From positions 1 to 49,753 of the forward strand of contig JAUIAC010000011.1 of assembly GCA_030425545.1 (NCBI GenBank): a DNA stretch of 49,753 bases, in the 5' to 3' direction. Positions 1 to 49,753 of the stretch are shown piece by piece. Below the pieces are notes generated by a model. The model saw only the letters and a list, made by a program, of their open reading frames with translations. It was not told the DNA's origin and made no database searches. Position 1 is the stretch's first letter; each line of letters opens with the position of its first letter. This DNA comes from a bacterium. GTDB lineage: Bacteria; Myxococcota_A; UBA9042. The translations under genes and the position numbers were made by a program.

Positions 1-350
1 GCGTCCCGCCGGTGAACGTCTGCATGAACTGCCACAAGCTGGTGAAGCCCGACTCGCCCGAGATCAAGAAGATCCACGAGGCGTACAACACGGGGAAGTC
101 CATCGAGTGGATCCGCATTCACAAGCTCCCGGACTTCGTGGCCTTCGACCACAGCCGGCACGTGAACCGCGGCGTCGCATGCCAGACATGCCACGGCAAG
201 ATCCAGGAGATGGAGGTCGTGCGGCAGGAGAACACGCTGGCCATGGGCTGGTGCGTCAACTGCCACCGCGACTACAAGGCGAACCCGCCGCCGCATCTCA
301 AGGACAAGAAGCTCAACCCCTCCATCGACTGCGCTTCCTGCCACCACTGA
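1..350 (+). CDS. actA: ActA, multihaem cytochrome c of alternative complex III (5' truncated)
   Basis: The C-terminal part of a periplasmic multihaem cytochrome c; the 5' end lies outside the window. Four haem-binding CxxCH motifs are visible, at about 21-35 (CMNCH), 180-194 (CQTCH), 252-266 (CVNCH) and 330-344 (CASCH). ActA of alternative complex III normally carries five haems, so one motif probably lies upstream. The protein would pass electrons from the quinol-oxidising core to downstream acceptors. The identification rests on the haem spacing and on being followed directly by actB, actC, actD, actE and actF in the canonical order. About 109 bp separate it from actB, the widest gap in the operon. 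Confidence 0.9.
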   Translation, partial: VPPVNVCMNCHKLVKPDSPEIKKIHEAYNTGKSIEWIRIHKLPDFVAFDHSRHVNRGVACQTCHGKIQEMEVVRQENTLAMGWCVNCHRDYKANPPPHLKDKKLNPSIDCASCHH

Positions 351-459
351 CAGACATCTCCTGATTTCCTGACATCTGGCAGGTCCAATCGCGACCCCTG
401 GCTCGTTCGGTCCTCCAAAGCCGACACGCCAGCCCACGACGACGCACGACGAGGTCCCC

Positions 460-3400
460 ATGGACGGCAACGACAAGCTGCACCCAGCCGCTCGCAAGTA
501 CTGGCAGGGCGTAGAAGATCTTCGCAACGACCCCGAGATCGCGGCCCTGCGCGACCTGGAGTTCGGCCCCGCGCCGACCCAGGGCGACGGCTCGGACATC
601 GAGCGGCGCGACTTCCTCAAGCTGGTCGGCACCACCTTCGCGGCGGCGTCGATCACCAGCGGCTGCGCACGCCGGCCGGTTGAGAAGGTCATCCCCTACG
701 TCAACAAGCCGGAGGAGATCACCCCCGGCGCCCCGGCCTACTACGCGACCGCCTGCGGCGCGTGCACGGCCAAGTGCGGCCTCTTGGTGAAGGCCCGCGA
801 CGGCCGCCCGATCAAGGTCGAGGGCAACCCTGACCACCCGCTCTCGGGCGGCGGCGTCTGCGCTCGCGGCCAGGCCTCGGTCATCGACCTCTACGACGGC
901 GATCGCCTGCGGAGCCCGCAGATCGGCGGCGCCAAGTCGGACTGGAAGAAGCTCGACGCCGCGGTGACCTCCGCCCTCGCCGGCTACAAGTCGAGCGGCG
1001 CCAAGCTCGCGCTGCTGACCCCCACGGTCACCGGCCCCGCGACCCAGGCCGCCGTCGCAGACTTCCTCGCCGCCTTCCCAGGCAGCCGCCACGTGGCGCT
1101 CGACGGCGACGTCGGCACCCACATCGCCGCTGCGCACGGCCAGACCCACGGCGTGGCGCGCGTGCCGCTCTACGACTTCCGCAAGGCCGACCTCGTGGTC
1201 AGCTTCGACGCCGACTTCCTCGGCTCGTGGATCGCGCCGGTCTGGTACAGCCGTCAGTACATCCACGGCCGCAAGGTCTCGGACGAGCGCAAGACCCTGT
1301 CGACCCACATCCAGGTCGAGACCAACCTCAGCCTCGCTGGCTCCAACTGCGACGAGCGCCTGCGCGTGCTCCCGTCCGAGCAGCGCGGCCTGATCCTGGC
1401 GCTGGCGGCGAGCGTGGCCAAGGCCACGGGCTTCAAGGGCGCCGTGCCGGCCGGCAAGACGACCTACACGAAGCAGGTGGACGCCTGGACCAAGCAGCTG
1501 CTCGCGGCCAAGGGCAAGAGCCTGGTGGTCTGCGGCGTGCAGGACAGCGCGGCCCAGGCCGCGGTCAACCTGATCAACGCCCAGCTGGGCAACTACGGCA
1601 AGACCCTCGACGTCGACCGCGGCATGCTCGCCTACAGCGACGGCGCCGCCGCCGACAAGCTGCTCGCCGACCTCGGCAGCGGTGCGGTCGACGGTGTGGT
1701 GGTGTGGGGCGTGAACCCCGCCTACGCCAGCGCCCAGGCCGCCCAGTGGGCCAAGGCCATCAAGGGCGCCAAGGCGTCGATCGCCCTGTGCGACCGGGCC
1801 GACGAGACCGCCTCGCTGTGCAAGATTCAGGCGCCGGTCAGCCACTACCTCGAGTCTTGGGGCGACGCGGAGACCACCTTTGGTCTGGCGACGCTGCAGC
1901 AGCCGCTGGTGCGGCCGATCCACGACTCCCGTGGCGCCATCGCCAGCCTGCTCACGTGGGCGGGCAAGCCCGCCGACGAGCGCGCCTACATCGCAGGCGT
2001 GTGGAAGTCGGCCGTGTTCCCGCGGCTGGAGAAGGCCTCGGGCTCGTTCCAGGCCTTCTGGGACCAGAGCCTGCACGACGGTGTCGCGACCCTGACCACC
2101 AAGACGGTCAAGGCCGGTGGCCCCGCCGCCGCGCCGACCCCCGCCGCTCCGCCGACCGTGGCTGGCGCCGCCGCCGCCGCTGGCGAGGCCGCCAAGGCCA
2201 AGGTCGCTGGCGGCAAGCCGGCTGAGGCCGCCCCGGCCGCCGCTGCCGCCGCTGCTGCGGCCCTGGGCAAGGCGGGCGCCGCTGCGCCGGCCGCAGCCGC
2301 GGTCGCTGGCGCCGCCGCCGCTCCCGCCGCCGCGGCTCCCGTCGACGCGCCTGCCGCTGCGACCCCGGTCGCCGCCGGCGTGCAGCTGGTCGACGCGCAG
2401 CTCGCCGAGTTCCGCCCCGCCGCTGCCGCCAAGGCGCTCACCGCCGCTCCGGCGGCCGCCGCTGGCGCGGGCGCCTACGAGCTGGCCCTGTACCACTCGG
2501 TGTCCCTGGGCGACGGCTCGCAGGCCAACAACCCCTTCCTGCAGGAGCTGCCCGACCCGCTGACCAAGTGCACCTGGGACAACCTGCTGCTCATCTCGCC
2601 CAAGGCCGCCGACGCCGCGGGCATCAGCCAGGGTGACGTGCTCAAGGTCTCGGGCGGCGGTCACACCGTCGAGCTGCCCGCCATGCTGCAGCCTGGCCTG
2701 CACGACAAGGCGGTGGCCGTTGCGCTCGGCTACGGCCGCACGCAGGCCGGCAAGGTCGGCAACGGCGTCGGCGCCAACGCCTGGCCCTTCGCGGCCAAGG
2801 GGCTGGTCAAGGTCAACATCAGCGCCACCGGCAAGAGCGCGGACCTGGGCCTCGAGCAGACCCACCCCAGCTACGAGCACCGCACCATCGTGCGCGAGAC
2901 GACCCTCGCCGAGTGGAAGAAGAACCCGAAGGCCGGCAACCCGGACATCGACGTCAACCTCCAGGGCACCGACCACCACGGCAAGCCCGACGGCATGCCC
3001 AAGAGCGTGTGGACCCCGCACAAGTACGAGGGCAAGTACCGCTGGGGCCTGGCCATCGACCTGAACGCCTGCACGGGCTGTGGCGCGTGTGTGGTGGCCT
3101 GCAACATCGAGAACAACATCCCCGTCGTCGGCCGCGCCGAGGTGCACCGCAAGCGCGACATGCACTGGATGCGCATCGACCGCTACTACAGCGAGCGCCC
3201 CGACCAGACGCCGAAGCCGGGTGACTACGACTGGGACCCCGTCAACAAGGGGTGGCTGGAGCTGGCGGAGAACCCGCAGGTGGTCTTCCAGCCGGTCATG
3301 TGCCAGCACTGCGAGAACGCGGGTTGTGAGACGGTGTGCCCGGTGCTCGCCACGGTGCACACCAGCGAGGGCCTCAACGCCATGGCCTACAACCGCTGCA

Positions 3401-3984
3401 TCGGCACGCGGTACTGCGCCAACAACTGCGCCTACAAGGTCCGCCGCTTCAACTGGTTCCAGTACCCGCAGGGGGAGATGGCCGACAACCGCGACTACAA
3501 GCTCGCGGCGCTCGCGCTCAACCCCGACGTGACCATCCGCAGCCGCGGCGTCATGGAGAAGTGCTCGATGTGCGTCCAGCGCATCCAGCTCGCCAAGAGC
3601 GAGGTCATCCGCGAGGGCCGGGACACGGTGCGGGACGGCGACGTGCAGACCGCGTGCCAGCAGACCTGCCCGACCGACGCGATCGTCTTCGGCAACATCA
3701 ACGACCCCAAGAGCGCGGTCACCCAGGCGAGCAGCGACCCGCGCGCCTACCGCATGCTCGAAGAGGTCAACACGCGCCCGTCGGTCTGGTACCAGACCAA
3801 GGTGCGCAACACGTGGGACATGATGCCGGAGGGTGGCAACGCGCCCGCGGCCAAGCATGGCGCCGCAGGACACGGTCACGACCACAAGGCCGGCGACCAC
3901 GGTCACGACCACAAAGCCGGTGACCACGGTCACGACCACAAAGCTGACAAGCACGGTGCCGATCACGGCAAGAAGGAGGGCTGA
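460..3984 (+). CDS. actB: ActB, molybdopterin-oxidoreductase-like/iron-sulfur subunit of alternative complex III
   Basis: A 1174-residue fusion of a molybdopterin-oxidoreductase-like domain, which in this family does not hold molybdenum, with a four-cluster ferredoxin domain. A twin-arginine-type leader (RRDFLKL, about residues 49-55) precedes Cys69, suggesting export and possibly lipidation. An N-terminal Cys group ([10 protein letters not shown], about 98-107) resembles the cluster site of the catalytic-like subunits. Cluster-binding motifs follow in the C-terminal third: [40 protein letters not shown] and CQQTCP. Two oddities: an Ala/Pro-rich linker of about 90 residues (encoded near 2110-2385) between the two halves, and a His-rich tail with three HDHKAGDHG-like repeats (encoded near 3850-3975). 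A GAGG motif lies 7 bp before the ATG. actC starts 4 bp downstream of its stop. Confidence 0.93.
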
Positions 3985-3987
3985 CCT

Positions 3988-5452
<1,465 letters not shown>

Positions 5453-5460
<8 letters not shown>

Positions 5461-6031
5461 CCCTGCCGCAACCCCCGAGCCGAGCGCGACCCGCGAGCTC
5501 TTCGTGGGGATGTTCACCGAGGAGCACCAGATCCTGTCCGTCGCCAAAGACGCGACAGACAGCGGGCTCCCGGTCGAAGACTGCTTCACCCCCTACCCGG
5601 TGCACGGCCTGGACGACGCCCTGGGGTGGAAGCGCTCGTGGATCCCCTACGCGAGCTTCGCCTACGGCTGCTTCGGCCTCTTCCTGGCCATCAGCCTGCA
5701 GACGCACACGCAGTTCATCGACTTCGTGCCCTTCTGGAAGGGGTGGCCGATCATCATCGGCGGCAAGCCCTTTCTGCCGTGGCCCGCGTTCATCCCGGTG
5801 TTCTTCGAGCTCACCGTGTTCTGCACGGCGCACATCACCGTGCTGACCTACCTGATCTATCGGAAGAAGTTCCCAGGCGCGAAGGCCAAGGTGCACATCG
5901 ACGGTGTCACCGACGACCGCTTCGCCATCGCGCTCGATCCGACGGCGGACAACTTCGACGAGGACGAGGCGCGCGCGCTCTTCGCCCGTCACGGGGTCAC
6001 CGAGGTCCTGACTGTGGAGGGACGGGCATGA
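5453..6031 (+). CDS. actD: ActD, DUF3341 membrane subunit of alternative complex III
   Basis: A 192-residue protein with two hydrophobic segments (about residues 63-83 and 115-140), matching the two-helix ActD (DUF3341) subunit that anchors to ActC and ActF. The N-terminal region (ELFVGMFTEEHQILSVAKDATDSG) fits the soluble domain seen before the helices in this family. The start has an AAGGAGG motif and overlaps the end of actC. The stop overlaps the start of actE by 4 bp (ATGA). Identification relies on position and topology as much as on residues. Confidence 0.88.
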
Positions 6032-6693
6032 GCCAGCTCACACGCACCGCGTCCAGCGTGATCCCGAAGGCGCTCGCGCTGACGGTGACCCTGGCGGCCG
6101 TGACCGGCTGCGAGGTCAACCAGCAGCCGAACTACATGATCGCGCCGCAGATCAACCACATGCTCTTCTCCAAGGCGGTCGAGTCGCAGATGGAGAGCGA
6201 GCTCTTCGACAACAAGCGCACGCTGCAGACGCCGCCTGCGGGGACCATCCCGCGGGGCTACAAGCCGACGCACTACCCGGTGGACCAGGCCACGGCCAAG
6301 GCCATGGGCAAGGTCGACGCCAAGGGCAAGGCCGACCTGGTGGCGGTGGCGACCGCTCAGGCGAAGAAGGCGGGCGACGAGCTCACCAACCCCTTCAAGC
6401 CTGAGGTCGACGTCATGGCCCGGGGCAAGGAGGTCTTCCAGACCTTCTGCGCGCCCTGTCACGGCAAGACTGGGGCGGGTGACGGACTGGTGGCTACGCG
6501 CGGCGTCGGCATGCCCGGCTACCCGCTCACCACCAAGGGTGCGGCGCCGATCGGCTACAAGGACGGCCACATCTTCCACATCATCACCTACGGCCGCGGC
6601 AACATGGGGAGCTACGCCTCCCAGGTCGACGCGGATGACCGCTGGAAAGCCATCTTGTGGCTGCGCAAGCTGCAGAAGGGAGGGGCGAACTGA
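6028..6693 (+). CDS. actE: ActE, monohaem cytochrome c lipoprotein of alternative complex III
   Basis: A 221-residue exported cytochrome. The N-terminus has a hydrophobic signal ending in a lipobox-like AAVTGC (Cys near residue 28), so it is probably a lipoprotein. A single haem site, CAPCH, sits near residue 142, followed by GKTGAGDGLVATRG, the usual class I cytochrome c context, and a distal Met candidate in GRGNMGSYA. The start ATG lies in an ATGA overlap with the actD stop. The stop codon TGA overlaps the ATG of actF (TGATG). It likely receives electrons from ActA/ActB and hands them on to a terminal oxidase or soluble carrier. Confidence 0.9.
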   Translation: MSQLTRTASSVIPKALALTVTLAAVTGCEVNQQPNYMIAPQINHMLFSKAVESQMESELFDNKRTLQTPPAGTIPRGYKPTHYPVDQATAKAMGKVDAKGKADLVAVATAQAKKAGDELTNPFKPEVDVMARGKEVFQTFCAPCHGKTGAGDGLVATRGVGMPGYPLTTKGAAPIGYKDGHIFHIITYGRGNMGSYASQVDADDRWKAILWLRKLQKGGAN

Positions 6694-7916
6694 TGGGCGC
6701 TCATCACGTAGAGATCCCCGCCGAGAAGGCGTGGGAGATGCCGAAGAGCTGGATGACGACGGCCATGGTGCTGATCGCTGTCGGGCTCGCCGGTACGGTG
6801 TACGGCTTCATGGACGCGTCCTGGCGCGGCTGGTCCAACGTGCTCATCGCTGGGGTGTACTTCACCGGCGTGGCCCTTGGCGCAGCCTTCCAGTTCGCGG
6901 TCTACAGCTTCGTCAACGGTGGCTGGTGGATTGGCGTCAAGCGCATCATGGAGTCGTTCACGACCTTCCTGCCCGTGGGCATGGTCGTGATGCTGCTCAT
7001 CGGTGTGCTCGGCATGCACGACCTGTACGAGTGGTCGGTGCCTGAGATCATGGAGAACGACGCGCTGCTGCAGCGGAAGAGCGCGATGCTCAACACCACC
7101 GGCTGGCTGGTGCGCGTGGTGGTCTACTTCTCCATCTGGATGACGACGACGTTCCTCATGCGCAAGTTCAGCCGCGCGCAGGACGAGACGGGCGACGCCA
7201 AGTACACGCTCTTCAACGTGCGCGTGGGCGCGATCCACACGGTGTTCTTCGCCCTGACGGTGACCTTCGCGTCGCTGGACTGGCTGAGCAGCCTGGAGCC
7301 CCACTGGTTCTCGACGATCTTCGGCGTCTACCAGTTCATCGGCATGTTCGTGTGCGCGGCGTCGATGCTCGTGCTCTTCGTGCTCTCGATGCAGAAGGCC
7401 GGCTACCTCAGCTGGATCACCGAGGATCACTACCACGACCTCGGCAAGATGATGTTCGCCTTCGGCACCTTCTGGGCCTACATCTGGGTCAGCCAGTACA
7501 TGCTGATCTGGTACTCGAACATCCCGGAGGAGACCGGCTACTACATCGTGCGGAACCACGACGGCTGGCTCGCGATCTTCTTCCTGAACCTGGCCTGCAA
7601 CTGGGTGCTGCCCTTCTTGATCCTCATGCCGCGCGGCAACAAGCGGAACCCGAAGATCCTGGCGCTGGTGGCGGGCATGCTGCTCTTCGGTCACTGGCTG
7701 GACCTGTACCTGCAGATCATGCCGGCGACCTCGCACTTCGCGGCGCACCACCACGGCGCGTCGGTGCACGGGCCCTTCTTCGGCCTGCAGGAGCTCGGCC
7801 CCATCTTGCTGCTCGGTGGCGTGTTCATCCTCGCCATGGGCAAGATGCTCGGCTCGGCCCCGCTGCTCGCCCGCAAGGACCCCTACGTGGGCGAGGCGCT
7901 GACCCACCACCAGTAG
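6693..7916 (+). CDS. actF: ActF, second NrfD-like integral membrane subunit of alternative complex III
   Basis: A 407-residue polytopic membrane protein of the NrfD-like fold, related to ActC, as expected for ActF. About ten hydrophobic segments cover most of the protein; there is a polar stretch with His residues near the C-terminus (SHFAAHHHGASVHG). The start is placed at the ATG overlapping the actE stop; the AGGGAGGGG run 3-11 bp upstream can serve as ribosome binding site. It is the last gene of the operon in this window, since a strong intrinsic terminator begins 22 bp after the stop. No cytochrome oxidase genes follow, so the partner oxidase is encoded elsewhere. Confidence 0.92.
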   Translation: MGAHHVEIPAEKAWEMPKSWMTTAMVLIAVGLAGTVYGFMDASWRGWSNVLIAGVYFTGVALGAAFQFAVYSFVNGGWWIGVKRIMESFTTFLPVGMVVMLLIGVLGMHDLYEWSVPEIMENDALLQRKSAMLNTTGWLVRVVVYFSIWMTTTFLMRKFSRAQDETGDAKYTLFNVRVGAIHTVFFALTVTFASLDWLSSLEPHWFSTIFGVYQFIGMFVCAASMLVLFVLSMQKAGYLSWITEDHYHDLGKMMFAFGTFWAYIWVSQYMLIWYSNIPEETGYYIVRNHDGWLAIFFLNLACNWVLPFLILMPRGNKRNPKILALVAGMLLFGHWLDLYLQIMPATSHFAAHHHGASVHGPFFGLQELGPILLLGGVFILAMGKMLGSAPLLARKDPYVGEALTHHQ

Positions 7917-7937
7917 GTCACGCGGCGCGACGACGAC

Positions 7938-7978
7938 CCGCGGTCGGCCTCTTCGGAGCGCCGGCCGCGGTCATTTTT
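7938..7978 (+). terminator. Intrinsic terminator of the act operon
   Basis: An 11-bp stem (7938-7948 with 7960-7970, one G-U type mismatch) continues through CTC/GAG to a TTCG tetraloop, with a single bulged C. It is followed by TCATTTTT. This is a textbook rho-independent terminator just after actF. Confidence 0.88.
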
Positions 7979-8142
7979 GGTCCGCCCACCTCGCGTCGCC
8001 GACCAGGGCAGGGTACGCCGCGGCTGTTGGGGTGCGAGCGCGCCAGCGCCAGGGGCGTGGCGCGCCGCGCGCGTGGTGAGGTCGCGGCGGCTCTGCTAGC
8101 ATCGCGCGTGACGGCCTCGACATCGTGGCCTTGGAGGTTGGC

Positions 8143-8469
8143 ATGCCAGGTCCACCGCAGAGCAGACTCGGCGACAAGAGCATGGTCCCGGCGGACTCCC
8201 ACGGCTGCCCTGCCTGCCCGCACCCCTGCATCGGGCCGGCGGTGGGCGGCTCGCCGGACGTCTTCGTCAACGGTCGACCCGCGCTGCGCGTCGGTGACCC
8301 CGGGGTGCACGCGGCGTGCTGTGGACCCAACACGTGGAAGGCCAAGGCCGGCAGCGGCACCGTCAAGATCAACGGCAAGAAGGCGCACCGGCTCGGTGAC
8401 TCCGACAAGCACTGCGGCGGGACTGGCCAGATGGTCGAGGGCTCCGGCGACGTGTTCACGGGCGGCTGA
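8143..8469 (+). CDS. PAAR-domain protein (type VI secretion spike tip type)
   Basis: A 108-residue PAAR-motif protein. PAAR proteins fold into a small cone that sharpens the VgrG spike of type VI or related contractile secretion systems and can carry effectors. Visible features are the repeated Gly/His/Cys pattern with HGCPACPHPCIGPAVGGSPDV, a VNGRPALRVGDPGVHAACC segment and KINGKKAHRLGDSDKHCGG, typical of DUF4150/PAAR-like tips. The ATG at 8143 is chosen because TTGGAGG sits 6 bp upstream; an in-frame GTG at 8125 lacks a site. No VgrG, Hcp or sheath gene is nearby, so it is an orphan; the next gene encodes an exported protein of unknown function. Confidence 0.85.
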   Translation: MPGPPQSRLGDKSMVPADSHGCPACPHPCIGPAVGGSPDVFVNGRPALRVGDPGVHAACCGPNTWKAKAGSGTVKINGKKAHRLGDSDKHCGGTGQMVEGSGDVFTGG

Positions 8470-8539
8470 CGCGACCGCGCCGCCCTCTTTGCGCCCGAAC
8501 CCTCGTGCGCGCGCCGCGTGTCGCCCCCGGCGCGGCCGC

Positions 8540-9073
8540 GTGCGGCTGCCCGTGTGGGCCCTGCTGAGCCTCGCCCTGGCGCTGGCCCCCGACCACGCCT
8601 TCGCCACCGCCAACCCAAGCCTGCGGCTGCCCAAACGCGACGTCAGCTTCGGGCCTTCGGTGGCGCTCGGCGCCGGCGCCTTCGACGGCGTCGTCTACGG
8701 CGTCGACGTGGGCCTCACCAGCTTCGTCGAGCTGCCCTGGAAGGGGCTGAAGCCGGTCGTGACCACCTCGGTCAACCTCAAGGCGCTCGACGGCCCCTCC
8801 GGCCAGCAGCTGGGCGCCCAGGTGGAGATCACGACCTGGGCGCTGGTCAACATCGGCGGCGGCTTCGGCTACCTGTGGGGGCCCGGCGGCGGCCCCATGA
8901 GCCACACCTTCATCGGCATCCCGTGGGCGATGAGCGACCCGATCCACATCGGGCCCTTCGGCACCTTTTTCATCGAGCCCTTTCACCGCTATCACCTGCT
9001 CAGCGGCGCCGGCGCGGGCACGCGCACCTTCCACGAGTTCGGCGTCCTGGTGAAGGTGTCGACGTGGCAATAG
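8540..9073 (+). CDS. Exported protein of unknown function
   Basis: A 177-residue protein with a signal peptide (RLPVWALLSLALALAPDHAFA, cleavage after about residue 22 at AFA|TAN). The mature part is Gly-rich and aromatic with alternating hydrophobic strands (VVYGVDVGLTSFVELPW, EITTWALVNIGGGFGYLW), which could form an outer-membrane barrel or a beta-rich periplasmic domain. GTG at 8540 is the best start directly before the signal; no strong ribosome binding site is seen, so translation may depend on the PAAR gene 70 bp upstream. I do not recognise the family. Confidence 0.6.
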   Translation: MRLPVWALLSLALALAPDHAFATANPSLRLPKRDVSFGPSVALGAGAFDGVVYGVDVGLTSFVELPWKGLKPVVTTSVNLKALDGPSGQQLGAQVEITTWALVNIGGGFGYLWGPGGGPMSHTFIGIPWAMSDPIHIGPFGTFFIEPFHRYHLLSGAGAGTRTFHEFGVLVKVSTWQ

Positions 9074-9169
9074 CCGGCATCGTCGCGCGTCGCCACGCAC
9101 ACCCTTGACCCTGCCACGGGCCACGGCCCACCCTCCGGCGCGCGGGCGCCGGCCCGGTGGAGGTGAGCG

Positions 9170-10564
9170 ATGGCGACGACCTATGACGTGGTGATTCTGG
9201 GCGCTGGACCGGGCGGCTATGTGTGCGGCATCCGCTGCGGACAGCTGGGCCTGAAGACGCTGGTGGTCGAGAAGGGCGAGCTGGGCGGGGTGTGCCTCAA
9301 CGTGGGCTGTATCCCGAGTAAGGCGCTGATCCACGGCTCCAAGGTCTACTACAAGGCCAGCCACGGGGATCACCTCGGGATCACGGGCGATCTGAAGGTC
9401 GACCTGGCCAAGATGGTCGGGTGGAAGGACGGCATCGTGAAGAAGCTGACCGGCGGAGTCGGTGGGCTGCTGAAGGCCAACGGCGTCGACCACGTCTACG
9501 CCACAGGCAAGCTCTCGGGGCCGGGCAAGGTGGTGCTCAACAAGCGCGAAGGCGGGATCGAGGTCATCGCGACGCGGAACGTCGTGGTGGCGACGGGCAG
9601 CACGCCGGTGCAGATCCCCTTCCTGCCCTGGGGCGAGGACATCGTCAGCTCCACCGGCGCGCTGGCCTTCGACGCGGTGCCCGAGCGCTTCGCCGTGGTG
9701 GGTGGCGGGGTCATCGGCATGGAGCTGGGAGGCGTGTACGCGCGGCTCGGTAGCCAGGTGACGGTGATCGAGGCGGCGCCGCAGCTGCTGCCGATGTTCG
9801 ACAAGGACGTGGTGAACCCGCTGCAGCGCAAGCAGAAGAAGCTGGGCGTGACCCACCTGGTCGGGACCAAGGTCACCGGCGCCGAGGTGCTCGAGGGCGG
9901 CGGCGTGAAGCTGAGCTACGAGGGGAAGGCGCCGGGCTCCGTCGAGGTGGACAAGGTGCTGGTGTCTGTGGGGCGTCGGCCCAACACGCGGGACATCGGT
10001 TTGGAGAGCGTGGGTGTGCGCGTCGACGAGCGCGGCTTCATCGCCGTGGACGAGCAGCTGAAGACCAACGTGCCCGGCGTGTACGCCATCGGCGACGTGG
10101 CGGGCAACCCGATGCTGGCGCACAAGGCGAGCAAGGACGGCGAGGTGGCGGCCGAGGTCATCGCTGGGCACCCGGCGGCGCAGGACGCGGTGATCCCGAA
10201 CGTGGTCTACACCGACCCGGAGATCGCCACGGTCGGCCCGACGCTGAAGGAGCTGAAGGCGAGCGGCCGCGAGCTGAAGGTGGGCAAGTTCCCGCTGGCG
10301 GCGCTGGGGCGGGCGATGACCGCCGACGCGACGGACGGCTTCGCCCGGGTCATCGGCGACGCGGAGACCGGCGACGTGCTGGCCGTGCAGCTGGTGGGCG
10401 CCGAGGCGAGCGAGCTGGTGAACGAGGCCGCGCTGACGCTGGAGATGGCGGCGGTGCTCGAGGACGTGGGGCTCACGGTGCACGCGCACCCGACCATGAG
10501 CGAGGCGATCATGGAGGCGGCCAAGGCCGCGCTCGGCGAGGCGATCCACGCGGTGAACCGCTGA
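9170..10564 (+). CDS. lpdA: Dihydrolipoamide dehydrogenase (E3)
   Basis: A 464-residue flavoprotein disulfide reductase, the E3 component of 2-oxoacid dehydrogenase complexes and/or the glycine cleavage system. It shows the FAD-binding GAGPGGY near residue 11, the redox-active disulfide motif GGVCLNVGCIPSK (Cys near 42 and 47), an NAD-binding VVGGGVIGMELG near residue 180, the second FAD motif VYAIGDVAG, and the C-terminal HAHPTMSEAIMEA with the catalytic His-Glu pair. Length is normal for the family. GGAGGTGAGCG precedes the ATG. A small G+C palindrome (9135-9152) lies just before the ribosome binding site. No E1 or E2 genes are adjacent. The stop lies 4 bp from the convergent purD stop. Confidence 0.95.
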   Translation: MATTYDVVILGAGPGGYVCGIRCGQLGLKTLVVEKGELGGVCLNVGCIPSKALIHGSKVYYKASHGDHLGITGDLKVDLAKMVGWKDGIVKKLTGGVGGLLKANGVDHVYATGKLSGPGKVVLNKREGGIEVIATRNVVVATGSTPVQIPFLPWGEDIVSSTGALAFDAVPERFAVVGGGVIGMELGGVYARLGSQVTVIEAAPQLLPMFDKDVVNPLQRKQKKLGVTHLVGTKVTGAEVLEGGGVKLSYEGKAPGSVEVDKVLVSVGRRPNTRDIGLESVGVRVDERGFIAVDEQLKTNVPGVYAIGDVAGNPMLAHKASKDGEVAAEVIAGHPAAQDAVIPNVVYTDPEIATVGPTLKELKASGRELKVGKFPLAALGRAMTADATDGFARVIGDAETGDVLAVQLVGAEASELVNEAALTLEMAAVLEDVGLTVHAHPTMSEAIMEAAKAALGEAIHAVNR

Positions 10565-10568
10565 GCGC

Positions 10569-11873
10569 TCACCAGCCCGCGCCGATGTCGCGGCGAAAGT
10601 GCATGCCCTCGAAGCGCACGCCCTGCAGGGCGGCGTAGGCCTTGGCGCGCGCCGCGGAGACCGTCTCGGCCGCGGCCACCACGGTCACGGTGCGGCCCCC
10701 AGTGGTCTCGAGCCGCTCGGGCGCGTCGCCGGTGGCCTCGACCCAGCGCACGCCGTCTTCGTAGAGCCAGAGGTCGGGATCGGCGGCGAAGGTCGCGTCG
10801 TCGATGTGCAGCTCGGCGCCGCGCTCGAAGCGGTCTGGATAGCCCGGCGCCGCCACCACCACCGACACCCGCGGCCGCTCGTCCACCCGCAGCGCGGCCA
10901 CGGCCGCCTTGAGGTCGCCCGCGCCCCGGCAGGCCTGGAGCGCGCCGTAGAGGTCGCCCGAGAGCCGGCTGAGCAGGATCTGCGTCGCCGGATCGCCGAA
11001 GCGCACGTTGTAGTCGATGACCAGGGCCCGGCCGCGCACCAACATCAGGTCGACGAAGAGCGCGCCGCGCACCGGCGTGCCGCGCTCGGCCATGGCCGCC
11101 ACCGTGGGCCGCAGTACGTCGCGCTCGATGTGGGCGAGCATGGCGTCGTCCACCATGGGCGCCGGCGCGACCTGGCCCATGCCGCGGGTCGGCGGCCCTG
11201 CGTCGTCGTCGAGCAGGCGCGGGTAGTTCAGCACGTGGCCGAGCACCGCGACGTCCTCGCCGTCGGTCAGCGAGAAGACCGTGACCTCGGTGCCGTCGAG
11301 CCGCTCCTCCACCACGATGCGTTTGGACTCGAGGCCGAAGATGTTGTCGTGCATCACGTCGTGGAGCGCGTCGTCGCACTCGCTGGCGCGGTGGGTCACC
11401 CGCACGCCCTTGCCGTAGGCGATGCCGTCGGCCTTGAACACGCGCGCCCAGGGCGTGGTCTGCGCCAGGTGCGCCGCGCGCGCCACCGTGTCGCACACGG
11501 CGAAGCGCGGCGTGTCGATGGCCAGCCGGTTCATGAGCAGCCGCGCGAAGACCTTGGAGCCCTCCAGCTTCGCCGCCGCCGCGTCCGGCCCGAACACCGG
11601 CTGCCCGGCCGCCGCGAAGACGTCGACGATGCCGTCCACGAGCGGCGTGTTCGGCCCGACCACGGTCAGGTCGATCTCCTCCAGCTCCGCGACCTCCGCC
11701 AGCCCGCGCAGGTCCTGGCTCGCCACAGGCAGGGTCACGAAGCCACGTCGCTCCAAGCCCGAGGTTCCGGGCGCAAAGCACACCGACGCCACTGAGGGCG
11801 AGCGCAGCAGCGCCTCGCCGAGCGCGTGGCTGCGCGCGCCACCGCCGACAATCATGATCCGCGCGCCCCCCAT
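10569..11873 (-). CDS. purD: Phosphoribosylamine-glycine ligase
   Basis: A 434-residue ATP-grasp enzyme that joins phosphoribosylamine and glycine with ATP to form GAR in purine synthesis. The N-terminal IMIVGGGARSHALGEAL matches the PurD GGGGREHAL motif; central FKADGIAYGKGV is the ATP-grasp loop, and NVRFGDPATQ is a PurD signature. The residue after the N-terminal Gly run differs from the usual (R-S-H rather than R-E-H). The ATG at 11873 is preferred because a GGAGGGAGG run lies just upstream; an in-frame start at 11969 would add an unlikely Arg-rich leader. Transcribed divergently from ssrA. Confidence 0.9.
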   Translation of the reverse strand: MGGARIMIVGGGARSHALGEALLRSPSVASVCFAPGTSGLERRGFVTLPVASQDLRGLAEVAELEEIDLTVVGPNTPLVDGIVDVFAAAGQPVFGPDAAAAKLEGSKVFARLLMNRLAIDTPRFAVCDTVARAAHLAQTTPWARVFKADGIAYGKGVRVTHRASECDDALHDVMHDNIFGLESKRIVVEERLDGTEVTVFSLTDGEDVAVLGHVLNYPRLLDDDAGPPTRGMGQVAPAPMVDDAMLAHIERDVLRPTVAAMAERGTPVRGALFVDLMLVRGRALVIDYNVRFGDPATQILLSRLSGDLYGALQACRGAGDLKAAVAALRVDERPRVSVVVAAPGYPDRFERGAELHIDDATFAADPDLWLYEDGVRWVEATGDAPERLETTGGRTVTVVAAAETVSAARAKAYAALQGVRFEGMHFRRDIGAGW

Positions 11874-11972
11874 GCCCCTCCCTCCGGTGGCGCCCAGGCT
11901 CCCACGGGCCGCGCGGCGGGTCACGCAGGGCAGGGTGACAACCCGCACCGAGGCGCCACCTTCGCCCACGCG

Positions 11973-12000
11973 TTGACTTGGCGGCGGGACGGCCTACTGT
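11973..12000 (+). promoter_or_regulatory. Sigma-70-type promoter candidate for ssrA
   Basis: TTGACT (11973-11978) and TACTGT (11995-12000) are spaced by 16 bp and point toward ssrA, with mature tmRNA starting 65 bp after the -10 box. This leaves a short 5' leader to be removed by RNase P. Confidence 0.55.
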
Positions 12001-12064
12001 GCAGGTGGGTTCCGGCGCAGCTGCGCGCTGACCGGTCGCCGCTCCACCAGAGCCATCCCACCAT

Positions 12065-12428
12065 GGGGACGAAACGGTTTCGACGGGGGCGATGAAGCGT
12101 TACTTGCGTGTCGCGGAGCCTTTGGCCGCGTCAAAAAAAGGCAATCGTTTAAGTGCCAACGATAACGTTGAGTACGCCCTCGCTGCTTAGTCTAGATTAA
12201 GTAGTAAGGCGGAGCCCGCCCTGTGTCTGCCGGGGGAGGTGCTCCATCATACAGGTGGACTGGTCGGCGCGTGGGGCCTGAGCGCGTGTCGGCGAGATTT
12301 AGCCAGGACGTCTTGGAAGCACCCTGTCTCATGGGGGGCCCCAATGCCGTACAAAGCATGGGAATACACACGTAGACGGTAGCGTGGAACGTTTTCGGAC
12401 CCGGGTTCGACTCCCGGCGTCTCCACCA
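12065..12428 (+). ncRNA. ssrA: tmRNA (transfer-messenger RNA)
   Basis: tmRNA rescues stalled ribosomes and tags the nascent peptide for proteolysis. The 5' end GGGGAC (12065-12070) pairs with the 3' GTCTCC (12419-12424) to form the acceptor stem, followed by ACCA ending at 12428; CCA is genomically encoded. The conserved GGTTTCGACGGGG follows near the 5' end and the T-arm GGTTCGACTCCCGG near the 3' end. The tag frame at 12155-12190 reads GCC AAC GAT AAC GTT GAG TAC GCC CTC GCT GCT TAG, i.e. ANDNVEYALAA after the alanine carried by tmRNA. The last 23 bases are duplicated at 27457-27479, so the present 3' end is the one supplied by the integrated island. Confidence 0.96.
12406..12428 (+). repeat. 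attL, left copy of the 23-bp attachment core
   Basis: Runs from TTCGACTCCC to the terminal TCTCCACCA of ssrA. It is identical to 27457-27479; the base before the repeat differs (G here, C at the right copy), which fixes the boundary. Confidence 0.92.
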
Positions 12429-12432
12429 GTAT

Positions 12433-12505
12433 CCCAATGATATTGGGCATCTTTGAGCCAAGATCTGCCTGTCGGAACTCTAGTGAGTCTGGGGTTCCGA
12501 CAGGC
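12433..12505. promoter_or_regulatory. Two inverted repeats between attL and the integrase gene
   Basis: The first is CCCAAT-GAT-ATTGGG (12433-12447). The second has perfect 12-bp arms, GCCTGTCGGAAC (12467-12478) and GTTCCGACAGGC (12494-12505), with a 15-base loop. The second could end integrase transcription, although no T-run follows. The half-site GTTCCGACA also occurs near attR (27362-27370), so arm-type integrase or excisionase binding sites are an alternative. Confidence 0.5.
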
Positions 12506-12517
12506 GGCAGGCCTCGC

Positions 12518-13660
12518 CTACGACTTACCTCCTGCAACAAGACGCAGCGCGGGCTGATGCTCCGGTGCGCCGATGTAGTGCCGCTTGGCGGTCTTGCCGC
12601 CGTCGGCGTGGCCGAGGAAGCGGCCGATCTCGGGCGCGGAGCGGCCCGCCTCGCCGTGCATGAAGCTGGCGTAGGTGTCGCGGAGCCCGTGGGCGCACAC
12701 GACGTTCACACCGGCCTCGCGGCACACCCGCTTCACCCGCCGGTTGAGCCACTTCCGATCCCAGGCCTGACCCGGGTTGCGGTTGCTCGCGAAGACCAGG
12801 TCGGTCTCAGCCTTCCCGGCGACCAGCTGCCGCAGGTCAGCTTCGAGCGCAGCAGGCAGGTCCAGACTGCGCCGACTGGTCGCCGTCTTGACGGACCAGC
12901 CCTCCATCTCCTCCTCCTGGGCCTCCAGGTCCCTCACCCACAGCTTGCCATCGGTGAAGTCGACGTCGCCCACCTGCAAGTGCCGCACCTCACCCGACCG
13001 CATGCCAAGCCGCAGCGGCAGCTGCGCCGCCACCCGGTCAGCTGGCTTGGCCAAGCTCTCCGCCGCCGCCAGGTAGGCGATGCACTCGCCCATGTTGCGC
13101 AGCTGCGGCTTGCCACGCCCCATCTGCCTCTTCGCCCGCTTCCCGCACCACGGCCGGTCGCCCTTGTGGATGAGGTCGCAGGGGTTGCTCCGGATGTAGC
13201 CCCGGCGCACACACCACCCCAGGAACTCGGCGACGGCGTTGTACCGCGACTGCTGGTAGGCAGGCGCGTGCCCCGCCTCCCTCATCCGCTCCAACATCGA
13301 CACCGCCCACGACGCCCCAACGCCCACCGTCTCGATGGGCGCCTCCGGCGATTTGGCGGCGAAGAAGCGCAGGTCGCGGCCTGTCCTCGCGAAGGTCCGC
13401 TCGGACCACGCGTCCATGCTCCTCTTGTGGGCCTCGAACTGCTCGATGGCCCCTGTGACCGTGAGGACGCGGTCGTCCGGGATGCCCAGCGCGATCAGGC
13501 AGGCCTTGACGAGGAGGTTGGCCTCCCTCTTCGTCTTCGCCGTGTGGGAGCACCGCTCACCTTCATGATCAATCTGGACAACTCGGTAGTACACGTTTCC
13601 TCGCCGGTCGGTCTCTCGATATGGCCCGTTGACTCGGGCCCTCCTGTGTCGCCGTCCCAT
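12518..13660 (-). CDS. int: Tyrosine recombinase (integrase) of the ssrA island
   Basis: A 380-residue phage-type integrase that would catalyse recombination between attP and the ssrA 3' end. The catalytic set is complete: Arg in LGMRSGEVRHL (about residue 220), Lys in the VKTATSRR beta-hairpin, His324 and Arg327 in HGLRDTYASF, His351 in FLGH and the nucleophile Tyr362 in KRHYIG. The N-terminal part has an AP2-like arm-binding region (GNVYYRVVQIDHEG) and a SAM-like core-binding domain (about residues 65-165). The start has an ideal AAAGGAG 6 bp upstream of the ATG. A palindrome at 13707-13728 lies 47 bp upstream. The stop is 90 bp from attL. Confidence 0.94.
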   Translation of the reverse strand: MGRRHRRARVNGPYRETDRRGNVYYRVVQIDHEGERCSHTAKTKREANLLVKACLIALGIPDDRVLTVTGAIEQFEAHKRSMDAWSERTFARTGRDLRFFAAKSPEAPIETVGVGASWAVSMLERMREAGHAPAYQQSRYNAVAEFLGWCVRRGYIRSNPCDLIHKGDRPWCGKRAKRQMGRGKPQLRNMGECIAYLAAAESLAKPADRVAAQLPLRLGMRSGEVRHLQVGDVDFTDGKLWVRDLEAQEEEMEGWSVKTATSRRSLDLPAALEADLRQLVAGKAETDLVFASNRNPGQAWDRKWLNRRVKRVCREAGVNVVCAHGLRDTYASFMHGEAGRSAPEIGRFLGHADGGKTAKRHYIGAPEHQPALRLVAGGKS

Positions 13661-13851
13661 GGCGTCTCCTTTTTGGTTGGCGGGACGGCGGATGCTGCTG
13701 CGTTCAGCGTATCATGATCCTGATACGCGGGCGAAGGCGTAGATCCGTCGCAACCACATAGCATCATGGCGACTTCGCCTGCGACGCCGCCGTGTACCGC
13801 AGCCAGTGCGAGGTGCTGGGCGAGCTTGGTCTTGGTGCCCTGATCAGGCAT
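13495..13851 (-). CDS. Possible small protein coupled to the excisionase gene
   Basis: An open frame of 118 codons whose ATG overlaps the last 8 bases of the excisionase-like gene (the sequence reads GATGCCTGA on the coding strand), suggesting translational coupling. Its first 40 residues (MPDQGTKTKLAQHLALAAVH...) look protein-like with a helix-forming stretch, but the last 55 codons lie inside the 5' end of the integrase gene in another frame. It may be a short real gene, or chance openness in high-GC DNA. No family is recognised. Confidence 0.25.
   Translation of the reverse strand: MPDQGTKTKLAQHLALAAVHGGVAGEVAMMLCGCDGSTPSPAYQDHDTLNAAASAVPPTKKETPWDGDTGGPESTGHIERPTGEETCTTELSRLIMKVSGAPTRRRRRGRPTSSSRPA
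13707..13728. promoter_or_regulatory. Operator-like palindrome upstream of the integrase
   Basis: Perfect 8-bp inverted arms GCGTATCA (13707-13714) and TGATACGC (13721-13728) with a 6-base spacer, 47 bp upstream of the integrase start. A related but looser pair, CGTATC...GATACG, occurs at 24872-24897 before the HEPN gene. Likely a regulator binding site. Confidence 0.5.
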
Positions 13852-14089
13852 CGCGGGACCCGGTCGCGGACGAGGTGGCGGGGGCGTCGTCCGGGGGCTG
13901 TGTCGGGTGGGCACAGCGGCGGGCGAAGGCGTCCAGTGTCGCCCTTCTGAACAGCCACGAGCCACCGGTCCCCATCCGCCCATCGGGCACAAGGCGCCCC
14001 AAGCGGACCCAGCCACGCACAGTGGACGGGGCTCCTGCGCAGAGGTAGGTCGCCGCCTGGGCTGTGGTGAGCCACGGTGAATCCTGCAT
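13844..14089 (-). CDS. Excisionase-like helix-turn-helix protein
   Basis: An 81-residue protein starting with a MerR/excisionase-type (HTH_17) DNA-binding domain: WLTTAQAATYLCAGAPSTVRGWVRLGRLVPDGRMGTGGSWLFRRATLDAFARR, with the recognition helix around residues 21-30 and a wing with a basic patch. The C-terminal 25 residues are Pro/Ala/Ser-rich and probably disordered. In integrative elements such proteins act as recombination directionality factors or as regulators of int. The ATG at 14089 is chosen because AGGAGCTGAG sits immediately upstream and because the domain begins there. It lies just upstream of the integrase and in the same direction. Confidence 0.8.
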   Translation of the reverse strand: MQDSPWLTTAQAATYLCAGAPSTVRGWVRLGRLVPDGRMGTGGSWLFRRATLDAFARRCAHPTQPPDDAPATSSATGSRDA

Positions 14090-14212
14090 ACTCAGCTCCT
14101 GCGAATGTGTGGCGCTCTCAGCCGCGCCACTGCGTTGTCGCGACCAACACCAGCTATAGCGGAGCACTTGGAGCGTCTTGGAGCGCCGATGGAGCCTGCT
14201 TGGAGGTTCGCG

Positions 14213-15310
14213 ATGAGCCAGTTCACGGAGACCAACGACGACTACGTCATCATCAGCTCGGGGGGGCCAGGAGGACGCACTGTTGCCCGCGCGACAGCTC
14301 GTGGCGTCGAGCAGCTGGTGCAAGACCGGGCCGCCAGCGAGATCATCGTCGTCTGCGACGACGATGGAGGGCGTAGGTACGGTCCAGGAGGGCCTCTAGA
14401 GTCGGCACGGGTGCCCCTCAAGCTCTGCAAACTGCTGGCCGCGTTGGCGGCCAGCAGCAACGGAGGTCTCCGACGTCGTGAGGTGATGGCTGCCCTCGAC
14501 GTGGACTCCCTGGACGATGCGCTCCCCAGTGAGGACGAACGTGACCCGGACAAGGAGGCGCGCCGTGTTAAAGACATGTGGCGCGGCCCTGCCAGGAAAC
14601 TCCTTGATCTCGTGGACCCCAAGCCTGAGAGAGGGGGACGGGGTCGCCGCAATCGCTATGCCTACTTCAGCTGGAACCCCGGCACGACGACTGGTTTCGC
14701 CGTCTCGTTCAACCCTCCCGAAAATGTGTGCTTGACGGTCATCTTCAGGTACCACTTGTTCCCAGAGTACAGGGCCCCGAGGAGCCACAAGCGTCTGCCC
14801 CCAAGGCATACCCAGAGTGATCTCGTCGACGAGCTGGAGGCAGACGTGGCTGTGGCGACGGTGGCTGCGATGCGTGTCGAGGCGACCTTCACACCGCTCG
14901 ATCGAGCGATGCTGAGGACCGCGGGCTTCGCGTGCATGCGGCTGACCGTCGCCAACAACGGGCATGCGGACCTGCGACTCGACCGGCTTCAGTGGCTCTA
15001 CAAGGTGCCGCACAGCAGGACGCGCAGTGTCTCGCGGGCGGAGATCCCTGGCGTCATCGAGTACCGCGAACTCGCGGGCATGGGTCAGGTCGAACGAGCT
15101 GGCTCGGTCGCTCTGCGGCATGACGGCGAATACTGGTGGCTGCCACCGGGGAGCCGGTGGCGCGGCACGATCCGGTTCTCCTGCGCGACCGGCCTCGCCG
15201 AGACTGTCCAGCCGGAGCTGCTCGCCTATGTGGCCCTGCCCGGGGGCAACGAGACGTACGGTGTGCCTGCCTACCAGGCTGACGAGGCTGACCTGACGCC
15301 CAGCGACTGA
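14213..15310 (+). CDS. Island protein of unknown function with possible winged-helix region
   Basis: A 365-residue protein not matched to a known family. Residues about 65-160 (VPLKLCKLLAALAASSNGGLRRREVMAALDVDS ... RVKDMWRGPARKLLDL ... RNRYAYFSW) look like a winged-helix DNA-binding segment. The C-terminal half (about 175-365) appears beta-rich, with phrases such as RLTVANNGHADLRLDRLQWLYKVPHSRT suggesting an immunoglobulin-like fold. TGGAGG lies 6 bp before the chosen ATG; an in-frame upstream start at 14105 has no site. It reads divergently from the excisionase-like gene, and the primase-polymerase gene follows after 102 bp, so it may be a replication- or regulation-linked factor. Confidence 0.6.
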   Translation: MSQFTETNDDYVIISSGGPGGRTVARATARGVEQLVQDRAASEIIVVCDDDGGRRYGPGGPLESARVPLKLCKLLAALAASSNGGLRRREVMAALDVDSLDDALPSEDERDPDKEARRVKDMWRGPARKLLDLVDPKPERGGRGRRNRYAYFSWNPGTTTGFAVSFNPPENVCLTVIFRYHLFPEYRAPRSHKRLPPRHTQSDLVDELEADVAVATVAAMRVEATFTPLDRAMLRTAGFACMRLTVANNGHADLRLDRLQWLYKVPHSRTRSVSRAEIPGVIEYRELAGMGQVERAGSVALRHDGEYWWLPPGSRWRGTIRFSCATGLAETVQPELLAYVALPGGNETYGVPAYQADEADLTPSD

Positions 15311-15412
15311 CTGCGACGACGGGCGTTCTGAGGCGCTCGACTCAGCTCCAAGAACCTCCAACTACCTCCACAGGATGGTCGCCACGTGCCATCCGGCACG
15401 AGGAGGTGATCC

Positions 15413-17890
15413 ATGGCTAGTCACGCCCTTGCGTCGGTCCTGCTGGCGACAGCGCTCGCGTACCATGAAATCGGCATCGCTACGCGGCCCTGCAACCCGA
15501 AGAATCCTAGAGAGAAGTACCCCGTCGGGCAGGTGGGGTGGCAGGCCACCAGGCCCTCCCCAGACGAGCTGAGGGCGATGCAGTGGAGCACCGGCATCGG
15601 CATCGTGACGGAACCGTCGGGGCTTGTGGTGGTGGACCTGGACAGCTCGGCCGCGCAGGCGTGGGCAGTGGCGAACCTGCCATCCACCCCAGTCCGCGTG
15701 CGCACCGGACTCAAAGACCCCACCACGGGCTGGCGCGGAGAGCATTGGTACTACGCCGCTGACCCGGAAGCCCCCATTGGGTGCCGCGCGAGGCTCCACA
15801 CGGGAACCGGGAGGCTGGCGCTCGATGTCCGTGGAACGGGTGGCTTCGCGGTCACGGCACCGTCGCTGCACTTCTCCGGCGTCAGCTATGAGTCGATCGG
15901 CGCGTCTCTTCTGGAGGTCGGGGTGGCGGGACTGCCGATCTTCAGAGCTGATTGGCTTGGGTCGAAGCCTACGCGCACGGCCGGTGCCGCCCCCACTAGG
16001 GCTCGACAAGACGCGACTGAAGACCAGTTCATAGTCCGCCGAGCGCGCAAGTACTTGGAGTCCATGGGGCCCGCGATCGAGGGCCAGGGTGGTGATGCCC
16101 ACACGCTCGACGCAGCGTGTCAGCTGGTCCGGGGGTTCTCGCTGACCGACCAGGTCGCCCTCGAACTGCTGACGGATTGGAACCAGCAGTGCCGCCCCCC
16201 TTGGAATCTGGATGACCTCCGGGCCAAGATCCAAAATGCCCACAACTACGGAACCCAGCCGTACGGCGGGAACATCCCGGACCTTGCGTTCGCCCGCGGC
16301 CTTGTTGCCCATGCGCGGGGCGAAGAAGGCGATGCCGCCGGTGCCACGCCTGAGCCCAGGCGCGACGCCTCAGACCTGCCGCGGATCATCGTCCGTCGGG
16401 GCCGACTGCATGAGGCTGTCGCGGAAGCCGAGGCTGCGCTGCTCGAAAAGCATGGGGGGCTCTATCAACGCGATGGACGCCTTGAGGTCGTGGACCACGT
16501 GCCACGGCCTGGCGACAAGGAAGATGAGACGCCGGAGATCCGGCAGGTGACCCCCGAGCGGCTGCTGCTGCTGCTGTCCTCGTGCGCGAGGTTCGTCAGG
16601 CTCAAGAAACTCCAGGACGGGACCTACACGGACGTTGCGATCGACCCACCCAAAGACCTGGTCAAGGCGCTGCTCCACAAGGGCCACTGGACATTTCCGG
16701 TGCTGCTGGGGGTGTCGAGAGTGCCCGTGCTCCGCCCTGACCTGTCCATCCTTGACGAGGACGGCTACGACGACGCGAGCGGCATCGTGCTCCACACCGG
16801 CACTACCACCTTCCCTTCGATCGAACTGGCGCCCAGCAAGAAGGACGCGCAGGAAGCTCTGGCGCTCGTCGAGGATGTGATCTGCGATTTTCCGTTCGTG
16901 GACGGGACCGACAAAGCCGTAGCGGTGGCCAGCATCATCACTGCGGTGGTTCGCCACAGCATCCGGGGCCCCACCCCGATGTTTCTGTTCACCGCAACGG
17001 CCCCCGGCACTGGCAAGAGCCTCCTTGTCACGGTCGCGTCCCTCATCGCTTGGGGCCGCGCGGCAGCCCCGATGGCGCCAGTGGGCAACGAGGAACTTGA
17101 GAAGCGCATCACGGCCATGCTCTTGGCCGGGGTTCACGCCTGTGTTTTCGACAACATCGCGGGCAAGTTCGGTGGTCCCGCCCTGGACGCCGCGCTGACG
17201 AGTTGGATCTGGTCGGGACGCGTCCTGGGGCGGAGCGAGCACGTCGAGTTGCACAACACCGCCACATACTTCGCAACAGCAAACGAGCCCGAGATTGTAG
17301 GTGATCTGGTCCGTCGCACACTTCGATGCCGCCTCGATGCCGGTGTCGAGCGGCCGGAGCGTCGTAGCGACTTTCGCCACAGCTCCCTGCGTGAGTGCGT
17401 CATGGAGCAACGCCCCCAGCTCGTCGTGGCCGTCCTGACCATGGTGCGGGCCTATGCCGTCAGCGGCTGCCAGCTCTCCGGAGACCAACTCCTCGGGGGA
17501 TTCGAGGAGTGGTGCCGGGTCGTGCGTGGCCCACTCCTCTGGCTTGGTCTGGCTGACCCGGTCGCCAGCCAGGACGCGCTCCGCGAGGACGGCAACGAGG
17601 AGTTGGCCGCTTGGGGGTCGACCCTGGCGCTCCTGTACCAGGTCTTCGGCGAGCAGTGCTTTTTAGCCGCAGACCTGATCCAGGGAGGTACCCACCACGC
17701 CGAGCGCGCGGCTCTCCGGGCCGCCATCGCCGAACAGATTGACACCGAGGACCGCTCGACTCGGCGCATCGCTGGCCTCCTCAGGCGGTGGCGGGGCCGC
17801 ATCGTCGGGGGCCTGCGACTGGAGCGCCGCGGCGACAAGCGCACCAACAAGGGGTGGAGGTGGGCGGTGGCGTCGGTGGCCGCCAGTTGA
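15413..17890 (+). CDS. Bifunctional primase-polymerase with superfamily 3/AAA-type helicase domain
   Basis: An 825-residue replication protein. The N-terminal prim-pol domain (PF09250 type, about residues 5-175) shows the metal-binding VVVDLDSS (Asp75, Asp77), the EHWYY motif with His111 and LDVRGTGGFAVTAPS (Asp138). A linker region of about 200-300 residues follows (primase C-terminal-like, with DLRAKIQNAHNYGTQPYGG). The helicase-like ATPase has Walker A APGTGKS near 528-534, Walker B ACVFDNI near 575, a sensor ATANEPE and an arginine finger candidate in LVRRTLRCRLD. It would prime and unwind the island's own origin. GAGGAGG lies 7 bp before the ATG. The intergenic stretch directly downstream contains an origin-like inverted repeat. 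Such proteins are typical of plasmids and phage satellites. Confidence 0.88.
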   Translation: MASHALASVLLATALAYHEIGIATRPCNPKNPREKYPVGQVGWQATRPSPDELRAMQWSTGIGIVTEPSGLVVVDLDSSAAQAWAVANLPSTPVRVRTGLKDPTTGWRGEHWYYAADPEAPIGCRARLHTGTGRLALDVRGTGGFAVTAPSLHFSGVSYESIGASLLEVGVAGLPIFRADWLGSKPTRTAGAAPTRARQDATEDQFIVRRARKYLESMGPAIEGQGGDAHTLDAACQLVRGFSLTDQVALELLTDWNQQCRPPWNLDDLRAKIQNAHNYGTQPYGGNIPDLAFARGLVAHARGEEGDAAGATPEPRRDASDLPRIIVRRGRLHEAVAEAEAALLEKHGGLYQRDGRLEVVDHVPRPGDKEDETPEIRQVTPERLLLLLSSCARFVRLKKLQDGTYTDVAIDPPKDLVKALLHKGHWTFPVLLGVSRVPVLRPDLSILDEDGYDDASGIVLHTGTTTFPSIELAPSKKDAQEALALVEDVICDFPFVDGTDKAVAVASIITAVVRHSIRGPTPMFLFTATAPGTGKSLLVTVASLIAWGRAAAPMAPVGNEELEKRITAMLLAGVHACVFDNIAGKFGGPALDAALTSWIWSGRVLGRSEHVELHNTATYFATANEPEIVGDLVRRTLRCRLDAGVERPERRSDFRHSSLRECVMEQRPQLVVAVLTMVRAYAVSGCQLSGDQLLGGFEEWCRVVRGPLLWLGLADPVASQDALREDGNEELAAWGSTLALLYQVFGEQCFLAADLIQGGTHHAERAALRAAIAEQIDTEDRSTRRIAGLLRRWRGRIVGGLRLERRGDKRTNKGWRWAVASVAAS

Positions 17891-17964
17891 GCGGCGTCGA
17901 CACGGGGCTGGCCACACATGCACCTAGATAACCTTTTAAAACTAAATCGCTTGTTAGGAGACCC

Positions 17965-18065
17965 GTGTAGAAGGTGTAGCACGATCCACCCAAGAGAAAT
18001 TCTCGGTCGTTTGGGGACCCCCACCGGTAGTCCACGGGGACCTCTCGCAGCTACACCCTCTACAC
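17965..18065. other. Candidate replication origin of the island
   Basis: The 287-bp gap after the primase-polymerase gene contains a 16-bp sequence GTGTAGAAGGTGTAGC (17965-17980) and its inverted copy at 18050-18065 (15 of 16 match). Each copy itself contains a direct repeat of GTGTAG. A local A+T-rich patch lies just before it (17930-17960, TAACCTTTTAAAACTAAAT), and a GAGAA/TTCTC palindrome lies between the copies. This fits iteron-like initiator binding beside an unwinding element; a transcription terminator is less likely because the loop is about 70 bases. Confidence 0.5.
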
Positions 18066-18177
18066 CGTCCAGAGTTTTCATAAGTCAGATTTGACACTTA
18101 TGGCGCGGAAAACATGCACGAGGGTCCGGAGACCCACGTCAAACCGCTTCATCAACCCAACACCCGGGGAGGACCCC

Positions 18178-18600
18178 ATGACCGAAATCCACAAGAACGG
18201 CTACGTCAGCATCGAGGAGGACTACGCGCGCCGACTCGCGGCCCAGGGGTTGCCTGAAGACCTTGCACGGAGGATCGGGGCGCTTGCAGGTGCTGCGGAC
18301 GCTGACTCGGTCGAGGATGAGACCACGATGGTGTTCTTCCTCACCCGGCTGGCATCGCTGCTGACCGTCATGCACCTCGACGAAGAGAACTTCCCGGGCT
18401 ACGGCCACGATCGCTTGCGGCAGAACCTGCACCGTCTCCACGCCAGCAGCGAGCCCTGGCGCATGAGTCGTGCCGAGTATGAGGCGCAGACTGCACTCGT
18501 TCTGCGTGCCGCCCAGACTCCAACGCGCAGCCAGATCGTCCTGCGCTACGATGGGCAGCGGGCCGAGGTGGGGTTGGCCCCGTTCGCCAGCTCCCTCTGA
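18178..18600 (+). CDS. Small island protein of unknown function
   Basis: A 140-residue, acidic, helix-rich protein (MTEIHKNGYVSIEEDYARRL...). The ATG at 18178 is chosen over an in-frame one at 18091 because GGGGAGGA precedes it by 4-5 bp and the upstream codons fall in the origin-like region. No conserved motif is recognised; the central segment (DADSVEDETTMVFFLTRLASLLTVMHLDEENFPGYGHDRLRQNLHRL) looks like a helical bundle. It is next to the replication gene and may be an accessory replication or copy-control factor, but that is a guess from position. Confidence 0.6.
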   Translation: MTEIHKNGYVSIEEDYARRLAAQGLPEDLARRIGALAGAADADSVEDETTMVFFLTRLASLLTVMHLDEENFPGYGHDRLRQNLHRLHASSEPWRMSRAEYEAQTALVLRAAQTPTRSQIVLRYDGQRAEVGLAPFASSL

Positions 18601-18687
18601 GATGGCTTCCTACCGCTGCATGGTGACCTGCGGCGCCGGTCGGTGGCCCCAAGATCAGTTTCGCGCCGGAGAGGTGCGGTCCGCCGG

Positions 18688-19083
18688 TCACGGGGGCGTG
18701 ACCTCCGCTGCCGACGCCCGGCCTGTTGGCTGCGGTGGTCCCACCTCGTAGGCCGCCCCACAGCCTTGGCACCGGAACTTGGGAGCCGACGTCAGGTACA
18801 CAGGCTGGGCCCCGCACGAGCACTGGTACGAGCCCACGGCACCTGCAAGCAACTGCAAGGCCTCCGTAGGCAGCTCGACCAGGTTCATCAACGCCTGGCG
18901 CTGATGCAGCGTCAGCCCAGCCACGACGTCTTCCAGGTCGGCCTGCTGGTCCACCTTGACCGCATACTTGGCCGCCGTGGACCGCGCCACGCCCAGCTGC
19001 TGAGCGATCGCGGAGATCTGGAGCCCCTGTCGGCGCAGGTGACGGATCTTCTTGACCAGCACAGGCGAAGTGCGTGCAGCCAT
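18688..19083 (-). CDS. HTH protein with C-terminal zinc ribbon
   Basis: A 131-residue protein. Residues about 8-45 form a resolvase/Sigma-like helix-turn-helix (VKKIRHLRRQGLQISAIAQQLGVARSTAAKYAVKV), and about 87-112 hold two Cys pairs, CSCG and CQGCG, spaced 18 residues apart, a zinc-ribbon pattern. Between them lies a helical hinge with a Leu-rich pattern. Likely a small DNA-binding regulator of the island. AGGAGG lies 10 bp before the ATG. It converges with the 140-residue gene and its promoter faces the 19.1-19.3 kb gap. Confidence 0.75.
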   Translation of the reverse strand: MAARTSPVLVKKIRHLRRQGLQISAIAQQLGVARSTAAKYAVKVDQQADLEDVVAGLTLHQRQALMNLVELPTEALQLLAGAVGSYQCSCGAQPVYLTSAPKFRCQGCGAAYEVGPPQPTGRASAAEVTPP

Positions 19084-19320
19084 GCGCGGTCGCCCTCCTC
19101 ACGCGCGCGGGCGCGCCCGCGCGTCTAAATATCACTTCATTCTCGGCGCCGGGTGCACTCATGTTCGCGCCCAAGCCGACGCGGTCATGGTATCACAACA
19201 CGACGCGGAATAAATGCGCAAACACGCATGGTTACAGAACCTTGAAGGCCACCCTGCGCCGCGTCAGCAAGTGTGTTTGATAAGCCCACGTTGCCCTGCC
19301 GGGGCCTCGTCCGACGAGTC

Positions 19321-19536
19321 CTACACTTCACCCTCGGCCAGGGCCCGAGCAAGTTCCAGCACCGCCTTGACTTGGTGCTCAGGAAGGCGGTCGAGCAGCG
19401 CCGCCGCCCGGGTGCCGACCGACGCGGGGTCGGCCACGACCTGCCCGGCTTCGAGTGCAGGGGCGGTGCAGGGGCCTCGCAATGGCCCGGTCACCCCGGT
19501 GGCCCACCGGGGCAGCGATGGGCGCCCTGATGGCAC
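19321..19536 (-). CDS. Possible small protein downstream of the C2-domain gene
   Basis: A frame of 71 codons starting with GTG immediately after the TAG stop of the C2-like gene. The C-terminal half (VADPASVGTRAAALLDRLPEHQVKAVLELARALAEGEV) reads like a genuine amphipathic helical protein end, whereas the N-terminal half is low-complexity. It may be a small gene in a two-gene unit, or the remnant of a larger one. No ribosome binding site stands out. Confidence 0.3.
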   Translation of the reverse strand: MPSGRPSLPRWATGVTGPLRGPCTAPALEAGQVVADPASVGTRAAALLDRLPEHQVKAVLELARALAEGEV

Positions 19537-20175
19537 CTACTGGCCCGACCTCTCGATCTCCCAGACGACGCCCACCCCGCCGCTGGGAGCGCCGGAGTTG
19601 CCCTTCTTGATGGCCGACACGAGGTCGGTGACGTAGTCCCACGAGACGTCGTCGTCGGAGGTCAGGTCCTCGTCCATGACATGGAACGTGAGGGTGTCAC
19701 CCTTGGCGAACTTGATGGAGCACTGCTCGTTCCAGGAGGGCGTGAACGTGTCCTGGACGGTCGAGGTCTTGCACACCGCCACGTCGTTGACCTCGACCAG
19801 CACGTAGGGGTCGGGCATGCCGCCGAAGCCGTCCCAGGTGCCGCCGCCCTCGGGCTCACTAGGGAGCGTCGCCTTGACGACGGTGACGTCGTAGGTCTGC
19901 CCCCAGAGACTGACGCACTCGCCCTTCTCGCACGGGGCGTCGGCCTTGCAGGCGCCCTGCACCCACTGCGTGCAACCGCCTACGGTCATGCACTCCTCGC
20001 GGCTCCCAGTCCCGGCGCAGCGGACGGCACCGAGCGAGCAGGCGTTCGAGCAGCTGGTGCCGCCACCGCTGCTAGTGCCGCCACCGCCACTCGACGTCCC
20101 GGCGCCGGAGGTGCCCCCGCCGCTTGATCCCGTGTTTCCCGTGCCCGTGCCGGGCCCACCCGCATCCCCACTCAT
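19537..20175 (-). CDS. C2-domain-like protein with Gly/Ser linker, export signal apparently missing
   Basis: A 212-residue protein. Residues 1-40 are a Gly/Ser/Thr-rich linker of the type that follows the lipobox Cys in myxobacterial lipoproteins; about 41-90 are Cys-rich (CSNACSLGAVRCAG ... CMTVGGC ... CKADAPCEKGEC); about 92-180 form a C2-like domain with YDVTVVKATLP, DPYVLVEVN, TFTPSWNEQC and TLTFHVMDEDLTSDDDVSWD, including the acidic residues that bind calcium in C2 domains. No signal peptide precedes the linker: an in-frame stop lies 18 codons before the ATG. The gene may be N-terminally truncated or may have lost its start. It is divergent from the 683-residue lipoprotein gene. Confidence 0.65.
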   Translation of the reverse strand: MSGDAGGPGTGTGNTGSSGGGTSGAGTSSGGGGTSSGGGTSCSNACSLGAVRCAGTGSREECMTVGGCTQWVQGACKADAPCEKGECVSLWGQTYDVTVVKATLPSEPEGGGTWDGFGGMPDPYVLVEVNDVAVCKTSTVQDTFTPSWNEQCSIKFAKGDTLTFHVMDEDLTSDDDVSWDYVTDLVSAIKKGNSGAPSGGVGVVWEIERSGQ

Positions 20176-20480
20176 CGGAATCAGTTTCTGACGAGATGAT
20201 CTGGCGAGCGGCCATCGCCAATGGTCTCAGCCCCATCTCGGCACGTGACGCTGGCGACATGATGTTGGGCAACACGAAAAACGCACCTCCGGCGACGTCG
20301 AACACTACGCCGCTACCCCGCGCTTCAATTTGACAGTGCCAGAGGCCGAGCGTAGTTTCAGTGGACGCTGAACGAATTTGTGCCCCACTGTAGCGGCAGA
20401 TTCAGAGGCACTTGTTTACGCTCCGCCATAAAGCGTTGCGTAATGGCTTGGTCGCCAATGCTGGCGATAGGAGGTGTGGT
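20176..20480. promoter_or_regulatory. Divergent intergenic region between the C2-like and lipoprotein genes
   Basis: 305 bp with visibly lower G+C than the host genes. It must hold the promoters of both flanking genes, but I cannot assign boxes with confidence. The last 12 bp contain AGGAGG (20469-20474), the ribosome binding site that fixes the GTG start at 20481. Confidence 0.45.
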
Positions 20481-22532
20481 GTGTTCACATCCGCACGACT
20501 TGCGACGTGTATTCTCACAGTTGTCTCGTTGTCCGTTGCGTGTGCCGAGGACGACTCGCCCAGTTGTGTGGTTGGTGTCTCGCAGCCATGCACGTGCGTC
20601 TCGGGTCAGCAAGGCGCGCAAACGTGCAATGCTGCCGGAGGGTTTGACCCATGCGTATGCGCAGCGCCGAATCCTGATTCGACGGGCTCGACGACAGATG
20701 CTGGCGCATCCCGCAGCATCGATGTTGGGGTCTCGGACACAGGTACCACCTCGGCTGACACGTCGAGCCGGAAGCCAGATTCCACTGGTCAGGCGCAGCC
20801 GATATGTGGTGATGGCGTATGCGACACGCCGTCTGAGACAACCACCAACTGCAAGGCCGACTGCAAGCCAAAGTGCGCGACAACCGGGTGCGACGACGGA
20901 GACAAGTGCACCCAAGATGACTGCACTCAGTCCGGATGCAAGCACTCGAAGGTCGACTGCGAGGATGGCAACCCCTGCACGAATGACAACTGTAGCCCTT
21001 CATCTGGATGTGCCCATAAGAACAACTCAGCAAACTGCAATGATGGGGACGCATGCACTACGAACGATGGTTGTGCAGATGGGGCATGCAAAGGAGAGCC
21101 GAAAAACTGCAACGATGGAAACTCGTGCACCCAGGACAAGTGCACATCGGGTACTTGCGAGAACGTTCCGGTCCCGACAGCGCTCTCCTGCGGACCGAAG
21201 AACACCTGCAAGGCCGGAAAGTGCGTGGTCGACCCCTCCAAGCTCCCCACACTCAGTCTTTCCAAGCATCGACTGGCGAAATGGTCCAACACGGAGGCAA
21301 GACTTTTTGGCGCGATCCATCATCTGTATGGCAAGGCACTGGGAGTGGCCAATCCTCCCATGAACATGTTCGAATTTGAAGTGGCCAATCCAGGAGCTGC
21401 TTCCGTCGGGGTTGTCCTTCAAGTCTCGCTATCTGGATACTCCGAGAAGTGGAGCAAAAGCGTTGCCGTACCAGCACAGGGGAAAAAGACCGTCATTGTT
21501 CCCAACCTGCAACTAAACGCTGCCTGGAAGTCGCTGACTGCGAAGACGAAGACTGCCCTGAATTACGAGTTACTTGAAGGAAGTCAGAAGCTCGTCGCCA
21601 AGACCATGGCGGTCGAACTCTATCCTAGTGACCACATCTACTGGCCAGAGTTCGCGATCGCGTACGATCATAAGTTCTCGGGCGAGGAGGCGGTCGTTAC
21701 GATGATCAAGCCGAGCAGCCCGGAAGTCGGGCAGCTGCTCGCGAAGGCCAAGAGCTACAGTAGTCTTGGATCAATTCTAGGCTACCAGTGCTCCAGCGGG
21801 TACGCCTGGGGCTTCGGAAAGCTACCCGCGTTGACCGCTGACGTAAAGCCCGGAAAATACGGGTATTGGTCCACGTGGTACGAGAAGAACGAGGTGGTAA
21901 CTATCGACGTCAGCGTAACTTGCTCGCTGCTCTGCTGGAGCTACAATGCCTCCTACCTGCTAGCGGATGCCGATGGAAATGCGATCTTGACTCTGACATC
22001 GCTGGGGAGTGCAAAGAAGACCGTCATCATTCCAAAGGCGGGCTGGTACTACCATTATGCGAACAACCCCAGCAGCAACAGCTCAAATCGCCAGTTCACA
22101 GTCAAGCGCGGAATGAGTACATCTGAGTGTGCGGAGGATCAGATCTCGGCCATCTACCTGGCTCTGCAGGCAGAGAATTTCGGCTACACCTCAGTGGGAA
22201 CGTCGTTCTTCTCCGGGGCTCAATACGTGAAGCCGACCGACAAGACGTGGAAAGACAAGGCTGGAAACTGCATCGATGGCACAATCCTCTTTGCCGCCGC
22301 TCTTGAGGCTATGGGTATGGAAGTGACGCTTGCCTATCCACCCGGCCATGCGCTGGTCGGTGTCGGCTGCGGCAAGGGAATTCCGTGCGTCATTCCGTTG
22401 GAAACCACGTCCATTGGGAACGGTACCGCTGCTTGGGAGGCAATAAGCCAGGGTATCGATGTCTGGGGCAAGTCAACCAAGTACGTGCAGGTAAAGGACC
22501 AACGTGAGATGGGGTTTGCAGCACAGCCATGA
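20481..22532 (+). CDS. Lipoprotein with Cys-rich repeats and C-terminal transglutaminase-like domain
   Basis: A 683-residue exported protein. GTG at 20481 is taken as start because AGGAGG lies 6 bp upstream and a signal with lipobox LSVAC follows directly; an ATG at 20412 would put 23 polar residues in front. After a Ser/Thr/Asp linker, residues about 105-250 contain EF-hand-like/Cys-rich repeats (CDDGDKCTQDDC, CEDGNPCTNDNC, CNDGDACTTNDGC, CNDGNSCTQDKC) of the kind seen in Myxococcota surface proteins. The middle is beta-rich. Near the end, AGNCIDGTILFAAALEAMGMEVTLAYPPGHALVGVG (Cys near 597, His near 622) matches the Cys and His of transglutaminase/papain-like folds. It could act on cell-surface or envelope proteins. 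Codon usage and G+C differ from the host genes. Confidence 0.75.
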   Translation: MFTSARLATCILTVVSLSVACAEDDSPSCVVGVSQPCTCVSGQQGAQTCNAAGGFDPCVCAAPNPDSTGSTTDAGASRSIDVGVSDTGTTSADTSSRKPDSTGQAQPICGDGVCDTPSETTTNCKADCKPKCATTGCDDGDKCTQDDCTQSGCKHSKVDCEDGNPCTNDNCSPSSGCAHKNNSANCNDGDACTTNDGCADGACKGEPKNCNDGNSCTQDKCTSGTCENVPVPTALSCGPKNTCKAGKCVVDPSKLPTLSLSKHRLAKWSNTEARLFGAIHHLYGKALGVANPPMNMFEFEVANPGAASVGVVLQVSLSGYSEKWSKSVAVPAQGKKTVIVPNLQLNAAWKSLTAKTKTALNYELLEGSQKLVAKTMAVELYPSDHIYWPEFAIAYDHKFSGEEAVVTMIKPSSPEVGQLLAKAKSYSSLGSILGYQCSSGYAWGFGKLPALTADVKPGKYGYWSTWYEKNEVVTIDVSVTCSLLCWSYNASYLLADADGNAILTLTSLGSAKKTVIIPKAGWYYHYANNPSSNSSNRQFTVKRGMSTSECAEDQISAIYLALQAENFGYTSVGTSFFSGAQYVKPTDKTWKDKAGNCIDGTILFAAALEAMGMEVTLAYPPGHALVGVGCGKGIPCVIPLETTSIGNGTAAWEAISQGIDVWGKSTKYVQVKDQREMGFAAQP

Positions 22533-23326
22533 GGCGGGCTGGTGTGGCATCTGAACCACGCTAGGCTCCAGCCGCGTCGCTGTGTCGTCGCCAGCACCGG
22601 CCATGGTGAGATATGCCACAGCAGCTGAGCGCCGCGACAACCACGCTGCGGCGCGCGGAGGAAGATGGCGCTCTTCACGCCGCCATGACTACGCTGGAGG
22701 GGCTTCCAGGGCTCATGGTCGTCATGGCCGCCAAGGTCTTGCGCTCCGTCCGGCCTGGCAGGCGTGCTGCCGCCGATCGGCATGCCGGGCACTTCTCCAA
22801 CTCATTGGTGGACCGGTCACCCAGGCCATCGACGGCGTGCACTGCATTTCAGCGTGAGTGGGGCCGCAATCTGCACGACAGGAGCCGCTTGGCCACGTTC
22901 AGGCCCAGGGGGGCGGCCCACGCCACACAGCACTGGTGCGAGCGGTTCTTCCCCGCCCCCGGGCCGTCGCATCAGGCCGCAACCAACAGAGGGCCACCTA
23001 CCGCTGTGCGGCGCCGGTCAACCCCGACTGTGGCGTGCAGCCGCCGTGGAGATGGCCACGTACTTCTGGTGGGCGGTCAACGGGCCGGAGTCGCTCCGAG
23101 GCGGCGGGCCCCAAGCCGTAGTTGGGGGGCGGGCCTCCGGCCTCCGAAGTGCTCAGCTCGGCATGGCAGCTTCATGGTTGAGTGGCTGCACAACATGGCA
23201 ACTGTGCAACATGTCAACTGCACAACATGGCAACTTTACACCTCCGATAATGCTGACTTACCGGATGCCAAAACGGAGGGTCTTGCGGTACTCTGACGGC
23301 ACTCAACACGAGCCGGGGAGCTGCGC
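22533..23326. other. 794-bp stretch without a convincing gene
   Basis: Several open frames exist on both strands (for example 22613-23296 plus), but their translations are Arg/Pro/Thr-rich, lack ribosome binding sites and resemble no protein. The only structure noted is the 16-bp tandem repeat at 23187-23234. It could hold decayed genes or the control region of the downstream nuclease-containing pair. Confidence 0.5.
23187..23234. repeat. Three tandem 16-bp repeats (iteron-like)
   Basis: TGCACAACATGGCAAC (23187-23202), TGTGCAACATGTCAAC (23203-23218) and TGCACAACATGGCAAC (23219-23234); first and third are identical. They end 92 bp before the next gene, in a position suited to binding a regulator. 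Confidence 0.8.
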
Positions 23327-23944
23327 ATGAAGGTCCAAGTCCGGTACGGGGGACACTGGCGAGAGGTGACCGTGCAAGCCCGTGGCATGGCCGGAGGCGT
23401 CGCAAGCTACCGCGTGTCCGCGCCTGAGGACGTCGCCAAGTTCGACGCCGTGAATACCGTCGTGTCTTGCAAGATTCCCGTAGTGGACCTCCCGGACGAG
23501 GGCCACGAAGAACTCATCGACGCCGGGCTCAGATCACTGGCCATCAACAAGGCCTTCAGCGACGCAGAATACACCTCCAGCGAGGCCTCTGAGGTCCACC
23601 AGGACGACGCGAGCTTGTACTTCCGCGGTCGGGGTCAGTGCCGCGCTCTCACCGCAGCGGCCGATGCCTTAGCCATCATCGCGGAAGCCACTCTGCTCTC
23701 CCTTGACATCGGGATGGCGGGCCTCTGCGCATCCATGCCAGACCTTGCTCCACAGGTGGTGGCGACAGTGGCACGCCGCTTCGTGGCTGATGGCGTTGTT
23801 GTCCTAGCAGAGGACCCTGCCCCTGCCTCGCACAGGTCGGGCGAGAGTCACGCCTACAGACTTGTTGAGGGTGCCGCCGCCATCTTCTACGGTGCGAGCG
23901 TGGCGAGGCTGGCCCGACATGGCGAGTTCAGTGTCAGAAGGTAG
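23327..23944 (+). CDS. Protein of unknown function, first gene of a pair with a nuclease-like protein
   Basis: A 205-residue protein with no recognised family. The N-terminus is beta-rich (KVQVRYGGHWREVTVQARG), the centre is helical (ALTAAADALAIIAEATLLSLDIG) and the C-terminus (MPDLAPQVVATVARRFVADGVVVLAED ... SHAYRLVEG) resembles a winged helix. GGGGAG lies 6 bp before the ATG. The following nuclease-like gene starts 55 bp downstream (or overlaps by 26 bp if an earlier ATG is used), so the two probably work together. The iteron-like repeats 92 bp upstream suggest specific regulation. Confidence 0.6.
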   Translation: MKVQVRYGGHWREVTVQARGMAGGVASYRVSAPEDVAKFDAVNTVVSCKIPVVDLPDEGHEELIDAGLRSLAINKAFSDAEYTSSEASEVHQDDASLYFRGRGQCRALTAAADALAIIAEATLLSLDIGMAGLCASMPDLAPQVVATVARRFVADGVVVLAEDPAPASHRSGESHAYRLVEGAAAIFYGASVARLARHGEFSVRR

Positions 23945-23999
23945 CAACGAGAGGCATCACCCGCTGGAACGGGAGGCGCCCGAACTGAAGGAGTTCTCA

Positions 24000-24785
24000 G
24001 TGTCCATGTCATTTTACGAGTTCGACGACGACCTCCGTCTCCGAAGGGTCGAGGCACTCCCTTCCGAGGCCAAGCCACTGGAGGGGTACGTCGAGGAGAT
24101 GATCAACACCGTCTTTGTGTGGAACATCCGACGACTTGGCCGCGATCTCTGGGGCGACCCTCTCGCCTACCTGTACGGCGACCGCCTTGGATGGTGGGGT
24201 GGCCTCGACGCTGTCTGCGTGGGCCAAAGCGGGAAGCTCTACTTGATCGAGTTCAAGAAGGGCTCGGCCACCCGTAGGGACCTGACGAAGCTAGAGCGCG
24301 ACGTCGTCGAGTTCTGCAACGCCCCTGACAGGGGGGCGCACCTCAAGGAGCGGTATCGGCACCGACACGGATGGCGAAGGTGGGTGGAGCGCCGGATGCT
24401 GGCTGGGTTCCACCTCTACGGCCGCGTGGGCACGATGAAAGACGCCCATGACCTCGTCTACCTCGCCTCGAAAGACAACGACCGGGACCCGGCCTGGTTC
24501 GACAAGACCACAGACCGGGTGGCCGGGCACCTCGTCGAGCGCCCGAAGAAACTGGAGGCCTTCTTGGACGAGCGGCTGGACCTGTGCCTCGCCGACCTCA
24601 ACCTGGAGACGCCGGTCGTGGGAATCGTCTCCACTAGGGTCTCAGGTCCTGCGTGGAAGGACGTCACCAACTCGCTCAGCTCGGCCTGCCCCGGAGCTGC
24701 CTTGCAGCACATCAGCTTCACGCTGTACGCGACGGATAGGGAGAGCACGAACATGTACTATCTGGGCGTGGAGCGCCGAGGTTGA
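24000..24785 (+). CDS. PD-(D/E)XK-type nuclease-like protein
   Basis: A 261-residue protein with the core of a restriction-endonuclease-like fold: a first helix with acidic residues (LEGYVEEMINTVF), then GGLDAVCVGQSGKLYLIEFKKG with Asp70, Glu84 and Lys86 forming the D...E-x-K site. A helical segment after it (RRDLTKLERDVVEFCNAP) fits the fold. The C-terminal part is unassigned. GTG at 24000 is preferred because AAGGAG lies 6 bp upstream; ATG at 24006 and an upstream ATG at 23919 (overlapping the previous gene) are alternatives. The likely role is DNA or RNA cleavage in defence or in the element's own recombination; defence is inference from the island context. Confidence 0.6.
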   Translation: MSMSFYEFDDDLRLRRVEALPSEAKPLEGYVEEMINTVFVWNIRRLGRDLWGDPLAYLYGDRLGWWGGLDAVCVGQSGKLYLIEFKKGSATRRDLTKLERDVVEFCNAPDRGAHLKERYRHRHGWRRWVERRMLAGFHLYGRVGTMKDAHDLVYLASKDNDRDPAWFDKTTDRVAGHLVERPKKLEAFLDERLDLCLADLNLETPVVGIVSTRVSGPAWKDVTNSLSSACPGAALQHISFTLYATDRESTNMYYLGVERRG

Positions 24786-24871
24786 GGTCCGTGCTGGGCC
24801 ATAGCTCTAGTTACCCAGCGTTGCTACTCGGCGGCAGCACGTGAGGCGGGCGCGGGCCTACCGTGGATACC

Positions 24872-24897
24872 CGTATCGACGTTCTTGAAGTGATACG
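24872..24897. promoter_or_regulatory. Loose inverted repeat in the leader of the HEPN gene
   Basis: CGTATC (24872-24877) and GATACG (24892-24897) separated by 14 bases. The half-site TGATACG is shared with the perfect palindrome before the integrase (13707-13728), hinting at one island regulator. No other feature is seen in the 238-bp gap before the HEPN gene. Confidence 0.3.
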
Positions 24898-25023
24898 ACC
24901 GGGGAGCGGCCAACAGGGACAGGCTCGCCCGACTGGTCCGCAAAGACACGAGATGGAGCGGCAGGGCAGAACGGCCGACATTGGCTCTCCCATGCCACGG
25001 CCGCAGAGGCCCGGGAGATTCGA

Positions 25024-26010
25024 ATGAAGCTCATAGTGGATCTCTGCGGCGGCCCCATGAAGTACTGGTCCGGGCAGGAGACGTCGTTCGGCCACCGGGG
25101 CGTGCGCTGGACGCTCACTTGGTGGACAGGCGACGCAGAACGAAAGGCACTCGCCAAGCATGGCCTCTACGCGGCCACGTGCCGATTGGCCACCGAGGTT
25201 GAAGACGCCGACTCGTGGAACGCCCTTCGGGCCAACGTGGACGACATCTGCCTCTGTCTGTCGATCATGTCGCGCGGGACCGTCAAAAAGGCGCGATATG
25301 TCATCACAGAATCCGATAAACGGGTTCAAGAGCGGTGGTTTGCGTGTGTTTCCATGGCGGGCTTCACGATGCAGCCACAGCCCCATCGAGAGCGGGGCAC
25401 GGACCCTGGAGACTTCATCCGGTGGGCACTGCCAAGGCTACACATTGTCCAACAACGGGTGCGCCTCCCGCTCCTGTCCCACCTACTCGCCACCGCCAAC
25501 TCCGACGGAGGCGGTATCGAGGCCACTCGGGTGATACTCGCGAGTTGTCTGGAGGTCATTCGCCACGATTACCTGACGCGAACTCTCATCCCCGAGGGGG
25601 CCGTGCGGCGAGGTGAACAGCCAAACCAGTGGAAGTGGACATCTCCTCCCGAGGGCCTCGCGGCGGATGACACCGTAGGTCTTGCCAGTACCCACAGGCA
25701 CCTTGCCACCAGCCTGAGACTTCGGGGGTCGGCTAAGGCGAACCCATTTTGGTCGTGGTTTCGAAAATGGCGCAACGACGCACTCCACGACCCGGGCATC
25801 AACGACCAACAAACGCCTCGCGACGAGTTTAACGCCGCCATGGTGATCTTGGACTACATCGACGCACTGGTCTTCGCGCTGTTCGACTGGGACGAGGCCA
25901 AGGGCTGCCTCTCCCGGCATGGCCCGGGACACCGCGTCTTGAGCAGAACCACCGACTGGAGGGCGGTACCGCAACCCCCAATCTTGAGTTCCGAAAAGAA
26001 TGCGTTGTGA
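25024..26010 (+). CDS. HEPN-motif protein, putative ribonuclease
   Basis: A 328-residue protein with an R-x4-H signature of HEPN ribonucleases near the C-terminus: WRNDALHDPG with Arg250, polar Asn251 and His255, inside a helical context (FWSWFRKWRNDALHD ... AAMVILDYIDALVFALFDW). HEPN domains cut RNA in abortive-infection and toxin-antitoxin systems. The N-terminal two thirds are unassigned; the layout (unique N-terminal sensor plus C-terminal HEPN) resembles the architecture of single-gene defence proteins such as ApeA, but I cannot show homology. GGGAG lies 6 bp before the ATG. It is 238 bp after the nuclease-like gene in the same direction. Confidence 0.6.
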   Translation: MKLIVDLCGGPMKYWSGQETSFGHRGVRWTLTWWTGDAERKALAKHGLYAATCRLATEVEDADSWNALRANVDDICLCLSIMSRGTVKKARYVITESDKRVQERWFACVSMAGFTMQPQPHRERGTDPGDFIRWALPRLHIVQQRVRLPLLSHLLATANSDGGGIEATRVILASCLEVIRHDYLTRTLIPEGAVRRGEQPNQWKWTSPPEGLAADDTVGLASTHRHLATSLRLRGSAKANPFWSWFRKWRNDALHDPGINDQQTPRDEFNAAMVILDYIDALVFALFDWDEAKGCLSRHGPGHRVLSRTTDWRAVPQPPILSSEKNAL

Positions 26011-26024
26011 TTCCAACGGTATCC
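25984..26024 (+). repeat. Imperfect direct repeat, copy A
   Basis: Starts TTGAGTTCCGA, followed by AGAAT and TGATTCCA blocks; about three quarters of it matches 27358-27397 with one gap. It overlaps the last codons of the HEPN gene. The two copies bracket the membrane-protein gene. Confidence 0.5.
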
Positions 26025-26374
26025 AGGGTAGGAGGTGCAACCGGTTTGCAGAACGCCATCCGGCATCCACTGGCTACGAGGTAAGGATGGAAGGGAAACA
26101 GGGACATGTTCGAGGTTGAATCTTTGGGAGTCTAAACGGTGGCCTGCTGACCGTCGAGCGCGATGGTCGCTGGCAGTCGAGAGTCGGCATTCCGATTCAC
26201 CCGCGCCTTCCACAGGAGACCGCTGTGGCCAGTACCGCCTCAAGAAGCTGTAGGCTCTGCGCGGTGCCTGAGGACAAGTACAACAAAAATTGCTCCTGTG
26301 CAGACGTGACACGCCGAGTTGAGAGCGGTACGGTTGGCTTATCAGGCCATACTCCCGACTTCTGAGGCTAAACC
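26011..26374. other. 364-bp stretch without a convincing gene
   Basis: Between the HEPN gene and the membrane-protein gene. It starts within copy A of the direct repeat. Only a 33-codon GTG frame near 26263 is open toward the next gene, too short to call. No clear promoter or terminator is seen. Confidence 0.4.
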
Positions 26375-27145
26375 ATGTCTGACCCCTCCTCGATGCCCCC
26401 TTGGCGGCGAAGACTGAATATTGGCTGCGGCGCACTTTTTGGCATGGTAATGCTGGCAGGCCTCGTCGCCAGGGTGTTTGGTGTCTCCCTGGAGTCTCCG
26501 ACGACTCCCGCGGCGAAGGTTGTGGTCGCTCCGGGGTCACAAGCGCCCACGACACAAGGAGCCCGTGGCTCAAACTTGGATCTCCATGAGAGGGAGCCGG
26601 GCAGCGAGCAGGCAACGCCGCCGCCGCAGGAGGAAGAACGGTCAGCTATTGTGAGCCTGGGGGCATTCTTTTACGGGGTTACGCCGGTTTGGCTGGTTTG
26701 TTGGGTGGTTTGGCTCGGCATCGCAGGACTGAGCACGATGATGCTTGCCGGATCTACGCTGGAGCCGGATGAAGCTCTGATGGGAGTCACCGCGGCGGTT
26801 GGAGTCGGGGCCGTGAGCAGCGGACTGCGAGGCACGGGATTCATGGCGGGAGCTAGAAGGTCCGCTGGTAACCTACTGGGCGCATTCCTTGTGGTCCCGG
26901 CATTCCCGGCTCTTCATCTGTTTCTCATTTTCGGGCCGCTGGCTGTTGCCATGGGTGATGACTGGTTCTATGCCCTCATTCTCGCCGCGCTGAGCCTAGT
27001 CGCGTGCTACGCGGCGGCCGCTGCCGCCTGGGCGATGGCGACCGCCTGGCTCGCACATCGAAGCCAATCTGCTGGTCTCGCAGCAGCTGGGAGCATTGGT
27101 TTCATGTCGGCTCTGTCGGCAGGCTGCATGCTTATTGCCCTCTAG
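26375..27145 (+). CDS. Membrane protein of unknown function
   Basis: A 256-residue protein with an N-terminal hydrophobic segment (about 15-37), a polar Pro/Glu-rich periplasmic or cytoplasmic loop (about 42-90) and about four further hydrophobic segments to the C-terminus (for example GVTPVWLVCWVVWLGIAGL and LGAFLVVPAFPALHLFLIFGPLAVAM). No conserved motif is recognised. It is the last gene before attR. Membrane proteins often sit beside nuclease or HEPN genes as effectors in defence loci, but nothing in the sequence ties it to them directly. The start has GAGG 9 bp upstream. Confidence 0.6.
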   Translation: MSDPSSMPPWRRRLNIGCGALFGMVMLAGLVARVFGVSLESPTTPAAKVVVAPGSQAPTTQGARGSNLDLHEREPGSEQATPPPQEEERSAIVSLGAFFYGVTPVWLVCWVVWLGIAGLSTMMLAGSTLEPDEALMGVTAAVGVGAVSSGLRGTGFMAGARRSAGNLLGAFLVVPAFPALHLFLIFGPLAVAMGDDWFYALILAALSLVACYAAAAAAWAMATAWLAHRSQSAGLAAAGSIGFMSALSAGCMLIAL

Positions 27146-27357
27146 TAGCTGGCCGAGATGTACCGCGACCAACCTGGCCGCCGAAAAGGTCGAACTCGGG
27201 CTCGTGTTGCGATCTCGTGATGGCGAAATTGGGTCCAACTCTGTCCAACGCTGGAGCAGTTGACCGCGGTGATAGGGACGCAACTGTTCGAATGAAGCCA
27301 AAGTCGACGGGAAGAAGCCGTCCCCTGAGGCCCTGACGAGTTGCGTGAGTCGAGAAT

Positions 27358-27397
27358 TTGAGTTCCGACAGAATACGCCCTGATTCCAGCAGCATCC
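27358..27397 (+). repeat. Imperfect direct repeat, copy B, near attR
   Basis: Partner of 25984-26024. Its end contains the 20-bp sequence CAGCAGCATCCGCCGTCCCG (27387-27406), which occurs in exact inverted orientation at 13681-13700, just upstream of the integrase. Confidence 0.5.
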
Positions 27398-27456
27398 GCC
27401 GTCCCGACGGAACATTTGAGGGGTCAAGGCCTCGGAATCAGTGACTGCACCCTGTC

Positions 27457-27479
27457 TTCGACTCCCGGCGTCTCCACCA
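27457..27479 (+). repeat. attR, right copy of the 23-bp attachment core
   Basis: Identical to the last 23 bases of ssrA (12406-12428), ending TCTCCACCA. It marks the right end of the island; the original downstream chromosome resumes at 27480. Confidence 0.92.
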
Positions 27480-27569
27480 TCAGCAAGTCGCCGCAGCGCC
27501 TCGGTCACCCACGGGTCACCGGGGCGTTTGTGGTTTTGGGCGTCGCTCTGACGTGCGTGCCCGACGTAC

Positions 27570-27582
27570 GTGCCAGGCGATT
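27570..27582 (+). repeat. Solo REP-like sequence
   Basis: GTGCCAGGCGATT matches the core of the inverted repeats framing the REP-associated transposase (32066-32079 and 33309-33322). It lies in the 225-bp gap between attR and the GspC-like pseudogene, which otherwise holds nothing recognisable. Confidence 0.5.
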
Positions 27583-28053
27583 GTTAGGCGGCCCACCCTC
27601 GCGCGCCGTGACGCATTCGGCCGCGCACCAGGTCGAGGGGTTCGCGGAATCGCTGCGGCGTGGCCGGGGTTGAGCGCCTGTCTTGATCGCCCTGGAGGAG
27701 CCGCATGCGCCCGGTCCACGTCACGATGGCAGCTGCTGTGGTCAGCGCGGGGGTGTGCGCATGGGTGCTCGGCTATACGTCGTGGCGGCTAGCGGACGTA
27801 CGCGGCTCGGCTTTCTTGTTGCGGGAATCCGTCGACGTTCCTGCGAAGCGGGACCGGCCAGCGTCGACAGCTTGATCGCTCCCGCGGGCCGAGGCTGGGC
27901 TGCTGGTCAAGGCGCCGCAGCGGGTGGTGGTGGCCAGGCGGCGCTTGCGTGAGGCGCTCGCCTTGCCTGCGACCGTGGGCCGTGCCCAGCCCGTGTACTG
28001 GCGCGGCGCGCTCGATGCGCTTCGGCTGCGCTTCGGGGGCGCTTCCCCGCTAG

Positions 28054-29756
28054 CCTGCATCGCCCACAAAATGAGATGTGCATCGCCCCAAACCTTTGTA
28101 TGATCGGGGTGTTCAAACTCAACCACAGCTCAGGGCGATGCACACATACTGTACTCAGCAGAAGCTGACCTTCCAACCCCTTCTTCGCCGCAAAGTCGTC
28201 GCGGACTTCTCCGCTGGGCAGACCTCCTCCGACGGCGGCGCCCTCCTGTTGCGAGAGGTCGACCTCAAGGTCGGCCTTGCCGAGCGACTGGCCGGTTGCT
28301 TCGTCGACCATAGAGACGCGCGCTATACAGACCATGGCGTCGCGGAGCTGCTCCGACAGCGGGTCTTCGGCCTCTGTCTCGGCTATGAAGACCTCAACGA
28401 CCATGACTCGTTGCGGACCGATGCGCTCCTCGCGGCCGCGGTCGGCAAGCGAAATCCGGGCGAGTCGAAGCGCGGTGGCGTCGCCCTCGCGGGCAGCTCG
28501 ACGCTCAACCGCATCGAGTTGGCCACCGCTGCCGATGCGCCGAAGAGCCGCTACCGCAAGCTTGCCGCCGACACCGACGCGATGAAGTCGTTCTTCGTCG
28601 ACACCTTCATCGCGGCCCAAGGCGACGAGCGGCCTGACCGGCTGGTCCTCGACTTCGATGCCAGCGACATCGAGCTGCATGGCAAGCAGCAGGGCAGCTA
28701 CTTCCACGGATACTACAAGCACTACTGCTACTTGCCGCTCTACATCTTCTGCGGCGAGCACCTGTTGGTCGCTGAGCTGCGCTCGTCGAACATCGACGTG
28801 AGCAAGGGGACCGTGCCGATCTTGGACTGGCTGGTTCCCAAACTGCGCGCGAAGTGGCCGGGCATCGAGATTGTGGTCCGCGGAGACTCGGGCTTCTCGC
28901 GCGAGTCGATCTACGCGTGGTGCGAGGCCAACGCGGTCGACTACATCATCGGCATCGCGCGCAATTCGCGGCTCCAGGAGATGGCGGCGGCGGAGCTTGC
29001 CGCTGCCGCCGCTCGCATGGCCAAGACCGGCAAACCGGCGCGCGAATACGCCGACTTGGAGTACCGCACGCAGGACTCCTGGAGCCGCAGTCGACGCGTC
29101 ATCTGCAAGGCTGAGCAGCTGCCCGGCAAGGCGAACCCTCGCTTCATCGTGGTCAGCTATAGGCGCGACGAGGTCGGTCCCGACGAGCTCTACGCCTACG
29201 AGTACTGCGCCCGCGGAGAGATGGAGAACCGAATCAAGGAGGCGCAGCTCGACCTGTTCGGCACACGCACCAGCTGCAAGCCCAAGGCCGCGAACCAGGT
29301 CCGCGTGTGGCTGAGCGCCGCGGCCTACACGCTGATGGTGCACTTCCGCGCGATGGCGCTTACAAACACGGAGCTCGCGCGAGCGCAGACCTCCACGATG
29401 CGTACGCGCCTGCTCAAGGTTGCGGCACGCATACGGATCTCGGCGCGTCGCGTGTACGTGCAGTTCAGCTCTTCGTTCCCGCTGCGCGACCTGTTCGTGC
29501 AGGCGCTCGAGAACATCGAGGCTTGGCCGGCGCCGACATAGACCCAGCCGCCGGAGTGGGGCGGCGACATCGAAAACTGACCCCTCGCGGCGGCGCGAGC
29601 CGGATTCGTATGCCGGGAGGTCGCTGATTGGAGCCACGGCGGGCCTGGAAGGGCACTTGGTCGGCAAGACGTGGTCAGATTTGCGCGCCATCAGGGTAGC
29701 GAACCACTACGAGGCCGGCATACGGCATGTTGACGGGAGTTTGTGACCGATCCGGG
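28054..29756 (+). mobile_element. IS1380-family insertion sequence, complete
   Basis: 1703 bp, containing one transposase gene. Terminal inverted repeats are imperfect: left CCTGCATCGCCCACAAAAT, right (reverse complement) CCCGGATCGGTCACAAACT, 14 of the first 19 bases matching. The target CTAG is duplicated at 28050-28053 and 29757-29760. An inner inverted repeat, TGTGCATCGCCC/GGGCGATGCACA, frames the transposase leader (about 28077-28145). Removing the element restores the frame of the host gene exactly, which confirms the ends. Confidence 0.9.
28138..29541 (+). CDS. IS1380-family DDE transposase
   Basis: A 467-residue, apparently intact transposase. The DDE residues are visible: Asp in LVLDFDASDIELHG (about residues 170-180), Asp in VVRGDSGFSRES (about 250) and Glu in RGEMENRIKEAQLDLFGTRTS (about 360). 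The N-terminal SSDGGALLLREVD and C-terminal VYVQFSSSFPLRDLF are also typical of the family. ATG at 28138 is preferred; a GTG at 28078 is in frame but lies in the inverted-repeat leader. It would move the surrounding 1.7-kb element by cut-and-paste. Confidence 0.93.
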   Translation: MHTYCTQQKLTFQPLLRRKVVADFSAGQTSSDGGALLLREVDLKVGLAERLAGCFVDHRDARYTDHGVAELLRQRVFGLCLGYEDLNDHDSLRTDALLAAAVGKRNPGESKRGGVALAGSSTLNRIELATAADAPKSRYRKLAADTDAMKSFFVDTFIAAQGDERPDRLVLDFDASDIELHGKQQGSYFHGYYKHYCYLPLYIFCGEHLLVAELRSSNIDVSKGTVPILDWLVPKLRAKWPGIEIVVRGDSGFSRESIYAWCEANAVDYIIGIARNSRLQEMAAAELAAAAARMAKTGKPAREYADLEYRTQDSWSRSRRVICKAEQLPGKANPRFIVVSYRRDEVGPDELYAYEYCARGEMENRIKEAQLDLFGTRTSCKPKAANQVRVWLSAAAYTLMVHFRAMALTNTELARAQTSTMRTRLLKVAARIRISARRVYVQFSSSFPLRDLFVQALENIEAWPAPT

Positions 29757-30212
29757 CTAGCGGACCTCGGGCTTCGCGACGGCGACGAGCTCGTCACCAT
29801 CGACGGCGCGCCGCTCAGCTCGACGGCCCGGCTGCTGACGCTGTCGCAGGGGCTGCAGCGGCGGCGGCGTGTCGTGCTGGGCGTGCGGCGCAGTGGGGCT
29901 TTTTGGCAGCTGACGGTGGTGCTTGCGGACGATGGGTGACGGAGGCGGGCGGGGATGCTGGGCGGCTGAGCGCGGGTGCTGGCCGTCTCCGTCCTTGGCA
30001 GGGGTCGGCAGCTTGTCGAGCTCGGAGGTTGGGGCGCCACCAACGGACTCTCGGCTGGGGCGGGATGAAGTGGTCCTACGCTCATGTCGTGACGGTGGTC
30101 CCCTGCTTTGGGCGCTCGATACGTCGGGCTCTGGGCCCCGGGGGCTGGGTGCGATAGCGATGCCCCCTCGACGACTACAGGACCGTGACACACACTTCCT
30201 GTAGCGGACTGC

Positions 30213-30698
30213 ATGGAGCAGGTGATGCCACCGACGGACAGACGGCCTCAGCAGTTGGTCGCAGAACCCCAAGGCGAAGTTGCTCCAAGGCAGTGGAGGG
30301 TTCTCTTGCTGCTCTTGTCCGCCATGGTGTGCTCGCAAGGATGCTCGTCCGTTCCAGACAGCTGCCCGGAAGACGACCGTCCGACGGTCGCCCCCTTGTC
30401 GAACTGGTCTCACCCGGACGCGACCCGCCAGACAACCTCCGACCTCCTACACGCTCGCTGCAAGGACGGCGGAGGGCAGGTGTGGAGCGATACCTGCGAT
30501 GACGGAGGGAGTCGTCTCATGTGGGTGACCACGTCGAGCAAGTCCAAGAACGAGACTTGGCGCTTTGATCCGTCAGGGAAGCTCCGAGGGGTGACCGTCC
30601 GAGGCGCGCCGTTCTGCGACGAGGACCATTTCGGGATCATCGATGACTGTGTAGCGAAGCCCGCCAAGCAGGAATGTCCGGTTCCGACCGCTCCATAG
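30213..30698 (+). CDS. Putative lipoprotein of unknown function
   Basis: A 161-residue protein with a hydrophobic signal (VLLLLLSAMVCSQGC) ending in a lipobox-like SQGC near residue 44. The mature part has six further Cys residues, probably in disulfides, and a central segment SKNETWRFDPSGKLRGVTVRG. ATG at 30213 leaves a 28-residue polar stretch before the signal; a later start is possible but not obvious. The 273 bp between the pseudogene and this gene hold nothing recognisable. I do not recognise the family. Confidence 0.5.
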   Translation: MEQVMPPTDRRPQQLVAEPQGEVAPRQWRVLLLLLSAMVCSQGCSSVPDSCPEDDRPTVAPLSNWSHPDATRQTTSDLLHARCKDGGGQVWSDTCDDGGSRLMWVTTSSKSKNETWRFDPSGKLRGVTVRGAPFCDEDHFGIIDDCVAKPAKQECPVPTAP

Positions 30699-30918
30699 CT
30701 GCGCTGATGGGGTTGCCTCTGGAGCGGTCCGTTTGGACCAACAAGGACATCGCTGCCGATGTCGGTGTGAGTTGGAAGTCGGTGAGCCACATCCGGCACG
30801 GAGGCAGGTGGGGTTGAGGTTTGGGGCGGTGGCTGCCGAATTCTGCTTCGCCACGTCCGGCCGCGCGCGGTCGCACCACTTGTTGGGGCTCCACGGTGGT
30901 GTGTGGCATGGTCGTCCG

Positions 30919-31974
30919 ATGAAACACTCCGCTGTGCCGCCGTCGCTCTGCCTTCTCAGCCTCCTCACCAGCGTCGCGGTAGCCAACGCTCAGTCGGCGT
31001 CCCCTCCCGAGCCGGCGCCGGCGCCGAAGACGGCATCAAACCGCAAGACGTCCCCCAAAACCCAAGCCCCCGCCACCGGGGCGACCAAGGCTTCGAAGCC
31101 CCGCACGAAGCAACCCACGAAGGCACCTTCCCGCGCCGCCAGGCTCGCAGAGAGGGTCTGCAAGAGCCACGCGAGCATCCTCGAGACGTGGATGACCAAC
31201 CGCACTCAGCTCCGAGGCGCCAAGGCGAAGAAGCAGCCGACGCGAAAGGGGTACGAGACCTACGCGGGCACGCAGGACGCGTTCGGCTTCGATGAGTGCC
31301 TGTATTTCGTCGAGCACGGCACACCACGCTACTTCTGTCGCTCGTTTCTGCCCAAACAGCAGGCGGTCGTGCTGTTCAAGAACCTGCTAGCGATGATCAC
31401 CCTGTGTCCCGGCATCTCCAAGCACCTGAAGTTGGTGTATCGGAAGGGGGACACCGCCATCTGGAACTCAAGGGACGGCAGCAAGCGGCACAGCATGTGG
31501 CTGGACCACAACTCGCTGTCCAAACGACCGATGACGTCGCTCGAGTTCAAGTCGCATCGGCCCAGCGCGACCGCCAGGCCCGCCGCCGTTGCGGGCGACA
31601 AGGCCCTGTGTTCTGCCGTGGCGAAGCTGCACGAGACCTGGGTCAAGCGGCCCAACAGCTTGGTCGGGCGGCGCGTCGGCATGAGCCCGGACCGGTATCA
31701 CGTGCCCAAGTCGTACGGCTTGCCGGAGCCGTTCAAGTGCGTGGCAAGGACGATCCCCTACAAGCGGGACCACGTCACCTGCACCGCGCCAGGTGCTGTG
31801 TACGAGCGTCTGGCAGCGACGGTTCGATCATGCGCGGAGCTCTCCGGTCGGTTCGACGGCGAGCGTCGTGTGGCCAACGGGTTGCGGTGGAAGGCGCGCA
31901 ACCTGAAGTGGCGCCATGCGATGCTGGTGACGCGTACCCGAGGGGCGGCAAGGGTCGAGATTCTCCCGCTCTGA
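30919..31974 (+). CDS. Exported protein with two related domains, function unknown
   Basis: A 351-residue protein with a signal peptide (SLCLLSLLTSVAVANA, cleavage near residue 24), then a Pro/Ala/Lys-rich linker to about 75. Two halves look like diverged copies of one domain: RVCKSHASILETWMTNRTQLRG ... FGFDECLYFVEHGTPRYFCRSFL and ALCSAVAKLHETWVKRPNSLVG ... EPFKCVARTIPYKRDHVTCTA, each with a similar Cys pattern and a Trp in the first helix. Both halves end in a basic W-x-x-R segment followed by a strand. ATG at 30919 is chosen because it directly precedes the signal peptide; no strong ribosome binding site is visible. The family is not recognised. Confidence 0.6.
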   Translation: MKHSAVPPSLCLLSLLTSVAVANAQSASPPEPAPAPKTASNRKTSPKTQAPATGATKASKPRTKQPTKAPSRAARLAERVCKSHASILETWMTNRTQLRGAKAKKQPTRKGYETYAGTQDAFGFDECLYFVEHGTPRYFCRSFLPKQQAVVLFKNLLAMITLCPGISKHLKLVYRKGDTAIWNSRDGSKRHSMWLDHNSLSKRPMTSLEFKSHRPSATARPAAVAGDKALCSAVAKLHETWVKRPNSLVGRRVGMSPDRYHVPKSYGLPEPFKCVARTIPYKRDHVTCTAPGAVYERLAATVRSCAELSGRFDGERRVANGLRWKARNLKWRHAMLVTRTRGAARVEILPL

Positions 31975-32065
31975 CTGACTCTAGAGGGGACGGGCGGCGT
32001 CGTTGCACGTTGCCCCGCACGAGATGCTGGGCGCCACAACGCTCCGAGACGGGTTCTGCCCGATG

Positions 32066-33322
32066 TAGGTGCCAGGCGACTATCAAGCGCAGAAGCTTCA
32101 CAGCGCCTGACGAAAATCTCTCCGGCGCGCGTCGGACTCTAGGGGGGCTCCCTTCACCCCAGCCCCCCGAGGAGAGTCTGCATGCGTCCGCTTCGCCACA
32201 TCCACCCCGACCACATGGTCGAGGTCACCACCCGCACCCTCGACGGCATGAAGCTGCTGCGACCCAGCAAGGAGGTGCACCGCATCATCGCTGGCGTTGT
32301 CGGGCGCGCTCAGGAGCAGTGCGGCATCGAGCTCTACGCCTTTGTGTTCATGTCGACGCACTACCACATGCTGCTCGGCTGTAAGGACGCGGAGCAGCAG
32401 TCGAACTTCATGCGCATGCTCAACGGCAACCTCAGCAAGAAGCTCAACGACCTCAACGGCCGCACTGGCAGCACGTGGGCGCGGCGATTCCGCGCGATCC
32501 CGGTGTCCAACGACCGCGCGACGCAGCGGCGGCGGCTGCGCTACCTGCTCGCTCACGGCGTCAAGGAGCGCCTGGTCCGCCGCTGCAAGGACTGGCCGGG
32601 CCTCAGCGCGCTGCCGTGGCTGCTGAAGGGAACGCCCATCCGCGGTGTGTGGACCAGCTTCACCGCCCGCTACCACGCCCGCCGCCGTGCCGGCTACGTG
32701 CCGGTCCCCGGCGAGTTCGACACGGTCTACACGCTGCAGATGAGCGTGCTGCCCTGCTGGCGCGAGCTGGACGCGCCGGAGTGGCGGGCCGAGGTGGCGA
32801 GCATGGTGGCGGACATTGAGGCCGAGGAGGCGGCGCGCTGCCTCGAGGAGACGGGGCAAGCGCTCGAAGCGCAGATCGTCGGGGCGGACGCGGTGCTGGC
32901 TGCGGACCCACGGGAGCGCTTGGCGTGGCAGAAGCGGACGCGCGCGCCGAGCGTGCACGCGGTGGCCAAGGCCGTGCGCAAGCGGATGCGCGCGGAGCTG
33001 GCGGCGCTGCGAGAGGCCTACGCCGAGGCGTCGGCGCGCTTCCGCGCGGGGGAGCGCGACGTGGCGTTCCCGGCCGGGACCTTCCGACCGCTGGGCGGGT
33101 TCGTGCGGACTGAGGTGTCGACGGACGGCGGTGGCACGGCGACGCGGCACCTGACCCTGATGCGCTAGCGGGGCGGCGCAGCACGCACGCGTCGTCAACG
33201 CGCGCGACTCAGGGAGGATGTGAGTCAGGCACGGTTCGAGGAGCAACGCGCGCGGGCGCGACGGGGGCTGTGCGTCCGATCGCCGCGGCCGAGGGGCTCC
33301 CCAACGAATCGCCTGGCACCTA
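32066..33322 (+). mobile_element. REP-associated tyrosine transposase unit with 14-bp inverted repeats
   Basis: TAGGTGCCAGGCGA (32066-32079) and its exact reverse complement (33309-33322) frame the transposase gene. Similar cores elsewhere (27570-27582) fit the pattern of REP-like sequences spread by such transposases. No target duplication is expected for this class. Confidence 0.65.
32182..33168 (+). CDS. REP-associated tyrosine transposase (Y1/HUH family)
   Basis: A 328-residue single-strand transposase of the IS200/RAYT type. The HUH motif is visible as His60-Tyr61-His62 in VFMSTHYHMLLG, and the catalytic Tyr121 in LRYLLAHGVKERLV, the RAYT equivalent of the Y...NP..AGLV motif. The C-terminal half (about 190-328) is longer than in most RAYTs and unassigned, with an Arg/Ala-rich helical stretch. 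It would nick and rejoin single-stranded DNA at REP-like hairpins. GAGGAGAG lies 7-10 bp before the ATG. Confidence 0.85.
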   Translation: MRPLRHIHPDHMVEVTTRTLDGMKLLRPSKEVHRIIAGVVGRAQEQCGIELYAFVFMSTHYHMLLGCKDAEQQSNFMRMLNGNLSKKLNDLNGRTGSTWARRFRAIPVSNDRATQRRRLRYLLAHGVKERLVRRCKDWPGLSALPWLLKGTPIRGVWTSFTARYHARRRAGYVPVPGEFDTVYTLQMSVLPCWRELDAPEWRAEVASMVADIEAEEAARCLEETGQALEAQIVGADAVLAADPRERLAWQKRTRAPSVHAVAKAVRKRMRAELAALREAYAEASARFRAGERDVAFPAGTFRPLGGFVRTEVSTDGGGTATRHLTLMR

Positions 33323-33354
33323 TGGAGGGCACCTATGGAGGGCTCCTATCGAGG
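33316..33354. repeat. Three tandem 13-bp repeats
   Basis: GCACCTATGGAGG at 33316-33328 and 33329-33341, then the diverged GCTCCTATCGAGG at 33342-33354. They overlap the right inverted repeat of the REP transposase unit and end one base before the stop codon of the next minus-strand gene. Confidence 0.8.
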
Positions 33355-33355
33355 C

Positions 33356-35407
33356 CTAGGGCTTCGGCCGCGGCTTGGCGGGGTCCTTGACCACTACGTT
33401 GCCCCGCTCGACCGCGATGCGCATCGGCTGACCGCCGCGCACGATCTCCATCTCGACCGTGCTGCCGGGCTCGCCGCGGATCCACTCGACCACCTGCCGG
33501 ATGCCCTTGCCGCTGGTCTTCTGGCCGTCGACCGTGCGGATGACGTCGCCCGGCCGAAGGCCCGCGCCGCTCGCGGGCCCGCCCGGGATCAGCCCTCCCA
33601 CCGCGATGCCGCCGCCGCGTCGGGTCAGCGTGGCGCCGATGCCCTGGAAGGCGAAGCGCTCGCCCTTCTTGGGCTTGCGCAAGGTCACGTCGCGCCGCGC
33701 GTCCTCGCCGTCCCGCAGCTCGATGCCGCTGGTCAGCGCTGTCAGGTACCCGGTCTCCCGCACGCGCAGGCTGAAGCGCCCGGGCGGCAGACCGCCGATG
33801 TGGTACTCGCCCTCGGCGTTCGTCACGACGACGCGCGGCGGCATCACCGCGCCGGGCACGAAGAGGATCACCCGCGCCCCCTTGATCGGGGCGTCCTTGC
33901 TGTCGGACACCCGACCCCGCAGCACGCTGCCAGAGCTCAGGCGAACCTCCACGTTGCTCGTCTCGTGGTCCTCGCTCACCAGGATGTCCGCGACGATGCC
34001 GGGGCCGTGCCGTTGCGACTCGCCACGCAGCGTGTACCGCCCCGGGCGCAGCGGCCCGATGCGGAAGGTGCCCGAAGGGTCACCCACGCGCGCCGCCTTG
34101 ATCTCTCGGGCAGAGAAGGGGTTCGGCGCGCCCACGTCCATCGACACCACCGACACGGCCGAGGGGAACACCGGCTGACCGTTCGGGTCGACCACCGTGC
34201 CCGACACCAGCCCGCCCTTGCCGAGCCGGAGCACCAGCGGCTCCTCGCCGTGCGGGCTCGCCCAGGTCGAGGGCGTGTGGCGGGGCGACACCGCCATGGC
34301 GCGCACCGTCTCGGTCGGCACACCGGGCTTCGACCACGAGAAGCGGCCGAGGTGGTCCGTGCTGACCACCGCCTCGCCGCCGCCCCACTGGACCACCACC
34401 CGCACCCGACTCACGGTCCGCCCGTCGCTGTCGACGACCTTGCCCGTCAGGCCCCGGGCCTCGCGCAGCGTGAAGTCGTGCGCGGTGACCTGCTCGGGCC
34501 GCACGCGCACCTTGACCGTCTCGGCGGCGTGGGCGTCCGCGACGGCCGTCAGCGTGTAGGTCCCGCCCGGGATGTCGGCGAAGCGGAAGACCCCGTCGCC
34601 CTGCGTACGCAGCACCTTGGGCTGCCGCAGCCCCGGGCCGGTCAGCGTCACGGTGGCCCGCAGCGTGCGCTGCGCCGCGCCCTTGACGACGCCCTCCACC
34701 CGCCCGCCGGGCGCGAAGTCCAGCCGGAGCCCGCTGCGGCGCGCGCCGTCCGCCAACCGAAGCTCGGCCGTCTCGCGCTTGCCGCGCTTGCGGTCGCGCA
34801 CCACGAGCTTGAACCGGCACGGCGCCACGGGAACCGAGAAGCGCCCCCCCGGCCCCGTCGCGCCGACGCGTCGGGACGTGAAGGGCTCGAGCTTGCCCGC
34901 GACGCCACGGCACGCGCTGTAGTGCACGTCGATGGGCAGCCCCACCAGCGGCTTGCCGCCCGCGACCACCTCGCCGCTGACCTGAGCCGGGCGGCGCAGG
35001 GTCAGGTCCGCCTCCAGGCTGACGTCGTCTTCGATGTCCACCAGCACCGCGCGCACCTGCTCCGGGCCTGGGCTCATCAACGTGTCTGCGCGGGCGTCCA
35101 ACAACCAGCTCCCAGCCTCGAGGGTGTCGAAGCCGAAGCGCCCGTCGCTCAGGGTGGTGGTGGTGACGACCTTCTCCCGGTCGTCCGAGCGGCGCGCCAC
35201 CACGGTCGCGCCGTCGACGCCTTCGCCCTCAGGGTCTAGCACCCGCCCTGTCAGCGCGGCGTCGGCGAAGGGGTCGACCGGAGCGTCGGGCTCCGCCTCC
35301 TCGACCACGGGCTTCTCGGGGCCCTCGCCGCTCCAGGCCACCCACATCAACCCGGCGCAGGCGAGCACCAGCGCGGCGATTCCGAGGGTGGCAGCGCGTT
35401 GTCGCAT
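33356..35407 (-). CDS. Carboxypeptidase-regulatory-like repeat protein with C-terminal PDZ domain
   Basis: A 683-residue envelope protein. An N-terminal hydrophobic anchor (ATLGIAALVLACAGLMWVAW) is followed by an acidic linker. Several beta-sandwich repeats of the CarboxypepD_reg/CNA-B type come next (for example LTGRVLDPEGEGVDGATVVARR, VSGEVVAGGKPLVGLPIDV, VSGTVVDPNGQPVFPSAVSVVS, LRGRVSDSKDAPIKGARVIL), and a C-terminal PDZ domain (about 590-670, GGLIPGGPASGAGLRPGDVIRTVDGQ). It may be a surface scaffold or an anchor for a secretion or protease system. ATG at 35407 is chosen because the anchor follows at once; an in-frame ATG at 35470 adds a Pro/Arg-rich leader. It lies 127 bp downstream of the signalling operon and may be co-transcribed. 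Confidence 0.75.
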   Translation of the reverse strand: MRQRAATLGIAALVLACAGLMWVAWSGEGPEKPVVEEAEPDAPVDPFADAALTGRVLDPEGEGVDGATVVARRSDDREKVVTTTTLSDGRFGFDTLEAGSWLLDARADTLMSPGPEQVRAVLVDIEDDVSLEADLTLRRPAQVSGEVVAGGKPLVGLPIDVHYSACRGVAGKLEPFTSRRVGATGPGGRFSVPVAPCRFKLVVRDRKRGKRETAELRLADGARRSGLRLDFAPGGRVEGVVKGAAQRTLRATVTLTGPGLRQPKVLRTQGDGVFRFADIPGGTYTLTAVADAHAAETVKVRVRPEQVTAHDFTLREARGLTGKVVDSDGRTVSRVRVVVQWGGGEAVVSTDHLGRFSWSKPGVPTETVRAMAVSPRHTPSTWASPHGEEPLVLRLGKGGLVSGTVVDPNGQPVFPSAVSVVSMDVGAPNPFSAREIKAARVGDPSGTFRIGPLRPGRYTLRGESQRHGPGIVADILVSEDHETSNVEVRLSSGSVLRGRVSDSKDAPIKGARVILFVPGAVMPPRVVVTNAEGEYHIGGLPPGRFSLRVRETGYLTALTSGIELRDGEDARRDVTLRKPKKGERFAFQGIGATLTRRGGGIAVGGLIPGGPASGAGLRPGDVIRTVDGQKTSGKGIRQVVEWIRGEPGSTVEMEIVRGGQPMRIAVERGNVVVKDPAKPRPKP

Positions 35408-35534
35408 CGGCGTCGTCCGGGGTGAGGCAGGGGCGGGGCGCGGGGGGATCCGGGCCCTGGGAGTCCGCATGCGCAGCCACGCTGCGTGGGGCGTTCAACC
35501 GTGTCAACCGGCGCGTTGTTCCCGCCGACCCGGC

Positions 35535-37928
35535 TCACCGCGGCGGCGCTCGCAGGTCGGCGACCGGCGTCGCCCGGTGACGGCGCCGCAGCGAGCGCGG
35601 CGCGTCGGGCGCGAGCGCGCCGCGAACCACGCGCGCCAGCATCATCGCGGGGGGCTGGGTCGCCAACGCGGGCACGTCGCTCACCGCCGCGGCGATGCGG
35701 GCCACCTCGTCTTGGGCCCAGCGCGGCAGCGTCCCACGCACGTCGGGCGAGAGGTGACTGACGAAGAGGGCGGAGCCCCACGGGTGCAGGGACCAACCGG
35801 CGTTCGTGAGCGCGAGCCACGTTCGCACCAGCGCCCGACCTGCGGCGAAGAGCGGGCACCCCTCTGCGGTGGGCGGGCGCAACACCAGCGCAGCGGCGCT
35901 GTCGGTGAAGGCGTCCAAGGCCGGCGTCGTCAGCGCGCTTCCCAGGCGCAGCTCCGCCAGGGTGTCCAGCGCCGGGCCGTGGAGCATCAGCGGCAGCCCC
36001 GCCTGCCCCGCCGCGTCCAGCCCGAGGGTGGCCACGTCCATGCCGTCGCCCGTGGCGCGCGCCTCGTCGGCGGACCAGCGCAGCTCTCCCGCCAGCTCAC
36101 GACGCCAGCTCGGCAGGAGGAAGCGCAGCCGGTCCGCCTGGCCAGCGAGGCGCCCCAGCTCCCTCAGGGCCGCGCGCTCGGTGACCAGGTCCACACCCGC
36201 CGGCGCGCCCGCCGCGCGCACCGCGTCGGCCAGCGCCGTCGGCAGCGCCTGCCCCGCCACCACATCGCGGCAGGTGAAGCGTCGGCGCGCCGCGTCGAGC
36301 AGCGGCGACACCTCCCCGGGGCCAGGGGTCAGCCGCACGTCCACGTGCCAGCGCGGCGCCCACGGCTCCGGCGCCGTGAGGGTCGCCACCAGACCGCACG
36401 CCGGCGCCGCCAACAAGACGAGCTCGGCCACGCTGCCGGCCGCCATCCGCACCGACACCCGCCCCGGGTCCATGGCTGGCACGGGGCGGTCCGGGTCGTC
36501 TTCGATGCGCAGCGTGTCGCCGCGCCAGGTCAGCCGCCACGGCTGCGCGTTGCCGCCGCTCGGCGCCAGCACGGCGACGTCGGTGAGCGCCTGCCGCAGG
36601 GCGTCTCCGGCCGCGCCGACGAAGGTGGCGCTGCCCGTCCTGGCTGCCGCCGCCGCCGCCCCCAGCGCCTGCAGCTGCGAGGGCGACGGCGCGTCGCGTG
36701 GGTCCAGGGTCTCGACCTGCGCCGGCGTCGCGGGCGCGCCGCGCGCGGCTGGCTGGGGCCCCGGTGGCGTCAGCAGCTGGTCCAGCGCGACGGTCGCCCG
36801 GCCGCTGTCGACCGACTGCCCGAGCGCCAGCCGGCGGGCGACGTCGGTGACCATCGCCGCGCCCAGCGCCACGCTCGACGCCAGCTGCGGCCACGACGCC
36901 ACGGTCTGCCCCATCTCCAGCAGCGAGGCGGCGGTCCGCGGCGAGAGCACACCGAGGCCCATGGCCGCCATGACAAAGGCCACGCGGGCGCCCTCGTCTC
37001 CCGCCCTCAGGGCGCTCAGGTCGACCCCGTCCACCAGGCCGTGCAGCAGGGGCCGCGCGGGCTCGAGGTCGAAGCGCTCCAGGTCGAGCAGCCCGCCCTC
37101 GGCCGTCGCCATCAGCACGGGGACGCCAAGGACCCGAGCCCGCTCGCGCAGCTGGACCTTCAGCGGCAGGTCGTCGCACTCCTCCACCAGCAGGTCCACC
37201 GGTCGTCCGTCGGCGGTGCACAGAAAGGCGTCCAGGTTCGCCGGGTCCACGCCCTCCGCGAAGCCGACGAGGGTCAAGAAGGGGTCAACACCGGCCAGGG
37301 CGCGCCCCGTCAGCGCCAGCTTGGGCAGCCCCAGGTCGCCGACGTCGGCGCGCAGCCGGTTCAGGTTCGACAGGTCGAGCGTGTCGAAGTCTGCGAGGTG
37401 GAACGTGCCCCCCACGCCCTCCTGCGCCATGCACACGGCGATGGCTTGCCCGACGGAGAGCCCGGCGACGGCGATCCGCGCCGCGCCCAGCTGAACCTGC
37501 TCGTCGGCGGTGATCTTGAGCCGATTGCGGTCCAGCCGCAGCCTCCGGTGCAGCGCCGGTGGCAGGGTCCGGACCAGCCGCCTCCGCCAGGGCTGCAGCA
37601 CCCACCGTCCCCAGCGCTGCACCCCCTGGGGCGCCACGTCGGCGAGCCAGGCGGCGACCTCCACGTCGCTCGGACGGTCCCCCCCGCGCTGGGCGCGCAG
37701 CAGGTCGCGCACCTGCGCGTCCAGGGTGTCCACCACCTCCAACGCGCCGGGGGCTGCGTCGTCGAGCAGCGCCGCCAGCGCCACCACGTCGGCCGGGTCC
37801 GCCGGGTCGTAGACCTGCACCCGCCAGCGCGCGTCGGTCGGGCGGCGCCGCGACCGCAGCGCCTCGGTCAGCGCCGACAGCCTGTCGCCCGCGCTCCGCT
37901 CCCCGTCTCGCCCCACCGCCTCGCTCAT
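35535..37928 (-). CDS. E1-like (ThiF) and nitroreductase-like fusion protein, Rv1355c type
   Basis: A 797-residue fusion. Residues about 120-300 contain an E1/ThiF-like adenylylating domain: IAVAGLSVGQAIAVCMAQEGVGGTFHLADFDTLDLSNLNR (nucleotide-binding loop plus the D-x-D...NLNR motif) and DLLVEECDDLPLK. Residues about 450-690 look like a nitroreductase-type FMN fold (VAVLAPSGGNAQPWRLTW). This pairing is known from the poorly understood Rv1355c family. Its substrate is unknown; adenylylation of a small protein or metabolite followed by a redox step is a guess. The start ATG overlaps the stop of the hybrid kinase by 4 bp (ATGA), so it is the last gene of the signalling operon and translationally coupled. 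Confidence 0.75.
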   Translation of the reverse strand: MSEAVGRDGERSAGDRLSALTEALRSRRRPTDARWRVQVYDPADPADVVALAALLDDAAPGALEVVDTLDAQVRDLLRAQRGGDRPSDVEVAAWLADVAPQGVQRWGRWVLQPWRRRLVRTLPPALHRRLRLDRNRLKITADEQVQLGAARIAVAGLSVGQAIAVCMAQEGVGGTFHLADFDTLDLSNLNRLRADVGDLGLPKLALTGRALAGVDPFLTLVGFAEGVDPANLDAFLCTADGRPVDLLVEECDDLPLKVQLRERARVLGVPVLMATAEGGLLDLERFDLEPARPLLHGLVDGVDLSALRAGDEGARVAFVMAAMGLGVLSPRTAASLLEMGQTVASWPQLASSVALGAAMVTDVARRLALGQSVDSGRATVALDQLLTPPGPQPAARGAPATPAQVETLDPRDAPSPSQLQALGAAAAAARTGSATFVGAAGDALRQALTDVAVLAPSGGNAQPWRLTWRGDTLRIEDDPDRPVPAMDPGRVSVRMAAGSVAELVLLAAPACGLVATLTAPEPWAPRWHVDVRLTPGPGEVSPLLDAARRRFTCRDVVAGQALPTALADAVRAAGAPAGVDLVTERAALRELGRLAGQADRLRFLLPSWRRELAGELRWSADEARATGDGMDVATLGLDAAGQAGLPLMLHGPALDTLAELRLGSALTTPALDAFTDSAAALVLRPPTAEGCPLFAAGRALVRTWLALTNAGWSLHPWGSALFVSHLSPDVRGTLPRWAQDEVARIAAAVSDVPALATQPPAMMLARVVRGALAPDAPRSLRRRHRATPVADLRAPPR

Positions 37929-40753
37929 GCTCTGCCCCTGTCGTCCTGGGTCTCGCTCGACTTCGCCCGCCGCGGCAGCCAGAGCACGAAGCACGCGCCG
38001 CCCTCACTCGGGGGCGCCAGCTCCAGGGTGCCGCCGTGGAACTCCGCGATCTCCCGGGAGATCGCCAGCCCCATGCCGGTGCCTTCCCCCGGCGCCCGGG
38101 TGGTGTGAAAGGGCGCGAAGACGCGGTCCCGCTCCGCCAGCGGCACGCCCGGCCCGTCGTCCGTGACCCGCACCTCGGTCCCGCGCCCGTCCTGCCGCAC
38201 CGCCACGGTGACCGTGTCCCCCGCCGCCAGCCCGTTGACCACCAGGTTTGTCAGCGCCTGCGCGATGAGGTCGGGTTGGCACACGAAGTCTGGATCATCG
38301 CCCAAGGCCCGCACCAGCGCCTTGCCCTCGGTCAAGCGGTGGCCGAGCAGGGCGCTCAGCTCGTCCAGGCACGCCGACATCCGCATCGGCCGCCACTGCA
38401 GCCGACCGGCGTCGTGGCGGGCGAACTCCTGCACGGCCCGCACGATGCGCTCGATGCGCACACCACCCCGCTGCACGGCGTCGAGCAGGGCCACACGCTC
38501 CGCCGGCTCCAGGTCGAGCTCCGTGTCTTTCAGCAGCCGCACAGACTGCAGCAGCGCGTTGACCGGGTTCAGCACCTCGTGGGCCAGGCCAGCGGACAGC
38601 GTGCCCATCAGCTGCGACTTCTCCGACCGGATCAGCTGGTGCCGCAGGCGCACGACCCGCAGGTGCGTGCCGATGCGCGCCAGGAGCTCAGGCGCCGAGA
38701 AGGGCTTGCGGATGAAGTCGTCCGCCTCCGCCTCGAAGCCTGCCAGCGCGGCCTCGTCGCCGTGGCGCGCGGTGATGAGCAGCACAGGGATGCGCGCCGT
38801 GGTCGGGTCGGCCTTCAGCGCGCGGCACAGACCGTAGCCGTCGAGCACGGGCATCATCACGTCTGAGAGCACCAGGTCGGGGAGCCGCTCGCGCGCCACA
38901 GCGACGCCGGCGGCGCCGTCTGGGGCGGTCAGCACGCCATAGCGTCGCCCGATGACCCGGGCCATGTATCGCCGCAGCTCCGGGTTGTCTTCGACGATCA
39001 GCACGAGACCCTCCGCCTCGCGCAGCGCCGCGTCGTCGTCGGTGCCGTCGGTGGGGGCTGCAGGGCTCGGCGCGTCGCCCTCTGCGCGCTGCTCCGGCAG
39101 CCGCAGGGCCGTGGTGAGCGCGTGCGCGCCGTGGGCGTCTTCGGCCGGCGTCGCCCAGACCTCGGCCGCCGCTGGCTGGGCGGGCTCCGCCAACCCGTCG
39201 AGGCGAGGCCACCGCAAGGTGAACCGCGCGCCAGACTGCGCTTCGCTCTCCAGCGTGACGGCGCCGCCGTGCAGCGCGAGGATCTCGGCGACCATGGCCA
39301 GCCCGATGCCGCTGCCCTCCACGGGACGACCGGTGCCGTCCGCGGCGCGTCCAAAGCGCTCGAAGATGTGGGACTGCTGCTCCAGCGGGATGCCCGGTCC
39401 GTCGTCGCTGACCCGCACCCAGGCCACGTCGCCCGGCTCTGCCTCCTCGCCCTCGACGCCGTACGACACGTCGATGTGCGCGCCCTCCGGGCAGTACTTC
39501 ACCGCGTTCACCACCAGGTTGACCACAGCCCGGGTCAGCAGCCCGCGGTCGGCGCGCACCGTCACCGGCGCGTCGGCCTGGGCGAAGGTCAGCGCCATGC
39601 GTCGCGCCTCCGCCAGGGGCCGCAGCGTGGCCAGCGCGTCCCCGAGCTCCCGCCCGAGGTCGAACTGGGCCGGCCGAACGGGCATGCGATCCGCATCGAG
39701 CCGGGCGAAGTCGAGGATCTCGTTGATCAAGCGCAGCAGGCTCTGGGCGTTGCGCCGGACGCCGCGCACCTCGTCCCGCTGGGCCATCGCGTCGGTGCGG
39801 TCGAGCCACTGTTCGAGCTCCCCAAGGGGCGCCAACATCAGGGTCAGCGGCGTCTTGAACTCATGGCTGACGTTGGTGAAGAACGCGCTGCGCCCAGCGT
39901 TGGCCCGCTCGAGCTGGCGCACGCTGTCTTCGAGCTGGGCCCGCGCCGTCTCGAGCTCGGCGGTGCGCTCACTCACCATCTCGGCGAGGTTCGCGCGCAG
40001 CGCCTCCAGGTCGCGGACCTTGCCGGCGAGCTCGCTGCGGGCGGCGTCGACCTCTGCCACCCGCTCCATGAGCAGCCGGTTGGTCTCCAGCACGGCCTCG
40101 CCGGCCTCCCGCTGTGCCGTCAGCAAGAGCCGCACGCGGCGGAAGGGCCATGTGATCAGCGCGACCGCGCGCTCCACCGGCCCGCTCCAGGCGCGGAAGG
40201 TGATGGCGACGTCGACCGTGAGCGCCCCGCTGCGCTCGAGCCGCACGTCGGCAGGGCTAGCGCCCAACATCACCGGCATGCTCGACAGGACGCCGCGCGC
40301 GGTCTCCAAGAACGCGTCGCTGGGCGGGCACCCGGGGTTGAACCGGTACTCCCCGACCATGGTCTCCGGCGACGTGGACCGCAGCTCCAAGGTGAAGAAG
40401 CGAAAGAGGAAGCGGCGCATCATCCCCGGCATCTGACGGTAGAGGAGGTGCGGCGACACGAGCGTGCGCGACGCCGTCCGCAAGAAGCCGAGCCCCCGGC
40501 CCCGACCGACGCTCCCACCGATGTCGAAGAAGAGGTCGTCGCGCTCCGGAAAGCGCCGCCGCACCGCCTGTTCCACCGCCACGAGTGCGTCGAGGTCGAC
40601 CCAGCCGCCGCGCCGCAAGAGGGTCGCCTCCGGCCAGCCTGCGTCCGCCAGCTCACGGCGCACCGCGGCGACGTCCTCGCCCTCCGCCTCGAGCCAGTCC
40701 CAGAAGACCTGAAAGGCCTGGGTGCTCACCGCCGCGCCCCTGTTGCCTTCCAT
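37925..40753 (-). CDS. Hybrid histidine kinase with kinase-receiver-kinase architecture
   Basis: A 942-residue soluble sensor. Residues 1-200 form an uncharacterised N-terminal domain (QAFQVFWDWLEAEGEDVAAVRREL ...), and about 220-290 are coiled coil. The first kinase core follows with His297 in VSHEFKTPLTL, an N-box NLVVNAVKY and the G-boxes DDGPGIP and GSGIGLAMV. A linker leads to a receiver domain with phospho-acceptor Asp631 in LVLSDVMMP. A second kinase core then has His725 in LAHEVLNPVNALLQ and its own G-boxes (DDGPGVP, GTGMGLAIS). The double kinase layout is unusual. GGAGAGAAGG precedes the ATG. It is 31 bp from the PilZ gene upstream and overlaps the E1-like gene downstream. Confidence 0.85.
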   Translation of the reverse strand: MEGNRGAAVSTQAFQVFWDWLEAEGEDVAAVRRELADAGWPEATLLRRGGWVDLDALVAVEQAVRRRFPERDDLFFDIGGSVGRGRGLGFLRTASRTLVSPHLLYRQMPGMMRRFLFRFFTLELRSTSPETMVGEYRFNPGCPPSDAFLETARGVLSSMPVMLGASPADVRLERSGALTVDVAITFRAWSGPVERAVALITWPFRRVRLLLTAQREAGEAVLETNRLLMERVAEVDAARSELAGKVRDLEALRANLAEMVSERTAELETARAQLEDSVRQLERANAGRSAFFTNVSHEFKTPLTLMLAPLGELEQWLDRTDAMAQRDEVRGVRRNAQSLLRLINEILDFARLDADRMPVRPAQFDLGRELGDALATLRPLAEARRMALTFAQADAPVTVRADRGLLTRAVVNLVVNAVKYCPEGAHIDVSYGVEGEEAEPGDVAWVRVSDDGPGIPLEQQSHIFERFGRAADGTGRPVEGSGIGLAMVAEILALHGGAVTLESEAQSGARFTLRWPRLDGLAEPAQPAAAEVWATPAEDAHGAHALTTALRLPEQRAEGDAPSPAAPTDGTDDDAALREAEGLVLIVEDNPELRRYMARVIGRRYGVLTAPDGAAGVAVARERLPDLVLSDVMMPVLDGYGLCRALKADPTTARIPVLLITARHGDEAALAGFEAEADDFIRKPFSAPELLARIGTHLRVVRLRHQLIRSEKSQLMGTLSAGLAHEVLNPVNALLQSVRLLKDTELDLEPAERVALLDAVQRGGVRIERIVRAVQEFARHDAGRLQWRPMRMSACLDELSALLGHRLTEGKALVRALGDDPDFVCQPDLIAQALTNLVVNGLAAGDTVTVAVRQDGRGTEVRVTDDGPGVPLAERDRVFAPFHTTRAPGEGTGMGLAISREIAEFHGGTLELAPPSEGGACFVLWLPRRAKSSETQDDRGRA

Positions 40754-40784
40754 GGGCCTTCTCTCCTGGCGCAGGCTGCGCCTC

Positions 40785-42890
40785 TCACTCGTCGGGCGGC
40801 CGCTTCGGCGCCAGCAGCGCCGCCACGTGCTCCAGAAAGTCCGGCAGCAGGTGGCGCTCGATCGCCCAGAGCTTGCCGTGGCCGAGGTCCACCAGACCCG
40901 CCGCGCTGGCGTCGGCGGCCGGCCACACCTCGCGGTAGAGCACGAAACGGGTCTTGCCCAACGACTCGTACCAGCGCGCGCCGGCTGCCAGCAAGGCGGG
41001 AAAGGCGGCCTCCCCACCATGGGTGAAGGCGAAAACACGCACGCTGTCGAGCAGGCTGAACAGGCTCGCGCCCGTCTCCCCGGTCTCCAACACCGCCGCG
41101 GCCACCGGCTGCCCGTGCCGGGAGGCCACCACGCAACGCCGGTCGCGGTGGAGCCCCACGCGCCGCCACTTGGCGCGGATCTGGGCCAGGTCGAAGGAGG
41201 CCGCGGTCAGGTCCAGGCATGCCTGCCAGGAGCGCGGCCGGGTCCGCTCCAGGTGGGCCAGCAACACCGCCACCCCCTCGTCGTCGGCGTCGGCCAGGAG
41301 CACACCCTCCGGCGGCTCGGCCTGCATCGCCGCGCACTGACCCTCCATGAGGTGAAAGTCCACCAGACAGGTGTCGTCGCCCGATCGCCCCGCCACCCAG
41401 CCGAACTGCGCCACCTGATTCCACGGCACGCTGCCCTCGAGGTAGCCGGCGACCCAGCGCAGCTGCTTGTCGTGCTGCATGTGCTCGAACACCCGCGCGT
41501 AGAGCTCCCGGAGCACCTTGCGGGGCGGGGCGAGCGAGGGATCGGGCCGGTCTGGGGACTTGGCCAGCTGGTAGCCGAACCAGGTCTGCGCGTAGGTCTT
41601 CACGAAGGTGAAGGTGGCCTCCACGCCGCGGTCTGAGGGCCACACCGCCTGGCAGCCGAGCCAGGGCGCCGCGTCGAGCCCGCGGCTCACCTCGCGGTAC
41701 GAGCCTTGCAGCCCCTCGAACTGCCTCGGCGTCTTGCCCGAGAGGTGGAAGTAGCCCGAGTCGGTGTAGACCCGCCACGACTGCAGGCTCCAGGCGGCGC
41801 CCGAGCGCGTGCGTGGGTTCAGCAGGTGATGCACCAGGTTGATCCAGCGGGCGTCGTCTCCGGGGGTCTGCGGCTCGAAGCTGAGGCCGCAGACCGCCTC
41901 GCCGCCCCCGTCCTGCATCGACGCGGGCCGCTCGGTGACATGGTGCACCAGGGCGCGGCCCTCACACACGATCTCGCCGTGGAAGTGCACCGACACGTCG
42001 CTGAGCTCCAGCCCGGGGCTGAGCAGGTCCTCTTCCGGCCAGAGCCACACCGCGAGGCCGGTCGTGCTCACGTCGCGCAGCCGTCGCACCCGCTCCTGGG
42101 CCGGCCACATGGGGTGCCGATACGACATCACCAGCCCGTCGGGCGCCCGCGCGCGGCGCCGCCACCGGCGTCGCTCGGCCAAGAGGAGATCGGGCAGGGG
42201 CACCTGCACGATGAGGCCGCGCTGACTCCCGCGCGGCTGTCGGACGCGCTCACCGTCGGCCGCGGCGAAGCGATAGCGCGCGTAGGGGCCGTCGAGCTCC
42301 ACGTGGAAGAGCGGCTCCGGCAGCGGTCCCTGCACCGCCAGCTGCAGCCCGTCGGCCTCGACCGCGCGCAGCCGCACCGGCCAGGGCATGCCGTGGGCGG
42401 GGAGCAGGTAGCCTCGCGCGTCACTGCCGGCCAGGGCGCGCAGCCGGCGGATCGCCGACTTGCCCTCCAGGTGCCAGCGCGACGCGACCCGGGTCGGCTC
42501 GAGGCCCAGCGCGCCGCGCGCCAGCTGCGTCGTCACCAGCTCGTAGAGCGAGGCCGCGTCGGCCTGCGCCAGGGTGCCAAAGCGCAGCTCCAGCTCCTCG
42601 CCCGGCGTGGCCCAAGACAGGGTGCACGGCAGCGGGCCCAGGTCGCGGTAGCCCATGGACAGGGTCGCGGTCGTCGAGCCCGTCGGCAGCGAGGCGGGGG
42701 CCTCGTTCAGCAGGCGCGCGCGGATCGCATGGAGCGCCACGCGGGTCACCACGAGCGGCGTCGGGATGCCGGCCACGCCGACCTGAAAGGACGCCCGTGT
42801 CGCCAGGACACGGTAGCCAGGGGGGCGCCAGGGCGGCCGCTCGCCGCGGGGATCGAGGGTCTCCGTCAGCGCCACCGGGCTCACGCTCAT
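40785..42890 (-). CDS. PilZ-domain protein with acyltransferase-like C-terminal region
   Basis: A 701-residue protein. A PilZ-like c-di-GMP-binding region lies at about residues 240-340, with a basic RRRWRRRARAPDG segment (the R-x3-R box) and RRLRDVSTTGLAVWL (D-x-S-x-x-G box, Asp near 274). Residues 1-230 may be a YcgR-N-like domain. The C-terminal part (about 540-701; CVVASRHGQPVAAAVLETGETGASLFSLLDSVRVFAF) resembles a GNAT/N-acyl-transferase fold. It could couple c-di-GMP to an acyl transfer or to the neighbouring phosphorelay. The start overlaps the stop of the upstream REC-kinase gene by 4 bp (ATGA). Confidence 0.65.
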   Translation of the reverse strand: MSVSPVALTETLDPRGERPPWRPPGYRVLATRASFQVGVAGIPTPLVVTRVALHAIRARLLNEAPASLPTGSTTATLSMGYRDLGPLPCTLSWATPGEELELRFGTLAQADAASLYELVTTQLARGALGLEPTRVASRWHLEGKSAIRRLRALAGSDARGYLLPAHGMPWPVRLRAVEADGLQLAVQGPLPEPLFHVELDGPYARYRFAAADGERVRQPRGSQRGLIVQVPLPDLLLAERRRWRRRARAPDGLVMSYRHPMWPAQERVRRLRDVSTTGLAVWLWPEEDLLSPGLELSDVSVHFHGEIVCEGRALVHHVTERPASMQDGGGEAVCGLSFEPQTPGDDARWINLVHHLLNPRTRSGAAWSLQSWRVYTDSGYFHLSGKTPRQFEGLQGSYREVSRGLDAAPWLGCQAVWPSDRGVEATFTFVKTYAQTWFGYQLAKSPDRPDPSLAPPRKVLRELYARVFEHMQHDKQLRWVAGYLEGSVPWNQVAQFGWVAGRSGDDTCLVDFHLMEGQCAAMQAEPPEGVLLADADDEGVAVLLAHLERTRPRSWQACLDLTAASFDLAQIRAKWRRVGLHRDRRCVVASRHGQPVAAAVLETGETGASLFSLLDSVRVFAFTHGGEAAFPALLAAGARWYESLGKTRFVLYREVWPAADASAAGLVDLGHGKLWAIERHLLPDFLEHVAALLAPKRPPDE

Positions 42891-44047
42891 GAGGCCTCGG
42901 CTTCGTGCGCTGGGACGCTCAGCTGCCACAGGGTCCAGCCGTCCTCCTGCCCACCCACGAGCTCGATGCTGCCGCCGTTGGTCAGCGCCAGCTCGCGCGC
43001 CACCACCAGCTCGAAGCCGTGGCGGCCCTCGCCCTCGCGCAGGCTGAACAGGCGCTCCTGCGTGCCCGGCTCCACCGGTGGGCCGTCATCGCGCACGGTG
43101 ATCACCGTGGTGCCGCCTTCGTCGCGCGCCGCGATCTGGATCTGACCGTCGCTCCGGCCGCTCGCGCGCAGGGCGCGCCCGGCGCTCCGCACCAGGTTGA
43201 GCAGGATCCGGCTGAGGTCCGTGCGGTCGGCGAAGGCCACCAACCCCTCCGGACACGCGCCGTGCAAGCTCGCGGTCGGCGCCTGCTCCGGCCGCGCCAG
43301 CTCGACCACCAGGGTCACCAGCTCGGGGATCGACACGAGGCCGCGCTCCGGCTTTCGGCTCGCGCGCCCGTCCTTGGGGGCCCCCTGCTCCCGCAGCGCC
43401 GAGACGTAGTCCACGTAGTGCCGCAGCTCGCCCACCTCGCCGCTGTAGCGCTCGAAGATGTCGGGGTCGACGCGCTGGCTGAGCCGCTCTCCCAGGGCCT
43501 CGAGGTTGTCGCAGCAGGTCTCGATGGAGGCGTTGGTGGTGGCGAGGTCGTGCAGCAGCCGGAGCGTGGCGGCCTGCACACCCACCAGCCGCTCCTTGTC
43601 GAGGATCGCCGAGCGCAGCTTGCGGACCATGCGCTCCAGGTGCGCGCGCGCCACCGCCTCGCGCAGCACCTGCCGAACCTGCTCGGCCTCCCAGGGCTTG
43701 GTGATGTAGCGGCTGACCCCGCCTTGGTTGATCGCGGCGATCGCCACCTGCGTGTCGGAGTAGGCCGTCACCAGCATCCGGATCACGTCCGGCCGGTGGG
43801 CCCGGACCCGCTCACACAGCGTCACCCCGCTCATCCCCGGCATGCGCTGGTCCGTGAGCAGCACCGCCACCGGGACGATGTCCAGCAGCTCCTCCGCCTC
43901 GGCCCCCGACGACGCCGTGATCACCTCGAACTCGTCCCGAAACGTGGTCCGGAACACCAACAGGTTGTCGGGCTCGTCGTCGACGTAGAGCACGGGGTAG
44001 GCCCGCGAGAAGCCGAGCGCGCGCGGTGGTGGAGCAGAGGTGTTCAT
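42887..44047 (-). CDS. Response regulator-histidine kinase, second of a tandem pair
   Basis: A 386-residue protein with an N-terminal receiver domain (VLYVDDEPDNLLVF, phospho-acceptor Asp66 in VLLTDQRMPG, Lys in ITKPWE) joined to a kinase-like region. A possible phospho-His lies in LRLLHDLATTN (His166); the ATP-binding part has NLVRSAGRAL, RDDGPPVEPG and GRHGFELVVAREL, where the usual G-loop GxGLGL is degraded to RHGFEL. It may therefore be a weak or inactive kinase acting as a regulator. The gene overlaps both neighbours by 4 bp (ATGA junctions). Confidence 0.8.
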   Translation of the reverse strand: MNTSAPPPRALGFSRAYPVLYVDDEPDNLLVFRTTFRDEFEVITASSGAEAEELLDIVPVAVLLTDQRMPGMSGVTLCERVRAHRPDVIRMLVTAYSDTQVAIAAINQGGVSRYITKPWEAEQVRQVLREAVARAHLERMVRKLRSAILDKERLVGVQAATLRLLHDLATTNASIETCCDNLEALGERLSQRVDPDIFERYSGEVGELRHYVDYVSALREQGAPKDGRASRKPERGLVSIPELVTLVVELARPEQAPTASLHGACPEGLVAFADRTDLSRILLNLVRSAGRALRASGRSDGQIQIAARDEGGTTVITVRDDGPPVEPGTQERLFSLREGEGRHGFELVVARELALTNGGSIELVGGQEDGWTLWQLSVPAHEAEAS

Positions 44048-45180
44048 CCGGTCGGGGGTCGCTCCCTGGGCACGGTCAAGAGGAATCGAGCGCCTTCACC
44101 GGTCACCGGTGCCGCCAGGGTCAGGGCCCCCCCTTCACCCATGGCCAGCTCGCGGGCGATGGCGAGGCCCAGGCCAGGGCTGTCCGCGCGGGTCGAGAAC
44201 CCCTCGTCGAACACCCGGGCGCGCAGGCTTTCAGGGACCCCCGGGCCGTCGTCGAGAACCGTCACCTGCACGCGCCCGTCGTCTCCCTGTCGGCACTGCA
44301 CCCGCACCCGCCCCTGTGGCGTGTCGGCGGCGCGCAGCGCGTGGAGGGAATTGTAGATCAGGTTCATCAAGATGCGAGATAGGTGAAGCCGGTCGACCCA
44401 GGCGGTCAGGGCGGTGTCCGCGCTGATGTCGAGGCGCGCCGCGTCCTCGGCCGGGAACATACGGGTGATCAGCGTGAGGGTCTCGCTCAGCCGTACGAGC
44501 TCTGGCTTTCTCTGCAGCTTTCCGGGCAGCAGCCGCAGCTCGCTGTGCAGGCCGCTGATCAGATCCAGCGCCTGGCGCAGGACTCGCATCGCTTCGACCC
44601 CGTCCTGTTGCTCGAAGGCCTCAAAGTTGGAGCGGTTCCGCTCGAAGATCTCCTGGAGCGCGTCGAAGCCGAGGTCGGCGATGCCGGCCGCGTTGCCGAG
44701 GTCGTGGGCCACGCGCTGGCGGATCGCGTCCAAGGCCAGGAGCCGCTCGCGCTCCAGCAGCGTCCGCCGCAGCTCCGCCTCGCGCAGCTGGAGCGCGGCC
44801 TCGGCCACGGCGTCTCGCAGCAGCCCGTCGAGCTCCTCGACCTGCCACGGCTTGTCGATGAACGCGTGCACGCCGCCCTCGTTGATGGCGGTGACCGCGG
44901 CGTCTCGGTCGCCCCACGCGGTCAGCACGATGCGACGCGTGGCGGGCCAGCGGCTCCGCACCTCGGCGCACAGCGTGACGCCGCTCATGCCGGGCATGCG
45001 CTGGTCGGTCACCAGCACGGCCACCGGTCGCTCCTCCAGGAGCCGGAGCGCGGCCAGGGCGTCGGGCGCCGTGAGCACGTCGTAGCGCTTCGAGAAGGTG
45101 TGCCGGAGCACGAGAAGGTTGTCGGGCTCGTCGTCCACGAAGAGGACGGGGTGAGCGCGGAGGAAGGCTGGATCGGTCAT
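44044..45180 (-). CDS. Response regulator-histidine kinase, first of a tandem pair
   Basis: A 378-residue receiver-kinase protein, clearly a paralogue of the next gene. The receiver has VLFVDDEPDNLLVL, Asp59 in VLVTDQRMPG and Lys in IDKPWQ. The dimerisation helix has His159 in RVAHDLGNAAG, and the ATP-binding domain is intact: NLIYNSLHAL, LDDGPGVPESL and GLGLAIARELAMGEGG. Input therefore comes from another kinase onto its receiver, controlling its own kinase output. ATG at 45180 is chosen because the receiver starts right after it; an in-frame ATG at 45417 would add an implausible basic leader. It is the first gene of the five-gene operon; GGAG lies about 14 bp upstream. Confidence 0.85.
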   Translation of the reverse strand: MTDPAFLRAHPVLFVDDEPDNLLVLRHTFSKRYDVLTAPDALAALRLLEERPVAVLVTDQRMPGMSGVTLCAEVRSRWPATRRIVLTAWGDRDAAVTAINEGGVHAFIDKPWQVEELDGLLRDAVAEAALQLREAELRRTLLERERLLALDAIRQRVAHDLGNAAGIADLGFDALQEIFERNRSNFEAFEQQDGVEAMRVLRQALDLISGLHSELRLLPGKLQRKPELVRLSETLTLITRMFPAEDAARLDISADTALTAWVDRLHLSRILMNLIYNSLHALRAADTPQGRVRVQCRQGDDGRVQVTVLDDGPGVPESLRARVFDEGFSTRADSPGLGLAIARELAMGEGGALTLAAPVTGEGARFLLTVPRERPPTG

Positions 45181-45511
45181 CGCTGCGGGTGGCTCCAGGG
45201 GCAGACGGGGGGCGCACGACCAGTCGGGGGGCGATCGTGCTGCGTCGGGTTGAGACCGGCCTGCGCCGCACAGCGTACCGCGTCGGCGTGCGATCGCAGG
45301 GCACCGGCGGCCGCTGTGGCCCGAGGAGCCGAAACGGAGCGGGAGGGCGTGAGTCAGCACGTGGACTTCCCGCCGATGGTCCCCCGCTCGGGGGATGGCT
45401 GCCGCAGCCTTGTCCATAGCCGGTGGCGGGCGCGGACGCTACCGTGACAGCGCCGTTGGTCCCGCGCGGTCGACCCGACCGAACGACGCTGGCGTTGCCG
45501 TAGGAGCTTCC
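45181..45511. promoter_or_regulatory. Divergent promoter region of two signalling units
   Basis: 331 bp between two divergent regulator genes. A symmetric palindrome TCCCCC-GCTC-GGGGGA (45380-45395) lies about mid-way and may be a shared operator. No sure -10/-35 boxes are seen. TAGGAGCTTCC at the right edge is the ribosome binding site of the plus-strand gene. Confidence 0.45.
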
Positions 45512-47686
45512 ATGCGCGCTTATGCTTGGCTTCACTCCACGCCGCTCTTCGTCGCCTGCGAGCGTGGGCTCACCAGCGCCGGGTTCACCACGGAGCGCGT
45601 CGCCACCCCGCGCGACCTGCTGGCGACCCTGGCCCGGCAGCACGCCTCGGCTGTGGTCGTGGACGCGACCGAGGGGCGCGCGCGCGTCGCCGACGCGTTG
45701 ATGCCGGACCTCTGCGCGCTGCCGGGGCAGAAGCCGCTGCTCGTGGCGGTGGTCGACCGGGTCGACAGCGCGGCCGCGGCCACCTTGGCCGAGGCGGGCG
45801 TGGACCTGCTGATCACGCCGCGCAGCGCCGAGCGAACGCTCACGCGGCGGGCCCGTCGCGCGCTGCGCCGCTCGGCCGCCCAGCACGTGACGCAGACGCT
45901 CCCGGTGCATCGCGCTGACCTGACTCCGGTGCTGCTCGACATCGCGCTGCGCCTGGGCCAGACGGCGCCGAAGGACCTGGACGCGGCTGTCTCCGACGCC
46001 CTGCACCGCTTCGCGACCGCGCAAGGCCTCGACGACGCGGCCGTGTTCCTGCTGGACGCGAAGCGGGAGCTCTACGCGCCGTGGGTGCGCTGGCACGCCG
46101 GGGCGCCCAACGCCGGGCGTGCGCTGCCCCGGCCGCTGACGTCGATGCCGTGGGCCGCTGAGCGGCTGCTGTCGCGTCGGTGTGTGCACGTGGCGCACCT
46201 GGGCGACCTCCCGAGCGACGCGGTGCTCGAGCGCCGGCAGCTGCACACCCGCGGCCTGCACGCCTGGGCCGCCGTGCCCCTGGCCCCCGGGCGGGACGTC
46301 GTCGGCTTCGTCTCCCTGGGCCGATGCGCGAGCAGCACCCACTGGTCCGAGCCCGAGGTGCGTGCGCACGACCAGTTTGCCCAGCTGCTCTGCCAGGCGT
46401 GGGCGCGCCGCCGCCCCACCGGCGGCACTGGCGACGCCACCCGCAGCAGCCGCTGGCAGCTGGAGGCCGGGGTGACCGCCGCGCGCGCGGCCAGCGCCCT
46501 GGGCCGCGAGGTCAGCCAGATGATCGCCATCATCGACGCCCACGCCCAGCAGCTCATCGCCGAACAGACCGGCGCTGTCCCTGCGCTGGGGGCGTCCGAG
46601 GCGTCGGGCTCGCGCGCGCCGTCGAGCGCCGCGCTCGTGCCGGGGCGGAGCGTGGCCGACACCGGGCCGCTGCTGGAGGCGGTGGAACACATGCGCGGTC
46701 TCGGACGGCAGCTGGCCGCCTTCGACGTCGACGCGCCGGCGCGCACCTCCCGCGTGCATCTCAACGACCTCGTCGTCGACCTGGACGGGCTCATGCGCGC
46801 GATGCTGGCGGGCCGCGCCCCCTTCGCCTTGCGCTGCGAGGCCGCGCGCCCGTGGGTGTCGTGTGACCCCCTCTGGCTGCGGCGCGTGGTGGCGCACGCG
46901 CTCGTGGCCGCGTGCGACGTCGGGGGGCTGAGCCGGGTCGACGTGCTGACGCAGGACGACGCCGGCGGCGTGCGTCTGTGTGTCCGGGTCGAAGGCTGCC
47001 GGTGGAGCGAGGCGGGCGTGACGACCGTGGTGCCGCAGCGGCCCGAGGCGCAGGTGCGCACCGGGCAGCAGGTGGACCGCTCGCGGCGGTCTCGAGCGCC
47101 CACCCAAGTGGCAGAGCCGGGAGAGATCTTGCGGGGCGACGACGCCCGCGAGGGGGACGCGCTGCCGCACGCGGACATCAGCGGGCTCCTGGAGAGCGTG
47201 CGCGCGCGGGGGCTGAGCGTGCGCATCGAGGCGCGCCCGCGTGGGGCCGACCTGACGGTGACCCTGCCGCACGCCGACCGGTTGGCCCGCGGTCAGCGCA
47301 CGGCTCCCTTTGGGGGGGCGCCGCACCAGCGGGTGCTGGTCGTGGACGACGACAAGCTCCTGCGAGGGCTGGTGGTCCGCATCCTCGTCCGGGAGGGCTA
47401 CGACGTGCTGCAGGCCGCCGACGGCGAGGAGGCGCTGGAGGTGGTCCGCAAGGCCGGGGGCGTCGTGGACCTGCTGGTCACCGACTTCTACATGCCGAAG
47501 ATGAACGGCTCGCTGCTCGCCCGGCGCCTGGCTGAGGTTCAGCAGGGGGTGCGCACCCTCTTCATGTCGGCCTACGCCAACGAGGACAAGCTGGTGGAGC
47601 TGATGGGCGGGCCGGTCGCGTTTCTGCCCAAGCCCTTCCGCCAGCACCAGCTGGCCAACTCGCTCGCCGACCTCGCCGCGGCCTGA
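45512..47686 (+). CDS. GAF/degenerate histidine kinase protein with C-terminal receiver domain
   Basis: A 724-residue signalling protein. Residues 1-110 look like a receiver fold without the usual phospho-acceptor (VVVDATEG). About 150-300 form a GAF-type sensor (LHRFATAQGLDDAAVFLLD ... AVPLAPGRDVVGFVSLGR). About 315-570 are kinase-like but degraded: no convincing phospho-His box and an ATP-binding part with weak G-boxes. About 607-724 are an intact receiver (VLVVDDDKLLRGLVV, Asp658 in LLVTDFYMP, Lys in FLPKPF). It thus may receive phosphate from one of the divergent operon's kinases. AGGAG lies 5 bp before the ATG. Confidence 0.8.
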   Translation: MRAYAWLHSTPLFVACERGLTSAGFTTERVATPRDLLATLARQHASAVVVDATEGRARVADALMPDLCALPGQKPLLVAVVDRVDSAAAATLAEAGVDLLITPRSAERTLTRRARRALRRSAAQHVTQTLPVHRADLTPVLLDIALRLGQTAPKDLDAAVSDALHRFATAQGLDDAAVFLLDAKRELYAPWVRWHAGAPNAGRALPRPLTSMPWAAERLLSRRCVHVAHLGDLPSDAVLERRQLHTRGLHAWAAVPLAPGRDVVGFVSLGRCASSTHWSEPEVRAHDQFAQLLCQAWARRRPTGGTGDATRSSRWQLEAGVTAARAASALGREVSQMIAIIDAHAQQLIAEQTGAVPALGASEASGSRAPSSAALVPGRSVADTGPLLEAVEHMRGLGRQLAAFDVDAPARTSRVHLNDLVVDLDGLMRAMLAGRAPFALRCEAARPWVSCDPLWLRRVVAHALVAACDVGGLSRVDVLTQDDAGGVRLCVRVEGCRWSEAGVTTVVPQRPEAQVRTGQQVDRSRRSRAPTQVAEPGEILRGDDAREGDALPHADISGLLESVRARGLSVRIEARPRGADLTVTLPHADRLARGQRTAPFGGAPHQRVLVVDDDKLLRGLVVRILVREGYDVLQAADGEEALEVVRKAGGVVDLLVTDFYMPKMNGSLLARRLAEVQQGVRTLFMSAYANEDKLVELMGGPVAFLPKPFRQHQLANSLADLAAA

Positions 47687-47689
47687 CAA

Positions 47690-47726
47690 CGTCGCTGGGG
47701 TCCGTCGCTGGGGTCCGTCGCTGGGG
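47690..47726. repeat. Tandem 13-bp repeats between convergent genes
   Basis: CGTCGCTGGGGTC at 47690-47702 and 47703-47715, then a partial third unit CGTCGCTGGGG (47716-47726). They fill the 43-bp gap between two convergent stop codons. Confidence 0.85.
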
Positions 47727-47729
47727 CGT

Positions 47730-48227
47730 CTAGCCCAGCAAGCCGCCGAGCAGGTCGCCGATCCCCGCGCCGCCTTGACCGCCCTCGCTCCCTGGCGCCG
47801 CGCCGGAGAGCCCTGGGATGAGGCCCTTGACCTGGGCGAGCAGCTCCGGGCTCAGGCGGGTGCCCAGGAACTGCAGCACGATCGGCGCCACCTTCACCAA
47901 CGTGTCGGCGTTCAGCCCTAGCTTGCCCACCAGGGCCACGAGCCCGGCCGCCTGACCCGCGTCGCCGCCGAGCAGCCCCGCGGCCGCGCCGAGCAGGCCG
48001 CCGCCCCCACCGAGCATCGAACCGACGTCGCCCGACCCCAGGAGCTGTTGCCCGGCCTGGGCCCAGCCGCCGAGCTCGGGCACGGCGCCGCTGAGCTCCT
48101 CCGCGGCGCCCGGCTCGCCGGAGGCGCCCAGCTGGTCCTTGACCTGCCCGAGCACGCCCCCGGCCAGGGCCTGTGCGGTGGGCGTGTCGACGCCCAGGGC
48201 GCTGGTGAGGCTGCTGATCAGATCCAT
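47730..48227 (-). CDS. DUF2780-type protein
   Basis: A 165-residue Gly/Ala/Leu-rich protein matching the DUF2780 pattern: a short helix LISSLTSALGVDTPTAQALAGGVLGQVKDQLG, a Gly-rich middle and the conserved GLVALVGKLGLNADTLVKVAPIVLQFLGTRLSPELLAQVKGLIPGL near residues 93-140. The role of the family is unknown. No signal peptide is evident here. The C-terminus is Gly-rich. It is separated from the haemoglobin gene upstream by 66 bp and probably belongs to the same transcript. Confidence 0.75.
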   Translation of the reverse strand: MDLISSLTSALGVDTPTAQALAGGVLGQVKDQLGASGEPGAAEELSGAVPELGGWAQAGQQLLGSGDVGSMLGGGGGLLGAAAGLLGGDAGQAAGLVALVGKLGLNADTLVKVAPIVLQFLGTRLSPELLAQVKGLIPGLSGAAPGSEGGQGGAGIGDLLGGLLG

Positions 48228-48293
48228 CGGTGACTCCGTTGCGGCGCGCTGCGCCGGCGGTTAGGGGGCTCCGTCGGGGGCGGAGCGCGGACC

Positions 48294-48713
48294 TCAGTCC
48301 GGTTGGTTGCGCATGAAGTCGGCGACCTGCGCGAAGCGCTGCTCGAGCAGCGTGCGCTTGAGCGGCGAGAGCTCGGTCTCGGCGAGCGCGAGCCGCATGC
48401 ACGCCGTCCACGCCCGCGCGGCGTCGCGGTCCACGGCGAAGGGCATGTGGCGCATCCGGAGCCGCGGGTGACCCCGGCGCTGCCAGTACAGCGGCGGGCC
48501 GCCGAGGAACCCGCTGAGGAACTCGTAGAGCTTGTCGACGCTCGGCGTGAGGTTCTTGGGGTGCATCGCGCGGATGGTGGCGGCCTCAGGGAGCGTGTCC
48601 ATGTGCACGTAGAAGCGCTCAGTGAGCGCACGCACGCCGGCGTCGCCGCCCAGCAGGGCGTAGTAGCTCTCGGGGTCGACGCCCTCGGGCGACGGGGTCA
48701 CGGGCTCGCTCAT
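48294..48713 (-). CDS. Truncated haemoglobin, group II type
   Basis: A 139-residue globin. The GGDAGVRALTERFYVHMDTLPEAATIRAMHP segment carries the B-helix FY pair and the E-helix approach; GPPLYWQRRGHPRLRMRHMPFAVD contains the proximal His in RMRHMPF and matches the group II signature GHP-x-LR-x-RH-x-PF. Such proteins bind oxygen or nitric oxide and take part in NO or oxygen detoxification. ATG at 48713 overlaps the stop of the DUF983 gene by 4 bp, so the pair is co-translated. Confidence 0.9.
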   Translation of the reverse strand: MSEPVTPSPEGVDPESYYALLGGDAGVRALTERFYVHMDTLPEAATIRAMHPKNLTPSVDKLYEFLSGFLGGPPLYWQRRGHPRLRMRHMPFAVDRDAARAWTACMRLALAETELSPLKRTLLEQRFAQVADFMRNQPD

Positions 48714-49180
48714 GGCACCTCCGACGCAGTGGCCTCGTCCCGCGCAGCCCGCCTGCGCTCGACCTCGGCCCGCAGCGCGTCGTCGTTGTTCTCGCGCAGG
48801 AAGCGGCGTTCGATGGTGACCCACAGCCAGCGCGACACCGGGAAGGCCAGGAGCGGCCCCACCAGCAGCACGGACGCGACGGCCACAGCGAGCGTGGTCG
48901 CCCAGCCGACGCCGGCGAGGCGCAGCCCGGTCACCAGCACGGCCTCGAGCAGCACCACGACCGTGTACGAGAAGTACATCGCGCCGAGAAAGTAGCCGTG
49001 ACCCTGGTCGTAGGTGTGGCCGCACCCCGGGCAGCGCGCGTGCATCTTGAGCGGCGACGCGAACATCGGCGCGGACCAGCACACGGGGCAGCGCAGGGTC
49101 AGCGCCTCGCCCAGGCGCGGCCACCGCAGCGAGGTCGGGTCGTCCCCGGGGGAGGGGGTGGCACGTGACGGCGGGTTCAT
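48710..49180 (-). CDS. DUF983 membrane protein
   Basis: A 156-residue protein with a zinc-ribbon-like CPVCW ... CPGCGHTYDQGHGYFLGAMYFSY motif followed by two hydrophobic segments (about 75-95 and 100-125), the hallmark of DUF983. The family is often near cytochrome oxidase genes in other bacteria; here it is paired with a haemoglobin, so a link to oxygen or NO metabolism is possible. ATG at 49180 is preferred because the Cys motif and length then match the family. Confidence 0.85.
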   Translation of the reverse strand: MNPPSRATPSPGDDPTSLRWPRLGEALTLRCPVCWSAPMFASPLKMHARCPGCGHTYDQGHGYFLGAMYFSYTVVVLLEAVLVTGLRLAGVGWATTLAVAVASVLLVGPLLAFPVSRWLWVTIERRFLRENNDDALRAEVERRRAARDEATASEVP

Positions 49181-49333
49181 GGCGCTCCTCGTCCAGCACG
49201 TCGGCGACCGCGACCACCGCGGCAGCGCGCGGGGAGCCTGCCCGATGCGACCTCCCTGCGCCACCGTCCCACGGCGCCGCGCGCCGCGCGCGGTGGGTTG
49301 TGACGCGCGCGCTGGGCCCGCAGAGTGGACGTC

Positions 49334-49753
49334 ATGAGCGACCCAACGACGAGCTCGCCCCGGCCCCCAGCGCCTGCCGACGCGTCGCCTGCGAGGGCCG
49401 ACGCGCCCCCGGCCGACGCGCCCCCGCAGGCCAGCGCGCGGTCGCAGGAGAGCCGGAGCGCTCGTCGTCGCCGCCGCAGAAAGGCGAAGAAGGCGGCAGC
49501 GGCGCAGCCTCGGCCTTCGCCCATGACGCCGCCCGCGCCACGGGGGCCGCCGCCCAAGCCGGCGAAGCCGCCCGCGCGACGGTCGCCGCCGCCCAAGCCG
49601 GCGAGGTCTGCCGCGCGACGGTCGCCGCCGCCCCCGTCGACGACCCACGCCGAGGTCGCCGTGGCGGCGCTCCATCGGCTGGCGCGCGCGTTGGTCGCGG
49701 AGCGCGGGCTCGAGGGCTCGCCGCCGGTGGAGCAGCTCGCGCTGCACCTGGAG
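49334..49753 (+). CDS. Ala/Pro/Arg-rich protein, 3' end outside the window
   Basis: An open frame of 140 codons running off the right edge. It starts MSDPTTSSPRPPAPADASPARADAP, has a very basic ARRRRRRKAKKAAAA segment near residues 48-63 and three PPPKPAKP-like repeats (about 74-105), then becomes helical (TTHAEVAVAALHRLARALVAERGLEG). The first 100 residues look disordered. A DNA- or RNA-binding protein or a secreted linker protein are both possible; the domain that would decide is missing. It is divergent from the DUF983 gene. Confidence 0.55.
   Translation, partial: MSDPTTSSPRPPAPADASPARADAPPADAPPQASARSQESRSARRRRRRKAKKAAAAQPRPSPMTPPAPRGPPPKPAKPPARRSPPPKPARSAARRSPPPPSTTHAEVAVAALHRLARALVAERGLEGSPPVEQLALHLE

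Follow-up and report, generated by a model that had tools for sequence, protein, structure and literature searches.

Operon layout and kinases

Five minus-strand genes, g1 to g5, occupy positions 45180-35535 of the window, the whole 49,753-nucleotide stretch of DNA analysed here, from an uncultured myxobacterium (Table 1). All five ORFs and their junctions agree with the tightly coupled operon described in the original prediction, with ATGA overlaps at g1/g2, g2/g3 and g4/g5 and a 31-bp gap from g3 to g4. A single sigma-70/terminator scan returned no promoters and one terminator, at chance level. The same gene order and tight coupling were found again in other Myxococcota genomes at 28-57% identity, which argues that the arrangement is more than chance. 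A divergent homologue of the neighbouring plus-strand gene lies at the same place in genome G014 (30% identity over 507 columns) and was not seen at the other loci; this gene is possibly associated with the operon. The genome encodes 13 GGDEF domains.

Table 1. Positions of the genes, domains and residues discussed in the text, in window coordinates
Feature	Position	Strand	Description
divergent neighbour	45395..47686	+	GAF + degenerate kinase + REC (Pfam)
g1	44044..45180	-	REC + histidine-kinase ATPase (HATPase)
g2	42887..44047	-	second REC + HATPase protein
g3	40785..42890	-	701 aa, PilZN-PilZ + tandem GNAT acyltransferase (predicted fold)
PilZ domain of g3	41856..42173	-	residues about 240-345; RxxxR ... 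RDVSTTG intact
tandem GNAT region of g3	40812..41798	-	residues about 365-693
g4	37925..40753	-	hybrid kinase, N-terminal domain + HisKA-HATPase-REC-HisKA-HATPase (Pfam)
g4N	40064..40753	-	230 aa, conserved, uncharacterised candidate sensor domain of g4 (alignment)
g5	35535..37928	-	797 aa, ThiF-like cyclase + flavin-dependent oxidase (nitroreductase-like), TrzS/Rv1355c family
g5 Asp252 codon	37173..37175	-	aligned with MoeB Asp130, ATP site

The REC and kinase domain assignments are secure in Pfam, in agreement with the predicted pair of receiver-kinases and double-kinase hybrid, and the operon carries phosphorelay domains (HisKA, HATPase and REC) with conserved His and Asp residues. In g1 (PF00072, 78 bits; PF02518, 64 bits) the alignment shows an intact N-box and G2 box, and its G014 orthologue is 42% identical. 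In g2 the N-box Asn is replaced (NLVRSAGRAL) and the G2 box is lost, so that this degenerate ATPase likely marks a pseudokinase paralogue of g1. Across 11 aligned orthologues, the ATPase is degenerate in the window g2, G014 and G009 and intact in the single-copy loci of most others. Searches of g4N against Pfam and PDB gave chance matches only and no relatives; g4 orthologues also show weak GAF matches. In a scan of the phylum the g4N profile scored best only in these loci; since nine of the top-scoring loci went into the profile, from which G014, G009 and G216 were held out, this specificity is in part circular.

The two enzymes

The original prediction described g5 as a ThiF/nitroreductase fusion resembling Rv1355c, and profile searches place it in that family, with NCBIfam NF005901 scoring 560.3 bits over residues 30-787 against a curated equivalog cut-off of 476. 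The ThiF assignment is secure (PF00899, 8.5e-14); for the nitroreductase half, a profile search gave a match to the Acg structure 2ymv (1.9e-24). By phmmer, Arg191, Lys203 and Asp252 align with MoeB R73, K86 and D130, and all three are invariant in 11 homologues; by offset, Asp252 would be the counterpart of TrzS Asp217. By offset, TrzS R540 would correspond to g5 Arg600, which is nearly invariant, and TrzS Q651 to a His that the Rhodococcus plasmid homologues carry as well. Among the columns that are otherwise invariant, the window g5 differs at just 2, and it shares 32-35% identity with the homologues from actinobacterial plasmids compared. In 2025 Rv1355c was shown to be TrzS, an enzyme that combines a ThiF cyclase with a flavin oxidase and converts N-acyl-tryptophan to an oxazolone, and its homologues have been proven biochemically to be oxazolone cyclase-oxidases that follow an amino-acid N-acyltransferase encoded next door (PMC12856293). 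By family membership, g5 would act as such a cyclase-oxidase.

Window g3 alone matched nothing in Pfam or NCBIfam, PilZ included, and searching the PDB with a profile made from aligned g3 sequences likewise gave no matches; phmmer matches to antibodies were discarded as chance. The PilZ assignment of the original prediction is nevertheless borne out, as Pfam PilZ scores above gathering in orthologues G009, G031, G340 and G311, also in G024, and the c-di-GMP motifs RxxxR and D/NxSxxG are intact in the window copy (residues about 239-278). The AF2 model of the PilZ domain has a local pLDDT of about 81-92 across most of its length, and the predicted fold matches MrkH/YcgR (E 1.6e-7) as well as VCA0042. 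For the GNAT region (pTM 0.79), Foldseek returned the tandem GNAT VipF as the best match (1.3e-11) and also the histidine N-acetyltransferase 9emd/9emp, which upholds at the fold level the part that had been called acyltransferase-like. Together the models support a PilZ pair of the YcgR/MrkH type with a predicted tandem GNAT acyltransferase after it.

We propose that g3 is a c-di-GMP-gated amino-acid N-acyltransferase. When the g3 profile was compared with the putative TrzA encoded beside Rhodococcus trzS, no sequence relation was detectable (hhalign probability 0.1%), and the proposed N-acyltransferase role therefore draws on the GNAT fold and on linkage to g5; PilZ-linked GNATs may acetylate proteins instead. 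Nor can c-di-GMP gating be universal in the family, since a few g3 copies paired with g5 have a degenerate PilZ motif (G372, G078 and G320; partly G173 and G009).

Distribution of the module in Myxococcota

Across a sample of 379 Myxococcota genomes, the g3 and g5 families show a strong tendency to occur together (17/22 versus 7/357 genomes, p about 6e-20). In 18 genomes their genes adjoin or overlap, or have nothing but g4 between them, and they overlap or nearly touch in most of these loci measured. The g4 gene lies between them in ten genomes from several families, with a REC-HK upstream in eight of the ten, and the REC-HK/g3/g4/g5 order is conserved across loci. The original prediction could have fallen on unlinked genes in relatives or on PilZ and E1-like assignments failing in profile searches; instead, the pair proved linked, with kinases in the same operon, and both assignments held. 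Its claim of a single pathway stands insofar as the genes form one conserved module. The notion of signalling that ends in an enzyme was too strong, as no kinases were detected between or beside g3 and g5 in the fetched flanks of nine related loci. Given these nine loci, we regard the enzyme pair as the core and the phosphorelay as an added control layer. In the g5 tree, 8 of 17 inner branches are weak and kinase gain versus loss is not resolved.

The distribution is patchy, with the operon found in none of three same-genus genomes. Three genomes carry g5 without g3, G226 has g1-g3-g4 without g5, and some g3-family genes have no g5 partner. At loci with g3 and no g5, other small-molecule tailoring enzymes often stand beside g3 (radical SAM, AMP-ligase, methyltransferase, or Trp halogenase and P450), and kinases related to those of the operon accompany such PilZ-GNAT genes as well. 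A genome-wide g3 scan by two peptide patterns, being narrow, returned the same five MAG loci only; a broader profile search found more. Separately, a Streptomyces plasmid locus (L044) encodes ThiF and GNAT proteins.

A proposed regulated variant of a known pathway

The original prediction knew of no signalling system ending in an enzyme of this kind. TrzAS (Rv1356c-Rv1355c), OxzAB and TyzACB have, however, been published as pathways in which an acyltransferase, a ThiF protein and a flavin oxidase make N-acyl oxazolones (PMC12856293, PMC10404671), and the E1-like part is for that reason better read as a small-molecule carboxylate-adenylating cyclase than as a protein-tagging enzyme. The TrzA-TrzS N-acyl tryptazolone pathway of M. 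tuberculosis, M. smegmatis and R. jostii RHA1 (PMC12856293) is like the operon in that TrzS shares the ThiF-FDO fusion family of g5, an acyltransferase gene is adjacent and c-di-GMP genes are near: M. tuberculosis trzAS adjoins the c-di-GMP turnover genes rv1354c/rv1357c (PMC12856293), and an independent c-di-GMP link comes from Rhodococcus plasmids, where GGDEF genes neighbour trzS. It differs in that the operon's acyltransferase comes from another sequence family and is fused to a PilZ pair, and in that a phosphorelay is encoded within the operon. The tyrazolone pathways OxzAB (Pseudoalteromonas rubra) and TyzACB (M. tuberculosis) likewise combine acyltransferase, ThiF cyclase and flavin-dependent oxidase (PMC10404671), but their oxidases fall in other subclusters, and the text consulted reports no PilZ proteins or kinases with them.

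Two known proteins resemble g3. PixB (MXAN_2604) of M. xanthus is a PilZ-PilZ-GNAT protein that binds c-di-GMP and acts on motility and development (PMC8316039); the likeness to g3 is one of layout, and the text consulted mentions no ThiF-FDO enzyme with PixB. Nas343 and Nas354 synthesise N-acyltyrosine and carry PilZ at the C-terminus (PMC4897644); unlike g3, they start with a FeeM-type domain and end in a single PilZ, and they share no operon with ThiF-FDO or kinases.

The operon is best read as a variant of the known OxzAB/TrzAS pathway rather than as E1 signalling of an unknown type. The analysis shows a conserved gene set, the family to which g5 belongs, the predicted fold and the motifs of g3, and the association of g3 with g5, and on this footing we consider the operon to be, more probably than not, a regulated N-acyl-oxazolone synthesis module with c-di-GMP-gated N-acylation by g3, cyclisation and desaturation by g5, and a dedicated phosphorelay. 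With acyl-CoA or acyl-ACP as the donor, the tandem GNAT of g3 would acylate the amino group of a probably aromatic amino acid, and c-di-GMP bound at the PilZ pair would switch this activity. The ThiF half of g5 would then adenylate the carboxylate with ATP and close the oxazolone ring, which the flavin half would desaturate with O2, as in TrzS. Finally, g4, g1 and g2 would form the phosphorelay, in which the N-terminal domain of g4 may sense a signal and phosphate may pass from g4 to the REC-kinase proteins and on to expression or to the translationally coupled g3. The enzymatic half of the model is well supported; we infer the c-di-GMP gating, the substrate and the kinase signal, and phosphotransfer from the kinases to g3/g5 is a putative link.

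It is unlikely, at perhaps the same level as the dehydro-amino-acid product considered below, that the c-di-GMP-controlled target of g3 is a protein, such as a kinase or one involved in motility, while g5 forms its oxazolone from an acyl-amino acid provided by an acyltransferase encoded elsewhere. PixB, which acts on motility and development (PMC8316039) and may be a protein acylator, the lack of TrzA likeness in g3 and the g3-family genes without g5 point that way, but g3 is the sole acyltransferase candidate beside g5, the close linkage recurs in 18 genomes, the pair stands with no kinase detected nearby at nine loci, and tailoring enzymes often take the neighbouring place where g5 is missing. 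The gene pair could also yield N-acyl dehydro-amino acids of the stieleriacine or thalassotalic-acid type, with the oxazolone ring as an intermediate only. The clusters for stieleriacine, thalassotalic and kyonggic acids combine acyltransferase, ThiF and nitroreductase with no oxazolone observed (PMC12479983), and oxazolones hydrolyse easily (PMC12856293); it is for the fused ThiF-FDO form, however, that oxazolone formation has been shown (OxzB, TrzS), and we consider this outcome improbable. Still less probable is that the kinases are loosely associated, control something else and lie here by accident, as the nine loci without detected kinases might suggest, for g4 stands between g3 and g5 in several families and related kinases accompany PilZ-GNAT genes even where g5 is missing. 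We set aside as very improbable an E1-like protein-modifying role in signalling or anti-phage defence, which E1/MoeB/ThiF superfamily matches and a weak PADLOC E1-E2 match (26.6 bits) would favour, since Pfam, NCBIfam and PADLOC scans of the operon genes found no ubiquitin-like, E2 or peptidase partner and g5, with its fused Acg-like flavin oxidase, belongs to the experimentally characterised TrzS family (PMC12856293).

N-acyl oxazolones are a recently discovered class of small lipids whose physiological role is described as a major unresolved question (PMC12856293), as is what GNATs that bind c-di-GMP, PixB among them, act upon (PMC8316039). Because the operon places a proven oxazolone enzyme family in physical linkage with a predicted c-di-GMP receptor-acyltransferase and with a phosphorelay, both questions become testable: the model predicts that c-di-GMP switches oxazolone synthesis and that the product, or a condition demanding it, may be what the kinase senses. 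Oxazolone biosynthesis is also extended into Myxococcota, where the kinase-free gene pairs of large-genome members may include culturable relatives. The PilZ-GNAT loci that carry other tailoring enzymes suggest that small-molecule cassettes linked to kinases form a broader class. In a more speculative and rather improbable reading, Myxococcota PilZ-GNATs could be the hub of a family of signalling cassettes, in which a c-di-GMP-switched N-acyltransferase makes an acyl-amino-acid core for locus-specific tailoring and the N-terminal domain of a locus-specific hybrid kinase senses the product. If true, this would amount to a LuxI/LuxR-like logic built from c-di-GMP and a phosphorelay.

Operon layout and the g3 and g5 enzymes

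Tight coupling of five genes (g1 to g5 in order of transcription) through three ATGA overlaps and one 31-bp gap, as the original prediction claimed, was borne out when genes and junctions were rechecked: g1/g2, g2/g3 and g4/g5 overlap, and 31 bp separates g3 from g4. GC3 is 0.87-0.95 in the reading frames of g1, g2, g3 and g5, and a scan of the operon for a consensus promoter found none.

Features of the operon, the window and related loci (coordinates without a locus handle are those of the window)
Feature	Coordinates	Strand	Content
g1	45180-44044	minus	REC + HATPase
g2	44047-42887	minus	REC + HATPase
g3	42890-40785	minus	PilZ + GNAT by orthologues and models
g4	40753-37925	minus	HisKA-HATPase-REC-HisKA-HATPase
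g4N	40064-40753		conserved N-terminal domain of g4
g5	37928-35535	minus	ThiF + flavin oxidase (FDO), Rv1355c family
g1 neighbour	45395-47686		GAF + degenerate kinase + REC
ssrA	12065-12428		tmRNA gene
ssrA end	12406-12428		TTCGACTCCCGGCGTCTCCACCA
ssrA-end copy	27457-27479		exact repeat
Inter-copy DNA	12406-27479		lower G+C
Prim-Pol gene	15413-17890
Alternative complex III	460-6031		molybdopterin/FeS protein, NrfD, ActD
G014 g3	L035 3778-5889		two in-frame TAG codons
G139 gene	L094 6300-7538		nitroreductase/FDO
G365 locus	L098 2-9460		ThiF-FDO and kinases
L044 gene	L044 4839-6637		ThiF
L105			PilZ-GNAT gene, no ThiF-FDO; AMP-ligase + B12-radical SAM
L109			PilZ-GNAT gene, no ThiF-FDO; B12-radical SAM
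L108			PilZ-GNAT gene, no ThiF-FDO; methyltransferase and radical SAM
L111			PilZ-GNAT gene, no ThiF-FDO; Trp halogenase + P450

The g5 product scored 560 bits against the curated Rv1355c (TrzS) family cut-off of 476. Its ThiF half aligns with MoeB, placing Asp252 at MoeB Asp130; 11 homologues all share Arg191, Lys203 and Asp252, and a profile search matched the C-terminal half to the Acg flavoprotein structure (1.9e-24). The window copy lies on a long branch of the g5 tree and differs at just two otherwise invariant columns. Rv1356c-Rv1355c constitutes TrzA, which N-acylates tryptophan, and TrzS, which cyclises with ATP and desaturates with O2 to yield N-acyl tryptazolone (Kleetz et al. 2025, PMC12856293), while OxzAB and TyzACB perform the same chemistry on tyrosine/phenylalanine (PMC10404671). 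By analogy with this biochemistry, g5 most likely cyclises and desaturates an N-acyl amino acid to an oxazolone.

A Pfam search with window g3 gave zero matches; its orthologues pass the PilZ cut-off, and its RxxxR ... DxSxxG motif is intact. The AlphaFold2 model resembles MrkH, YcgR and VCA0042, including c-di-GMP-complexed structures (best E 1.6e-7), and the C-terminal model (pTM 0.79) resembles tandem GNATs (best E 1.3e-11), with a histidine N-acetyltransferase among the matches. PixB of M. xanthus is a PilZ-PilZ-GNAT protein (PMC8316039). We detected no sequence relation between g3 and the putative TrzA adjoining trzS on a Rhodococcus plasmid; g3, if an acyltransferase, would thus be a functional replacement of TrzA, not its orthologue.

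Conservation of the enzyme pair and its kinases

The Rv1355c family occurs in 6 of ~52 genomes of the class to which the window's genome belongs, and full g3 relatives occur in the same six. Across 379 Myxococcota genomes, strong g3 matches were found in 17 of the 22 genomes with g5 and in 7 of the 357 without it (p 6e-20 by Fisher test, the genomes not being independent). g3 adjoins g5, or g4 alone intervenes, in G000, G014, G025, G031, G048, G139, G155, G173, G202, G263, G293, G297, G340, G369, G371 and G372, and in the more diverged G078 and G320. Ten genomes place g4 between the two (G000, G009, G014, G025, G031, G048, G139, G155, G202, G297), eight of them with a REC-kinase upstream; the G009 locus is divided between two contigs, g4 starting directly after g3. 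Nine genomes carry the pair without kinases within the fetched flanks, the genes mostly overlapping or almost touching. g5 occurs without g3 in G141, G267 and G365, and G226 has g1-g3-g4 without g5. The kinase-free pairs and wider synteny therefore identify the enzyme pair as the core, over which, judging from gene content, the phosphorelay is a conserved yet optional layer.

G365 has two kinase proteins in place of g3 ahead of its ThiF-FDO gene: one is a GAF-histidine kinase, the other a protein of 1705 aa with the layout Ser/Thr kinase-AAA-GAF-histidine kinase. The separate second FDO gene of G139 is convergent with g5. G014 g2 and g4 are split into several frames; its disruptions, including those in g3, reflect either assembly errors or a decaying copy.

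In an alignment of 11 orthologues, the N- and G2-boxes of g1 are intact, whereas g2 has an altered N-box (NLVRSAGRAL) and has lost its G2-box. Because similar decay affects G014 g2 and G009 while single-copy REC-kinases are intact at most other loci, g2 is probably a pseudokinase copy. Searches of Pfam and PDB found no relatives of g4N; g4 orthologues show weak GAF matches absent from window g4. Top g4N scores are restricted to these loci, from which the profile itself was mostly built, and this restriction would fit a locus-specific sensor. Weaker g4N relatives are present elsewhere among Myxococcota genomes. The gene adjoining g1 is divergently oriented and has a divergent homologue at the same position in G014.

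Elsewhere in the window, the exact repeat of the last 23 ssrA bases and the lower-G+C DNA it bounds, with its Prim-Pol gene, look like a ~15-kb integrative element inserted at ssrA.

Related cassettes and the proposed pathway

The window's genome encodes 13 GGDEF domains. GGDEF genes adjoin trzS on Rhodococcus plasmids, a link independent of Myxococcota, and M. tuberculosis trzAS is flanked by rv1354c/rv1357c (PMC12856293). g3-family genes without g5 have other tailoring enzymes alongside, often with kinases, which supports a small-molecule role for g3; a larger class of c-di-GMP/phosphorelay-linked small-molecule cassettes around PilZ-GNAT genes is possible. Hybrid kinases accompany the four tabulated PilZ-GNAT loci. 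On the Streptomyces plasmid L044, a ThiF gene with 46% identity to part of g5 overlaps a GNAT gene, with no flavin oxidase among the listed genes.

Building on the established genes, families, folds, motifs and linkage of the operon, the most likely mechanism is that g3 would N-acylate an amino acid under a c-di-GMP switch, g5 would then close the ring and desaturate the product, and a g4-g1-g2 phosphorelay would provide the control; within this mechanism, we infer the acyl donor and acceptor, the direction of c-di-GMP control, the g4 signal and the mode of action of g1/g2. The literature searched, whose reach excluded most subscription papers, yielded no account of this gene combination. The operon is a regulated form of an already known biosynthesis, and it is the regulated combination that is new.
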